From NCBI GenBank assembly GCA_963565915.1, contig OY751488.1, forward strand, positions 1-64,000: a DNA stretch of 64,000 nucleotides, in the 5' to 3' direction. The position numbers and the translations under genes are program-made. Positions 1 through 64,000 of the stretch are shown piece by piece. Source of the DNA: Entoloma clypeatum (Eukaryota > Basidiomycota > Agaricomycetes > Agaricales > Entolomataceae). Numbering within the stretch: position 1 is the first letter of the stretch; each line of letters starts with the position of its first letter. The notes under the pieces were generated by a model. That model was not told the DNA's origin, did no database searches, and saw nothing but the letters and a program-made list of their open reading frames with translations.

Positions 1-2278
1 GTAACGAAATATCCTATATTGGGATATGTGGTTGGTGAGGGACGTGTTGAGATGGAAACTGAGAAGGTGGATACAATTCGAAACTGGCGAGCACCCACAT
101 CAAAAAAGGAAGTTCAGAAGTTCCTTGGATTTGCTAACTTCTATCGACGTTTTATTGAAGGGTACTCAAACATCGCAAAACCTCTCACCGCGCTCACAGG
201 CGGTACGGCATTTACTTGGGGACCAACAGAGCAGCAAGCTTTTGAAGGTCTCATACGGGCAATTACATCGGCACCAGTCTTGGCATTACCGAAACCAGAG
301 GGACAGTTCAGGGTTGAAACCGATGCATCGGGCTATGCAATTGGAGCAGTACTCTCTCAGAAGCAAGACGACAAATGGCACCCCATCGTGTTCTTGTCGC
401 GGACCATGTCCCCGGCCAAACAGAATTACGAGATATATGACAAGGAACTCCTGGCAGTCGTGGAAGCATTGAAAGATTGGAGACACTATCTGCTTGAAGC
501 CAGGGAACATTTCGAGATCTTGACCGATCACAAGAACCTGGAATATTTCCGTCGTCCCCAGGACCTGAATCAACGACAGCAACACTGGAAAATGAAGTTA
601 CAAGACTATGACTTCAAATTATGGCATGTGCCCGGCAAGACCAATGCAAAAGCGGACATCCTGTCACGCTTACCCTGGTATGAAGCGGAACTCGAACCAC
701 AGGACAGTGACCAAATGCTCAAGGAGGGACTATTCTTGAAACGGTTGGAATCAGAAGACGTGGTACAAATGGGGATGTTCACAGAGGAACAATTCTTTGA
801 AGGGGGTGAAACATCTGATTCCATCAAAATTGGAAACGTCACGACCATTGAAAATCCGTGGATCGCACGCATCAAGGGTTCAAACCGCATGGAGACAGAA
901 GTAGCCCAGGGCCTAAAAAAGAATCCTCATTGGTATCAGCAGGAGAATGGGATCACCTATGCAGGAGAATGAGTCTATGTCCCGCCAGACCCACAATTAC
1001 AACAAGAATTAATGTTTGAGTCACATGATGCACCAGTGGCTGGACATCCAGGACAGTACCGGACACATGAACTCCTCACTCGCACCTACTGGTGGCCTAC
1101 CATACTGCATGATGTGAAGAAGTACGTGAAGGGTTGCGACACTTGTCAACGCAACAAGATTAACCAACAAAAGCGACATGCTCCGCTACACCCCCATGCA
1201 GCACCAAGTCACCCATGGGAAGACATAGGAATCGACATCGTGGGACCAATACCAGAATCTGATGGAAAAAACGCAATTCTGGTCATCACAGATAGACATT
1301 TGAAGATGCTTCACCTCATTCCGACAACCGTGGAACTATCAGCCGAAGGATTAGCCAAGATCTATCGGGATCAGATATGGAAGCTTCATGGAATCCCCAA
1401 GAAGATCATCAGCGATAGGGGACCGCAGTTCGCCGCGAAGTTCATGGAGGTACTCTGCCGCATGTTAGGGATCAAGAGGAACCTGTCCACCGCATACCAC
1501 CCACAGACTGATGGACAGGCCGAGCGATCGCATCAGGAAACGGAAGCATTCTTACGAAACTTTGTCAACCATCTACAGGATGATTGGGCTGAATGGATCG
1601 CAATCGCAGAGTTCCAGTACAATGACAAAGAACATCAGGCAACGAAGCACACCCCATTCTACCTCAACTACGGTTTACATCCGTGGAAGGGAGAGCTCGT
1701 GTTAGAAGATACTAATCCGGCTGCCAACGACTTCTTGAAGAAACTTAAACAGGCATGAGAAGAAGCCAATGCTGCGCTGAAACAAGCACAGGATCAGATG
1801 AAGAAGACAGCTGACACACGGCGAAGTCCGTCTCGGGACTACCGCATTGGAGACAAGGTGTGGCTGGAAGGGACTAACATCAGGACTGATCGCCCCTCAA
1901 AGAAACTTGATGCACTCCGACATGGACCATTCAAAGTCCTAGAGAAGTAAGGAGCTAGCGCGTACCTTCTTGATCTTCCGAAGACTTGGAAGATGATTCA
2001 CCCTGTGTTCAACGAGACCCTGTTGTCACCATACGAAACTCCGAAGTATGCCATCCAGAAAAAGAAACCAGCCCCTGATCCGATCATCGTCGAAGGACAA
2101 GAGGAGTACCACGTGTCTACAATCCTAGACTCTCGAAAGTTCCGCGGAAAGATCCAGTACCTCATCCAGTGGGAAGGATATGGTCCAGAAGAGAACACAT
2201 GGGAACCTCGAACTAATGTTCAGAACGCTCAAGATTTGATCCGTGATTTCCATCAGCAGAACCCGTCTCGTCCACAAT
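1..2278 (+). pseudogene. Gypsy-A pol fragment: RT end, RNase H, integrase, chromodomain
   Basis: This is the degenerate C-terminal half of a Gypsy polyprotein, which would copy the element RNA and insert the cDNA. Visible landmarks are the RT tail (KFLGFANFYRRFIEGYS), RNase H (VETDASGYAIGAVLS, LTDHKNLEYF), an HHCC integrase zinc region near 1080-1160 (YWWPTILHDVKKYVKGCDTC), integrase core Asp residues in DIVGPIPESDGK and SDRGPQF, the Glu region in TDGQAERSHQETE, and a C-terminal chromodomain (IQWEGYGPEENTWEP), which in this clade usually targets methylated histone H3. Stops interrupt it at 970-972 (TGA where a sister copy has CGA), 1756-1758 (TGA) and about 1948 (TAA). Not functional. Confidence 0.92.
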
Positions 2279-2413
2279 AAAAGACGAGTTCTCAAAATCC
2301 ATGGCAGTATCGACCTCATCAGTCAACCACACACCGAGTTCCCTGCTCTAGTCTTCTCCCTGCCCAATATAGCCACCCCCTTCTTCTTTTACCTTTCAAC
2401 CATCCTCACTGCC

Positions 2414-2785
2414 ATGTCAAACACCATCGTCACCTCCACCTCCACCACCGACATCAACCTCGCCATCGCCACTCTTATGAACGAAGCACTCTCCATGAGA
2501 GACCAAATCCATGCCCTTGAAACTTCCCTCGCCGATCTCCTTCATCGCCAGATGAATATCCGACTCCATTCGTTGTCCAATCTCCCCGTCGCCCCGACTC
2601 CCGAAGAGAAACAAATCCTCGGGAATTACACCAGCACCCTCGTCATCGAGAATCGATGCATTCGGCTGGCCATCAAAGGCCTTGAACTCGCCGTAGCCAT
2701 CAACGAGGAGTTGATATATGATTGGAGCCTCAAGGAAAGTCCGAACTGGTCCGATCCCGGCAACAACGAGGGATGGGGACAGTGA
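2414..2785 (+). CDS. Third ORF of Gypsy-A, 123 aa, function unknown (copy 1)
   Basis: An uninterrupted 123-codon ORF lies between the chromodomain end of pol and the 3' LTR. It starts MSNTIVTSTSTTD and ends NNEGWGQ, with its stop 34 bp before the LTR. The start is chosen because the same Met opens the homologous ORFs in two other copies; the frame is also open for 57 codons upstream. The N-terminus is Ser/Thr-rich. The middle (MRDQIHALETSLADLLHRQM) looks helical, possibly coiled-coil, and the rest is mixed and acidic. I recognise no domain. It is open in three copies although pol is broken in all of them, which argues for coding. It may be an env-position accessory protein, but there is no visible signal peptide or membrane segment. 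Confidence 0.6.
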   Translation: MSNTIVTSTSTTDINLAIATLMNEALSMRDQIHALETSLADLLHRQMNIRLHSLSNLPVAPTPEEKQILGNYTSTLVIENRCIRLAIKGLELAVAINEELIYDWSLKESPNWSDPGNNEGWGQ

Positions 2786-2819
2786 CTCTGTGAGGACACA
2801 GAGCTTAGAGAGGGGAACA

Positions 2820-3190
2820 TGTTACGGACTCTACAGTATGAGGACCACGTCATATCTTTTACTTATCGGCCCGACTCGGCGCCCTCTTACGAACTCACTA
2901 TGTCTAATATCTACTTTCGCAACCTTCAATTCCCAGTCTGACTCATTACATTACTTCGTCATCCCCTTTAGTATACTTCGCTCCCGCGCTGACTCACTTT
3001 CCACAGTCAGCTTACTCACTGTACATAGCCTTCCGCAGTACTGACTCATCCGCTACCGCCTATAGTCAGTACCTATATAAACCTCTTGTACTGTAGTAGA
3101 TTCCTTAGATTTAGCAATCACTTTGCTCTTCGCCTTTCCACTTTCCTGCATACTCTGCCTGAACCTTGGAACGGTTTGTTAAGCATAACA
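2820..3190 (+). repeat. Gypsy-A LTR shared by copies 1 and 2 (371 bp)
   Basis: Begins TGTTACGG and ends GCATAACA, giving a 5-bp TGTTA/TAACA terminal inverted repeat. It is preceded by a purine-rich tract (GAGAGGGGAA). A TATATAA box lies at about 3074-3080. It is 31 bp shorter than the copies at 5458 and 16401 because one interval between short CCTTCCG(C/T)AGT direct repeats is missing. Confidence 0.92.
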
Positions 3191-5423
3191 GGTTAGGAAG
3201 GTGTCTGAAGAAGATGCCGAGAATGATGAAACCACAATCTTAGAAGCCGATGAGAAGGATTTTCCCGAAGGGTCCGATTAAACGACGCTAGGTCGCGACC
3301 CCTATCTATTAAACAGACTTGCTTGCCTTGTATGACTGCAGACAATAGAACCTATGTCATCCCTGCCAAGCGAGCTGCTGCGTCGACTAAGATTGTGAAG
3401 GGAGACAAACCTCCGAAACGACAAGAAATCAGGCTGTTAGCTCAGCTCAAGACACGACGAGGACCAAAGGTCATTCGACCTGAGGTTGATAGTGGATGTG
3501 AACGCACATGCATCCATCCCAGAATAGTATATGAACAGAACCTTCCGACGCGAGGAATACCATCCATAGCAATTCTAAATGTGGATGGATCACCAAATCG
3601 ACAACAAAGAGCGAACCAACTTGCCGAAGTCAAACTGAATTTGGGAACACATCAGGAAACCATGGAAGCGATGGTGCTGGACATTGGGAGAATAGACATG
3701 CTCTTAGGACATGACTGGTTGGTACACCACAACCCTACGATCAATTGGACAACCGGTGCTGTAATGTTCAACTGGTGTCCAACTACATGCCAAACCAAAC
3801 ATTCGGATTTCAGGGTTAACCTGAGACCAGATCCGCCGATGCATCTGCATGATCTACATGGATGACATTGTGGTTATTGGTAAAACAAAGGAAGAACTCG
3901 CGCAAAACACTGAAGAAATTCTGCAGATCCTATCGGACAATGACTTGTTCCTGAAGGAGAAGAAGTGTTTCTGGGAAGTAACGAAATGCCCCATATTGGG
4001 ATATGTCATTGGTGAAGGACGTGTCAAGATGGAAACTGAGAAGGTGGATACGATTCGAAAGTGGCGAGCACCCACATCAAAAAAGGAAGTTCAGAAGTTC
4101 CTTGGGTTTGCTAACTTCTATCGATGTTTCATTGAAGGGTACTCAAACATCGCAAAACCACTCACCGCGCTCACAGGTGGCACTACGTTTACTTGGGGAC
4201 CAACGGAACAAAAAGCATTTGAAGGTCTCATACAGGCGATCACGTCAGCACCAGTCTTGGCATTACCAAAACCAGATGGACAATTCCAGGTTGAAACCGA
4301 TGCATCGGGCTATGCAATTGGGGCTGTACTCTCTCAAAAGCAGGACAACAAATGGCACCCTATCGTGTTCTTGTCGTGGACCATGTCCGCAGCCAAACAA
4401 AATTACGAGATATACGACAAAGAGCTCTTGGCAGTCATGGAAGCACTGAAGGATTGGAGACACTATCTACTTGAAGCCAGGGAGCGCTTTGAGATCTTAA
4501 CTGATCACAAGAACCTGGAGTATTTCCGCCGTCCTCAGGACCTAAACCAATGACAAAGGTGCTGGAAGATGAAGTTACAGGACTATGACTTCGAATTACG
4601 GCATGTGCCTGGCAAGACAAATGCAAAAGTGGATATCCTATTGCGTTTTCCATGGTACGAAATGGAACTCGAACCACAAGACAGTGACCAAATGCTCAAG
4701 GAGGGACTATTCTTGAAACGATTGGAATTAGAAGATGTGGTACATATGGAGATGTTCACGGAGGAACAATTCTTTGAAGGGGGTGAAACATCTGATTCCA
4801 TCAAAATTGGAAACGTCACGACCATCAAAAATCCGTGGATCGCACGCATCAAGGGTTCAAACCGCATGGAGACAGAAGTAGCCCAGGGTCTAAAGAAGAA
4901 TCCTCATTGGTATCAACAGGAAAACGGCATCACATATGCAGGCAAACAAGTCTATGTTCCACCAGACCCACAACTGCGTCAAGAACTGATGTTTGAATCA
5001 CACGATGCACCAGTGGCTGGACATCCAGGACAATATCGGACGCATGAACTTCTCACTCGTACCTACTGGTGGCCTACTATCCTGCATGATGTGAAGAAAT
5101 ATGTAAAAGGTTGTGACACCTGTCAACGCAACAAGATCAACAGACAGAAACAGCATGCTCCGCTACATCCCCATGCAGCACCAAGTCATCCATGGGAAGA
5201 CATAGGGATTGATGTTGTGGGACCGATACCAGAGTCCAATGGAAAGAATGCGATTCTGGTCATCACGGAGAGACATTCGAAGATGCTCCATCTCATTCCG
5301 ACAACCGTGGAATTATCGGCTGAAGGACGAGAAGAGTACCATGTATCCACAATCCTAGACTCTCGAAAGTTCCGTGGAAAGATCCAGTATCTCGTCCACA
5401 ACAACGAGGGATGGGGACAGTGA
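3191..5423 (+). pseudogene. Gypsy-A gag-pol remnant (copy 2)
   Basis: The gag tail (3191-3281) is followed by a protease-region frame (3323 onward) with the aspartic protease motif VDSGCERTC and the conserved LLGHDWLVHH. A deletion at about 3826 joins protease directly to the RT active-site box (YMDDIVVIGKTKEEL, from 3852). RNase H follows to a TGA at 4551-4553, where copy 1 has CGA. A second frame (4569-5423) carries the RNase H tail and the integrase HHCC region and ends in a fusion: integrase is joined to a chromodomain fragment (EEYHVSTILDSRKFRG), and that to the last residues of the third ORF (NNEGWGQ). These are deletion junctions, not new genes. Confidence 0.88.
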
Positions 5424-5457
5424 CTCTGTGAGGACACAGAGCTTGGAGAGGGGAACA

Positions 5458-5859
5458 TGTTACGGACTCTACGGTATGCGGACAATGTCATCACTTTTAC
5501 TTATCGGCCCGACTCGGCGCCCTCTTATGAGCTTACTATGTCTAATATCTACTTTCGCAACCTTCGATTCCCAGTCTGACTCACTACCTTTACTTCGTCA
5601 GCCCCTTTAGTATACCTCGCTCCCGCGCTGACTCACTTTCCGCAGTCAGCTTACTTATTGTACATAGCTTTCCGCAGTCGCCTTACTCATGTGCACTGCC
5701 TTCCGCAGTACTGACTTATCCGCTACCGCCTATGGTCAGTACTTATATAAACCTCTTGTACTAGAGTAGATTCCTACAATTTAGCAATCACATTGCTCTT
5801 CGCCTTTCCACTTCCTGCATACTCTGCCCAAACCTTGGAACGGTTTGTTAAGCATAACA
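5458..5859 (+). repeat. Gypsy-A 3' LTR of copy 2 (402 bp)
   Basis: TGTTACGG...GCATAACA ends, as in the other family LTRs. A TATATAA box is at about 5744-5750. It is preceded by the same polypurine tract (GAGAGGGGAAC). The 3' flank begins ATATG. The matching target duplication would lie 5' of copy 1, outside the window. Confidence 0.93.
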
Positions 5860-7540
5860 ATATGTTTAAATGACCCATGTGGATATTTGGACCATGCCTA
5901 AATAACAGATACCCTGGAAACCGATTTGTTATGGACATATCTTGTGATAAACCTTATATATATATTTCATCTCTTGTCATGTATAAAAACTGTAGTTTCC
6001 TGCCATGTACTGTAGATTAGAAAGGCCCCCCAGCCAGATCCAATCCCTCTCTCTCTCTCAGTGATTGATTGAGTGGTTAGATTTTCTAAGTCTCATCCAA
6101 AGGGAGTCTCAGTGAACCCTGAGGAAACTCAATTTCTTAATAACATTTTATTGAATCACCCTTGAGCTTCGACATGCGTGACCTCACGTTGATTTTCTAC
6201 CAAAAGACAAACAAGTCTATCTACTACGAATTAAAGTGGATTAGTCCCACCACCCTTGAACTATTTGTTGAGAGTGTTGTTGGGTGTTTGAGGTGTTTGT
6301 AGAGCTCTGACCAGAGTCTCTTGCATTTTTGGCGCTCATCACAAACTTGCTTCTCAATGGTACAAGCAGATGCACAGACTGCGTAAGAGGGGACCGAGGG
6401 CGGGGGGATGATTTTTCCTACTGCACTGGGAAAAACTCATCATGCAGCCTTGTACAGCCAGGAGCGGCATGGTGGTCTGTTTGATGAGGTAGTACAAATT
6501 AAAGGAATTATTGACAAAGGCAAAATGCGAGAGAGAACTCACCGAACTGAGTTTCCAGATAGTTTTTCCCTCTTCCTTCTATAAAAAGCCTTCACACCAG
6601 TTTGTGGGAATGGCGGACATGTGTCACACTGTAGTTCTGACGTGAACTTAAATAGGAGGTCTCTGGGAATGGCAAAAGTGGCAGGCAAGATGCACCTGAT
6701 AATGTACGGCGTCCATCTTTTGCGACTGCTTAGACAGAAATCTTGGCGACCCATTGCGGAGGCAATGATAATGAGCAAGACCACTTCCCTAAAACAATTA
6801 TCAGTAAGAAATAGTTCATGCGAGAGACTTGAAGGGGAAGCATACGAAGTCTTCTGAAATGAGTCAAGCATATTCTTTCCAAACCCATACCGATTGTGTA
6901 GCTGCAAGAGCCATGTGATATCATGAACTCGGCTAGACAGAGGACGTAGGGAAAACGGTTCAGATTTCAAGTCAGATGCACTCACCGCCCACGGATACTT
7001 GCATTTCCCACCAAGTCGTTAGCTGCTTCGTTGGCAGCACTTCAAGTTGTTCATCTCTGGCTGATCTAATTAATCTAGCTAACTATCCAAGACAAGTTAG
7101 CACTTTATAATCAATCTGTTGGCATGCATGCATACTTGAAGTCTTGATAGATCCACTCCAGGTGGTACTCCCTCCATCACATGGTATGCTTTCCCTCAGT
7201 CCCTCGACTCATACAATATGTTAGTGGCACAACTAAGTCAGCTCGCAGCATCCACTGCGCCCGCTGCAATATCTCTTCCCCCAACTCCTAAGTTCTTGCC
7301 ACCGTAGTCAGTGATACCTTCATCCCAAACCTTCGTTCCATTCCGAACCCTTTCTGTCATTGATTCCTCAGAAATCTGGGTGTACTTCTCATGTACGGCA
7401 TGCTTCAGGCGCTTATCAGTTCCTTCTTTCCATTCATGGCCGTTCATTTGTACAACAAGCTTGCTCTTTCCGTGATGATACCTGACATGTATAGCCTTAT
7501 GATTGTGAGACAAGCATGATTGAGTCCCCATCGAGATGCG
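5860..7540. other. Stretch without a recognisable gene
   Basis: No ORF here shows a domain I recognise. The longest are a 148-codon frame on the minus strand (6539-6985) and a 97-codon frame on the minus strand (7238-7531). The second has a plausible soluble-protein composition but no recognisable family, and could belong with the TAF2-like fragment next to it. There is a CT-rich tract near 6040-6060. Confidence 0.5.
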
Positions 7541-7541
7541 T

Positions 7542-7691
7542 CGATATAGCCAGACTATGGCAAATATTTTGTGCTACATAACGACGAACTACCCATGAAG
7601 GATTGTTTGCAATCGCCGCCAGGACATACCACATGGTCAATGGTGAATACCACTTCATCAAGAAGAGCCCATCAAAAGCAGCAATGGGGAC
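7542..7691 (-). pseudogene. TAF2-like fragment (TFIID subunit), about 50 codons
   Basis: On the minus strand about 50 codons read IAAFDGLFLMKWYSP...WVVRRYVAQNICHSLA. This matches my memory of the helical-repeat region of fungal TAF2, the TFIID subunit that helps recognise core promoters (AAFD, WY(T/S)P, a VRR(H/Y)VA box, then a SLA helix). Only this piece is present. Upstream it runs straight into a minisatellite and downstream it stops, so it is a stray or captured exon. The call rests on remembered family patterns, not an alignment. Confidence 0.4.
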
Positions 7692-7930
7692 CAGGCACGC
7701 GACAGTTGGGGGTTGAGGGCAGGCCATTAGGCATTACAGAGGGCCGTTGGGTACGAGGAAGAGCACTTGGTGTCGATGGGAGGCCATTGGGCACACAGGG
7801 TGAGTGTTGGGGTTGAGGGCACGCCATTGGGCATGCGGAGTGATGGTTGGGCTCAAGGGGAGGCCGTTGGGCACTACGGGCGTGCGGTGGGCATGTGAGG
7901 TGACAGTTTGGCATGCAAAGCGACTGTTGG
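7690..7930. repeat. Imperfect GC-rich minisatellite
   Basis: Six or seven degenerate copies of a roughly 30-40-bp unit built on GGCCATTGGGCA(T/C), for example near 7722, 7780, 7825 and 7861, with AGGCCGTTGGGC variants. Both strands show long frames here because of the repeat, not because of a gene. Confidence 0.65.
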
Positions 7931-8199
7931 AGAGAAGAGGTGATGGCGGGAGACAAGAGGGAAAAGGACTCACCTTGTGTAGGGAGATGGTGGGGGTAAG
8001 AGAGCAAGAGAAAAGCATGTTGAAAGGTCTGCTAACTTGGTTGATATATTGGAATGACAGATGCCCCTGGCAATACCCAGTTTGTAACCCCCCCCTCAGA
8101 ATATCAAAGGTCGTTACAAACGATGAGGGATAACTAATTTGAAAGTATAAGATAAGAGGTGGTATAAGGAGCTGGGATATAAGGTATATATATCTTGGA

Positions 8200-8700
8200 C
8201 CTTCCAATTCTTATAGCTAATCCTATACCTATATACCTTATACTATTATCTGAGAAGATATATACCTGGGGTATAACCTTATATCTGAGGTATATATCTT
8301 ATACCCTATACCTGGATCCTATACCTTATACTTCCTATAGTATCATACCTGGGGTATACCTTATACCTGAGATATATATCCCCTACCCTATACCTGGATC
8401 CTATACCTTGTACTTCCTATAGTATCATACCTGGGGTATACCTTATACCTGAGGTATATATCCCCTACCCTATACCTGGATCCTATACCTTGTACTTCCT
8501 ATAGTATCATACCTGGGGTATACCTTATACCTGAGGTATATATCCCCTACCCTATACCTGGATCCTATACCTTGTACTTCCTATAGTATCATACCTGGGG
8601 TATATCCCCTACCCTATACCTGGATCCTATACCTTGTACTTCCTATAGTATCATACCTGGGGTATACGTTATACCTGAGGTATATACCTTATACCTATAG
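8200..8700. repeat. TA-rich satellite, about 82-bp unit
   Basis: About five copies of a roughly 82-bp unit built from TATACCT words: GGGGTATACCTTATACCTGA, then a CCCCTACCC segment, a CTGGATCC segment and CTTCCTATAGTATCATACCT. Unit starts lie near 8272, 8353, 8435, 8517 and 8599; the last is shortened. TATACCT/AGGTATA pairs make many small inverted repeats. Confidence 0.85.
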
Positions 8701-10492
8701 ACCTGGGGTATTGGACCTTCCAATCTCTTGTATCTCCTAAATACATTATATCCATCTATACCTCCATACCCTGAAACTAAACATTAGATTCAAAAAGCAT
8801 ACTGATAGGTACGGACAGCAGGTACGGACAGCAGGTACAGGAGGTATATACCTGAGGTATATACCTTATATCTGAGGTATATACCTTATATTCATATCCT
8901 GAAACTAAACATCTGATTCAAACAGCATACTGATAGGTGAGCCAAGGTGAGAGGGAAGGTGAGCAGAGGGTATAAACAGATACAGCAGGTACGGACAGCA
9001 GGTACGGACAGCAGGTACAGGAGGTATATACCTGAGGTATATACCTTATATCTGAGGTATATACCTTATATTCATATCCTGAAACTAAACATCTGATTCA
9101 AACAGCATACTGATAGGGCCATCAAAACAGCACTCAAATTGCAAGCAGAATGATACTATACGAGGCAATAATGATCCCAGCCCAACCAGTTAACAGCAGA
9201 CACTAACACCAAACTCTAACATGTGACATGTGACACGTATTTTGATTAGTTTGTTTGGTTATGTATTGAATTTACTCAGCAAGGGATCTGGAATATGTGG
9301 GATACACAGGTGAGCCAAGGTGAGAGGGAAGGTGAGCAGAGGGTATAAACAGATACAGCAGGTACGGACAGCAGGTACGGACAGCAGGTACAGGAGGTAT
9401 ATACCTGAGGTATATACCTTATATCTGAGGTATATACCTTATATTCATATCCTGAAACTAAACATCTGATTCAAACAGCATACTGATAGGGTATACCTTA
9501 TACCTGAGGTATATACCTTATACCTATAGACCTGGGGTATTGGACCTTCCAATCTCTTGTATCTCCTAAATACATTATATCCATCTATACCTCCATACCC
9601 TGAAACTAAACATTAGATTCAAAAAGCATACTGATAGGGGATTGATACAGTGGGTGCGGACAGCAGGTATGAACAGATACAGCAGATACGGACAGCAGGT
9701 ATGAATAGATACAACAGGTACAGACAGGGTATACCTTATACCTGAGGTATATACCTTATACCTATAGACCTGGGGTATTGGACCTTCCAATCTCTTGTAT
9801 CTCCTAAATACATTATATCCATCTATACCTCCATACCCTGAAACTAAACATTAGATTCAAAAAGCATACTGATAGGGGATTGTTTGGTATTGTTTATAAA
9901 TTCCAGCGCCATCAAACTCGCATCAAAATTGCGAGCAGAATGATACCAGACACATGTGACACCACCAGAATGTTTGGATTTGTTGACAAAATCCAGGGCC
10001 ATCAAACTCGTGTTACAATTGCGAGCAGAATGATACTATACATGTGTGACAACAGCAGAATGTTTGGATTTGTTTACAAATTCCAGGGCCATCAAAACAG
10101 CACTCAAATTGCAAGCAGAATGATACTATACGAGGCAATAATGATCCCAGCCCAACCAGTTAACAGCAGACACTAACACCAAACTCTAACATGTGACATG
10201 TGACACGTATTTTGATCTGTTTGTTTGGTTATGTATTAAATTTACTCAGCAGGGGATTGATACAGTGGGTGCGGACAGCAGGTATGAACAGATACAGCAG
10301 ATACGGACAGCAGGTATGAATAGATACAACAGGTACAGACAGGGTATACCTTATACCTGAGGTATATACCTTATACCTATAGACCTGGGGTATTGGACCT
10401 TCCAATCTCTTGTATCTCCTAAATACATTATATCCATCTATACCTCCATACCCTGAAACTAAACATTAGATTCAAAAAGCATACTGATAGGC
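8700..10492. repeat. Higher-order satellite built from three shuffled modules
   Basis: Three module types recur in different orders. Module 1, about 115 bp, runs from CTATAGACCTGGGGTATTGG to GCATACTGATAGG (near 8695, 9528, 9766, 10376). Module 2, about 115 bp, starts GGTACGGACAGCAGGTACAG (near 8820, 9000, 9360). Module 3, about 160 bp, starts CCATCAAAACAGCACTCAAA (near 9119 and 10089). Between 9880 and 10090 a roughly 70-bp unit (TGTTTGGATTTGTTTACAAA) is tandemly repeated three times. No coding potential; the ORF at 9880-10176 is repeat-derived. Confidence 0.85.
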
Positions 10493-10537
10493 CCCCCAGT
10501 CGCTTCCTTCCCTCCATCGTCCTTGGCGTTGGAAATA

Positions 10538-10564
10538 CTAACCCCTAACCCCTAACCCTAACCC
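10538..10564 (+). repeat. Short interstitial telomere-like tract
   Basis: About four units of CCCCTAA/CCCTAA, ending immediately before the Copia coding sequence. TTAGGG is the usual basidiomycete telomere repeat. The C-rich strand reads 5' to 3' left to right, the polarity of a left chromosome end. The tract lies between satellite DNA and the broken 5' end of the Copia element. Confidence 0.8.
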
Positions 10565-10567
10565 ACG

Positions 10568-13500
10568 ATGAGTGATACAATGTTTAAAAATATCATAGCT
10601 TCATCCCTACCCCCTATCTGGGACAACATTACTGACATTTATCTCGGGTATAGTAAAGACCCGAACGACAAACGTTCCATCTCCTCGCCAGCCTTTATGG
10701 GCTTTCTCAAAGAAAAGTATCGAACTTCGCAGGCTCGTGCCGACCACACTTTTGCCGCGATGACCTCTATACCGCGCCGTCCTACTACCTCCACTACACA
10801 ACCTCCTCGTCTGTCACCATCTCAACCTGTCGCATCCATGTCCCTTGCTGCCCATATTTCCAACAGTCCCAAAAAGTCGGGAAATCCAAAACGTTGTGGT
10901 TACTGTAATATTCCCGGCCACACTTGGGATAATTGCCAATTTAAAGGTAAACCCAAATGTGTAAAGTGCGGGTACTGGGGCTGTGATCCGGTGAGATGCC
11001 GTGGCCGCCTCGAAAAATGCAAACGTGAGGCAGATGATAAAGACAAAGGAAAGAAACAGCCGCGAAAAGATGAAGTAACATCCACGGCATACATTGAAGA
11101 AGTGGATGATAACGGCGAGAAAGCATTACAAACCTATGTATCTAGTTATAGCTCAGGATGGTATCCTGAGTTAGACGAAATGGATGGGTCCTTCGTGGAC
11201 CACAGTCGTTTTTATGATTGGTTGGCTGACTCGGCGACTACCTCTCACATAGTAAACTCACGCGATGCCTTCATCAGATATGAACCCCTTAACAATGTAA
11301 CTGTTCAAGGGGTGGCAGGCTGTAAAACCTTGCCTGAAGGACGCGGAACAGTTCAAATTGAGTCCGACGTAAATGGACAAAAACATATTCTACAATTGAC
11401 GGATGTATTATACATCCCCAATAACCCACAAAACTTATTTTCCATCGGTCAATGGGACAGGCATGGTGGTCGTCTCGAAATTGATCATGCAAAACTATAC
11501 ATGCTTGACAAAAACGGTCAGTGTTTAATCGAGGGTGATAAAACAGAAAATAACCTTTATAAACTAAATTTCAAAATTCGAATGCCTACTCTCGAACAGG
11601 ATTCATATCAAATTCTTGAACCCTCCAAGCAACCAGCCCGACCGAAAAAAACTTTGCCAGACTGGGAGACATGGCACCGTCGTTTTGGTCATATTGGATA
11701 CAGTGGCCTTCAAAAAATGGTAGACGACGGCCTCGTAACCGGTCTTGATATTGACTTGAAAAGCCCAAAACCGGACTGCGTGGCATGTACTATGGCTAAA
11801 CAGACTGTTAGGCCATTTCCCAAAGATGCACCACGACGTGCAACAAAACCTGGGCAGATAACTCATCTTGATGTTGTCGGCCCCATGCCCGTAACATCGC
11901 TACAAGGAAATAACTATTTTCTTGATCTTGTCGATGAATTCACACATGTGACAACTGTAAAAGGTCTGGCAAAAAAGAGTGATGCGACGCAGAAAGTCAC
12001 GGATTACCTTACCTACCTAAAGACACATAGCATGACCCCTGAAGAGATCCGAATTGACGGGGGAGGTGAATTTAAAGATCTAATTGAATGGTGTCAGAAG
12101 GAAGGCATAGGAGTCCAACTTACAGCGCCATATTCATCCTCTCAAAATGGCATTGCCGAACGTAACAATCGGACGCTGCAAGAACTTACGAGAGCTATGA
12201 TAGCTGCTCGAAATCTCAGACCATACCTCTGGGAATATGCAGTTCTACATGCGGCATATATCCGTAATCGGGCGTATACTCGAACTCTAAAAAATGTTAC
12301 ACCAATTGAAAAATGGTCCAACGAAAAACCAAATGTCACACACCTTTGTGAATTTGGTGCGCCGGTGTGGATTTTACGGCAAGGTAACAAGAGGAAGGGA
12401 AAATTTGACCCTTGTTCAACCAAAAAGATCTTCATTGGTTTCGAAGATGGGTCCAATTCAGTAAAATATCTTGATCCCAAAACAAGGAGAGTACTCACCT
12501 CTTGTAACTTTCATTTCATCTCTGCCTCCGACGAAAACCCTCCACCAATTGAAGGTATCGAAATAGAACTCTCTCCAGATATTTTATCTGAGGGGGAGGA
12601 AAACGAGGGACACAGTCAAACGATTGACACGTCGGAAGCTAATAAAAGAAACAGAGATCCTTCTGAGGAACCCCGAATTTCTCAAAAGAAGCCGCGCCTT
12701 GATTATAACAGGCTAAACGAACCCTGGAGGTTCCCAGATGAAGAAGAAACAAACGAAATAACCCTTACCTCTGCCGACATCATATATCATGCTTTTTCAG
12801 AAACCCCTCTCGGCGGCAATGATCCCAAGTCCCTAAAAGATGCTCGCGACTCTGCCGAATGGCCCGAATGGGAGAAAGCGATTGACACCGAACTTCGTCA
12901 ACTATCAGAAAAAGGGACCTGGGAGCTTATTGATAAATCGCCGGATGTCAAACCGATACCTAATAAATGGGTACTCACGAAAAAGCATAATAAAGAGGGA
13001 AAATTAATCAAATATAAGGCAAGATTAGTAGCAAAAGGATTTGCCCAACGCCTGGGGCAAGACTTTAATGAAACATATGCACCTGTCGTTCACCTTGAAA
13101 CGATCAGGGCAATTGCGGCACTCGTGCCAAAATTAGGGTTAAAAGTCCAACAAATGGACGTAAAAGGTGCCTACCTAAACGGTAACCTGCAGGAACGAGT
13201 CTATATGAAACAGCCTGTGGGTTATGATGATGGAACTCACCGAATATGCCGTCTCATCAAAACTATCTATGGCTTTAAACAAGCTGGCCGCGAGTGGAAC
13301 ATCGAGCTCGACCGACGATTAAAGTCGATCGGATTCAGGCCGTTGTGGTCTGATCCTTGCGTGTACATTCAACGGATGCACGACGAACTCGAAATCATTA
13401 CTGTCTGGGTAACTGATGAAGAAAATGAAGCTTGAATTATCATCTATTCTTGAATTAACGGACATGGGGAATCCTGCCAAAATCGTCGGTATTGAAATTA

Positions 13501-14334
13501 CACAAACTGACGACGCAATAACGTTAACTCAAAAACAATACATCGAAAGCATTTTACGTACTCACAGTATGCAGGATGCGAACCCCGTCCGAACTCCCCT
13601 TGATCCAAATATCATCCTCGAACCTAACCCAGAAACACATGCATATAACGCCAGCAACTCATATGCCAATATAATTGGTTCCCTCCAATTCCTAGCGACC
13701 GCTACTCATCCCAATATTTCGTTTGCAGTAAACCGTCTTGCTGCATATGTAGGAAACCCAAGCGCTTCGCATTACACAGCAGCTAAACGCGTACTTCGTT
13801 ACGTATCTCGCTGGAACAAAAAACTATGGCATTATGTACCATAAGGGGGAGGAGACAACAAAATCTCCATTTCATGGTTATGCCGATGCTGCATATGCAA
13901 ACGCTGATGATTGTCGTTCAACTTCGGGATATGTCTTCTTGAATAGTGGCGGCGCGATAACCTGGGGATCTCGAAAACAAACTATCGTTGCCCTATCATC
14001 CATGGAAGCTGAATATGTTGCATTATCAGAAGCTGGACGAGAACTCATCTGGCTGAAAACTCTATACAAAGAGTTAGGCTTCCCAACAGCAGACCCTATC
14101 CTTCTCCTGGGCGACAACGACGGCTCCATCGCAATGGCTAAAAAGCCCATATTTCATAAACGATCCAAACATATTGAAATTCGGTGGCACTGGATTCGTC
14201 AACAAATTGAACTTGGACATATAACCTTACAAGATTGTCGGGACCCCCAACAGACTGCCGATATCCTAACCAAAGCACTACCTCCACCCAAATTCACTCA
14301 ACATCGCTACGAGCTCGGGATATCCGTGGCTTGA
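10568..14334 (+). pseudogene. Copia gag-pol polyprotein, interrupted
   Basis: One long frame (10568-13435) covers a gag remnant with a CCHC knuckle (CGYCNIPGHTWDNC), a protease region (WLADSATTSHIV), GAG-pre-integrase (WHRRFGHIGYSGLQKM), and an integrase core with Asp in HLDVVGPMP, Asp in IRIDGGGEF and Glu in NGIAERNNRT. RT follows, with PNKWVLTKKHNKEGKL, then QMDVKGAYLNG. The frame stops at 13433-13435, where the second catalytic Asp-Asp box should be: VWVTD runs into a deletion and resumes as MKKMKLELSSILEL in another frame (13416-13844). A further frameshift near 13810-13840 precedes RNase H (13834-14334: YADAAYAN, SSMEAEYVALSEAGREL). The lost YxDD segment makes RT inactive. Confidence 0.93.
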
Positions 14335-14341
14335 GGGGGAG

Positions 14342-14500
14342 TGTTGACGCATGATTGTACCGCAGACGATCATCTGACAAGCCAAACGGTAATCAGTACA
14401 TATAGTCAATAAACAGACATGACCAAATATATGTACACACCCCAGATCGCCTCCTCACTGGTCCGCTTCTAAGCGCATTCCTCGCCCTTACCTCTCAACA
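14342..14500 (+). repeat. Copia 3' LTR (159 bp)
   Basis: Starts TGTTGACGC and ends CTCTCAACA, a perfect 6-bp TGTTGA/TCAACA terminal inverted repeat. It directly follows the polypurine stretch after the RNase H stop codon. The 3' flank is ACTTG. No 5' partner is seen. Confidence 0.88.
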
Positions 14501-15908
14501 ACTTGTTCCTGTGTAGACATAATAAGCAGATGTGCGATGTTTTGGACATTTGTTTACATGTATTTGACATGTTTGATGTGCGCACGTGTCGCACATCATC
14601 CAATGTTGAACCGACGCATCCACCCATTGCTGAGTCTGCAATGGGGGGCACATATGCTGAAAAGTACAGAATATATTCATAGATTATATTTATAACATGT
14701 CTCGCACACCTGTACTGATACTGGATTAATCACGGTTTAAAACGGTTACAGTGGTTTTTTGGCGATTATGGTTATGGTTATGGTTATGGGAAATTGGGAT
14801 TCAAAAAAACTGGTTAAGTTACGGTTTATTGCTGAGAGGGAAATAAACCTAACTAAACTCGACTTTAGAACACTACCAGCTTGCATGGGGTTTATTTTGC
14901 TTTGACGGTACAATGTTGGAGTGAAAAACATATTTATTGCAGGCGACATATCTACTTAATACAACAGTAACGGACTACATGAAGAGCGAGGGGGATAGGT
15001 AACCATGAACATGGATAGCTCTACTCACATAGGCAAGGGCATACACGCGCTCCTCAGTCATACAGTCGTCCTTCAAACGCTCGGTTGTGCACCCGCCCCC
15101 GGAATGCTCAGCCACGAGGACAGCAGCAGTGCCCGCAGTACCCTGCCCAGGGACTTGCGCTGCTTGGCTGTGCCCTCATCCTTCGAATGCTCGGTCACGG
15201 AGCCAGCAGCAGTGCCTGTGGTGCCGCTGTTCAGGGCCTCGTGCCGCCACATTGACAGCTTCGGCAGTGCCATGTTTCTCATCATCTGCTGCCCCGTTCT
15301 TGTAAATGGTCATCGCAAACATGCGGGCCCTTGTACGCTTGTCGCATGCTGGGGAGGATTCTGGTCAGAGGGGCGGACAGGGTGAGTGAGAAAAGGAGAG
15401 TCGCTTTACACTCACATTCTAGTGGCTCACATCATCCCTCACTCACTTTGCCGGTCAGAGACGGCAGGTCAATGGCGGCCATCTCCACGTCACTGCCCGC
15501 GTTCGCTGGCACTGTGTCTGGGTTCTCCGTCATGGTGCGAAAGGCGGCAGGAAGGAGGACCGGGACGAGGCAGACTGGAGCACTGACCTAAAACACAATG
15601 TTACAACTACCATATAGAATTGAAGTATGGAGATACATACCTTAGAACCAGTGGCAGGGATGGGTCTTTGGGGGGGAGGAGTGGGGCATGGGAGGTGATG
15701 GAGACGAGAAGGTGGTGGGCAGAGGGTAAAATCAACATTGGATCAAAATCGTCACCAACGAAACCTTGAGCTCGGTGAGTTCCGGCTGAGTTTGAAAGGA
15801 CTTGACAATTTTTCGCATTTGGGAACAAGTGTTTTCGGTGAAGCTTTTGGGCTCAATTTGAGGATTCTTAATACAAATGTGAGAAGTGCACTTGTATACC
15901 ATCCCTTA
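14501..15908. other. Stretch without a recognisable gene
   Basis: Small frames only (for example 15005-15385 plus, GC-rich, no domain). Minor structures: an 8-bp-arm hairpin near 14575-14600 (GATGTGCG...CGCACATC) and a GGTTAT triple repeat near 14768-14787. I see nothing else that I can support. Confidence 0.5.
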
Positions 15909-15994
15909 CACACACCGAGTTCCCCGCTCTAGTCTTCGCCCTGCCCAATATAGCCACCCCATTCTTCTTTTACCTCTCAACCATCCTCACCGCC

Positions 15995-16366
15995 ATGTCA
16001 AACACCATTGTCACCTCCACCTCCACCACCGACATCAACCCCGCCATCGCCACCCTTATGAACGAAGCGCTCTCCATGAGAGACCAAATCCATGCCCTTG
16101 AAACTTCCCTCGCCGATCTCCTTCATCGCCAGATGAATATTCGACTTCATTCGCTGTCGAATCTCCCCGTCGCCCCGACTCCCGAAGAGAAACAAATCCT
16201 CGGGAATTACACCAGCACCCTCGTCATCGAAAATCGATGCATTCGGCTGGCCATCAAAGGCCTTGAACTCGCCATAGCCATCAACGAGGAGTTGATATAT
16301 GATTGGAGCCTCAAGGAAAGCCCGAACTGGTCCGATCCCGGCAACAACGAGGGATGGGGACAGTGA
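15995..16366 (+). CDS. Third ORF of Gypsy-A, 123 aa, function unknown (copy 3)
   Basis: Open over the same 123 codons as the copy at 2414-2785, with only a few amino-acid differences (INPAIATL for INLAIATL, LAIAIN for LAVAIN). It has the same Met start, the same helix-prone centre (MRDQIHALETSLADLLHRQM) and the same C-terminus (NNEGWGQ). The reading frame survived although all of pol is gone from this copy. Expression would need readthrough from outside, because no 5' LTR remains. Function unknown. Confidence 0.55.
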   Translation: MSNTIVTSTSTTDINPAIATLMNEALSMRDQIHALETSLADLLHRQMNIRLHSLSNLPVAPTPEEKQILGNYTSTLVIENRCIRLAIKGLELAIAINEELIYDWSLKESPNWSDPGNNEGWGQ

Positions 16367-16400
16367 CTCTGTGAGGACACAGAGCTTGGAGAGGGGAACA

Positions 16401-16802
16401 TGTTACGGACTCTACGGTATGAGGACCACGTCATATCTTTTGCTTATCGGCCCGACTCGGTGCCCTCTTACGAACTCACTATGTCTAATGTCTACTTTCG
16501 CAACCTTCGATTCCCAGTCTGACTCATTACATTACTTCGTCATCCCCTTTAGTGTACTTTGCTCCCGCGCTGACTCGCTTTCCGCAGTCAGCTTACTCAC
16601 TGTACATAGCCTTCCGCAGTCGCCTTACTCATGCGCACTGCCTTCCGTAGTACTGACTCATCCACTATCGCCTATAGTCAGTACCTATATAAACCTCTTG
16701 TACTGTAGTAGGTTCCTTAGATTTAGCAATCACATTGCTCTTCGCCTTTCCACTTTCCTGCATACTCTGCCCGAACCTTGGAACGGTTTGTTAAGCATAA
16801 CA
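16401..16802 (+). repeat. Gypsy-A 3' LTR of copy 3 (402 bp)
   Basis: TGTTACGG start and GCATAACA end. Same length as the LTR at 5458-5859 and retains the 31-bp interval missing from the LTR at 2820. A TATATAA box is at about 16686-16692. Confidence 0.93.
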
Positions 16803-17205
16803 TAAGCCAAACATCCGTCGACGCTATGTCTAGATGTCTCACTCGCATATGTTTTGATGTCATGCAATATTACATATGTGAGCACTACATACCATAATAG
16901 GAAGGTGGGGGTGGGGGGGGGGGTCATCTGAGACCCAAAAAAAAAAGTTCGATGTCAGGTCCTTCATTCGCGTCCTGCCATCCCCTTGACAAAATTATGA
17001 AATAATGCCCACAGCTCACCCCCTCCCCTGACATATCACCTGACCCTACCAGTACACGTGAAGGCCTTCATGGAAAGTCATTGTTCATTTTGTATGTGAC
17101 GAAACAAGTTGTACAATAAAATATGCAATGTGAATCATACTTAGAATCCATGCTAGGATTATTATCGTGAGAATGGAAATGACTAATATGTGTCTCGATG
17201 ACCAA

Positions 17206-19080
17206 TCAAGTGTCCGTGTCTTGTGCTTGTTGTGGTCGTGTCCGATACAGCATGGCATTGGCTGTTGCCCTCTCCCAAGTCGCTGGAATGCCGAGGCGTC
17301 GTTCTTTAGTCAGGCAATTGGCCGCCAGCCTCAGAAAACCCGCTCCCTCGCATTCTACTGTGTCCAAGAACTGCTGATCTTGAAATTGAATCTGATACTC
17401 CAGGCCATTACAAAAGTCTCGAATCGTTCGAAGGTGAGTATGCATGGTCTCTTCAAATGTACGGTGGGTTTGACCTGCCTTCGTATCAATAAGGGTATCA
17501 TCTCCTTCGTCCTCGGCATTGTCACTATCATCCAGATATGCTGCTGCGTTCTCGAGCCGATCTGTTCTGTTTGAACCCAGATTCGTGGATGGCCGTGGTG
17601 GTCGTGGTGATGGAGTGGCTTCAAGAGGTATCAGGGCTGAGTGGGACCAGAAGGGTGTAGTTCGATTCCGCGTAACCTCGAGGAAGAAAGTTGGCAGGAT
17701 TGGATGGAATGATTGGACGAGGTGCTTGCAAAGTAGGAAACGGCTGATAACGAAATGGGGACATGTACACACGAATCGCTTTGGATCAGGTCGGTACTTT
17801 TCATTCAAAGGCAAAGTTATTGGGGTTCTCATTGCCTTTTCCATTCACCCTTGAAGTCTTGCCTCCATGCTGCTAATTCACGGTACCGACCAATATTGTT
17901 AAGTACAACATTGAGCTTTCGATCATAGGTTGGTGCCAGCTTCTTGACGAGAACCCAGACAAGAAGGTCGAGTCTCGGGCTGTTGAAATGATGGAGGAAG
18001 TCCTGTTTGATACGTCTCCAACTAGGAATATTGGATGAGGTGAGTTATTCTGGCCCCACATCAAACTTAATGCTTACTGTGATTCGACCATCATTGTTGT
18101 TTGCAGCCATGGAATTTCAGGGTTGTTTGCGCGTGCCCACAGCTCCCATCGACCACTGCGATACCAGTTCTCCCATAGGTATGCCCATAGATTGGGAAGA
18201 TCATTATTTTCACAATAATCATACATTTGTTTGACAGCCCAGGCCTTGATCCCCTCGGGAGTGGGAGCCGAGTAACCAGGAATGAGTGGATGAGCACAGA
18301 AGTGTCACTCCATCATCTCAAGGATGTCTGCCCGAAACTCTTCGGTGCAGAAGGTATGTTTGTCCTCCTCGCCGTTATTGTTGACCTGACAGTCATTCTT
18401 ATTACCAGCGCGTCGTGGAGTGGGAATGCGTATGAGAAGTCGCGGCTCCTCCTCTTGGTCGGAATCTTCTGCAGTATTCACAATATCGGTTAGGATAGAA
18501 TCCACGTGAGGTTGGGTAGGATTCGGGAAGCGGATGAATACTGCGTTAGGATTGTTTTATTTTTGTTTTGATAACATACGTGAAGTGGTAGCCTGTTATT
18601 TTTCGTATTTCTTGTGCCGTCATCCAGATGCGTTCCTTGTCACTGACTAATGGGTCTATCGGCAGTGTGTAACATGCGTTGAAGAAAATTCCCTTCTGAT
18701 CCTTGAAAGCATTACGAAGAGTCGCATAGAACACTCTATGGTCATTAAATCTCACAACTTCTGGCCTATGGTGATATGGTGGTAAGTCATTAATAATTTA
18801 ACCTTCATGTATTTGCTTACTTTTTGCCATCGTCAGAATCACTATCTTCAATAGTTATGACAGGGGTTTCTCCAGTTCCTTTCTGCCGCTTTTGTTGACT
18901 TGTGTTGTCCTTCTCTCGTTGCCGTTTCCTCTGGGCGACAAGTTTGTTCGGTTCGCGACATTTCTCGCATGTCTTGAACCTGCAACCATCGAGAATGATT
19001 TGGTTGCATTTTGACTGCGAGCACTTTAGCGAAGATGCCTTGAGATCATTCATTGGATAAGCAGGACAGGACAGTAGCAT
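17206..19080 (-). pseudogene. SWIM zinc-finger protein of a Mutator-linked (MULE) family, with at least one frameshift
   Basis: Read on the minus strand from 19080. The first exon has a Cys-rich motif (CSQSKCNQI, then CRFKTCEKC) and a basic tract. A second exon (about 18560-18770) has VRFNDHRVFYATLRNAF. A third region (18507 down to 18078) holds EEFRADILEMMECHFCAHPL and WAYLWENWYRSGRWELWARA. After a clear 56-bp GT-AG intron (18022-18077) comes a segment with FLHHFNSPRLDLLVWVLVKKLAP. The end carries a SWIM zinc finger (CTCPHFVISRFLLCKHLV; CxC...CxH). This matches agaricomycete proteins in MULE contexts as I remember them. No DDE catalytic domain is visible. A frame change and in-frame TGA near 17840-17860, just before the SWIM part, indicate a broken gene. 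An unrecognised intron there cannot be excluded. Confidence 0.65.
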
Positions 19081-19507
19081 ATATTATTCCTACTATCTAC
19101 AACTCTCATTGTCATTTACGTGCGCGCATGATGTCATGTGACATTCACATGACTGTCAGGGAAGGGGGTGAGCTGATGGATTTATCTGGCATGCACATCC
19201 ATTGATGACTGCTTCCATCTCTTTCCCCGAATGTCTTTGCGCTCACGAACTGGTGACCCTTAGACAGGGGCTGCAGGAAGTGGGGGCGAGGAGGGGAAAG
19301 AGGAGCCCACAACTGGCAGCAACACGCGATGAAGGGGGGAAGGCGAGAAGACTGATGTTGCAACGTTGATCTGTCAATGTTTGAAGTCGATTGGCAAGTT
19401 CCGGCATTCCAATCAACCGGCCCTGCATCAGACCCTGACAACACAGTTGAATCACATTGACATGCGCCGGCCATTGTCTCCCTTCTTTGTTCTCTCCCTC
19501 CTTTCAT

Positions 19508-19840
19508 CACCTAGTGTGCCCACATAATAAGCCTAATTAGGCTGGTGGCACCCGTGGGTTCGTCCCAGCGAACTAGGCACAAATTCACAATTTCTCATCT
19601 CGTCTCTTAAATCGTCCCCAAAGTGCATCCCACTCATTGTTCTAAGTGCCTCTGCTCGGCTACCTTCCTCACCTGATGTTTGTTTGGCATCAGCACCTCG
19701 GAACATGATCCCGCCCATCAATCAATTCCCATCAACGATGTCAAGGACCCTCTCCCACGGCCTCAACAACACTTGGATCGAGCCCCGACAGTGCCAAACA
19801 ATGTCTCGGCGGACTCCCACGCCCCTCCCCGCCACCTCCT
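19508..19840 (+). repeat. Left terminal inverted repeat of the 1.56-kb element
   Basis: About 333 bp nearly identical to the reverse complement of 20736-21067. It includes the internal palindrome-like GCCTAATTAGGC and ends near CCGCCACCTC. Confidence 0.88.
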
Positions 19841-20735
19841 GTCTAACATGAATATCTACCGATTGCAAAAGACCCCAAGGAGATCTATGGGTTGTGGAAG
19901 GCAGGAGGTAAGGTTTTGTCTGAAATGCACATCAGGATGGCATGTCCATAACAAGCCTTGTTCTCTAGTTGTGTTTTTGGGACTGAATCATGTCTCCCAC
20001 TTTCCACACTCCATGGATCCCTCTTGGATCTTTTACAGTGGGTAGATATACATCCAAGACACTCTCTGCAAGTCTCTATATATTTATTCACCATGGAATA
20101 CTAATGCTAGATATGGAATATGTATTTTTTATGTACACCTCATCTTCTACACCTTGACACCTGATGCAGGCCTTGAACACCTTGTACTACCAACGCTTGG
20201 AGACTTATTTATACTAGAAAATAGTCCTACATAGGTGCCCTGACCATATTGGGGGCTTAATATGATGATCTGGACCCAAGGTGAGTACATACATTTTCGG
20301 TCTTTTCACCATGTTCTACCCTTGCTGGAGTGCCTATATACCTTCCCCCATACACCTATATACAACTAAATCAACCCATATGTAATACCTTGGCTGGGGA
20401 GGCCAGTATATCAAGGGGAGGTATGTGCTCCTCCTCACTCCTCAGTCCCTGACCGCTGACCGCTTTTTTACCTTGTTTAATCATCTTCACCTCAGGGGAT
20501 TGGTTGGAAATCAGTCATAGTATATTGTGCTATGTATTAGAGTAGGTATGCATGTATCTAGATGACAGTATAGAGGTGTGGGTGAGGAGGGGAGGGGGGG
20601 GTTGATGTTACGTGCATGTAGAGGGCTATAGGAGACAATACATACCTCCCTTAGTGTATATTCACACAATGGTAGGGGATGAAGTCCGAGACATAGGGGA
20701 CAGGGGAAGGTGGAGGGAAGGCGTGGTGATGAGGG

Positions 20736-21067
20736 GAGGTGGCGGGGAGGGGCGTGGGAGTCCGCCGAGACATTGTTCGGCACTGTCGGGGCTTGATCCG
20801 AGTGTTGTTGAGGCCGTGGGAGAGGGTCCTTGACATCATTGATGGGAATTGATTGATGGGCGGGATCATGTTCCGAGGTGCTGATGCCAAACAAACATCG
20901 GGTGAGGAAGGTAGCCGAGCAGAGGCACTTAGAACAATGAGTGGGACGCACTTTGGGGACGATATAAGAGACGAGGTGAGAAATTGCGAATTTGTGCCTA
21001 GTTAGGCTGGGACGAACCCATGGGTGCCACCAGCCTAATTAGGCTTATTAAGTGGGCACACTAGGTG
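20736..21067 (-). repeat. Right terminal inverted repeat of the 1.56-kb element
   Basis: Reverse-complement partner of 19508-19840. The inner boundary is near 20736 (GAGGTGGCGGGG). A few substitutions separate the arms (for example GGGACGAACCCATGGG against CCCGTGGGTTCGTCCC). Confidence 0.88.
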
Positions 21068-22479
21068 CCTTTCATTGTTCTCCCTCCCTTTGTTGCTCCC
21101 CCTCTCCCTCCTTGTCACACAATCACCACTGAGTATGACACACTCAGGTAAGTAGCCATGCCACATCACTAAACTGTCACCCACTCACAATACATTAACA
21201 AACTAGCTCTACACCCTCAACAAACACTCACTGGTAAGTCCCCACTGTCATGCCACGACTACGCTGACCACCTCAGTAGGCCCATAACGACATATCAGAA
21301 CGGCCCGGGGAGACAGGATGGCCACCAGTCCATGAGCACAACCTGTCGGAATGCAGAGAGACAAGGGGGTCACAAGGGACATGTGTGCGAGGTGCGAGGC
21401 GAGGCAAAAGGTGAGGCGAAAGGCAAGAAACAAACAACGCATGGTAGGCCACCACCGAATCGTTTCTATATGTTTCATATCACATCATGTATATAATGTT
21501 ATTAGCTTTCTTGAATGGAGGTTTTATGTATCTAATTTGATGTGGCGACAATATGGGTGACAAAAAATGAACCACATTATAGAGCTATGTCAAAATTATG
21601 GCTCGAGAATGGCTTCAGATAAAAGGCTGTATCCGCGGTGGTATATATGCTCCGATACCCCATCATGGCAGTATGGCAACGTTATGGCAACGCTGGTTGG
21701 GCTGCTGCTATGCGTGCCATCAGCATGTGGGTTTGGTGATGTGAGCCCAGGCATCACTAAACCCCCCATGCCGACCTTAAGACCCGGAGGCCATGTAGGG
21801 GCTTTACCCCCTGCATCAGATTTGGCAGTCGCAACACAGGAATTTTACTCCCTGGTTTGTGCGAATCTTGCACCAGCATCGGCCTGCCCCATGTGACAGC
21901 CTGTTAATTTCTCATATTTCTAGTATGTCACGGTAGTCACAGTACACTGTAGATAGAACACCTGTAAGTAACAACCTAGTCAGTAGGGGTGATAAATCAT
22001 ATCCTAACATCTTAGCACGACTGTGTTGCATGTACAGCATTAATTACAGGTCTACTGGGTGATATATCACTCACGATATATCACAGCTACTGTGGCTCGC
22101 AACATAGTCAGTAGGCCTACTAGATGTAATGCGTCGTGGCCACACTTGTGCGCCATTCTGTTTTTAATTCGTTGGCTTAGTTATTTTCATTTCTTCCTGA
22201 TCCTGATCTTACTTGTTCCATGCGCTGCCCACGCCCCTGCCGCCGCTCTTGCGTCTCGGGTGCAGTTTCTCATCTGCCTCCTGCCATCCCTGCATCCCCT
22301 TGGCCGTTACTCGTGCATGTCCCACTGTCCCTGCGCGCCCCGCACACCTCCCTGCGACATATGCCGCTGCCCTCATCAGGGATAGGGGTAGCCACTCCGC
22401 AGACCTCTCAGCACACCTTCCCCTCTCTGGCCACTGCTTTCGCCTCCTGCACCATTTGGCAGACGGGTAGGTGGCAGCA

Positions 22480-22680
22480 GTGGGCAGGTTTGGGGTCGGC
22501 TTCTCCTCGCTGCCCTTATCGTCCTCCACCCCTGGCGGAACCAGCTCCTTCACATCCCCAGCCCTCCTCGTCCTCCATCCCCAGCACAACCACGGCAACA
22601 GTGGGCGAGTTTGGGGTCGGCTTCTCCTCGCTGCCCTCCTCGTCCTCCACTCACGGCGGAACCAGACGAGGTGTCATTGT
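22480..22680. repeat. Two-copy direct repeat, about 70 bp
   Basis: The block containing GTTTGGGGTCGGCTTCTCCT, CGCTGCCC, CGTCCTCCA and GGCGGAACCAG occurs at about 22483-22552 and again at about 22602-22672, with a related half-copy (CCCTCCTCGTCCTCCATCCC) between. Flanking frames are repeat-driven. Confidence 0.75.
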
Positions 22681-23331
22681 CGACACTGTGGAGGACAGCC
22701 TGGGCAGACAGGCATCAGCCCCCTAAAAAAAATGGTGCCAGTGTCAATGCAGGAAGTAGGGGGGATGGGGATTGCCACCCTTTAAATTGGCGTTGTCGCA
22801 ATAAAAATGGCAGGGGTGGACAGCAGATCAGTTGGCGCAAAAATGGTGGCACGGACAAAGCATCAATGCCGGCAAAAGGAGGCCATGGCGCATGCATTCA
22901 GCTCAACATAACATCACCTCAGGCGGGGCGACTCACTCCAGATGTTGTGCCACTACGTCTGCAGGTTTGACCACCTCAAGCTCTGGTGCAACACATACCA
23001 GCGGTCCAAGCCCCACGAGCTATGTACACTGGCCACGGTCCGGGTCGGTCCAGGTCTGGGCATTTTCGACTGGACCTGAACCTGCACCAAGGGGTCTGGT
23101 CCAGGCGTTCTGCAGACCCACACCTGAACCTCGAGGTCCAGGTTCTAGGAGGTCCAGTCCAGGTCCAGACCCAAATTTTCTGCTCAAAATTCGCAGATTT
23201 CGTTATCAGTGAACAGAAAAAAACTTGGTGCGGGTGGCCTAGTGCCCATCTAAATACCAACGGGCAGGATTCCTCGCTCGGATGCGTCGGTACAACTGTG
23301 CACAACGCCTCACGAATGAGATTCCAATCAG

Positions 23332-23448
23332 TTCAAGAATAATCCCTCCTTGAGCATTTGGTCACTGTTTTGTGGTTCGAGTTCCACTTCATACCAGGGT
23401 AAGTGTGACAGGATGTCTGCTTTTGCATTTGTTTTGCCAGGCACATGT
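23332..23448 (-). repeat. Scrap of Gypsy-A pol (RNase H/integrase linker)
   Basis: About 115 bp (AGAATAATCCCTCCTTGAGC ... TTGCCAGGCACATG) closely match the minus-strand Gypsy-A copy around 32745-32845. It is an isolated fragment with no LTR. Confidence 0.85.
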
Positions 23449-24275
23449 AGTGTTGCTGCAACTTGGCGAGCCGAACCACGGCTTCAAGAGCTGTGACTGC
23501 AAAAGTCACAGCTCGAAAGCTGCAGCTCAGGTCTTAATCAACTCGGTTCAGCTGTGAGACCGCCTCGGACCAGCTGGGAGTCACAGAGCTGATGGTCCCC
23601 CCCCAAACAGGGACTTACCAGTCTTGTAACTATTTCAGATACTGAGTAATAGTCTATATGTATATATTACAGTACTAAAATCCACCTGCACTGATGGCAG
23701 CCAATGAGCGACGGGCGCAGCACATGCCATTCTCATGTGCCCCGTGGTGCTGTCGTGTTTCGTCAGTGGTTTGCTGTGAGGTGAACGGCGCGCTGCATAC
23801 CTGTGTTATCGGTGATCCCACCCCCGGCCCTGTGCTCGGCACGTGTTGTTGCTTGTGCAGTCCGCGCCGTTCTGGCATATCCGGCTGCCTCTCTCATGTG
23901 TTACGCCATTGGTCACGCGCCTGGCCTTGCCTGCATGTCACCTGCCGCTGGTCGCGTGTCTTGTCATGTTTCCTGCTATTGGTCGTGCATTCTCGTGTCT
24001 TGCTGTTGTCGCCGACTGGAAGGTGAGGGAGGGCCGATGTCATGCCTCGAGTGCCTCCCGCTGTTCTCAGGTGTTTTGTCAGTGGTGTGATGTGGCATGT
24101 GTGGGCGGCTGCTTCCCTATGCTAGGCTGGGATGGCCCCTCATAATACCATATGTAGGGGGGATACAAGGAGGAGGGGGAGGGAGGGAGGGAGGGGAGGG
24201 AGGAGGCATTGACGGAGGAGTGGAGTGGAGCGAGGTGATGGGGGGTAAGCAAGAACCTGACAGTGAGGCTCGGTT

Positions 24276-24578
24276 TGTTATGATTGTATTTTCACTTTTC
24301 ACTTTATCTTATCTTATTTTGATCTTATCTTATCTACATCATATTGTACATGAGGACATCTTATCATTATCACGCAGCAGGATGCGAAGGATCCGGAGTC
24401 ACGCAGCATGACACTGCCTCAACGCAGCCTCATGGTATTTACATATATAAGTAGGGTACTTTCACTTGTATTTGATAGCTTGTTCTCTTGAGATTCCTGC
24501 TAGGTCTCTTGGCAATACAGCACCTTCTTCATCTTTCCAGGTTTTTCCTCTAAGTTCAGAAGTTGCGTCGCCTCAACA
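24276..24578 (+). repeat. Gypsy-B 5' LTR (303 bp)
   Basis: TGTTATGAT start, CCTCAACA end, TATATAA box at about 24444-24450. It is 25 bp shorter than its 3' partner. The missing part is GGGCTCGTGACGTCGTCAGA-type sequence before GCGTCGCC, probably lost between repeated GCGTCG/GACGTCG words. Preceded by CGGTT. Confidence 0.93.
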
Positions 24579-25075
24579 GAAGAACAAGCTCTAAACTCGC
24601 CCGCCCAACCTCACTTCCCTTTCCTCCATTTCAACTTCGCCGTTTCGTGCTTTTTCGTCAAAGGTACTATACATGGACCCTAGCATTAAGGGGGACCTCC
24701 CGGACTTCAGGGATAAGAAGAGAAACACTTGGTACACCCATTATAACTAGCATTGCCGTTTGAGATACACAGGGAAACATTGAGCCCGTCCCATGTTGAG
24801 GTGACCAAAGGCCGACACATCTAACCTTTGGGGAAGTTGCTGGCGCATGTGATGGTTTGGAAAGAGAAGACCGTACATGTCTAGTTCGCAACAGGTGTTC
24901 CAATCCCCAACTCCTCGACATCTCGATTCAACCAGTCCAGCATGCGTAGGGGTATTGACCATGTGGACTTCATCTTTCCTAGATCTTCAGGACCAAGCCC
25001 CCGATCATCATGAATATCATGAACATCATGAACCTCCCATCGCTCCACCTCCTCCCTGACCAGGCTGAAGAATTG
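24579..25075 (+). other. Gypsy-B leader and degraded gag start
   Basis: Begins GAAGAACAAGCTC just after the LTR. A potential start (MDPSIKGDLPDFRDKKR, from about 24673) is followed within 10-20 codons by stops, in this copy and in the second copy at 30959. Either gag begins further down or this leader does not code. A long frame on the opposite strand is open in both copies but has no recognisable domain. Confidence 0.5.
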
Positions 25076-25785
25076 AAATAGCCGCAGATCCCGGCAAATA
25101 TAGTGGATCCCAACCCCTGTTTTCGGGATGGTGGGCAAAAATGCTCACATGGATCCAAGTAAATCAAGATTTGCTACATGGGGATGACGAAGTCTGCATC
25201 GCAGTCTGGTCCCGATTAGATGGACCGATTGCAGGAACGTATGGGGAGACACAACTCACCCAATGCATGGAATCAAATGATTGGCCAACATATCAAAACT
25301 TAGTCTATGAAATTACCACGAGGTTTCGCCCTATCACTGAAGTGGAATGGGCCAGAGCAAAGATTGAGGGGTTCAAACAGAACCAGATGAAGACAGACGA
25401 CTGGATCACGCAGTTTGGAACACTGGCAATCAAAGGGAAAATTGAGGATCATCATGGGATTTCCTTATTAGAAAGAAATGCCTGGGACTCAATTGTACAA
25501 CAATTGTTTCAACAAGGAAGGCGGCAGGACACCATGCAGGAAACTGTCGAAGAAAGCTCAGCCATCAGAAGGGCTGAAGAAAATTACGCCATGAGGCAAG
25601 GAATGAGGCAGGGACCTCCAAGACAAGGGAGCCAATGGGGAAATCGTCCCCAGAATCAGCAAGCACCGCGGCCGCAAGGCCAGAATAATTTTGGAAGGCC
25701 CTTTGGGCAACAACAGAATGGGGGGTACCTGGTGTGCCTGTGCCGAATCCCAATGGACAAGCTGCAGGGCAACAGGGTTTTGTAA
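25076..25785 (+). CDS. Gypsy-B Gag (capsid-like), N-terminus uncertain
   Basis: Structural protein of the retrotransposon particle. The retrotransposon-gag pattern is visible as SGWWAKMLTWIQVNQDLL, then WSRLDGPIAGTYGE and FRPITEVEWARAKIEGF, followed by a Gln/Pro/Arg-rich tail. No CCHC knuckle is seen, as in a number of fungal Gypsy Gags. The frame is open from about 25076, upstream of the first Met at 25141. The next frame (from 25691) overlaps its end in a different phase, which could indicate frameshifting or mutation. Confidence 0.75.
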
Positions 25786-26530
25786 ACATCAACCAGTAAT
25801 TCCCCCGCTGGCTCTGACAAATCACTATGAACAATTGCCTATAAACTCTTATATACATAAGGACACTGTAAAATCATGGTTTCAGAAACTTTCAGACGCA
25901 GCAGTTATGTACAATAAAATACTATTAGATAAACCTAGGAGAGAAAAACCAAAAAAAGATAAATCAGACGTAGATACACTTGTAAATTATATCATTGGGA
26001 AGTCCTCGGAAACGAGGCTTGGTTCGGCCCTTATGGACGAATGCTTAATTCCCTGTTCAGAAGAATCAGATAATTTAAATAGGCAAACGGACTCAATGGA
26101 GGACCCATCATTTATTAGATCAGCTTCTTTGGAAAAGAAGCTCATGATGAAGATCACGCTGGAAACACTGCAGGACAAACGTACTTTTGATGTGGAAGCT
26201 TTACTGGACTCAGGGGCGACAGGAATGTTCATTGATGTAATCTTCGCCAAGAAAAACAACATTAAATTAAGGGAACTACCATTTCCTATTCGGGTCTACA
26301 ACATGGATGGCATGCTTAACCAAGGAGGCTTGATCACTCATGAAGCAGTTCTGGCTATGCGACACAAGGGGCATGTGGAAATAACAGTGTTCGAGGCGTG
26401 TAACTTAGGAAAAGCTACAATTATTGTGGGACACACCTGGTTGAAACACCACAACCTGGAAATTGATTGGGAACATGGGAATGTCAAACTATCACAATGT
26501 CCAGAAGAATGCGTAGAACACACTACTTAA
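25691..26530 (+). CDS. Gypsy-B protease region
   Basis: The frame contains an aspartic protease active site (ALLDSGATGMFID at about residues 173-185) and the downstream IIVGHTWLKHHNLEIDW motif typical of Gypsy proteases. The protease cleaves the Gag-Pol precursor. The start is formal, since the frame overlaps the end of gag by 95 bp in another phase. The frame ends in a TAA (26528-26530) and overlaps the next frame (26467 on), which starts RT. In an intact element these would be one Pol polyprotein, so this boundary is probably mutational. Confidence 0.75.
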   Translation: MEGPLGNNRMGGTWCACAESQWTSCRATGFCKHQPVIPPLALTNHYEQLPINSYIHKDTVKSWFQKLSDAAVMYNKILLDKPRREKPKKDKSDVDTLVNYIIGKSSETRLGSALMDECLIPCSEESDNLNRQTDSMEDPSFIRSASLEKKLMMKITLETLQDKRTFDVEALLDSGATGMFIDVIFAKKNNIKLRELPFPIRVYNMDGMLNQGGLITHEAVLAMRHKGHVEITVFEACNLGKATIIVGHTWLKHHNLEIDWEHGNVKLSQCPEECVEHTT

Positions 26531-29500
26531 AGAAAATGGCTAGAGCCAAATGGGGCAGAAGAATTATTGAAGCCATAGACGTGGATGAAGGAAGTATACC
26601 AGAGGAAGTTATTCATATGATCAGAGGAGCAAAGACGGAACCTATGCAAGAGGAATCTGCAGAGCAGAAAGTGTGTCGTAAATATCACCCATATTTATCT
26701 GTCTTCGAGAGAAAGGCATCGGAAAGATTACCGATTCAGAAATCATGGGATCACGCCATAGACTTAAAGCCTGATTTCGTCCCAAAGAAGGCTAAGGTTT
26801 ACCCACTGTCACCGGAAGAAAGGAAAGAAGTATCTGAGTTCATGAATGAGCAATTACATAAAGGATATATCAGACCTACCAAGTCGTCACAAACCTCGCC
26901 GGTGTTCTTTATACCCAAAAAAAGATGGAAAGAAACGAATGGTACAGGATTACCGATATATTAATAGCTGGACTATTCGAAATAATTATCTGCTCCCATC
27001 AATTCCGGAGTTGATCGATAAGTTAAATGGGAAGAAAAGGTTCACCAAGATGGATCTCAGATGGGGATACAACAATGTGCGCATCAAGGAGGGAGACAAG
27101 TGGAAAGCGGCATTTACAACCCCTGATGGAGTGTTTTTTGGATTGAATAATTCCCCGAGCACATTCCAGACCATGATGAACGATATCTTTAGGGACTTGA
27201 TTGACCAGGGATACGTGGTTATTTATATTGATGATATATTGGTGGCAACAGAAGGAAAGGAAGGGCACAACGCCATAGTGGAAGAAGTTTTGAAAAGATT
27301 ACAAGAGAACGATTTATTCTTGAAACCAGAAAAATGTTTCTTTGATAGAGACAAAATAGAGTTCTTGGGATTAATTATTGGGAAAAATGGAATCCGGATG
27401 GACCCTTCGAAAGTAGATGCCATCAAACAATGGCCGACACCGACTAAGGTCAAGGAAGTACAATTATTCCTTGGACTCGCCAATTTCTATCCGAGATTCA
27501 TCAAGGACTTCTCTAAAGTGGCTGGGCCATTACATAAGTTAACAAGGAAGGACATGGTATGGAAATGGAGTACAGAGCAGGAGGAAGTGTTTAGAGAACT
27601 AAAGGAATTATTTATGGAAGCACCCATATTAGTTTCACCCGATCCGGATCCAAAGTTAAGGATAGAATCGGATGCATCGGACTTTGCCACAGGAGCGATC
27701 TTATCTATGGAATGTGAAGATGGTCACTGGAGACCATGTGCTTTCTTGTCTAAGGGATTGAATGATGTTGAACGGAATTATGATGTCCATGATAAAGAAA
27801 TGCTGGGTATTATCAGAGCACTGGAAGCACGGAGACACCACCTTGAAGGAGCCAAACATGAGATCGAGATCTGGACCGATCACAAAAACCTGGAGTATTT
27901 CATGCAGGGTCAAAAGCTTAATCGCAGACAAGCACATTGGGCATTGTATCTAACACGTTTCAACTTTAAATTAATACACAAGGCAGAAACCTCAATGGGG
28001 AAGGCGGACGCTCTTTCAAGAAGAGTCAACCATAGAAAGGGGGTGGAAAATGACAATGAGGATGTAACATTATTGAAACCCGAATATTTCCACTTGTGTG
28101 CAATGGATCGGGGACATCTACTTATTGATGGAGAAGAAACTAAACTATTGAAACGCATCAGGGATGCAAAAGAGTTTCATGAGCAAGTGCTCAAAGCGGT
28201 AGAAGAATTAAAGAAAACAAACACAAAAACATTACGAGCGGAGGAATGGCATGAGGAGCAGGGTTTATGGTTGCACAGAGGAAAGGTTTACGTTCCAAAG
28301 GATCAGGAACTCAGGGTGGAAATTATTGGATTACATCACAACAATCCAGTCGCTGGACATCTGGGTCAATGGAAAACCCTGGAATTAGTTACACATAATT
28401 ATTGGTGGCCCGGAATCACAAACATGGTCAAAGCTTATGTTGAGGGCTGTGACAAATGTCAACAATCAAAGAACGTGCCTCAACTGCTAGCCGGTAAATT
28501 AAAAGCAAACACGGAACATGCTGGACCATGGAAACACGTTACTGCGGACTTTATTGTAGGACTCCCAGAGGCTCAGGGATATAACACCGTACTAGTGGTC
28601 GCTTGTAGATCTACAAAACAAGCACACTTTATCAAAACATGTGACGAGGTCTCAGCTGAGGGATTAGCTAAGCTATATTGAGACAAAGTCTGGAAACTTC
28701 ATGGATTGCCGGAAATGCTGACATCAGATCGAGGACCGCAATTCGCGGCAACTTTTATGAAAGAATTAAACAAAATCCTGGGGATTACAACTAAATTATC
28801 AACGGCATACCATCCGCAAACAGACGGACAAACAGAACAAATCAACCAGGAGTTGGAACAGTATCTAAGATCATTTATTTCCCATCGGCAAACGGATTGG
28901 CCCGAATGGATGGCAAGCGCAGAGTTCGCCTATAATAATAAGATACACACAGCAACTCAGTTTTTGCCGTTCTATGTAAATTATGGATTCAACCCTAGGA
29001 TGGGCATAGAACCTCGGAGGGCAGAAAAGTCGTAACCGGCAAAAGAATTTGCGGAGCAAATGAAGAAGATTCATGAGGAGGCAGAAGCGGCACTAGTAAA
29101 AGCATGAGAAGAGATGGAACGGTATGTGAACCTGAAACGGGGTGATGCACCAGTTTACAAAGTTGGCGACAAAGTTTGGTTATCGACTAAAGACCTGAAG
29201 TTGAACCGACCTTTAAAGAAACTTGCCCAATGATGGATTGGACCCTATACCATAACCAAAATTATTTCGTCACACACTGTGGAACTTAAATTGCCAAAGT
29301 CGTGGAAAATTCACCCGGTAATTAACGTATTGCGGGTTCGATTATTCAAGGAACCTGTATATAAGTCTCAAACGACACGAGCGCCAAACCCCATTGTAAT
29401 CAACGGAGAAGAGGAACATGAGTTGTCTAAAGTTATTGACTCTATCTGGTACAATGGGAGGGTCTGACTCAGGATCACAACACGTGGGAACCCGAGGATC

Positions 29501-29664
29501 ACCTGGAACATGCCAAGGAAGCGGTGGAGGACTTCTTTAAATTAAACCCGAATGCACCCTGGCGCTTATGCGCAAACATCTTTGAAGGATTGGAATTTAA
29601 ACCATATGAGAACTTCACGGATACCCCGGACGACATCATATCTCGCCTGGAAGTCAAGATCTAG
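26467..29664 (+). pseudogene. Gypsy-B pol: RT, RNase H, integrase, chromodomain
   Basis: The RT N-terminus (26467-26964, KPDFVPKKAKVYPLSPEER) shifts frame at a 7-A run near 26920 (CCCAAAAAAAGATGG). The main frame (to 28681) carries RT (DLRWGYNNVRIKEGDKW, YIDDILVA), RNase H (IESDASDFATGAIL, WTDHKNLEYF) and the integrase HHCC zinc domain (HHNNPVAGHLGQWKT, CDKCQQSK). A TGA at 28679-28681 replaces an expected Arg codon. The integrase core continues ([24 protein letters not shown]). More stops follow at 29033 (TAA), 29105 (TGA) and 29233 (TGA before WIGPY). The chromodomain has a small deletion near 29463 but retains NTWEPEDHLEHAKEAV. Clearly inactive but recently so. Confidence 0.93.
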
Positions 29665-29675
29665 AAAGGGGGTAA

Positions 29676-30003
29676 TGTTATGATCGTATTGTCACTTTTC
29701 ACTTTATCTTATCTTATTTCGATCTTATCTTATCTACATCATATCGTACATGAGGACATCTTATCATTATCATGCAGCAGGATGCGAAGGATCCGGAGTC
29801 ACGCAGCATGACGCTGCCTCAACACAGCCTCATGGTATTTACATATATAAGTAGGGTACTTTCACTTGTATTTGATAGCTTGTTCTCTTGAGATTCCCGC
29901 TGGGTCTCTTGGCAATACAGCATCTTTATCATCTTTCCACATTTTTCCTCTAAGTTCAGAAGTTTGGGCTCGTGACGTCGTCAGACTTAGCGTCGCCTCA
30001 ACA
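29676..30003 (+). repeat. Gypsy-B 3' LTR (328 bp)
   Basis: TGTTATGAT...CCTCAACA ends, followed by the CGGTT duplication. A TATATAA box is near 29844. Identical in layout to the 5' LTR apart from the extra 25 bp and scattered substitutions. Confidence 0.94.
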
Positions 30004-30566
30004 CGGTTGATATATACTCCACAGGTTCTGGGCCAGGGCACTTGAAACACCGGAACTTGCCAACCTCAGCAACACCCGAAAGTCAACCAAGTCCGCAGTA
30101 AGTATATTAGTCTTCTTGTCTCTCCCCATCACCTCGCTCCACTCCACTCCTCTGTCAATGCCTCCTCCCTCCCCTCTGATCCTCCCTCCCCCTCCTTTGA
30201 AATATTGTATGTAAACCTCCTCAGACCACTTAATAGGATGAATATGAGCAAAATATATCCAAAATTTGACCAAAATTTTTTATTTCACCTTTGGATTCTC
30301 CACATTCAGGAAATCTCAGCACACCTTCATTTTTCAAATTTGGTTCATTCCTTAGAGAGATATAATATTTTTTCTCAAATCTGCACATTTGAATATTTCT
30401 ATCATATGTGGACTTCTAAAAATTATACAAAATATGTCACAAGGTGAATACATATGCAGTCATGAGTTCTATTGCTTCAAACTATTATTACATCATGAGG
30501 ATGGCACCGTCCATGCCTGTGCGATGTCTTTTGTGCATTGTTTAATATTATTTGGTTCAGACCATG
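30004..30566. other. AT-rich spacer without genes
   Basis: Holds a CT-rich tract (about 30115-30200) that is an inverted copy of sequence at about 24160-24245 on the other side of Gypsy-B. The rest is AT-rich with no ORF of note. Confidence 0.55.
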
Positions 30567-31241
30567 TGTTATGATCGTACTTTCACTTTTCACCTTATCT
30601 TATCTAATCTTGTCTCATCTTATCTAATCTACATCTTATCTTCATCATATCATATCTCATCATATCTATGGCTGCGCGACACATGTACGCCACATGTATT
30701 ACAGTATATAAGTAGCCCACTTTCTCTTGTATTCGGTAGTTTGTTCTCTTGAGATTCCCGCTGGGTCTCTTGGCAATACAGCCTTCTTCATCATTCCACG
30801 TTCCATCTCTTAAGTTCAACTGTTTGGGCTTGCGACGTCGTTTGACTTAGCGTCGCCTCAACAGAAGAACAAGCTCTAAACTCGCCTGCCCAAACTCACT
30901 TCCCTTTCCTCCATTTCAACTTCACCATTTCGTGCTTTTTCGTCAAAAGTACTATACTGTACATGGACCCTAGCATTAAGGGGGACCTCCCGGACTTCAG
31001 GGATAAGAAGAGAAAACGCTTGGTACACCCATTATAACTAGCGTTGCCGTTTGAGACACACAGGGAAACATTGAGCCCATCCCGTGTCGAGGTGACCAAA
31101 GGCTGACACATCTAACCTTTGGGGAAGTTGCTGGCGCATGTGAACGGTTTGGAAGAGAAGACCGTACACGTCTAGTTCGCAACAGGTGTTCCAATCTCCG
31201 ACTCCTTGACATCTCGATTCAACCAGTCCAGTGCGCATAGG
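30567..31241 (+). mobile_element. Gypsy-B copy 2: 5' LTR and leader only
   Basis: The LTR (30567-30863, TGTTATGAT...CCTCAACA) is followed by the leader beginning GAAGAACAAGCTC, which matches 24579 onward. Homology stops at 31241, exactly where a minus-strand Gypsy-A LTR begins. This copy was therefore interrupted by the Gypsy-A insertion. The rest of it is not found on the far side. Confidence 0.9.
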
Positions 31242-31648
31242 TGTTATGCTTAACAAACCGTTCCAAGGTTCGGGTAGAGTATGCAGGAAAGTGGAAAGGC
31301 AAAGAGCAATGTGAATGCTACTGTAAATCTAAGGAATCTACTATAGTACAAGAGGTTTATATAGGTACTGACTATAGGCGGTAGCAGATGAGTCAGTACT
31401 GCGGAAGGCAGTGCGCATGAGTAAGGCGACTGCGGAAGGCTATGTACAATGAGTAAGCTGACTGCAGAAAGTGAGTCAGCGCAGGAGCGAAGTATACTAA
31501 GGGGGATGACAAAGTAAGGTAGTGAGTCAGACTGGGAATCGAAGGTTGCGAAAGTAGACATTAGACATAGTAAGCTCATAAGAGGGCGCCGAGCCAGGCT
31601 GATAAGTAAAAGTGATGACATCGTCCACATACCGTAGAGTCCATAACA
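31242..31648 (-). repeat. Gypsy-A 3' LTR of copy 4 (407 bp, minus strand)
   Basis: On the plus strand it begins TGTTATGC and ends ATAACA; on the minus strand it is TGTTA...GCATAACA as in its sisters. A polypurine tract (GAAGAGGGGAAC on the minus strand) precedes it. Flank at 31237-31241: ATAGG. Confidence 0.92.
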
Positions 31649-31682
31649 TGTTCCCCTCTTCAAGCTCTGTGTCCTCACAGAG

Positions 31683-32054
31683 TCATTGTCCCCATCCCTC
31701 ATTGTTGCCGGGATCAGACCAGTTCGGACTCTCCTTGAGGCTCCAATCATATATCAACTCCTCGTTGATGGCAACGGCAAGTTCAAGGCCCTTGATAGCC
31801 AGCCGAATACGTTGATTTTTGATCATGAGGGTGCTGGTGCAATTCCCGAGAATTTGTTTCTCTTCGGGAGTCGGGGCGATGGGGAGGTTGGACAGCGAGT
31901 GAAGTCGTATATGCATCTGGCAATGAAGGAGGTCGGCAAGGGAAGTTTCGAGGGCGTGGATTTGGTCTCTCATGGAGAGTGCTTTGTTCATGAGGGCAGC
32001 AATGGCGGGGTTGATGTCGGTGGTGGAGGTGGAGGTAGCGGTAGTGTTAGACAT
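31683..32054 (-). CDS. Third ORF of Gypsy-A, 123 aa, function unknown (copy 4)
   Basis: The same 123-codon frame as at 2414-2785 and 15995-16366, more diverged (MSNTTATSTS start, LLHCQMHIRLHS, TLMIKNQRIRLAI) but without any stop or frameshift. It keeps the identical C-terminus NNEGWGQ and the helix-prone centre. Lies between the chromodomain remnant and the LTR. Its persistence in a copy whose integrase carries two deletions supports past coding function. No domain recognised. Confidence 0.55.
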   Translation of the reverse strand: MSNTTATSTSTTDINPAIAALMNKALSMRDQIHALETSLADLLHCQMHIRLHSLSNLPIAPTPEEKQILGNCTSTLMIKNQRIRLAIKGLELAVAINEELIYDWSLKESPNWSDPGNNEGWGQ

Positions 32055-32188
32055 GGCAGTGAGGATGGTTGAGAGATAGAAGAAGAAGGGGGAGGCTATA
32101 TTGGGCAGGGAAAAGGACTAGAGCAGGGAACTCGGTGTGTGGTTGACTGATGAGGTCAATACTTGTCATGGATTTCGAGAGCTGTCTT

Positions 32189-34780
32189 TTATCGTGGGCA
32201 AGACAGGTTCTGCCGATGGAAATCACAGATCAAATCTTGAGTGTTCTGAACATTGGCTCGAGGTTCCCATGTATTCTCTTCTGGGCCATATCCTTCCCAC
32301 TGGACGAGGTACTGGATCTTTCCGCAGAACTTTCGAGAGTCTAGGATCATAGACACATGGTACTCTTCTCGTCCTTCGATGATGATCGGATCAGGGGCTA
32401 TCTCCATGAACTTAGCGGCGAACTGTGGTCCCCTGTCACTGATGATCTTCTTGATCGTGTGACTCAAACATCAGTTCTTGACGCAGTTGTGGGTCTGGTG
32501 GAACATAGACTCGTTTGCCTGCATATGTGATGCCGTTTTCCTGTTGATACCAATGAGGATTCTTCTTTAGACCCTGGGCTACTTCTGTCTCCATGCGTTT
32601 TGAACCCTTGATGCGTGTGATCCACGGATTTTCGATGGTTGTGACGTTTCCAATCTTGATGGAATCAGTTGTTTCACCCCCTTCAAAGAATTGTTCCTCC
32701 GTGAACATCTCCATTTGTACCACATCTTCTGATCCCAATCGTTTCAAGAATAGTCCCTCCTTGAGCATTTGGTCACTGTCTTGCGGTTTGAGTTCTGTTT
32801 TATACCAGGGTAAGCGTGACAGGCATTTGTCTTGCCAGGCACATGCTAATTTGAAGTCATAGTCTTGTAACTTCATCTTCCAGCGCCTTTGTCGTTGATT
32901 TAGGTCCTGAGGACAGCAGAAATACTCCAGGTTCTTGTGATCAGTTAAGATCTCAAAGCGTTCCCTGGCTTCGAGCAGATAGTGTCTCCAATCTTTCAGT
33001 GCTTCCATGACTGCCAAGAGCTCTTTGTCATATATCTCATAATTTTGTTCAGCTGCGGACATGGTCCGCGACAAGAACGCGATAGGATGCCATTTGTCGT
33101 CCTGTTTTTGAGAGAGTACAGCCCCAATTGCATAGCCCGATGCATCGGTTTCAACCCTGAACTGTCCATCTGGTTTTGGTAATGCCAAGACTGGTGCCGA
33201 TGTGATCGCCTGTATGAGACCTTCAAATGCCTTTTGTTCTGTTGGTCCCCAAGTGAACACAGTGCCGCCTGTGAGTGCAGTAAGTGGTTTCGCGATGTTT
33301 GAGTATCCTTCAATGAAGCGCCAATAGAAGTTAGCAAATCCAAGGAACTTCTGGACTTCCTTTTTTTGATGTGGGTGCTTGCCAGTTTCAGATCGTGTCC
33401 ACCTTCTCGGTTTCCATCTCGACATGTCCCTCACCAATGACATATCCCAATATGGGGCATTTCGTTACTTCCCACAAACACTTCTTTTCCTTCAGGAACA
33501 AGTCATTGTCCAATAGGATCTGCAGAATTTCTTCAGTGTTTCGCGCGAGTTCTTCCTTGGTTTTACCAATAACCACAATGTCATCCATGTAGATCACACA
33601 GATGTGTCGCCGGATCTGGTCCCGGAATAGACTAGCCATCATCTGAGAGAACGTTCCCGGGGAGTTGCAAAGGCCGAAAAACATGACCAATGGTTCAAAC
33701 AATCCTCGACTGGTAAGGAAGGCAGCCTTCCATTCATCGCCTTCTTTAATCCGGACATTCTTGTAACCCCACATGATGTCCATCTTATTGAAGTAGACTG
33801 CATCTTTCAGCACGTCCAAGAGATCGGAGATGCGAGGGAGTGGGAATTTGTCTTTGACTGTGAATTTGTTGACCATGCGGTAGTCTTGTACCAATCGTTT
33901 GGAACCATCCTTCTTGTTGATGAAGAAGCAAGGGGAGGCATAAGGGGATTTGGACGGGCGGATCTTTCCAGTTGCTAGACCCTCGTCAATGAATGCGTCC
34001 AATTCCTCTTGTTCCTTTTGTGTCATGGGATATGTGTTTCCCCCTAGTTCCTTTGGTGCGTCCGGTGTAAGTTCAATACCATGGTCCCATTCCCTTTCCT
34101 TCGGGATCTTATCAAAGTTCTCCTTCTCGAAGAGGTGAGTAAACCGATCAACATATGAGGGTCGTTTGATTGTGGGAGGTGGTGTGGGAGTGACAGCTTC
34201 CAATATAGGGTCTCCAGGCTTCCATTTCTGATCCGACTTCTTGGGTGCATCTTTGTTGCGCACCTCAACCATGCGAACCCGGTGTTTGCAACCATCAAGG
34301 TTAACCCTGAATTCCAAATGTTTGGTTCGGCATGTTGTTGGGCACTGGTTGAACGTTACAGCGCCGGTTGTCCAATTGATTGTAGGGTTGTGGTGTACCA
34401 ACCAGTCATGTCCCAAGAGCATGTCTGTTCTCCCAATGTCCAGTACCATTGCTTCCATGGTTTCCTGATGTGTTCCCAAATCCAGCTTGACTTCAGCAAG
34501 TTGGTTCGCTTTCTGTTGTCGATTTGGTGATCCATCCGCATTTAGAATTGCTATGGGTGGTATCTCTCGTGTGGGGAGGTTCTGTTTGCGTACTATTCTG
34601 GGATGGATGCATGTGCGTTCACATCCGCTATCAACCTTTTGAACTGAGCTAACAGCCTGATATCTCGTCGTTTCGGAGGTTTGTCTCCCTTCACAATCTT
34701 AGTGGACGCAGCGGCTCGCTTGGCAGGGATGACATAGGTTCTATTGTCTGCAGTCATACAAGGCAAGCAAGTCTGTTTAA
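32189..34780 (-). pseudogene. Gypsy-A pol (copy 4): protease, RT, RNase H, deleted integrase, chromodomain
   Basis: From high to low coordinates: protease region (LLGHDWLVHHNPTINW), RT with FFINKKDGSKRLVQDYRMVN, KMDIMWGYKNVRIKEGDEW and the catalytic YMDDIVVIGK near 33570-33600, then RNase H (FLGFANFYWRFIEGYSNIAK, VETDASGYAIGAVLS). The integrase has two deletions: MFESHD jumps directly to [17 protein letters not shown], which jumps to the chromodomain linker (IAPDPIIIEGREEYHVS). The Glu of the DDE triad is thus missing. A frame change near 33390-33440 further breaks it. Confidence 0.92.
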
Positions 34781-34807
34781 TAGATAAGGGTCGCGACTTA
34801 GCGTCGT

Positions 34808-35603
34808 TTAATCGGACCCTTCGGGAAAATCCTTCTCGTCGGCTTCTAAGATTGTGGTTTCATCATTCTTGGCATCTTCTTCAGACACCTTCCTAACCCT
34901 TCCGGAGTTCATCTTCAGCTTGCGGCAGTTGCGTGCAATATGGCCTTCTTGGTCGCAGTTGAAACACCTGCGACCATCTTTCTTCTTTGGAGCACTGCAG
35001 TCTTTAGCAAGGTGACTGACGCGTTGACAGTTGTAGCAACGGGCCACTCCTGCTTTGTCAATCTCCATGGCCTTGCCCTGACCACCATAAGTGGTACCTG
35101 ATCCAGTGCGCATGTTGCCGCCACCTCGGATGACCAGTGCATGTCCCTCCATCTGTCGTCCCTTGTTTCGGATCTCCTTTGCGTACTCGGAGTACGTCTT
35201 ATCCTCACTTGCCACTTGTTCAGAGATTCTGCGGTTGACGTTCTTTTCCAGGATGTATTTCCCAGTTTCTTCACCAAGGTTTGACAGCTTCAAGAGCTCT
35301 TTGAATTCGTCCAAGAATTTGTCAACAGTGCATTTTTCCTGTCTCAGGACTTCGAGTCTCGCTTTGGCAGCGACTGACTTGTTGGCGACAGAGAATCATA
35401 TTGCGATGTCCTCTGAGAATCCTAGCCAGGTGATGTTCTCGTTGTCAACAGCAAGAGCATCTAACTTGTTACTGGCCCAGTGCCTGCCGGACCCTTCCAT
35501 CATGTGGGATAGCACCGCAAGAATCTTCTGATCGTCTGTGAGGCTCTTCTGGAACCTGATGTATAGTTTGGTGGCTTTCCACCACTCGTCAAAGGTCACA
35601 TAC
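34808..35603 (-). pseudogene. Gypsy-A gag (copy 4), N-terminus lost
   Basis: Gag with the capsid-like segment VTFDEWWKATKLYIRFQKSL at the upstream end, an in-frame TGA near 35396 (IAI-stop-FSVANKSV) and two CCHC knuckles (CYNCQRVSHLAKDC and CFNCDQEGHIARNC) followed by an acidic tail ending DFPEGSD. Zinc knuckles bind the element RNA in related Gags. The coding sequence is cut at 35603 by the KDZ terminal repeat. Confidence 0.88.
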
Positions 35604-35708
35604 TCAACCTACACTGTATTGTAATATACGGTCTAGCGAACGCATACACTGTATGGTAAATTACGGAAGCAGCAAATTCGCTAGAGCACCAGCAAATTCG
35701 CCACGGCG
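35604..35708 (+). repeat. KDZ left terminal inverted repeat (105 bp)
   Basis: Matches the reverse complement of 49010-49114 with about three differences by eye, each compatible with CpG decay (for example AGCAAATTCG against AGCGAATTCG). It contains two imperfect direct copies of a 22-bp word starting TACACTGTAT (35610 and 35646). Confidence 0.93.
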
Positions 35709-35840
35709 AACAGCGACAGAATGAATGCAGCCGGCGACAAACTCAATGCAGCCGGCGACAAACTCAATGCATCCGGCGACAAACTCAATGCAGCCGGCAA
35801 CAACAATTCAATGTGGTTCAATATGGCCGGCGACAACCAA
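35709..35840. repeat. KDZ left subterminal repeats
   Basis: Four tandem copies of a roughly 21-bp unit around AATGCAGCCGGCGACAAACT, then degenerate copies. The inverted form of the same unit (GTCGCCGGCTGCATTGA) is tandemly arranged at the right end. Such subterminal arrays are the usual kind of transposase-binding site. Confidence 0.8.
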
Positions 35841-35931
35841 GGCTCATTTTATTGTAGAGAAGAAGGGTAGACATCTGTATATAGTATAATGTAATAACAA
35901 TGGTACCCCGCTATAGGCATATCACTCTGCA

Positions 35932-38179
35932 CCCTCGCTCTCCGATGACCCAGTATCACTCGAACTGCCAGGGACACGCACATCAGCTAAATCTTCAGCG
36001 GTCCAAGGGCGGCGTTGGAATTGAGCCCCAGGGGCATGGGCAAAGAGCCCCGGCGAACGAATGAGAGGGGGGGGTCCAGTTGGCTCACTATCAGAGACAT
36101 CGGAGTCGACACCTTCAAGTGCGCTGGCGACGTTGGCGGCAGTAGGTGCGTTGGTGATGGATCCACTGCTGTCGCTGTCGTTGTCAGTTTCGCCGTCAGT
36201 TTCGCCATCAGTTTCGCCGTCAGGTTCGCCGTCGCCGTGATTGTCGCCATCACTGTCGCCGTTATGGGTGCCGTCAGTTTCGTTGCTGCCATCAGCCTCG
36301 TTGTCGGCTTCATCGGAATCCTCAAGAGCCGCCAGTGCATTGTCAAATAGTGTTGACGGTGGGGTCCGCTCTGGTCATCCTCTATGTCACTCTCCTCCTC
36401 CTCTAGGACGTTCATGACAACGTCCAGAGTCTGATGATAGATTGCGGCGGAAGGAGTGACCGGGAAATCAATGGACAGTGAACGCCTTATTGGCGCAACA
36501 GGCTTCGGCGAAGGGTGGCACGGTGAAGACAGCGAAGATGGCGAAGATGGCGAAGGTTTGGACGGCGAAGGGTCGGCCGGCGAATGTTGGGATGGTGAGT
36601 CGGTGTCACTCATATCCTCCAGTGTCTGCATGACAAGGTGGAGAGGAATATCACCCGCAGAGGTCGCTTGTTCATCACTGATATCGCCCATGATAATGTC
36701 GACAACCTCCTCGTGATCGGCGACAGGTGATGTGGAGGTGGCCGGAGTTTGAGTTGGGGGTGACCTGGGGATTGGAGTGAAAATCAGTGAGTCACACTCG
36801 GCATCGAGAGCGGTGAGGGAAGGGGCAGGAAGAAAAGCAGCAGCGGAGTTGTCACCTGCCCCATGTGGCAGGTTGTCTGCCGGCGTGGCCGTGTGGGCTC
36901 GGCGAAGTGGGTACTCTCTGAAATGGTGGGGAATATCGAGGGTGCCGAGGTCGGTGATGAGAGATGGCGAGGCATTGGAATGGCGACCAATCATGTCCGA
37001 AAAGGGGGCCATCAGAGTCGTTACCTGCAAAACCGCCATCGGCTAGGGACTCGCCACACCCAGAATGCGGCAGCTGGTACTGGTTTTCTGCTGCTCTCAC
37101 CAGCTTCCTGATGTCGTCAACTTCGAGATCGACGCCCCAGGTCCACTTCAGGCTGGGGTGCTGCTGGTATCGGTCGCGTTCAGCCGCTGCAGTCTCCTGG
37201 ATCATGGTGGCCAGATCCTGGAGGGTGACTTTCTTGCTCCTCGGCCTACCTTTCCGTTGCGTTTGAGCGGTGGTTGATTTGCACATCGGCCGTGAGGATG
37301 AGGGTTGGGGAGTGGCCGCCGGCAAACCGGCGCGATTGCCAATGGTTGCCGATGGCTGATATGGTGGTCCTGCAATGTGTCCCCTTGCGGGTTCCAGGGA
37401 TTCAAGAGTCATGGCGTGCTCATAGAGCATGTTGAAACCACTAGCACGACGGATGGCCAAGTGCAACACATTCGCCGACGCTGTTTCCTGAGTATGAAGC
37501 CTGTTCGCCACCGCTTGGAGTTGGTGAGAGGTGTCAAGGGCCACGGCGCGGTACCCCGCCGCTGCCTGAGAGTTCAGAGAGATATGGGGAGGGGGAATTG
37601 ATGGATAGTCGGCAAGAGAGTGACCGGCGAATGGACCAGCGAATGGACCGGCGACAGTCTCGCCGCCCGGCGGGTGACCAAGCACGCCGTGGTGGACTTC
37701 GAGACACTGGGTGAGTGTGTCGACATCCAAAATCTGCTGGGGGTGCTCTGGGTGGTTCCACCAGTCGAGGTGGTAGTGCGGCACAATGCCAAATTCTTGC
37801 GTCGGGTGGGAGCTCCCATCAAGCACGGCTGACCAAGGAAAATGGGGATGAGCGTCGTTTCCATATCCACCCAGATCGGTGAACGACAGTGTGCGAGTGA
37901 TGATTGGAATGTCTATTGGCACTCCAGCACTTGCCGCCAGGCCAACAAAGCGCATCGACACGGCCTATGATATGTGAGTATACAGATTATTTAATCGGCA
38001 CATCAGCTTACCAATTCCGAGGCAAGTATATCCTTCATCCACCCATGCTGATTTGCCGGCGCCCGCTGGATACCGAGCAAAGCGGCACGGAAGCGTGACT
38101 CACAGTATGCAACTACTGTATTTGGATCGGGACGAGGAGGAGCAGTCATAAACGAAGTTGAGGTGGAGGAAGAGGGCAT
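35932..38179 (-). CDS. KDZ accessory gene A, function unknown, acidic C-terminus
   Basis: Exon 1 (38012-38179) starts MPSSSTSTSFMTAPPRPD. A clean 47-bp GT-AG intron (37965-38011) leads to a long exon with VSMRFVGLAASAGVPIDIPI and VPHYHLDWWNHPEH. A second intron is likely near 36930-37038. The C-terminal part is Ser/Pro-rich, then very acidic with DGET repeats (near 36200), ending SSSDTGSSESEGAE at the stop 35932-35934. Getting from the Pro/Ser part to the acidic part needs a one-base shift at a CCCC run near 36360, so the gene may be mutated, or a splice is missed. It includes FAG residues encoded by the element's TTCGCCGG motif. No domain recognised. Confidence 0.6.
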
Positions 38180-38316
38180 TGTAGTTGCAATAGACTGTGG
38201 GTGAGAAGAAGATGGCGGTAAATGTGACAGATAACAATGTGCTTATGCCATGTGTCACATCGTTACACATTACATGCATGTTTTTTTTCCTTATTTTATG
38301 TGTAAATGTGAAAACA

Positions 38317-41300
38317 CTACTCAATTATCCGCACATATGACCTTGTAGTACCCGCAAATTCATCTTCAGCATCTGTCACAAGGATCTGCCACATCGCCGC
38401 CTTTCTCGCTGCATGTGCCATGAGTCCCGGCGAAGCGGCGACTTGTCGCCGGCCGTCCCAAATGTCCCGTTGATGGATAAAATATCGGGTCGTCCAACCC
38501 ATCTCATATTGGACAAGGATGACTTCCTCCTCCCAGCGGTGGCTTCGTGCTCGTGCATGTAACCAATGAACACATTGGACTAAAAGGCGATCAGAAGATC
38601 CACGGCAACAATACACGGCGACTAACATTCTAGCACGGCCGCCGGCGATGTAGGATTGATACCCAGTTGCATCTGCCATATCCAGGACAGGCGTAGAGTT
38701 GTTGAACCCTGGATGTTGGGATCCAGAACAGCCGTGCTGCACTTCAGGTCGTCTCGGCTTAAAACCCGAAATCTCACCATGACGTCCAGCGAAGCTTGCA
38801 GCCAGCCGAGGGCCACCCTGCATCGTGTATATACTCGAGAATGGAAAGAAATCTGCTGATTGAGCTTGATGATCGCGGCTCGAGCTCGAGTTTTGACACT
38901 TTTCCGGGGTGCTACTCGGATGACATGGGAGTAGTGAAAGGATTTGTCGGCGATGATGGTGCGAAGTGCATTGAGATGCCGTGTGGCCTGCCTTGTTTGC
39001 TCGGCCACCTCTACAGCACAGTGAGCTTGATTGCGACCAGACGCAGTGGAAGGCAAGACAAGTGGCCGGTGTTCATGTGGGAGGTTGCCGGTGACAGTAT
39101 AGCGGCTGGGGACGTCGCCGTCGTCATCGCTCTCGCCTTCATGCTCATCATCATCAAGATCGTCAAAGGCTGTTGGATCATCTGATGTTGATGTATCTGG
39201 TGCCACTGTTCCCAGCACCCCAACCTGCTGTTGCAATGTATCGAGCACAGTCAGCTGGGATGTGAGATTATCTTGAAGGTGTTCAATCTGTTTTGCATCT
39301 TCAGGCCGAGGGTTCTTTTTCCAATGCCGGAGACGGTCCTCTAACTCAATCCTGCCCAGAAATCAGAAGGATTACAAGTGAGTGACACATAAAACACGCA
39401 CTGTTTCTCCTCGATATTGAGGGCCATTCTTATCCATTCTTCCACCGGGGTGTGCACCTCACTTGGCATTATATTGACAGGCTCCTCGGGCTCGGTTGTA
39501 TGAGTACATAGAATATCCATTGCCGTGACATCGGCGAGGCGACGTGCTTCAGCAGCTTTAATTTCTGTCTCCCAGTTGTTCACATGATCATGGGTGATTG
39601 CCGTCGTCATCTTAACGAAGTAGTCCGTCGTGGCATGAGACATTGATCTCGCCTGGACGTGTCGCCGGCACAAGACATGTACTGAGACCGGCGAAATGGC
39701 GAACATGTACCGGCGAAAGGATGGTAACCGGCGAAAGGAAGGACGGCGAAAGGAAGGATCGGCGAAAGGGAGGATCGGCGAAACAATGTCGGCGAAAGGA
39801 TGTCACCAGCGAAAGGAAGGACCGGCGAAAGGGATGATCGGCGAAAGAATTTCGGTGAAAGGATATCAGGGAAGAAATCGTCAGGGAAACAAGAAAGGGA
39901 TGATTGTGGAATACTTACCCATGTTCAACATCTTCTTGTGATTTGAGTCTGTTGCATGGTCATCAATGGTTTCGGCCCTATTTGCCAGTGTAGCCGTCTG
40001 TACTGTTGTTGTAATGACGTTCAAATTTGACCACAGAGTCTCGAGGATTTCACCGGCGGTGACGGCGCCAGGAATGAAGGACGTGGCATACCGGAAAAAA
40101 CATTCTTCCTTGTGGCCATGTACATGAAAGAGGCCGATAGCCCGGTCAAGCACCAGGCCAGGGGGGAGGAGGTGACCAATGCGGTCATAAAGGTAGACAA
40201 AGTATTGACAGACGATGTCGTAGATGATCATGATGATCTGTTCCACATCCACATTGCCATACTTGATACCCATAAGAAGAACCCAGTCAGCATTTTTTTG
40301 GCCCTCACCCTTGAACAGATTGGCAATCGTGTTGGGGACAAAACACCCATGCCGTGCACAGGCAACGGCGACGATGCCAGTGATGTCGCATGCCTTGGAG
40401 CCAAGCATAGCAAGCTCAATGGCACGAAACTGGTTCTCACATGGTGCCTTCTAGAAATCAATTTTTCAGCATCTCTGGGCTGTATAACAATGCAGAAACT
40501 TTCATACTGTGAGACGCTCTATGGCGGTTTTCAGGAATCCGAGATAGTCTTCATGCTTTGACATCATACCAGCACCCTCATCCAGCCACACCTCGCCGGA
40601 GGTTTTTTGCCAAACATGGTTGGCCTTGAAGTTGCCGTCGGCGACAAAAGACCAATTGTACACCCACCTGTGCATTTGATTCACCAAGGAACACGATATC
40701 GGGATGATGCACCTACCGTCGTGGATCCTCTTTCCAGTGTTCTGGGAGATTGATTCCTGGTTGGGGACATGCTGGACAGAAGTTGCCAAATTCGGCGGGT
40801 GCCGTCTGTTCGCCGGTCGCCGTTCTGTGGCCATGACCAGCCCACTTCTTCTTCTTCAACCAGCGCCAGATGCGCGACAGCCGAAGCAGTTCTTGATAGA
40901 GGTTGGGTGCCTTCAGAGGTGCCATGGGAAATGTGAGCCGACGAATCTTTTGAAAGTATTGGTATGCTGTGGCCTTGCACTCGAGGTTCGAAAGGCGGAA
41001 ATCATCCAGAACAGCGACAGAGAACAGAGTTCTGTACCGGATGAAGGTTGTTGGCACCAGGCGACAGTGCATCAGGTCACCGTGAACACTCTCCTGGCCT
41101 TGGCACTGACAGGTAACCAGCGCAAGATGATGGATCCCATTAGGGTGAAAAACATGCACATAGTGGTTGAGCAATGAGTCATGCTGGGGTATGGTGGGGA
41201 TGGAACTAGTGTGTGCCTCGGCGGCAGCTGAATCGCTGGCCGTTGAGTTGTCGGCGAAGGGCGCCGCCTTCAGGGGATTCTCGGCGAGATATCCGTGGCA

Positions 41301-42228
41301 TGGCATCAAGTTGCCGTCCTCATCGTCATCCTCGCCGAGTTCGGTACTTGGGTAGTCAGTATCATCATCGTCCACCCCATCGGCAGTAGGACCGGCGAAG
41401 GTAGTGTCACCGGCAAATGTAGTGTCACCGGCGAATGCATTCCCACCGGCGAATGCATATGCATCGTCATCGGCGAAGTTAGTCATTCTCACCGGCGAAG
41501 GTTGTCACCGTGAGTCGATGCTGTTCCTTCTCATCTTGCTGGATCTGAAGTTCTTCCAAGAATGTGACTTGCCATTCCAATGATGGGCAGAGGTCTGTGT
41601 CCAGATGATGCGGAACAAGAATGTATGTACCGACCTCCCACAAAGCGGCACGGCGAAAGAAACTACCAGTCCAACACTCAATGCGGTGCAACGGGTCATG
41701 TCGATGAGCATGACGCATGCACCCACGACAGAGTAAAGGTGTTATGGTACAATCTATGCACCTCCACACAGCTCTTTTCTCACCAGTGCATGTCTGGCAG
41801 TATCCACCAGCCGGCAAAGCTTCTCGGGAGAGTAGTGCGGCCAACAAGGAATCGGCACGATGGACAAATTCTTGCATCCAGTAGTGTTGCTTTACCATGC
41901 CTGTTAGTAATTATACTCGAGATCATTTATTAGCTGGTACCTTGTTTCTATTTGGATTCATGTCATCGCTCGCCAATCCTTCCCATCCAGCATCACCAAA
42001 AGGGCCATCTGGAGGGATCGCAACACTGACAGGCTCAGTGCTTGGACCTGCCTCGTCATCTGATTGTAGATTGGAATTGGTGGGCGGGTATAGTGGGACA
42101 TCAACATCTCGGGTAATTAGTCCTTGTCGAGTCGATACAGTCACCTTCTTTACTGTAACCACCTGATAATCCTCATCCTCATCATATACATGAATTCTCT
42201 TCTGTCGCTTTGATCGTCGGCTCGACAT
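38317..42228 (-). CDS. KDZ transposase, about eight exons, apparently intact
   Basis: Catalyses excision and insertion of the element; KDZ transposases have an RNase H-fold DDE core. The N-terminus is MSSRRSKRQKRIHVYDEDED. Exon 2 has the cysteine cluster typical of KDZ proteins (CQTCTGEKRAVWRCIDC, CRGCMRHAHRHDPLH). Later exons hold HPNGIHHLALVTCQCQG, NFCPACPQPGINLP, FVADGNFKANHV, ACARHGCFVPNTIANLF, YDIVCQYFVYLYDR, GLFHVHGHKEECFFRYA and GEILETLWSNLNVI, ending QCVHWLHARARSHRWEE. Likely catalytic acids are the Asp in ADGNF, the Asp in YDIVCQ and a Glu in GEILE (inference from the family). Introns placed by GT-AG and frame: 41890-41940, 40678-40716, 40451-40507, 39682-39918, 39352-39401, 38580-38636. 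The exon 2/3 junction (41.2-41.5 kb) is uncertain. No stop or frameshift is needed otherwise. Confidence 0.9.
39682..39918 (-). other. Transposase intron made of TTCGCCGG repeats
   Basis: A 237-bp intron, GTAAGT donor and TCTCAG acceptor on the minus strand; neighbouring introns are 39-57 bp. It is filled with about ten copies of TTCGCCGG/TTTCGCCG words. Its acceptor end and the following exon are duplicated in inverted orientation near 48480-48643. Confidence 0.8.
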
Positions 42229-42482
42229 TGAAAGGTTGGGGAGGATTGGTTCATGAGAGAGGATTGGTTCAAACGGGCAAAAATGCGACGGCGCATGGTG
42301 AACACATGCCCACAATGATCTCCGCGTGTTCACTTGTCCCTGCAAAAGCTTGTCTTCTATCATTTTTGTACATCATCAATGATCAAAGTATTAAACATGT
42401 GTTCACGAAAATCACTAAAGCAATATATGTCCAATGGGTTCCATCAAGGATGTTTCTTGAATAATTCCACGTCCCACCACCC
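42229..42482. promoter_or_regulatory. Divergent promoter region between KDZ transposase and gene C
   Basis: 254 bp separate the start codons of two genes transcribed away from each other. No clear TATA box. It holds the AT-rich stretch AAGCAATATATGTCC (about 42418-42432). A shared promoter is inferred from geometry only. Confidence 0.45.
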
Positions 42483-44584
42483 ATGTCCGACTTTGTGCCA
42501 CAAAGGAAGCCTCGAGCCGACTGTCAGTACACGGCAGAGGAGCGAGCCACCTTTCAACATTTCAAGCATGAGTACCGCTCTGCAACATCCTCAGCAGCAC
42601 GCCGCGAGATCGTAACTTCAATCTTGCTCCCACTGCTCAACTACTGGACACAGAATGGGGATGTTCCAATAGAACCAAAGGAAGTGAAGGAGCGGACTGA
42701 GGTATGAGTTGGACTATATATGTGTGTTGCAGGATTAATTAACCATAGTACAGAGACTTGCAAAGTGGCTCCGGAACAACTGGAGACCATTTGTGACCAC
42801 AAGGGGGCAACATGATTGCAAGGTGAGTAGACTGGAGGTTGTGTGGCAGGTGAAGGGGAATGAGGTAAAGGAGGAAATGAAGAGGATGCTTGGTGTGGAG
42901 AATCTGAATCTTGCACTCCGAGCACATTTTGGACAGAGGTTGAGTGCCGCAAAAAATATTTATGAAGCCATGGATGCCGAGGGTAAGAAGGAAATCCAAA
43001 TTCTAGTGGACCAGCATCAGGAACAAGGTAATCCTCCTGAGGTACAGCGCTGGTAAGTCTTCGCTGATTGCAGTGTACACACCTAACCACGACAACAGGC
43101 TAGCAAAGTCCAAGGCAACCCCGAGAGTGGAGGATTTCTCCACAAAGTGTTGGCGTGAGATGGGTGTAGTGACAATGACATTCTATGGGTACCCGAGAGA
43201 GGATGGGAAATACAGAATAATGTGGTGCGTCATGTTCGCCGGTCGGCGACAGTTTACAAAACTGGCTAACTGGCTAAAGTCATGAGGACTCAGCGGGACT
43301 GATGGGTAAAAAGGCACCGTCATTTGTGGAGAGCAAGGCCACCATGGTGAATGAGATGTGCCGTTTTTTTGGGGAGTATGTTAAGGGCCTCAAACATGTG
43401 CCGGATGCTGGAAGACTGACTCCGGCGAATGCTCCGGCGAATATTGCGGCGAATACTCCGGCGAATGGAAGACTGACTCTGGCGAATGGAAGACTGATGC
43501 CAGCAAATGACAGACTGACTCCGGCGAATGCAACTGATCAGCTGGCCGTCGCGGCGACAATAGCCCTTTCGCCGAATGGGTTTCCCCTCGTTCCCGATGT
43601 CTCTTTTGGAACAATGACCAAGGGTCAGCTTGAGCACTTACTACGCGAGTTCTTGTCCAAACACTACTGTAAGCGAGTTTGTTCTCAATCGAGTGCTGCT
43701 GATTGGAAGTATGACAGCTCTTGCGTCGGCTGGCCGTACTAACCATGTGCCATTTGGGACTCTGGCAGCTAACACGCGACTCTTGGTGGCAGCTGAATAC
43801 CTCCCACAGGGGTTCACTATCAAGGATCCACGAAACCTGCACAAGAAGGAGATCGAGGCCTTTTTTGAACACGTCAAATCAAGGCAGGATCGACATGGTG
43901 CAGGCAAGGCATTTCGCTTCAAGAAGATTGTCGACAAGGACAGACACGAGGTGGAAAGCCAATACCCCATACTAGCAGAAGCTCAAAGGGGACGGCGAAG
44001 GCAGAGCCGATCAGCAAGGAATGGCCTGCTTGCTGTCCCAGATCAGCGCCATCGCAATAGCGTCTCACAGGGGAGCGGAAGTCATCGCGCGTCTGATACA
44101 GAATGGCCCAGTGGAAGTGAGGGGACGGCAAGCAGTCATATAACCACCGGCGACATTCGCCGTGTTCGCCCCATTGTCGCTGAGGGCAACTTCGCTGATG
44201 ATCCATTCGCCGTCAGGAATGTCACCGAAGAAAGGTTCGCCGGTGATGTCGCCGAAGGACCTTTCGCCGAAGAACATTTTACCAAAGGTGTCGCCAGTGA
44301 CGGATATGTGACTGTAGGTCAAATGCAAATGAATGAACTCGTTCTACAGGGCATGATGGTCACGGCGCCGATCAATGGCCCACTGGATGGTGACCCACAG
44401 TATAGTGTCCCAGCCTCTGCCGTACGAGCTTTGATGTTGAATCGAGCAAACGACTCAGTGATTGATCCAACATTGATTACACCAAATGGTAGGATATTCA
44501 TGTTTCTGATTTTGAATTATCCCCATGCTAATAACTGATTCAGATCACTCAAATGGCCTTCGCCGTTCCAAACGACAAAAGTAG
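42483..44584 (+). CDS. KDZ accessory gene C, function unknown
   Basis: Exon 1 (42483-42701) begins MSDFVPQRKPRADCQYTAEE. Exon 2 (42754-43052) has RLAKWLRNNWRPFVT and QRLSAAKNIYEAMDAEGKKE. Exon 3 starts at 43099 (TKCWREMGVVTMTFYGYP). One junction near 43.23-43.29 kb is uncertain. The next exon (MGKKAPSFVESK, FFGEYVKGLKHVPDAG) splices near 43671-43730 into LASAGRTNHVPFGTLAANTR, IKDPRNLHKKEIEAFF and AFRFKKIV. A final 55-bp intron (44489-44543) gives a short basic tail ending LRRSKRQK. The pattern resembles expanded, transposon-linked agaricomycete proteins that I cannot name. Exon 5 encodes several FAD/FAG/FAE motifs from the TTCGCC word. Basic tail and context allow a nuclear role, which is inference. 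Confidence 0.7.
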
Positions 44585-44751
44585 TATTGCCTTTCATACA
44601 ATACATACATGACAAGCAATAAGAAAATCGTAAAACAAATGAAAGCGAGTTGAATGGATATGTGAATAAAAAATAAAAAATTCGCCGGCTGTGTTCACGC
44701 GCGAGACCGCTTTCCCCTAGTCGTGCTGCTGTCATCCCCACCCTTGCGCTT

Positions 44752-47277
44752 TCATCCACGTTTCCCCTCAGATGACGCTGTACTGCCTGATGCAGATGGC
44801 AAATGTGAGTGGTCGCTTAGCCGAGGACTTCGCCGAAGCGCATCGGCAGGCAAGGCGGCGAGGGTCACCGGACGAGTGTCGGTGGTGTCGGGCACATCCT
44901 CTTCCGTCACAGATTCCTCCTCTGCGACGACAGCCATAGGACTCGCAGGTGGGGGGGGGATGAGTTGCACCGTGCCTTGCGCCGTCTCCTGGGATGTCGT
45001 TGGTGTCGGCGTGATAAGGTTGACTGCAGGGGGAGCGACGACAGGGTGGGAGACTGCAGGAGGGGCGACAACGGGGTGTGTGACGGGGTGGGAGGCGGCG
45101 GTGACGGTGGCAGCGGCAGTGGTGGTGGTAGTGGTGGTGGAAGTGACAGCTGGGGGCGACGGCGAGGGAGAGTCATCCCGGCGACTGACCGGCGAATGCC
45201 CAACGGCGAAGGAAGCGGCGTAGGGGTTGTCCGGCGAATGACCACCGGCGAATGGCACTCACCGAGATGGGCCAGGCGTGGCCCCAGAACCTTCGGCGAA
45301 GGGCTCGGCGAAGGATCCGGCGAAGGGTGGTCGGCGCGAGGCGCGAGGGGTCGATGACGGCGGGTCACTCATCGTCGATGGCCGTCGCAGGGGCGAATCT
45401 TGCCATGCACCCTTGTCCTGCTGCCACCCCCCCATCTTGTAGTGCTCAGGGTCCATCCCCTCGGGGTCCGCAGGCCAGAGGCGCTCTATGTTGACTTCTG
45501 GTGGTGGGGGAAGGTAGGGTCGCCAGTACTCGCGGTCGTCGTGGGCGGGACGGCGGTCGAAACCCAGGTAGTTCTCGATGTCCGTCAACCTGACGTTCAA
45601 CCCCTCTATTGTGTCCTCCATGTACAACAGGCGGGAGTACACGTTCTCCTCCTGCATCGCCAGCTGTGCATTTGCCCCCTCAAGGATCCGGTTGAAGCGG
45701 TTCGTGAGCTTGTTGATCTGCCCTTCGAGTTTGAAGAGGGCGCCACTCTGTGTATGGTATGCCCGCTGCGAGATGGTTCCCTGCTGGCGGAACCAGTCCA
45801 CCAGGTATAGCTCCACTGCCAGGCCAGACTGCATGAGATGATGTCCAAGAAATGATTCAGTATAATTACTCACGCGCATCCGTGAGGGCGGGGGGCAGCG
45901 TCGAACGCGCCGCCAGCGAAGTGTCACCCCTGGCTTTGCCATCACCGATGGGTCGTCGCTGGGAGGTGGTTGCTCCTGGGCCAGTCGCCACATCGCCGTT
46001 CTTATCTTCGTCGTCCTCATCGTCACCGTCCACCTCTGTCTCTACCTCCACATATTCAGTTGCCTTCGTCGCCTTCTGCCGTGGTGCCTCCTTCGCCGGT
46101 TTCGCCTTTCGTGACGCACTGCGGCCCTCCATCTTGGTCTTCTTCTCCCTCTGAGGCGCCTCGCCACCAGTCAGGCATTTCCCCTTCAGCGTGTAGCAGG
46201 CATAACACGCTGCAGCAAACTTCTCCTTCTCACACGGCTGCGCCTTCAATTTGCACCTATCGCACGGGATGTCGTTGTATTCGCCAGTGTGGACAGGGGC
46301 TTGCTGAGCGTAATTCCTGCGGCCTTGCGTCGTCTTGCCTCGGGCTGGTGCCGGTTGCTCGTCCTCGTCACTGCTTGAAGCCACGGTTGGCTTCGACCTC
46401 AGCGTCATCTTCGCAGGTGCGTCCTTCGCCACCTTTCCCGTTCCTGCCTTTGCTGCACCCACTATCTTCTTCGCCGGTTGCTTCGCCGTCGCCGTTGTTG
46501 TCGCCATTTTCTCATTTGCCGTCATTATTGTTGTCGCTGTCGTTTTCGCCATTGTTGTCGCCGTTATCTCCTTCGCTATTTCTGTCTTCTCCTTTGCCGT
46601 CGCCATCTTCTCCTTCGACAACTCGTCCACCTCCATCTCCTCTGACCCCCCCCGCTGGGCTTCCCCTGTCTCCCTTGATCGCCTGCCATTCCCCTCCCCC
46701 TCCTGTTCCTTCGCTGTTTCCTTTCCCTTCGCTGTTTCCTTTCCCTTCACCGTGTGCTTTCCCTTCGCCGTGTCCTTTCCCTTCGCCGTGTCCTTTCCCT
46801 TCGCCGTCTCTTTTCCCTTCGCCAGTTCTTTGCCCTTCGCCGTAAGGGGGCGTGGTGTTGGACGTCCACCCGCGGCTCCTGTCGGCACATTGCTTGGCCC
46901 AGCCAATGGTGCAGTGACAGGGGCCGTTGCCTCTTGTACCCGCAGGCTGTCGAACGTTGCCAGGGCGAGGCATTGACCTTCCAGAAACCCATCCTCTTTG
47001 CGCTTGTGGGCCCAGGACACGACGAACTGATTTATCCAGGCGAACCCGGCAAACGGTGCCGCCGGTTGCCCCGCCGCTTCCTTGAACAATTTCAACTGTT
47101 CGTGAAATACGTTAGAATCGGGTCAATACAACGGCTCCAGGGGTTACTCACCAACTTTCCCTTCATCCCCTTTAACCCTTCAATGATGGTCCCATCAGCC
47201 ATCCCCTTGCGAATGGTGGCATCGAAACGGGCGAAGTCGGCGACAATGTCTTCGGTCTTGCGGGGAGTAGCAGACAT
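44752..47277 (-). CDS. KDZ accessory gene D: putative DNA-binding protein with Zn2Cys6-like cluster
   Basis: Four exons: 47153-47277 region (MSATPRKTEDIVADFARFDA), 45874-47095, about 45260-45815 and 44752 to about 45180. Exon 2 has a Lys-Gly-Lys-rich repeat (AKGKETAKGKDTAKGK) and then DIPCDRCKLKAQPC followed by ACYACYTLKGKC. The spacing C-x2-C-x6-C-x8-C-x2-C-x6-C fits the GAL4-type binuclear zinc cluster, whose members bind CGG/CCG triplets. Unlike most such factors the cluster is mid-protein. Exon 3 is a predicted coiled coil (LEGQINKLTNRFNRILEGAN, MEDTIEGLNVRLTDIENYL), a likely dimer interface. The C-terminus is Pro/Thr-rich and ends ASSEGKRG. The 78-bp last intron itself consists of TTCGCCGG repeats. 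All junctions keep frame; it looks intact. A regulatory role for the KDZ motif is my hypothesis. Confidence 0.75.
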
Positions 47278-47467
47278 CTTGAGGGCGGTGTTGTGGAAAT
47301 GTGTTGGTAGTAGGTAGGTAGATGAGTTGGAAACACGTGTAATCGCCGCTCGCCGTTGAATAAACAAAAAAAAACAAACTTTTCTAACACGTGACTACTT
47401 CCGCCCTGATCATTGTGATGATCGGCAACCTAATTCCCACCGGTCGCCTTCTTTTCTGCTACTCCTC
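47278..47467. promoter_or_regulatory. Divergent promoter region between KDZ genes D and E
   Basis: 190 bp between the two start codons, transcribed outward. It contains an A-rich run (AACAAAAAAAAACAAAC, about 47361-47377) and tandem TAGGTAGGTAG near 47313-47322. No TATA box seen. Shared promoter inferred from spacing. Confidence 0.45.
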
Positions 47468-48297
47468 ATGTCTGCCCCATCCCACCAACCCCATCGCGAT
47501 GTGCCGCCGGGCTATACAATAGATACCACCCCAGATGGGCACGAGTATCTGGTGCCAAATTTCCTTGTCCCTGCCACGGATCTGGCCCTGAACATGGCAG
47601 AGATGCAGCGCTCTCTTGATGTGGAGCACGCCGCAGGAGGGGTGAGCTGTTCCCCATACCACCCACCACCACATTCCTTGACTCCATCCACCTCATGTGT
47701 GCGGATGAGCATCGTCGCCGATATTTGTTGGCCGACAAGTTGTCGCCGGTCATTCGCCGATGCTCTTCGCCGGTTATTCGCCGTGCAGTGTTCGCCGGTC
47801 TTGTTTGTCTTGTTCGCTGGTCTTTTCGCCGAGCAGCCTTTTGCTATGTTTCGCCGATCAGCGTCTTATTCATCCGGCTGACCTCCTTGCTCCTCAGCCC
47901 CTTTCTATGGAAGCCCTGTCTTCAGGCCTCATCAACCGGGGTACTGTCCCAGCACCCGCTGTACCAGTATGTCATTTCCCTCCCCTGTGTGTTTTGCTCT
48001 CACCGCTTTCTATAGGGTTTGAGCCATAGAGAACTTCTCGTGCTTCATGCGGAGGTCAAAGCCCTCCAGGCACAGCTGGGCATCAGCTACAAGGATGCTG
48101 CACACCGTCTGTACCATGCAGAGGTACACAGGATCCACACCCTTGACACTTCCCGGCGCCAGGCGGCTGACACCCGGCGAATGGTTGATGAGATGGTCAG
48201 CGACAATATCGCCGACAGGATCATCAATATAGATCGTGGGGCAATGCAGGAACAAGATGGGGAGGGTGCGGGTGGGCGGTTGGGCGATGGGGAATAG
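47468..48297 (+). CDS. KDZ accessory gene E, about 180 aa, function unknown
   Basis: Three exons that join in frame at GT-AG sites: 47468-47641 (start MSAPSHQPHRDVPPGY, then DGHEYLVPNFLVPATD), 47898-47966 (PLSMEALSSGLINRG) and 48016-48297 (GLSHRELLVLHAEVKALQAQ, then helical HRLYHAEVHRIHTL, ending GGRLGDGE). Intron 1 is 256 bp and rich in TTCGCCGG words; intron 2 is 49 bp. No recognised domain; the last exon looks alpha-helical. Divergently paired with gene D, which suggests co-expression. Confidence 0.7.
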
Positions 48298-48339
48298 GTA
48301 CATTAGGGGTTGCAATGTAAAATAGGATAACGTGAAACA

Positions 48340-49009
48340 CCTCCTGGTTTGTAACAGATGACTGTTGTCGCCGGCTTGATTCCTCGCCGACATCCTTTCG
48401 ACATCCTTTCACCGACATTCTTTCGCCAATCCTTCCTTTCGCCGCCCTTCCTTTCGCCGGTAAACCTTTTCGCCGGTCCTTCCTTTCGCCGGTGACCATC
48501 GTTTCGCCGACCATTGTTTCGCCGGTACGTGTTCGCCGTGTCGCCGGTCTCAGGACATGTCTTGTGCCGGCGACACGTCCAGGCGAGATCAATGTCTCAT
48601 GCCGCGACGGACTACTCCGTCAAGATGACAACGGCAATCCTGGTGTCGGCCGCATTGAGGGCCGCATTGAGTTTTGTCGCCGGCCACCTTTCGCTGGTCC
48701 TTTTCAACCTTTTCGCCGGTCCTTCCTTTCGCCGGTGACCATTGAGTTTTTTCGCCAGCCACGTTTCATTTGAGGGTCGCCGGCTGGATTGACCTGTTGT
48801 CGCCGGCTGGATTGACATCGTCACCAGCCAACATTTGACTGTCGATTGATGTGTTGTCGCCGGCCACATTTCATTTGACTGTCGTCGGCCGATCGTTGTC
48901 GCCGGCTGCATTGACTGTTGCCGGCTGCATTGAGTTTGTCGCCGGGGGCATAGAGTTTGTTGCCGGCCGCATTGACTTGTCGCCGGCCACATTTCATTCT
49001 GTCGCCGCC
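48340..49009. repeat. KDZ right subterminal array
   Basis: About 670 bp dominated by TTTCGCCGGT and GTCGCCGGC(T/C)(G/A)CATTGA units, several dozen motif copies by eye, in both orientations but mostly inverted relative to the left subterminal array. The stretch 48530-48643 is an inverted copy of the transposase intron-exon border at about 39590-39700. ORFs here are repeat artefacts. Confidence 0.85.
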
Positions 49010-49114
49010 CGCCGTGGCGAATTCGCTGGTGCTCTAGCGAATTCGCTGCTTCCGTAATTTACCATACAGTGTATGCGTTCGCTAGACTGTATATTACAAT
49101 ACAGTGTAGGTTGA
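49010..49114 (-). repeat. KDZ right terminal inverted repeat (105 bp)
   Basis: Reverse complement of 35604-35708 with about three differences. The outermost bases are ...CACTGTAGGTTGA-3'. The adjacent flank CTACCTGCG does not repeat the left flank (CACATAC). Confidence 0.93.
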
Positions 49115-49563
49115 CTACCTGCGAGACTTATCGAGCCATCGCTAAATGAGTTATTCAATTGTTGTTTGGAAGAGTCGCATCCTGAGTGATCCCACTCATC
49201 ACCCCGAACTATATCGATTGAGAAGTACACATCGCGAGACTTGTTCGGTCTTCGTTGTTGTGTTTGGTGTTTGTGTGTGTGATAGAGATATCGCTCGCGC
49301 TCATCCCCAGACTCACTTCCTTCGTTTCATCTGGAGCCCACCGCGAGGGGTGGTTCTAAAATAACAAATTTACTCAGTATCGGCTCGATACAGTTCCTCT
49401 CAAGGAATTAGTTATAGTTCTCGCTTGAGAGATAACCCTGTCCTCTACAAGCAAACCCACTGTTGCATCTAGCAGCAAACACGTTAAAGCAAACTCGTGG
49501 AAGCCTCCAGTTCATAAAAGAGGTCTCGCGAGCGGTCATAACCCGAAGACAACATCTCTAAAA
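49115..49563 (+). other. Gypsy-C 5' leader / truncated 5' LTR
   Basis: No ORF of note. Carries several TCGCGAG words (near 49231, 49343, 49523). Presumed LTR/leader because it lies directly upstream of gag, but no matching 3' LTR is in the window, so the LTR end and primer-binding site cannot be fixed. Confidence 0.5.
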
Positions 49564-51468
49564 GTGTCATCTTCAAAAGCAACAAATTCACAATCTATTG
49601 AAACGGCTCGCGAGCGCGTGACCCGTAGTCTATCGAAAGCAGGGGCAGAACTAGTAGGACCTCTCGAAGAGCCCATAAAGCATACTCGAAAGAGAACACT
49701 AGAAAACCTTGAATTGGAAAGGCTACTAGCATCGCGAGAGCATTCAGTATTCATTGTGCAACCAATAGAAACTCAAAATCAAAATCTTAACAGTCAATTG
49801 TCGACATATACAATGGCTACAAATACACAGAATGTTGCAGCAACTGCACCAAGGAATGGTTTGAGAATGCCACGTCGAAGTGAACGAGGAGCGCCGAGAT
49901 TTGATAAAGAAAAAGCCTCCGAGCTTTTAAGATTTATTGATGAAGTCGAAATCTGCTTTGACCACGCAGGTATAACCGATATCGTGGAAAAGAAAAAGTT
50001 AATCGGAGGCTATGCAGATAGTGTCTCTGAAGAAGAATGGACAACCCTCGATTCCCACGCTACAGGAACATGGGAGGAGTATAAGAAAGAGTTAATAAAC
50101 AACTACCCAGTGGTAGCGAGCAGACACGACGGTACCTTGGCCAGATTATCGAGTATCTGCAAGGAGCACAGTCGTCTGGGACTAGGAAATCTGGATGAGC
50201 TTATGTCCCTAAAACGTAGTTTCAAAGCCGAAGCTAAGAAACTGACTGGTGCGAATGGTTGTATCTCCAATCGTGAGCTAGTGGGGAGGTTCTTGAGTTG
50301 TTTAAACGACGACTTCGCAGAAGCGGTCAAGTTGAGATTGTCCATGGTGGACACCGCGGCCACAGCAAATAATGCCGCAGCACCTGCAGTGAGACATCAG
50401 GATAATCTTGTAGACTTGAGTGTCGTAATAGAAATTGTCGAGAAAATGGCGAGGCACCATAATGGTTTCACTGCTTCCAATAATTATACGTCGCGAGCCG
50501 CTCCCTCCAATGTCGCTATTCCTATGTCCAATCCGTCATCGGCGGTAAAGATCAAGCAAATGCTTGAGTCTGTGGTGCAGAGTCAGGCATTGTTGACCGA
50601 TAGAGTTGAAGGCTTCGAGAAATCTACGCAAGGAATTATGAAAACGCTTCAAGCGATGCAGGCAGGCCCTCAGCAACAGTACAAACAGGAACCGTGAGCG
50701 GCACCCAGTGGTGGGGCGCCTCTGGGATGTTGTCACTATTGCTACAAGCCGCACCATTTCCTTCGAGAGTGTACTGAACTTCAGACGCATCTAGCGCAAG
50801 GAAAAATTAAAGCCACCCCACAAGGGATCCGTTTGCCAGACGGAGGCTACATTCCTTGTGAGCCTAGTAATATTAGTCAGAAGGATCGGGTAGAACAATT
50901 GTCGGCCAATAAGCAATTGTATCAAGGATATTTCGAAGACGAGCAAGCTCCTGGCCTACTCAACCTTGCGCAAATACAGGACAATTCAGACTACTCTCTG
51001 TTTACGAATAAGCCTCGCGATCAGCGAGACGGGAATCTGCGGTTGATGCAAGAAGGGATGGCCAAGCGCGACCAACAGATCGTGGCATTGAACAATCTCA
51101 TAGCACAACAACAGGCCGGTACGGCAGTCCCACCGTTAAACCCGGTTCAGCAGCCATTTAATAATTTCAATATGTATACGCAACCATACAGTACTGCTCC
51201 GGCGGTTCCCGTGCACTATACCCCAGTTCAGAATTCTTTTATGTCTGGAATATCAAACCCAGTTCCCCAGAACGTGGCACTGCAGAATCGAGTCGCGATG
51301 CCGGGAATGATGCCAGTCCAGCAACAGTTACCCATCAATGAGCCTGAGGGTACTTCGGGAAAGCCCGATATGCAGGAAGCATTCCTCGCGATGACTAAAG
51401 CAATGCAGGACATCAGTCAATTCGTAGTCACCCGATCGGGGAACGCCAAGAAGGAATCGGATTTTTAG
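49564..51468 (+). pseudogene. Gypsy-C gag, one in-frame stop
   Basis: The first part (49564-50697) includes PRRSERGAPRFDKEKASELL and FIDEVEICFDHAGITD, then the conserved helical Gag segment. A TGA at 50695-50697 precedes a CCHC knuckle (CHYCYKPHHFLREC) that continues in the same frame. After it come IKATPQGIRLPDGGYIPCEP and a Gln/Pro/Met-rich tail ending RSGNAKKESDF at 51468. The knuckle and flanking GYIPCEP box are familiar from this agaricomycete Gypsy group. The frame is otherwise open, so the stop is probably a point mutation. Confidence 0.82.
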
Positions 51469-51510
51469 AACATTTGAGGAAGGCGAAGCAGATTCCAGCA
51501 AGGTCTAGGG

Positions 51511-52755
51511 TTGAAAAGAATCATGCCAAATCGCCAGAGAAACGGACTGAAAAACCGAGACCCAGATAGTGAAACAGAAAATGAAATAGAAAAAGATATT
51601 GAAGAAGTCGAGGAAGTAGATAGCGATGATGATGAGGCAGAACCTGAGTTAACGCCGAAGCCATCGGCCAAGACAAAGTCTGTCACCCAAAAAGATAGTG
51701 ACCGAGCGTTTACCCGCGAAGAAGTCACTAGACCAGCAGTTGATTTGCCGTTTCGTGATGTATCAGAAGTCGCTTTCGTTCCCCTTGGTAAAAATAAAAG
51801 ACCCGACCGCGAGACCATCCCCGATGTTGATTGAAAGGGACCAGTGTTTCGCAGCAAGGCACCTATCGAAGAACAATCGAAGGGTGTCGTGGTCTCGGCA
51901 GTGCTCGAGACTCCGATCACGATTGCATTGGGTGATTTATTGAGGGCAGATAAAGTAGTACAAGAGGAATTGCGAAAGCTATTGACTAGGAAGAGAGTAC
52001 CTGTGAACGTTCGAGCGTTGAACCTGCTAGATTCAATGGACGACAGCCAGTTGTCATATTGGAAAAAGTTTGCCCAAACAAACGAACTAGAAGATATAGT
52101 TAAAGTAGATGAATTGCCAGTGGCGTCGTTCATGATCATGGAACAGACTATAAACAACCTACCTGTCGGTTCAGTGGTCGTCTCGGACCCCGTCTTACAG
52201 TATCTCGAGAGTTTGCCACCTGGGACAGCACCTAAACCAGTATATGTCGCACAGGAATCGCAGAGTCTTCGGACAGTAAGTGCCGTGGTGAATGGAATGA
52301 TGGAAGAACAGTGTATTCTTGATGGAGGCTCCCAGATCGTCTCGATGTCAAAGGCTGCAGCCATCGCGATGAGGCTTTCGTGGGATCCAGATATATGCAT
52401 CCATATGCAAAGTGCCAATAAGCAAATCGAAAAGTCGCTGGGACTATCGCAAAATGTGCCGTTCCGTTTTGATCACATTGTAGTCTATCTGCAGGTCCAT
52501 ATTATAAATGAGCCAGCCTATAGAGTGCTTTTGGGGCGACCTTTCGATGCGGTAACTTGTAGTAATTATCAAAATGATAGAGATGGAGGACAACTCCTGA
52601 CCATCAAGTGTCCGAATACTAGTCAGAAGATCATGATCGCGACGTCGGAACGAGGAAAGGATCCTGATCTATTGAAGAGGAAACGGCCCACCACTGAAGC
52701 AGATGGTACGGGTTTTCAATCTTTGATGAACTGGTCGGCCACCAGGGAGAGATAA
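51511..52755 (+). pseudogene. Gypsy-C protease-containing region
   Basis: Two frames in the same phase separated by a TGA at 51832-51834: an acidic linker with an EIEKDIEEVEEVDSDDDEAE stretch, then IEEQSKGVVVSAVLETPITI and the protease part (QCILDGGSQIVSMSKAAAIAM, LLGRPFDAVTCSNYQND). The usual D-[ST]-G is D-G-G here, followed by SQIVSMS. This group commonly shows LDPG[AS]Q at the site, so the difference may be family divergence plus mutation. Confidence 0.75.
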
Positions 52756-53703
52756 TTATAAACATCGATTCTAGCGATATCGAGAGACCATATATAATGG
52801 CTTATGGCATTGCGGAAAATGGAAAATTTACGAGAGACGAAATTAGAGACCTGTATCTCGAAGCGTCGCGAGATAGTGTCGCGGACGAGAACGCACAGGT
52901 CCTTTTAGGGGCATATTGGGACGGAAAATCGAGGGAACATCCAGAATGGCTTTGCGATGACGAACAAGAAATATTAGACCAATATCATGGTGGGATTGTA
53001 CAAGTGCTAGCGGGTAAGAAATATAAACCCGTTGACAAAAAGGTGCGACCAGTATTGGGAGAGTTGTCCAAGACATTTCGCATAGTTCGCGAGATAAAAG
53101 GGGACCCCCTTGCGGAGTTACCAAAGTTGAACCCAAAACCACCGGGGTTTGCGCCCAAGGGTCGCTACACCCAGGAAAGGATGGAGCACATGGACAGTAT
53201 ACACAACCATGATTTTCTCTGGAAAGAAGAAATGAAACTAATACATCATTTATTGAGTGAACAGAATCAGGCTTTTGCATGGGATGATTCGGAGCGTGGT
53301 AGCTTTTGCGAGGATTTCTTTCCTCCGGTACAGATACCCATGGTACCGCACACTCCGTGGGTACTAAGAAATATTCCTATTCCGCCTGGGATACATGATG
53401 AAGTGTGTAAGATAATAAGGACGAAGATGGCCGCGGGCGTGTACGAACCGTCGAATTCCTCATACAGATCCCGGTGGTTCTGTGTATTGAAAAAGGATGG
53501 CAAGAGTCTCTGTATCGTACACAGTCTAGAACCGTTGAACCAAGTCACTATAGCACATTCGGGCCTTCCCCCGGCAATGGAGGAATTAGCCAACCATTTT
53601 GCGGGACGTGCTTGTGGTGGAATGTTCGATCTCTATGTGGGATATGACAAGCAAAAGTTAGCGGTCCAGTCTCGCGACTTGATCACATTTCAGATGCCAT
53701 TCG

Positions 53704-53893
53704 GTGCTCAAAGATTGGTTACTTTACCAATGGGTTGGACAAATTCGGTACCAATCTTTCACAATGATGTTACACATATATTGCAAGATGACATACCTGA
53801 TGTTACTATTCCCTATCAGTGCTCAAAGATTGGTCACTTTACCAATGGGTTGGACAAATTTGGTACCGATCTTTCACGATGATGTTACACATA
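53704..53893 (+). repeat. 115-bp tandem duplication inside Gypsy-C RT
   Basis: GTGCTCAAAGATTGGTTACT...CCCTATCA (53704-53818) is repeated from 53819. The second copy is interrupted at 53893 by the Tc1 element and finishes after it (56433 to about 56472). The copies differ at several bases. 115 is not divisible by 3, so the duplication shifts frame. Confidence 0.85.
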
Positions 53894-54133
53894 CAGTGCC
53901 TCACAAAACTGATTCAATGTTTGCTACTTTGTGAATACCTTCAAAATAACTTTGCAAATAATGCCAATCAAAAGAAGGTATTGGTACCTGGTTAAAAGCC
54001 CTGCTTCAGGACTCTCGGAATCTGCAATAATTATGTAATTCCCATAAAAGATGATCAATATATGATCAAATTACTCCAGGGACTCATTGAATCAGTTTTG
54101 TGAGTATGTACAATAAATACAGTATTTTATACT

Positions 54134-55191
54134 TTAGTACTTGGTAATACCCCCCTTAGCTTTGATTACTGCCTCTACCCTTCTTGGCATACTTTCTATC
54201 AGGTTTTGACACACTTCTGGCTCTATATTATTCCACACCTCTGCTGCTCTGTCCCAAATCTCCCAGACTCCCTTGGGTGGTGTTGGATATTCATTCAACT
54301 TCCTTTTAATATGAACCCAGAGGTGTTCAATAGGATTGAGGTCTGGGGACTGTGCAGGCCAATCCAGCAGGGCAATATTCTTGCTGTCCATCCATTTTTT
54401 GGCCTTCTTGGAGATGTGCTTGGGTCATTGTCCTGCTGAACAATGATCTCCTCTTCAGAGATTCCACTCTCCTCCATGCTGGGCAGCAAATTGTCCTCCA
54501 AAATGGACACATACTGATCAGCATCCATCCTCCCCTCAACCTCTGCAAGTCTCCCCACACCTTCCCAACCCATACAACCCCAAACCATAATATTTCCTCC
54601 CCCAAACTTGACTGTGCCCTGAACCTCTCTTTCAATAAGCCCCTCACCCTTCTTTTTCCAGACCCATTCCTTGCCATCTGACCCAAACCTGTTGATTTTG
54701 GTCTCATCTGACCAAATAACCCTCTTCCAGTCCTCCACTGTCCATTCCCTGTGCTTCATAGCAAATACCAACCGCCTCTTCCGATGTATGGCCTTTAAGA
54801 AAGGTCTTTTCTTCTTTGTTACAGCCTTGAATTCATGTTTTCTGAGAACCCTTCTCACAGTTTCTGGGGAGACAGGATTGGAGATGACAGTGTTGATGTG
54901 TTTGGTAGCCTGCACAGCATTGGAGGCTCTCCCTGAGGTGATTTGTGAAAGTATGTTTCGTGTGTTGGTGGGAGAAAGCTTGGATGGACAACCACCAGAA
55001 GAGAGATTGCGATGAGGAAGAAGATTCTGAAGCACTCTGGAGACAGTTGGTTGGCTGACACCCAGGTTACACAGGTGCGTCAGACCAATGTCCCTCTCGG
55101 AAACATTGTGAACAAATGATAATCTAATATAGTATTTTTTAAGTTGGTAAATGATGTGACCATTGATTGGAAACATGTTATATAAGCACAA
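54134..55191 (-). pseudogene. Tc1-like transposase, frameshifted
   Basis: Cuts and pastes the element. An N-terminal helix-turn-helix part (GVSQPTVSRVLQNLL) is followed by the Tc1 catalytic core: RVIWSDETKINRFGSDGKEW (first Asp), KFGGGNIMVWGCMGW, IIVQQDNDPSTSPR (second Asp), then a frameshift near 54390-54400. The C-terminal part reads LLDWPAQSPDLNPIEHLW (Glu, about 34 residues after the second Asp, so DD34E) and ends VIKAKGGITKY at 54134. The frameshift makes it inactive. The far N-terminus overlaps the left arm of the inner inverted repeat, so the original start is uncertain. Confidence 0.9.
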
Positions 55192-55988
55192 GCTCAGCCA
55201 TCAATGTTTTCACGAGACAAATCTTATGGAAATATTGAATAAAGTTATAATTTTTCATACAAGATTCCCATGAAACACATAGGGATAACATTCTGCATAA
55301 GATCTGTTTGTTTATTCTTTTTTTGTTCAAGGTTTGATTGCATGTGTGCTCGATGAATACACACCGATCAAAGTCTTTATGTTTTCTCCATGTTCTCGCC
55401 ACGTACATAAAGGCCCCATGGACAAAGAACACTAAATATAAACTTGCAATGAGCACAATATTGACTTATTGATCACATCAGAGTTATATAATAAATGTGC
55501 CCATTGTGTTTGTCAGAAAAACAGGAACACAAGTAGAACATTAATTATCTCAAGTGGAACATTGATCATATAACCTTTGTGTGAGGAACAGTTCTATACT
55601 AGGCTCACTGTGACTTTATATTTAGTGTTATTTGCCTATGAGACCTTTGTGTACATGGCGAGAACATGGAGAAAACATAAAGACTTTGATCGGTGTGTAT
55701 TCATCGAGCACACATGCAATCAAACCTTGAACAAAAAAAGAATAAACAAACAGATCTTATGCAGAATGTTATCCCTATGTGTTTCATGGGAATCTTGTAT
55801 GAAAAATCATAACTTTATTCAATATTTCCATAAGATTTGTCTCGTGAAAACATTGATGGCTGAGCTTGTGCTTATATAACATGTTTCCAATCAATGGTCA
55901 CATCATTTACCAACTTAAAAAATACTATATTAGATTATCATTTGTTCACAATGTTTCCGAGAGGGACATTGGTCTGACGCACCTGTGT
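55069..55988. repeat. Inverted duplication inside the Tc1 element
   Basis: Arms 55069-55443 and 55611-55988 are near-identical inverted copies around a 167-bp spacer. Each arm contains the same short ORF (RTWRKHKDFDRCVFIEHT), 55178-55456 minus and 55577-55879 plus. I take these as repeat-borne frames, not genes. The right arm duplicates part of the transposase 5' region. Confidence 0.88.
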
Positions 55989-58900
55989 TAGAGGCAATAT
56001 GACGAGTGGAGTGACCATTGGAGGCCAGAGAAAGAATGTTTTCCTTGTGGGAAGAGGAGATAGGACGCATGATTAATTATGGAGACTGTTGAGGTCGGAT
56101 TCTTCTTATACAACTTTCCTTGACAACCCATCAGGGTTCTATTCAAGTTCCATCAGTAAGTCATGACAACTGGTTACCATACAACCAGTGAAGCATTTGA
56201 TTCTGATAATTGCCATAGGTACTCACAAAACTGATTCAATGAGTTGCTGATTTAATTTAATCATATCTCCATGGATTCTGATCTAAATCATATGATTCCT
56301 TTATATTCTGAAAGCCCTGAAGTAGGGCTTTCAATTATATACCAAAGGTTTAATTCAATTGGTATTCTTTGCAGAGTTATCTTGAAGGTATTCAAAAAGC
56401 AACAAACATTGAATCAGTTTTGTGAGGCACTGTATATTGCAGGACGGAATACCAGATGTTACTATTCCCTACATCGACGATGTGGCGGTTCACGGCTCAT
56501 CTACGCGATACGAGTTGCCTGATGGCAGATACGAAACTATAGAAGAAAATCCAGGCATTAGGCGATTTGTATGGGAACATGTACAGAATGTGAATAGAGT
56601 GTTACAGAGAATGTGGTATAGTGGAGGAACGTTCTCTGGGTATAAGTCGCTAGTATGCGCGAGCGAGATAGTGGTAGTTGGCCATTGTTGCACGTACGAA
56701 GGACGGAGACCCGAGACAGATAGGTTCGGAGTTATAAGCCGCTGGGGACCTTGCAAAGATATACATGATGTGCGGTCTTTCCTTGGAACGGCTGGCACTT
56801 GTTGAAACTTTATTAGAGACTTCGCGAAGAAGGCGGAACCTCTAGTCAAGTTGACGCGAAGTCGTGAACTCTTTGTCTGGGGATCTGAACAGGAGAAGGC
56901 CATGCAAGACATAAAGGATGCTTTAGTGGCGTCCCCCACAATCAAGCCAATAGATTATCATTGTGGAGGTGCGGTGGTCCTTTGCGTAGACTCCTCGTGG
57001 CGGGCGGTTGGCTTCTATATCTGTCAAGAGGAGGAGGGTGATTCTAAGAAGAGGACGTATGCGAAGTTCGCATCAATAACACTAAATGAGCGTGAGGCCA
57101 GATAGTCACAACCAAAGCGAGAATTGTATGGTTTATTTTGCGCATTGAAGGAGGCAAAGTTTTGGCTCTTGGGCTGTCGGAACCTGGTTATAGAGACCGA
57201 TGCGAAGTATATCAAGGGGATGCTCAATAATCCTGGTCTTGGACCAAACACTGCTATAAATCGGTGGATTGATTACATTTTGATGTTCCACTTCACACTA
57301 AGGCATGTGCCAGGCAAGACCTTCGCACCCGATGGTCTATCGAGGCGAGAAGCGCAACCGGGGGATGAAACCTACCATATCGAGGAGGACTGGGTGGATG
57401 AACCAGATGGACCGCCATGGTACGAGTATCCCGATAAGGAAAATGGTATCCCTAATGCGGAAAAGAATGACCTGTTAGAGTTCGACGAGTTTAAAACAAA
57501 GATAGACACACACGGTGGTTATCTTTGGGCTACGTCAGTTGAAGACTTCTGGGGAGAGCTTGCTGACGCTCACGAGAGATCGAATATTGAACGATTATAT
57601 CTTGGGCAAGTGTGTAAGGCCGGACTGCTCTCGCAATTCATGGGGGAACCGGCGTTGCCCGACGACTCTTTGAAATGGGATGAATCGATGCGAGAACCTT
57701 ATGATGAGGATCATCGCACGATAACCGCGAAGTTGCAGGATGACCGCATTCCTGACATCAAGATTTGGCTTGAGGACCCTTTTGTGAGACCAAACGGCCT
57801 GAATGACCGACAGTATAAACAGTTCGTGCAGCAGGCGAGACAATTCTTTGTCGCTGATGATGGCCGGCTCTATAGAAGAGGTAGCGAGGGAAAGCACAAA
57901 CTAGTGGTCGAGAAGGGGCATCACATGTACATGATGAGGGCGTCCCATGATAGCCTTGCGCACCGCGGCTTCTATGCAACAAAGGAGCTTATTGTGCAAA
58001 GATTCTGGTGGCCAGAATATGAGCGCGACGTTCGCCTATATGTCCAGACTTGTCATATATGTCAGCTGAGACAGAAGACATTGGTTCGCATTCCTCCTAC
58101 GGTAACCCATACGCCGGGTCTGTTTCAGGTCCTGCATGCCGATACGCTACACATGACGCCGGTGTCGAACGGTTGTAAATACATTGTTCACGGCCGCTGT
58201 GCACTATCAACATGGATGGAAGGGCGGCCGCTAAGGCAAGAAACGGGTCGGACTGTTGGGCACTGGCTCTTTGAAGACATACTATGTAGGTGGGGCGGTA
58301 TGGTAATGATTGTGACCGATAACGCGGGGCCATTCAAGAAAGCTTTGGCCTGGATAGAACAGAAGTATGGAATTAAGGGGATTATGATATCGGCTTATAA
58401 TTCTAGAGCAAATGGACGGATTGAGAGGCCGCATTGGGACGTTCGTCAGGCTTTGTTTAAGGCCACAGGCGGTGATATCGGCAAGTGGTTCTGGTTCTTC
58501 CACCATATGATGTGGGCAGATAGGATCACAATTCGGAAGGGTTTGGGATGCTCGCCATATTTGGTGTGTACAGGGGCGCATCCCATCCTTCCCCTAGATA
58601 TTGTTGAGGCGACGTGGCTAGTGAAACTTCCAGATGGGCCGCTGTCAATGGCAGACCTGATCGGATTTAGGGCTTGTGCGCTCGCGAAGCACAAAGTGCA
58701 TGTCGATGAGATGCATAAGCGGGTTACGTGTGCCAAGATGACAGCAGTACTTCATTATGAGCAAGAGCACCAGCATAAAATCAGAGATTATGACTTTAGA
58801 GAGAGAGATCTAGTGTTAGTCCGCAATACAGCGGTTGAAAATAGTCTCGACAAGAAAATGAAGCCCAGGTACTTCGGTCCTATGGTGGTCGTCGCGAGGA

Positions 58901-59222
58901 ATAAAGGTGGAGCATACATCATCGCGGAACTGGATGGGTCGGTATGGCATGAGAAGGTTGCAGCATTTAGACTCGTTCCCTACCATGCGAGACGTGCCAT
59001 TGCAGTCCCTAAAGGGGTTTTAGACTTCATCGATATTACAAAAGCGACATTGGAAGGATTGAAAAATTCGACCAAGACTGCTAAGGACAGCGGTGAGGAC
59101 CTGTGGTTCGACGGAACGAGGCTGTACATAGATAAGAATGACAGGTTTGAGGATACGCCTCGCGAGGTTACCGTGGATGATGCAGGGGCAGTCTCAGACA
59201 AGGATTCCAGCTCGGATGATGA

Positions 59223-59477
59223 ATGACCGGGCTCGCGGCACTTACTTTGAAGGAAATCACCACTGGTATGATCTCGCGAGGCCTAGGGCCGTGTTGGAAT
59301 GACTTAGCGATCATATCGAACGCCTATGTGCCAGCAGAGGAAGACCTGTATTACGGACTATACAGTAAAAACCTCTACAAGGGGACATGTGGCTTTTGCT
59401 GTGGCAGGAAAGGTGAAGGGCAGTATACTCATACTGCTCCTTCAATTCAGAAAGGAGAAGGTTGTGTCACTGCTTAA
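59223..59477 (+). CDS. Small ORF overlapping the end of Gypsy-C pol, function unknown
   Basis: An 84-codon frame starting within the last pol codons (MTGLAALTLKEITTGMISRG) with a short Cys-rich piece (CGFCCGRKGEGQ) near its end. It overlaps the stop region of antisense gene G by about 10 bp. No family recognised; it may be chance, or a small accessory ORF. Confidence 0.3.
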   Translation: MTGLAALTLKEITTGMISRGLGPCWNDLAIISNAYVPAEEDLYYGLYSKNLYKGTCGFCCGRKGEGQYTHTAPSIQKGEGCVTA

Positions 59478-60787
59478 GGTATTGTGCATACTTTAAGTTG
59501 TAATCAAGAGAAGAAATTGTAGTGAGAAATTGGGATCGGATGAGGGCCTCGGTGTCACGAAGGGACTTCTCGGTGTGTGTCAGGGGCGTCTCCAGGATCG
59601 ACCCAGTCTCCGAGAGGATCTTGTTTGCGAGAGGATTGTCCATCGCGAAGCGAGCAGCTGCGGGGTGACATATTAGCGTTGCATAAAGAAGGCGGATATG
59701 TTTAGTACGGTACCTTCTTTGTGGAAATTGCCTCGCTGCTCCACTTGTGCTGGTCCCACCGGCGCTGTGTCCTTGAACGGGGCTTCCTTGGTCTCCAGCC
59801 GCAGTTTCTTGTTGGATTTGGGACCCGGGGCCGATTTGCCCTTCGACCCAGACCCTTTCTGTGATATGGGGAAAATTAGCAGAGATTGTCGGGGGCAGTA
59901 TGTCGACGTACCGTGCCGGACGATGATTTCTCCGTTGAGGGAGCTGTAACGGACTTCTTGGCAGACCCATCATCCGCAGTAATGGGATGGAGGGTCTCGG
60001 GGTCGACGTCCATCTTCTTGCACAGTAGCGAGAAGCAGCTTCAATACCAGTGGAAGTTGGAAGGTAGTATAAGAATAATGACAGACCTCATGATCAGATT
60101 CATCATCTCGCGATCGCTTATGAGGTTCGGCGGGGCACTCGGCGTTTCCGTCGCTGTCGTCGCTGTCCCCGACTGGTTTAGTTCGGGTTCCGCGGCGGCA
60201 GACGGGCTGTTTGCGTCCGGGATATTAGAGACATCGAGATTGAGATCGGCGTCGGGATCAGTTACCTTGACCTGGTCGAGCCATTCAATTAGTGCGGGGG
60301 ACGGACTCCAGCTCTCGCGTCGACTCACTTTGGGTTTCTTGCTGTTGGCCAGAGGATCACTTGCAGGTGGAGGTGCGGTCTCCTCGGTGGCTGTAGGTCC
60401 TTGACGCAGGTATTGTATGTACACGACCATGTCCTTGAGGGTAAAGAACATGGGCGGGAGTCTCCAAGACTTGTTCTTGTCATGGAACGCCTGTAGGCCG
60501 TTCCTAGCTACGAAAATGTGGTCCGCAAGTTGTGCGTCCTTGAGGTACTCATTGGAAATATGTGCATGACGGAGATTTAGAGGCTGACGGAATAGTTGGA
60601 ATGGTCAAACAAGGTTCGGTGCGCTGTCGCGACGTACTTTGAGGTCGTCATACGCGTACCGACAGATGAGGTATGCTTCGGAGCAGGTTGGCAGTTTCTT
60701 GGGGGGTGCCTGAGGATCGTCCGGGAATGAACCGATGAGCGAGGCTAAGACCTTTTTCACGGCCTGGGTTTCGTCTTCATTAGACAT
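59467..60787 (-). CDS. Gypsy-C antisense accessory gene G, multi-exon, function unknown
   Basis: Opposite to pol. Exon 1 (60638-60787) starts MSNEDETQAVKKVLASLIGS and has SEAYLICRYAYDDLK. A 54-bp intron (60584-60637) leads to exon 2 (PLNLRHAHISNEYLKDAQLA, MFFTLKDMVVYIQYLRQG, then a Pro/Ser-rich stretch with a WSPSPALIEWLDQVKV piece). Later exons carry MDVDPETLHPITADDG, a Lys-rich KGSGSKGKSAPGPKSNKK and the C-terminal AARFAMDNPLANKIL with RSQFLTTISSLDYNLK. Most junctions keep frame at GT-AG sites; the exon 2/3 junction near 60.0-60.1 kb is uncertain. No stop is needed. A TATAAAAG box lies about 105 bp upstream (about 60890-60897). The Lys-rich linker allows DNA or RNA binding, unproven. Confidence 0.65.
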
Positions 60788-61479
60788 CTCTTTTAGAGGC
60801 GGCGTGTGACCCGAGGGCGAGTTTGTCTAGCGGTGTTGATTTGTGCTAGGGTGAGGGTAGAGTTGACTCTTCGAGTGGTCGCGGGCTTTTATAGCTTCCC
60901 TGGCAACTTAGTAACGAAAGTTTTTTTTGAGGCCGTGCTATACCGGATGGTAGTGGCGCCCGGGATTGCGTGGTTAGGCACGGTGGTTCCCTCTATGAGG
61001 GGATAGTCAGTCCTTGTGATAGTCGACAGGGGTAGCTTCGCGATGCTAGTCTTGCCTTCACGGAATAGAGCGACGTCCAACTCAGAGAGTTGTATTCTTT
61101 AGTGTGGGGGAGTGGGGGGTCGCGAGCCTGTTCCAGTACAATTGCGAACCTCAAATCGCCATAAATGAAACAGAACATGAAAGAGCAGAATCTCGGAAGG
61201 AGATATCAGAAAGACATAATCACCGTCAAATAGATATACCAAACCCCTGAGTACCAAACAGCATAATGATCAAAGTAAAACGAGACTTCGTCCAACGTCT
61301 TCGCGATAGACTTAGAAATACTGTAGTTCTGAACAGGAGGCCCTTAATGGACTTAATCAAAGAACGAAGAAAAGCAATATATTTGGGCGTAAGCCCGCAG
61401 CGAGTGTATACAGAGAAAATATATGGGCTTATAGCCCGCGACATGTGCAAATATAAAAAAGAAAGAAGGCCTGCAGTAC
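60788..61479. promoter_or_regulatory. Upstream region of gene G and spacer to gene H
   Basis: On the minus strand a GCTATAAAAG TATA box lies at about 60889-60898. Further up, TTTAGTGTGGGGGAG (61098-61112) is identical to a word at 63446-63460 that lies a similar distance upstream of gene H. TCGCGA words occur near 61035, 61121 and 61301. Confidence 0.55.
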
Positions 61480-63104
61480 CTAGGCGACATCGTGAGACGA
61501 CCCCTGAACGAACAGATCCTTCGCGACTTCATCGGCATCTTCCTCCACAGGGGAGTCCTCGTCAGAAGCCGAGTCTGATTCATGGACAGGCGAAACCTTC
61601 TTGACAAAGATGGGATTCTCGCGGGAGGACTGTTGACCAGCGGGAGGGTCGAATTGAGCGAGGCCAAAGACTTCGAAGAGCTCCTGGCGAGCCCCCTCAT
61701 CAGCTACCAGGCCCTGAGGAAAGTCGCCCTCGCGACGATACAGCTGAGCCAGCTGGTGAAGGAAGTGGGTAATGGACCGCTCGCGACGAGCGGCGATGGC
61801 CGACAAGGCTTCCGAGAGGTGGAAGTGGAGAGCAGTCGAGGCATGGATGTCGACAAGGGTCTCGCGGATGGCTGGAAATAAATTGTCAGCGGCTAGGAAA
61901 AGAGGGCAGATGGTAGAACGCACCAGCCGTGCTCGATTGACTGAAGGCGTGGGCCATGGTCGCGAGGAGTTCCGCACGTTCACCACTCACCTCAAAAGAG
62001 CACCCTACCTGGCTACCGCTCTGGCAGTTGGAGCACTTCTTGCCCCAACCTTGGAAACGGCAGCGAGCCACACTTGGTCCACCAGCGCAAACAAGGCAGG
62101 GAAGGCTGGGCTAAGAAAAGACATAGTTAACTATAGAATGAGTCAGGAAGAAAGAAAACGTACCATAACGGGCAACACAACACGGAGTTGTCGCAACTCA
62201 TCTGCCTTGAGGGCAGTACCTTCTTTCGCGACCGTGGCGGGTTTCGGTTCGGGTTGAGTAGGGGGCCTCGCGGGAACTTTCTGAGTGGCCGCGGGCGCTG
62301 TTACGACACGGGGCCTTTTAGCGACGGGTTGAGGTCTGGCGGGGGTGTGCGCGTCGACCACCTCGATGACGTGGTCCTCGCTTTCTGCTTGCGAAGCTTG
62401 ACGACCAATATTGGAGCGACGTTTCTGGAAGGAAATTTAGTAAGAAGTAAAAGAAATGATCAGGAAGTTCACCTTGAGAGCTCCCTGACTGGGAGGCGAA
62501 TGGGGAGCCGCACGCTTACCGCTAGCACGGGTCACAGGCTTAGATCGTGCAGCGCGAGAGGTCGACTTGCTCTTGTCCTCAATGTTGGGTGAAGTTGGAC
62601 CGGCCGTCATGTACTCCACGGCTTTCGCGATGAGCTTTGCGGGTCGTTTCCCGCTAGAGATGGACGGTTTGGGGACGGGGACGGCCTCGTCCTCTTCCAG
62701 TAGGCGATCCTGCATAAATGTAATGTGGAAATTAGCAAAAACAAATAAGCAAACGATTCACCTCGGGGAGGTCTTGGAGGGTTTGCCCATGAAGGTCGGG
62801 CCACCATTTCCACCAGCGGCGGTCCATCGTGTAGCTGGTGCGGTATAAGTTGTACGCGATGGTGTTTAAGAGCCGCTCGGTGTAGTCATCCACACAACCT
62901 GCAGCCGCGACCTGAAAGAAGAAATGTTTGAGTAGGAAACGGGGTCTCGCAAGCATCACTTACCAGTGTATTGTGAAGTTCTGATAAGATTTCCCGAACC
63001 TGTGCTTCTCCGGACTTGCGGAGTTGGTTGAGATCGGTGAGGATATTGAGTTCGACCTCCAATTTAGAAAGGCGAGTGTAGAGCTCATTCGGAGACGTGG
63101 TCAT
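61480..63104 (-). CDS. Gypsy-C antisense accessory gene H, six exons, Cys6 cluster
   Basis: Exons placed by frame and GT-AG sites: 62964-63104 (MTTSPNELYTRLSKLEVELN, coiled-coil-like), 62762-62911 (VDDYTERLLNTIAYNLYRTS, RRWWKWWPDLHGQ), 62473-62709 (basic linker SGKRPAKLIAKAV, SRAARSKPVTRASGKRA), 62164-62424 (VIEVVDAHTPARPQPVAKRP), 61924-62110 (PCLVCAGGPSVARC, then KKCSNCQSGSQVGC) and 61480-61871 (HFHLSEALSAIAARRERS, acidic tail). The cluster C-x2-C-x8-C-x8-C-x2-C-x7-C resembles a Zn2Cys6 module with a longer first loop. The order helix, basic linker, Cys6, helix, acidic tail parallels KDZ gene D. All six exons join without a stop, so it looks intact, unlike the pol beside it. A DNA-binding or regulatory role is inference. 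Confidence 0.75.
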
Positions 63105-64000
63105 GTTGAACAAGAGGAAAAGTGAGAACTGGAGAATGAGGCAGACTGCCCCAGCCTTTATGGGAATTGGAAGTCTCGCGAGGCTACTGTGGAGGAAGTT
63201 ATCTGTCAAGATCCATCAGCGTGGAGTTAGGTCGTGAGAACGGCAAACCTTTGATGTTACTTGGTATAGGCGAACATGAGGCCAGTGGGGGCCGAGTGCG
63301 GACTTTGTGTCCACAGTGCGGCGTGTCAAGTGGGACCGTCTCGCGAGAACACATTTTGGGGTGGAACTTGAATATATGGAAAGCGGTGCTAGAGTGGACT
63401 GGTCATATCGCTGTCGTTAGATAGGATTGACTGGGACAGTCAGGATTTAGTGTGGGGGAGATGATAAGGCCGTGATGCGTCTAGGCCTAAAATCTGCGCA
63501 TTTTGCACCCTTTCACACTATCTCTAAGGGATATAGAGAGTCCTAGATGAGCTCCGATTCTGAGGACTTAGTGGCGACGTTAGAGAGAGAGACCAGCGAC
63601 CCTGGCAATGTAGGACATAGCGCTGGTCACCACTATGGGCTTAGCTATGATACTCGAGAGCTATGGGATCGTCTCGCGAGATAGAAAAGACTATCGAGTG
63701 CCTCTTGCGACGAAGCGTGAAACAAGGAGATGGGTTATATTGGAGTTATCGATGACACTAGCACTGTCTACCATACATCGGGGCTTGACCGGAGACATTC
63801 TCGCGAGAGGTTTGGTCAACGTGCGCCGTGCTTCACGTCCAAATTGTCCATATCAGGAATATCAAAATGACATCAGATGATACAGACCGAGATCGGGTTT
63901 GATACGTCGCGATCAACGTGACCTTATGGTGAACTTTGATAGGGACCGAATTTGATGGGTGGCTTATCAAGGCGACCCTTAATTGATGCAGCTGAAACCT
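63105..64000. other. Gypsy-C 3' region: upstream region of gene H and candidate 3' LTR start
   Basis: No supported gene. A CCAATTCCCATAAAGG promoter-like stretch on the minus strand lies about 50-65 bp upstream of gene H. Full or near-full TCTCGCGAGA palindromes occur at about 63171, 63340, 63670 and 63798. TTTAGTGTGGGGGAG at 63446-63460 could be the polypurine tract, putting the 3' LTR start at about 63462, continuing past the window. Small ORFs (63167-63424, 63635-63880) have no recognisable content. Confidence 0.5.

Follow-up and report, generated by a model that had tools for sequence, protein, structure and literature searches.

The large DNA transposon at 35597-49121 of the window (the whole 64-kb stretch of DNA analysed) may have filled itself with putative sites, (A/C)CGGCGA(A/C), for a protein of its own family, in the manner of VANC; judging from the sequence, we give this reading a probability of about 0.4. 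The binder would be the six-cysteine protein of gene C, the product of gene A or gene E, or the zinc region of the transposase. The end arrays would share in end recognition; through the internal ones the protein would cover the element over its full length and hold it open in the face of host CpG methylation, motif and protein changing together between families. Such a mode of action would resemble that of VANC on VANDAL elements, without relatedness to VANC. The initial annotation had proposed many sites for an element-encoded protein, at a density beyond what the transposase needs at the ends. That excess is plausible. There is good support for a role of the motif at the DNA level, as a set of many sites belonging to one element family: the sites lie on both strands, in introns, subterminal DNA and exons and in several reading phases, their contexts are nearly all different, and another motif takes their place in the two relatives read. 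Binding by an element-encoded protein is what we infer.

With a length of 13,525 bp, the element belongs to the KDZ DNA transposons of Kyakuja type. The borders first given, 35604-49114, were roughly right; alignment with three other copies having both ends moved them to the present positions. The 5′-CA..TG-3′ termini, CACATACTC..GACTACCTG, recur in all four examined copies having both ends, and in these four the outermost bases are unlike between left and right. Just inside lie inverted ends of 125 bp (35601..35725, plus strand, and 48993..49117, minus strand), 94% complementary to each other. A 7-bp target site duplication accompanies two of the four copies examined, exact in C14a and matching at 6 of 7 bases in C11a, and is absent from C2b and the window copy. 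The genome-wide search for element ends scored 40 of 160 candidates. On the minus strand, the transposase comprises a KDZ core exon (39881..40450; PF18758, E 1.2e-31), an exon with CxC2 (40713..41504; PF18803, E 5e-16) and a B-box-like zinc exon (41479..41910; PF22586, E 3.4e-6). Pfam searches of ten further ORFs gave just three weak matches, TrAA12-like, HEPN and RtcR, all below the curated cut-offs and taken as chance.

The 8-mer CCGGCGAA and its complement TTCGCCGG occur 21 + 14 = 35 times in the element, all between 36050 and 48728, and not once in the remaining 50.5 kb of the window, where 0.76 would be expected, so that the flanks are not depleted. The remark of the initial annotation that neighbouring elements hardly contain the word is borne out. 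The expectation for the element is 0.49 under an order-1 and 0.86 under an order-2 Markov model, and 300 dinucleotide shuffles gave a mean of 0.46 and a maximum of 3; base composition as the cause is ruled out by these figures. Orders 3 and 4 give 6.8 and 18.7, values that are large because such orders already hold most of the motif. The core CGGCGA is found 126 times against 7.5 expected. Genome-wide, CCGGCGAA is present 831 + 905 = 1736 times in 60.08 Mb (the reversed word, 1270 times), which is 0.029/kb, compared with 2.6/kb for the element. There are 213 close pairs of the motif and none of the reversed-word control, and a marker of the family lies within 10 kb of 97 of the 100 listed among these 213, compared with 2% of random points.

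The 8-mer is not the true unit. In the family majority sequence the unit is CGGCGA, preferentially preceded by C or A and followed by A or C. Reading it as a half-palindrome fails, because the full 12-mer palindrome TTCGCCGGCGAA is absent from the whole genome; the motif is a single oriented site. Nor is it one spread repeat, since the 48 sites of the majority sequence lie in 47 distinct 24-mer contexts. Sites occur on both strands and in several reading phases, within exons as well as in introns and subterminal DNA, so selection at the protein level is insufficient by itself and a protein repeat as the sole cause is ruled out.

All exon numbers and gene models used here are provisional, splice signals having been read without RNA. 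In the gene A region the arrays lie on the minus strand, at 36183..36275 (12-bp units in the 3′ part of the gene, read DGE) and 36490..36592 (15-bp units). Motif in the transposase intron, noted earlier, is borne out by a plus-strand array of 16-bp units in and beside that intron (39686..39868), and another array, of 18-bp units read FAG, occupies the 5′ end of the CxC2 exon (41391-41500, minus strand). Gene E (42483..44560, plus strand) has intronic motif at 43235, in what is the third and not the first intron, and an array at 43419-43530 read PAN. Gene C (44752..47277, minus strand; exons 47277-47152, 47095-45874 and 45815-45263) carries an array of 18-bp units in exon 2 (46708..46843, minus strand, read AKGK), and the exon in which the motif is read FAG/FAE is exon 3 and not exon 5; a motif-rich intron (45150-45262, minus strand) precedes a last exon of unsettled frame. 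The gene D region (47469..48295, plus strand; two ORFs, no Pfam match) contains an array at 47740-47860, which our reading places in an intron, as had been reported.

To call the element saturated, as was done at first, is right for its subterminal DNA, introns and exons but not throughout. CGGCGA is sparse in the conserved transposase exons (5 per kb in those of the KDZ core and 1.4 in the N-terminal stretch, compared with 29 at the right end), and it is missing from the gene E stretch 42483-43227. It is also missing from the divergent intergenic region between the transposase and gene E (42231..42482), where sites for an activator or an anti-silencer would be expected.

All ten other family copies that were read carry the motif, with 17-39 sites in element-aligned DNA and a single site in the 28.7 kb outside it. 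Array lengths differ from copy to copy. For the seven arrays placed in exons, the commonest length modulo 3 was kept in 67 of 70 copies measured, against 27 of 44 for six non-coding arrays, which indicates that the motif has been accommodated by coding and was not created by it. Host CpG methylation seems, from sequence, to act on the copies: CpG sites have about ten times as many singleton changes per site as other positions, each copy has lost 9-31% of the CpGs of the majority sequence, and cytosine methylase matches are present. Protection of motif CpGs in present copies was considered and rejected. Matched for context, they are lost at the rate of other CpGs (odds ratio 1.00, bootstrap 0.86-1.15), and the copies that exist today therefore give no sign of protection. 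At non-CpG motif positions shared substitutions are fewer (1 of 263 sites against 144 of 10,389), a difference that is not significant (Fisher P 0.27).

Two divergent relatives from the same genome and the same transposase lineage, the legible ones of 11, both lack CCGGCGAA. Relative D has instead 26 copies of ACCGGCA in 7.3 kb (0.72 expected), among them copies in its gene A tail, where the family of the window element has an array of its own; relative L053 has six (0.5 expected). An ACCGGCA pair lies within 10 kb of 7 of the 11 divergent KDZ places. For the other KDZ families there are 118 domain matches. Of 60 ACCGGCAC pairs, 35 are farther than 20 kb from such places and four are near markers of the window element's own family. 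One CpG-to-CpA step turns ACCGGCG into ACCGGCA, and some ACCGGCA pairs in copies of that family are probably products of CpG decay. Simple decay of CCGGCGAA was rejected as the origin of the relatives' word: in D the next base is C in 14 of 27 cases and A in four, and CCGG is kept. Thus, for two motif classes and two relatives, a dense family-private motif differs between related families, as in VANDAL/VANC.

The nearest analogue among known systems is Arabidopsis VANDAL/VANC. In the portions of PMC5735166 and PMC10398659 available to us, an anti-silencing protein encoded by the element has sites that are dense, evolve tandemly and are specific to one family. According to the same portions, the likeness extends to a short motif in runs of one orientation, its presence in introns and upstream regions, growth by tandem repeats, different motifs in related families, and several genes per element. 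In contrast, VANDALs as described there have a MULE transposase where the present one is KDZ, and an AT-rich motif, mainly non-coding, where ours is GC-rich with two CpGs and forms arrays in exons of A, C, E and the transposase. No relative of VANC was recognised in the element, and the likeness is drawn here at the level of sequence. Mushroom Kyakuja elements, in the part of PMC12730594 at hand, share the KDZ transposase, CA..TG ends and 7-bp target duplications. There, TIRs are said to be lacking in the Laccaria elements Kyakuja-1 and -2; since this is stated of those two families only, we take the inverted ends seen here, about 125 bp long, as variation, hence “Kyakuja-type”. That part of the description does not mention a dense motif, and “subterminal” occurs in it 0 times. 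The present element differs further in that no TET/JBP gene was recognised: none of the 20 element ORFs scanned has a TET/JBP Pfam match (85 ORFs of at least 80 aa are listed), and PF20515 was silent across the genome but silent in all controls too. Our literature search found no earlier report of a dense KDZ motif and, for other elements, nothing closer than VANC.

Multiple short sites, mirrored near both ends, are a feature of maize Ac and Spm/TnpA, where they are not known to extend beyond the ends or long TIRs. TnpA is named in the part of PMC10398659 seen, and Galileo and Herves also have mirrored short-site copies near both ends, as far as the accessible parts of PMC3688188 and PMC3143072 go. 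Here the sites extend over most of 13.5 kb and into exons. It is nonetheless possible, though somewhat unlikely, that the motif serves transposition alone, as a subterminal recognition repeat of the transposase whose internal copies are overflow from tandem and segmental duplication of subterminal DNA. The ends are dense and mirrored, with units of about 21 bp: the right has 24 CGGCGA in 826 bp, in arrays of periods 15, 16 and 21 (48404..49010, minus strand), and the left six in 325 bp, with an array of 21-bp units bearing the variant CCGGCGACA (35713..35836, plus strand). The transposase-intron array has a 92% inverted copy in the right subterminal DNA, and two short elements with both ends but no transposase match (C1:358939-363318 and C5:354858-360240) retain some motifs. 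On the other hand, the nearly all-different contexts of internal sites, and the arrays of another motif in the gene A tail of D, are not what end overflow predicts. Moreover, the outermost arrays are rich in the variant CGGCGACA, which is also found internally, and the left 325 bp lack CCGGCGAA altogether. Another account would deny the motif any function, making it a minisatellite-prone, GC-rich word that slippage and gene conversion have multiplied and that disordered protein tails can tolerate. The variable arrays, the low motif content of conserved exons, the ordinary decay of motif CpGs and the lack of significant constraint at other motif positions agree with this, but isolated sites in unique contexts, the genome-wide tie to one family and the related but different word in relatives make it improbable.

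Gene C could also encode a transcription factor that switches on the element's genes through a CGG-containing motif. Its six cysteines (46175..46264, minus strand) are spaced CX2CX6CX8CX2CX6C, which fits Zn2Cys6 proteins, known as readers of CGG triplets, and by eye a coiled-coil-like stretch follows. Against such self-activation, which we regard as quite improbable, the C/D intergenic region has only two CGGCGA and the transposase/E region none, and gene C has no Pfam match and is undetected beyond the near family. No PF00172 (Zn_clus) match is listed for it, though the filters of HMMER remove most hits with E above 0.1, and solved structures gave no relative; a single-sequence model of the cysteine region had a mean pLDDT of 54, which makes it of no use, and it was kept out of the fold search. 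A search near the relatives of ACCGGCA type turned up no homologue; the best-looking candidate matches no known domain and was found in the near family alone. Genes C and E have no homologues in the protein collection, which may hold few fungi. Gene A (main ORF 36852..37964, minus strand, 370 aa) has no Pfam match and an approximately 30% identical homologue in D.

Returning to self-marking by an element protein, it is tempting to extend the analogy and suppose that KDZ families evolved, independently of VANDALs, a family-specific system of self-recognition and anti-silencing, each with its own motif and matching protein; we consider this rather unlikely. With two CpGs in the motif, methylation would in itself destroy the sites, by its chemistry immediately and through mutation in the longer run; a copy would then be in one of two states, protein-bound and open, or methylated and on the way to losing its sites. 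If this reading were true, family-private dense motifs would be a convergent strategy by which large DNA transposons of plants and fungi distinguish self from other in hosts that methylate DNA. KDZ elements, known as carriers of TET/JBP genes, would gain a second, sequence-specific route beside them. The element offers a directly testable motif and a handful of candidate proteins, and its related families, with their different motifs, lend themselves to specificity swaps. For annotation, one DNA word shapes the protein tails FAG, PAN, DGE and AKGK, which would otherwise be taken for protein repeats.

The 13.5-kb Kyakuja-type KDZ transposon at 35597-49121 carries a dense private 8-mer, CCGGCGAA on one strand and TTCGCCGG on the other. 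All 35 matches in the 64-kb window lie within 36050-48728, with none elsewhere in the window, against an expectation of 0.49 from an order-1 Markov background and no more than three in any of 300 dinucleotide shuffles. The core of the word, CGGCGA/TCGCCG, is the top over-represented 6-mer of the element (126 versus 7.5 expected), and it occurs 16 times in the 50.5 kb of flanks, where about 11 would be expected. The whole genome holds 1736 copies of the 8-mer versus 1270 of the reversed word, so that the density in the element is about 90 times that of the genome. The excess and privacy claimed in the initial annotation are thus confirmed against both backgrounds, and the observation is solid, stronger than the first reading could show. 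Its description of the word as a half-palindrome has to be given up, since the full 12-base palindrome has no occurrence in the whole genome.

The near family comprises 18 copies of at least 92% identity, including the window copy, and further fragments; divergent KDZ places have about 64-78% identity. Whether other KDZ copies keep the motif had also been raised: all ten near copies read besides that of the window do so, with 17-39 sites in the element-aligned DNA of each, and the 28.7 kb outside that DNA contains one site. Pairs of CCGGCGAA spaced 4-34 bases number 103 + 110 genome-wide versus 0 + 0 for the reversed pattern. Among the matches listed, 97 of 100 such pairs are less than 10 kb from a family marker (transposase, end or gene C), as are 2% of random points; the other three are at C1:136657 and C2:2241299-2241337. 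The stretch C1:135763-140284, away from the family markers used, has 21 CCGGCGAA within 4.5 kb, with plus-strand sites only in its left part (14) and minus-strand sites only in its right part (seven), and is probably a shorter element with the same word; similar spacers occur at C1:4800090, C1:5285756 and C2:1311444. Both family ends, gene C pieces and the motif are found, with no transposase match, at C1:358939-363318 (4.4 kb) and C5:354858-360240 (5.4 kb), which are likely non-autonomous copies.

The divergent relatives appear to use a different word, ACCGGCA, which has CCGGC in common with that of the window family; these two motif classes are the only ones seen. The relative at C9:3459500-3473600, in which the transposase, gene A and the beginning of gene E have homologues, has no CCGGCGAA and, in a 7.3-kb part, 26 ACCGGCA versus 0.72 expected. 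The word is also in its gene A tail; in the window family, that tail carries an array of the family's own word. A second divergent place, C6:1654200-1660600, likewise lacks CCGGCGAA and has six ACCGGCA versus 0.5 expected, all in the transposase part. Genome-wide, close ACCGGCAC-ACCGGCA pairs number 60 versus 8 for the reversed control, and plain ACCGGCA pairs 149 versus 63. Of the 60, 25 lie less than 20 kb from a divergent KDZ place (random points, 0.5%), four lie less than 10 kb from a near-family marker, and the rest are near neither. An ACCGGCA or ACCGGCAC pair lies less than 10 kb from at least seven of the 11 divergent places, a lower bound because plain pairs were taken from the first 100 places; among the matches listed, which cover five divergent places on C1-C6, no CCGGCGAA pair is as close.

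The motif is a DNA-level feature and not a protein-level one. The subterminal regions at both ends contain sites, as do introns and exons; the exonic ones translate as FAG/FAE, AKGK, PAN or DGE, with both strands and several phases represented. The 48 sites of the 11-copy majority sequence have 47 distinct 24-mers, flanked by 41 different 6-mers on the left and 40 on the right; therefore the motif is not one repeat copied around, and a single spread repeat as its source is excluded. Arrays vary in length across copies: in gene C, for instance, they measure 82 to 154 bp in 18-bp steps, and those of the transposase exon 82 to 190 bp. For seven arrays placed in exons, following our provisional gene models, 67 of 70 copies measured keep the most frequent length modulo 3, compared with 27 of 44 for six non-coding arrays; thus, the arrays are constrained by the coding frame without owing their origin to it. 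One gene A array copy and two transposase array copies, including that of the window, account for the three deviations in exons. CGGCGA is least dense in conserved protein stretches: there are 5 per kb in the KDZ core exons, 1.4 in the N-terminal stretch of the transposase and 29 at the right end of the element. It is absent from the first 745 bp of gene E and from the transposase/E intergenic region.

As to function, the earlier suggestion of many binding sites for an element-encoded protein stands insofar as many family sites matter as DNA; that such a protein binds them is likely, judging from the sequence. Sites at the ends would serve synapsis, and the internal ones would keep the element open. 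Zn2Cys6 proteins read CGG. By its cysteine spacing only, gene C, encoding a six-cysteine protein, would be the best match among the candidates for a site containing CGG; no supporting profile match, structure or homologue was found, and the gene itself was detected in the near family only. Genes A and E, present in the window family and in that of the C9 relative at about 30-38% identity versus about 77% for the KDZ core, are equally possible candidate binders. Among the readings compatible with the data, the most interesting, though speculative, is that the putative binder would act in anti-silencing. The pattern resembles that of VANC21/VANDAL21, the Arabidopsis anti-silencing protein and its transposon family (PMC5735166, PMC10398659): in both, the motifs are dense, run in one orientation over stretches, evolve in tandem and change from one relative to the next. 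The differences lie in the transposase, the exonic sites and the CpG content of our motif.

Host pressure is suggested by the pattern of decay. Most of the substitutions that separate the copies fall at CpG: singleton changes amount to 0.36 per non-motif CpG site versus 0.037 per non-motif site of other kinds. Of the CpG changes, 96% are C-to-T or G-to-A, and copies have lost 9-31% of the majority-sequence CpGs. Together with cytosine methylase matches at C6:2405146, C5:4043368-4044526 and C12:4157314, this makes methylation of the copies likely. Compared with CpGs elsewhere in an identical four-base context, those of the motif decay just as fast (odds ratio 1.00, bootstrap 0.86-1.15); therefore, the motifs give existing copies no visible protection. 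Shared substitutions are found at 1 of 263 non-CpG motif positions versus 144 of 10,389 sites elsewhere, a deficit that is not significant (Fisher P 0.27).

Pfam places a KDZ transposase domain at 39881-40450, CxC2 at 40713-41504 and a B-box-like zinc region at 41479-41910, all on the minus strand; with 20 ORFs scanned, the remaining genes gave no match over the curated cut-off. A 92% inverted copy of 39596-39725, in the transposase gene region, lies in the right subterminal region at 48510-48639. Aligned with three other copies, the termini are 5'-CA..TG-3' at 35597 and 49121. One of these other copies has an exact 7-bp target duplication and another a duplication matching at six of seven bases; none is present in the third or in the window copy. 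Since the two ends of the latter (35579-35603 and 49115-49139) have no matching duplication, it may be recombinant, or its flanks rearranged. According to Kojima (PMC12730594), Kyakuja elements have CA..TG ends and 7-bp duplications, both shared here; our element departs from that description in its long inverted ends (125 bp, 94%). The assignment, made from the KDZ transposase domain, the ends and the duplications, is provisional.

The surroundings contain retrotransposon-like ORFs of RVT_1 and RVT_2 types with reverse transcriptase, integrase and protease domains, and a Tc3-type transposase match. The right-hand retrotransposon-like region, 49122-64000, has 35 copies of the palindrome TCGCGA versus about 3.1 expected, with one site only between about 53.7 and 58.7 kb; this is possibly another dense element word. 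At 8182-10439, directly preceding a Copia-like (RVT_2) pol ORF, AGGTATA/TATACCT occurs 64 times, and the stretch has tandem repeats with unit lengths of 82 and 180 bp.
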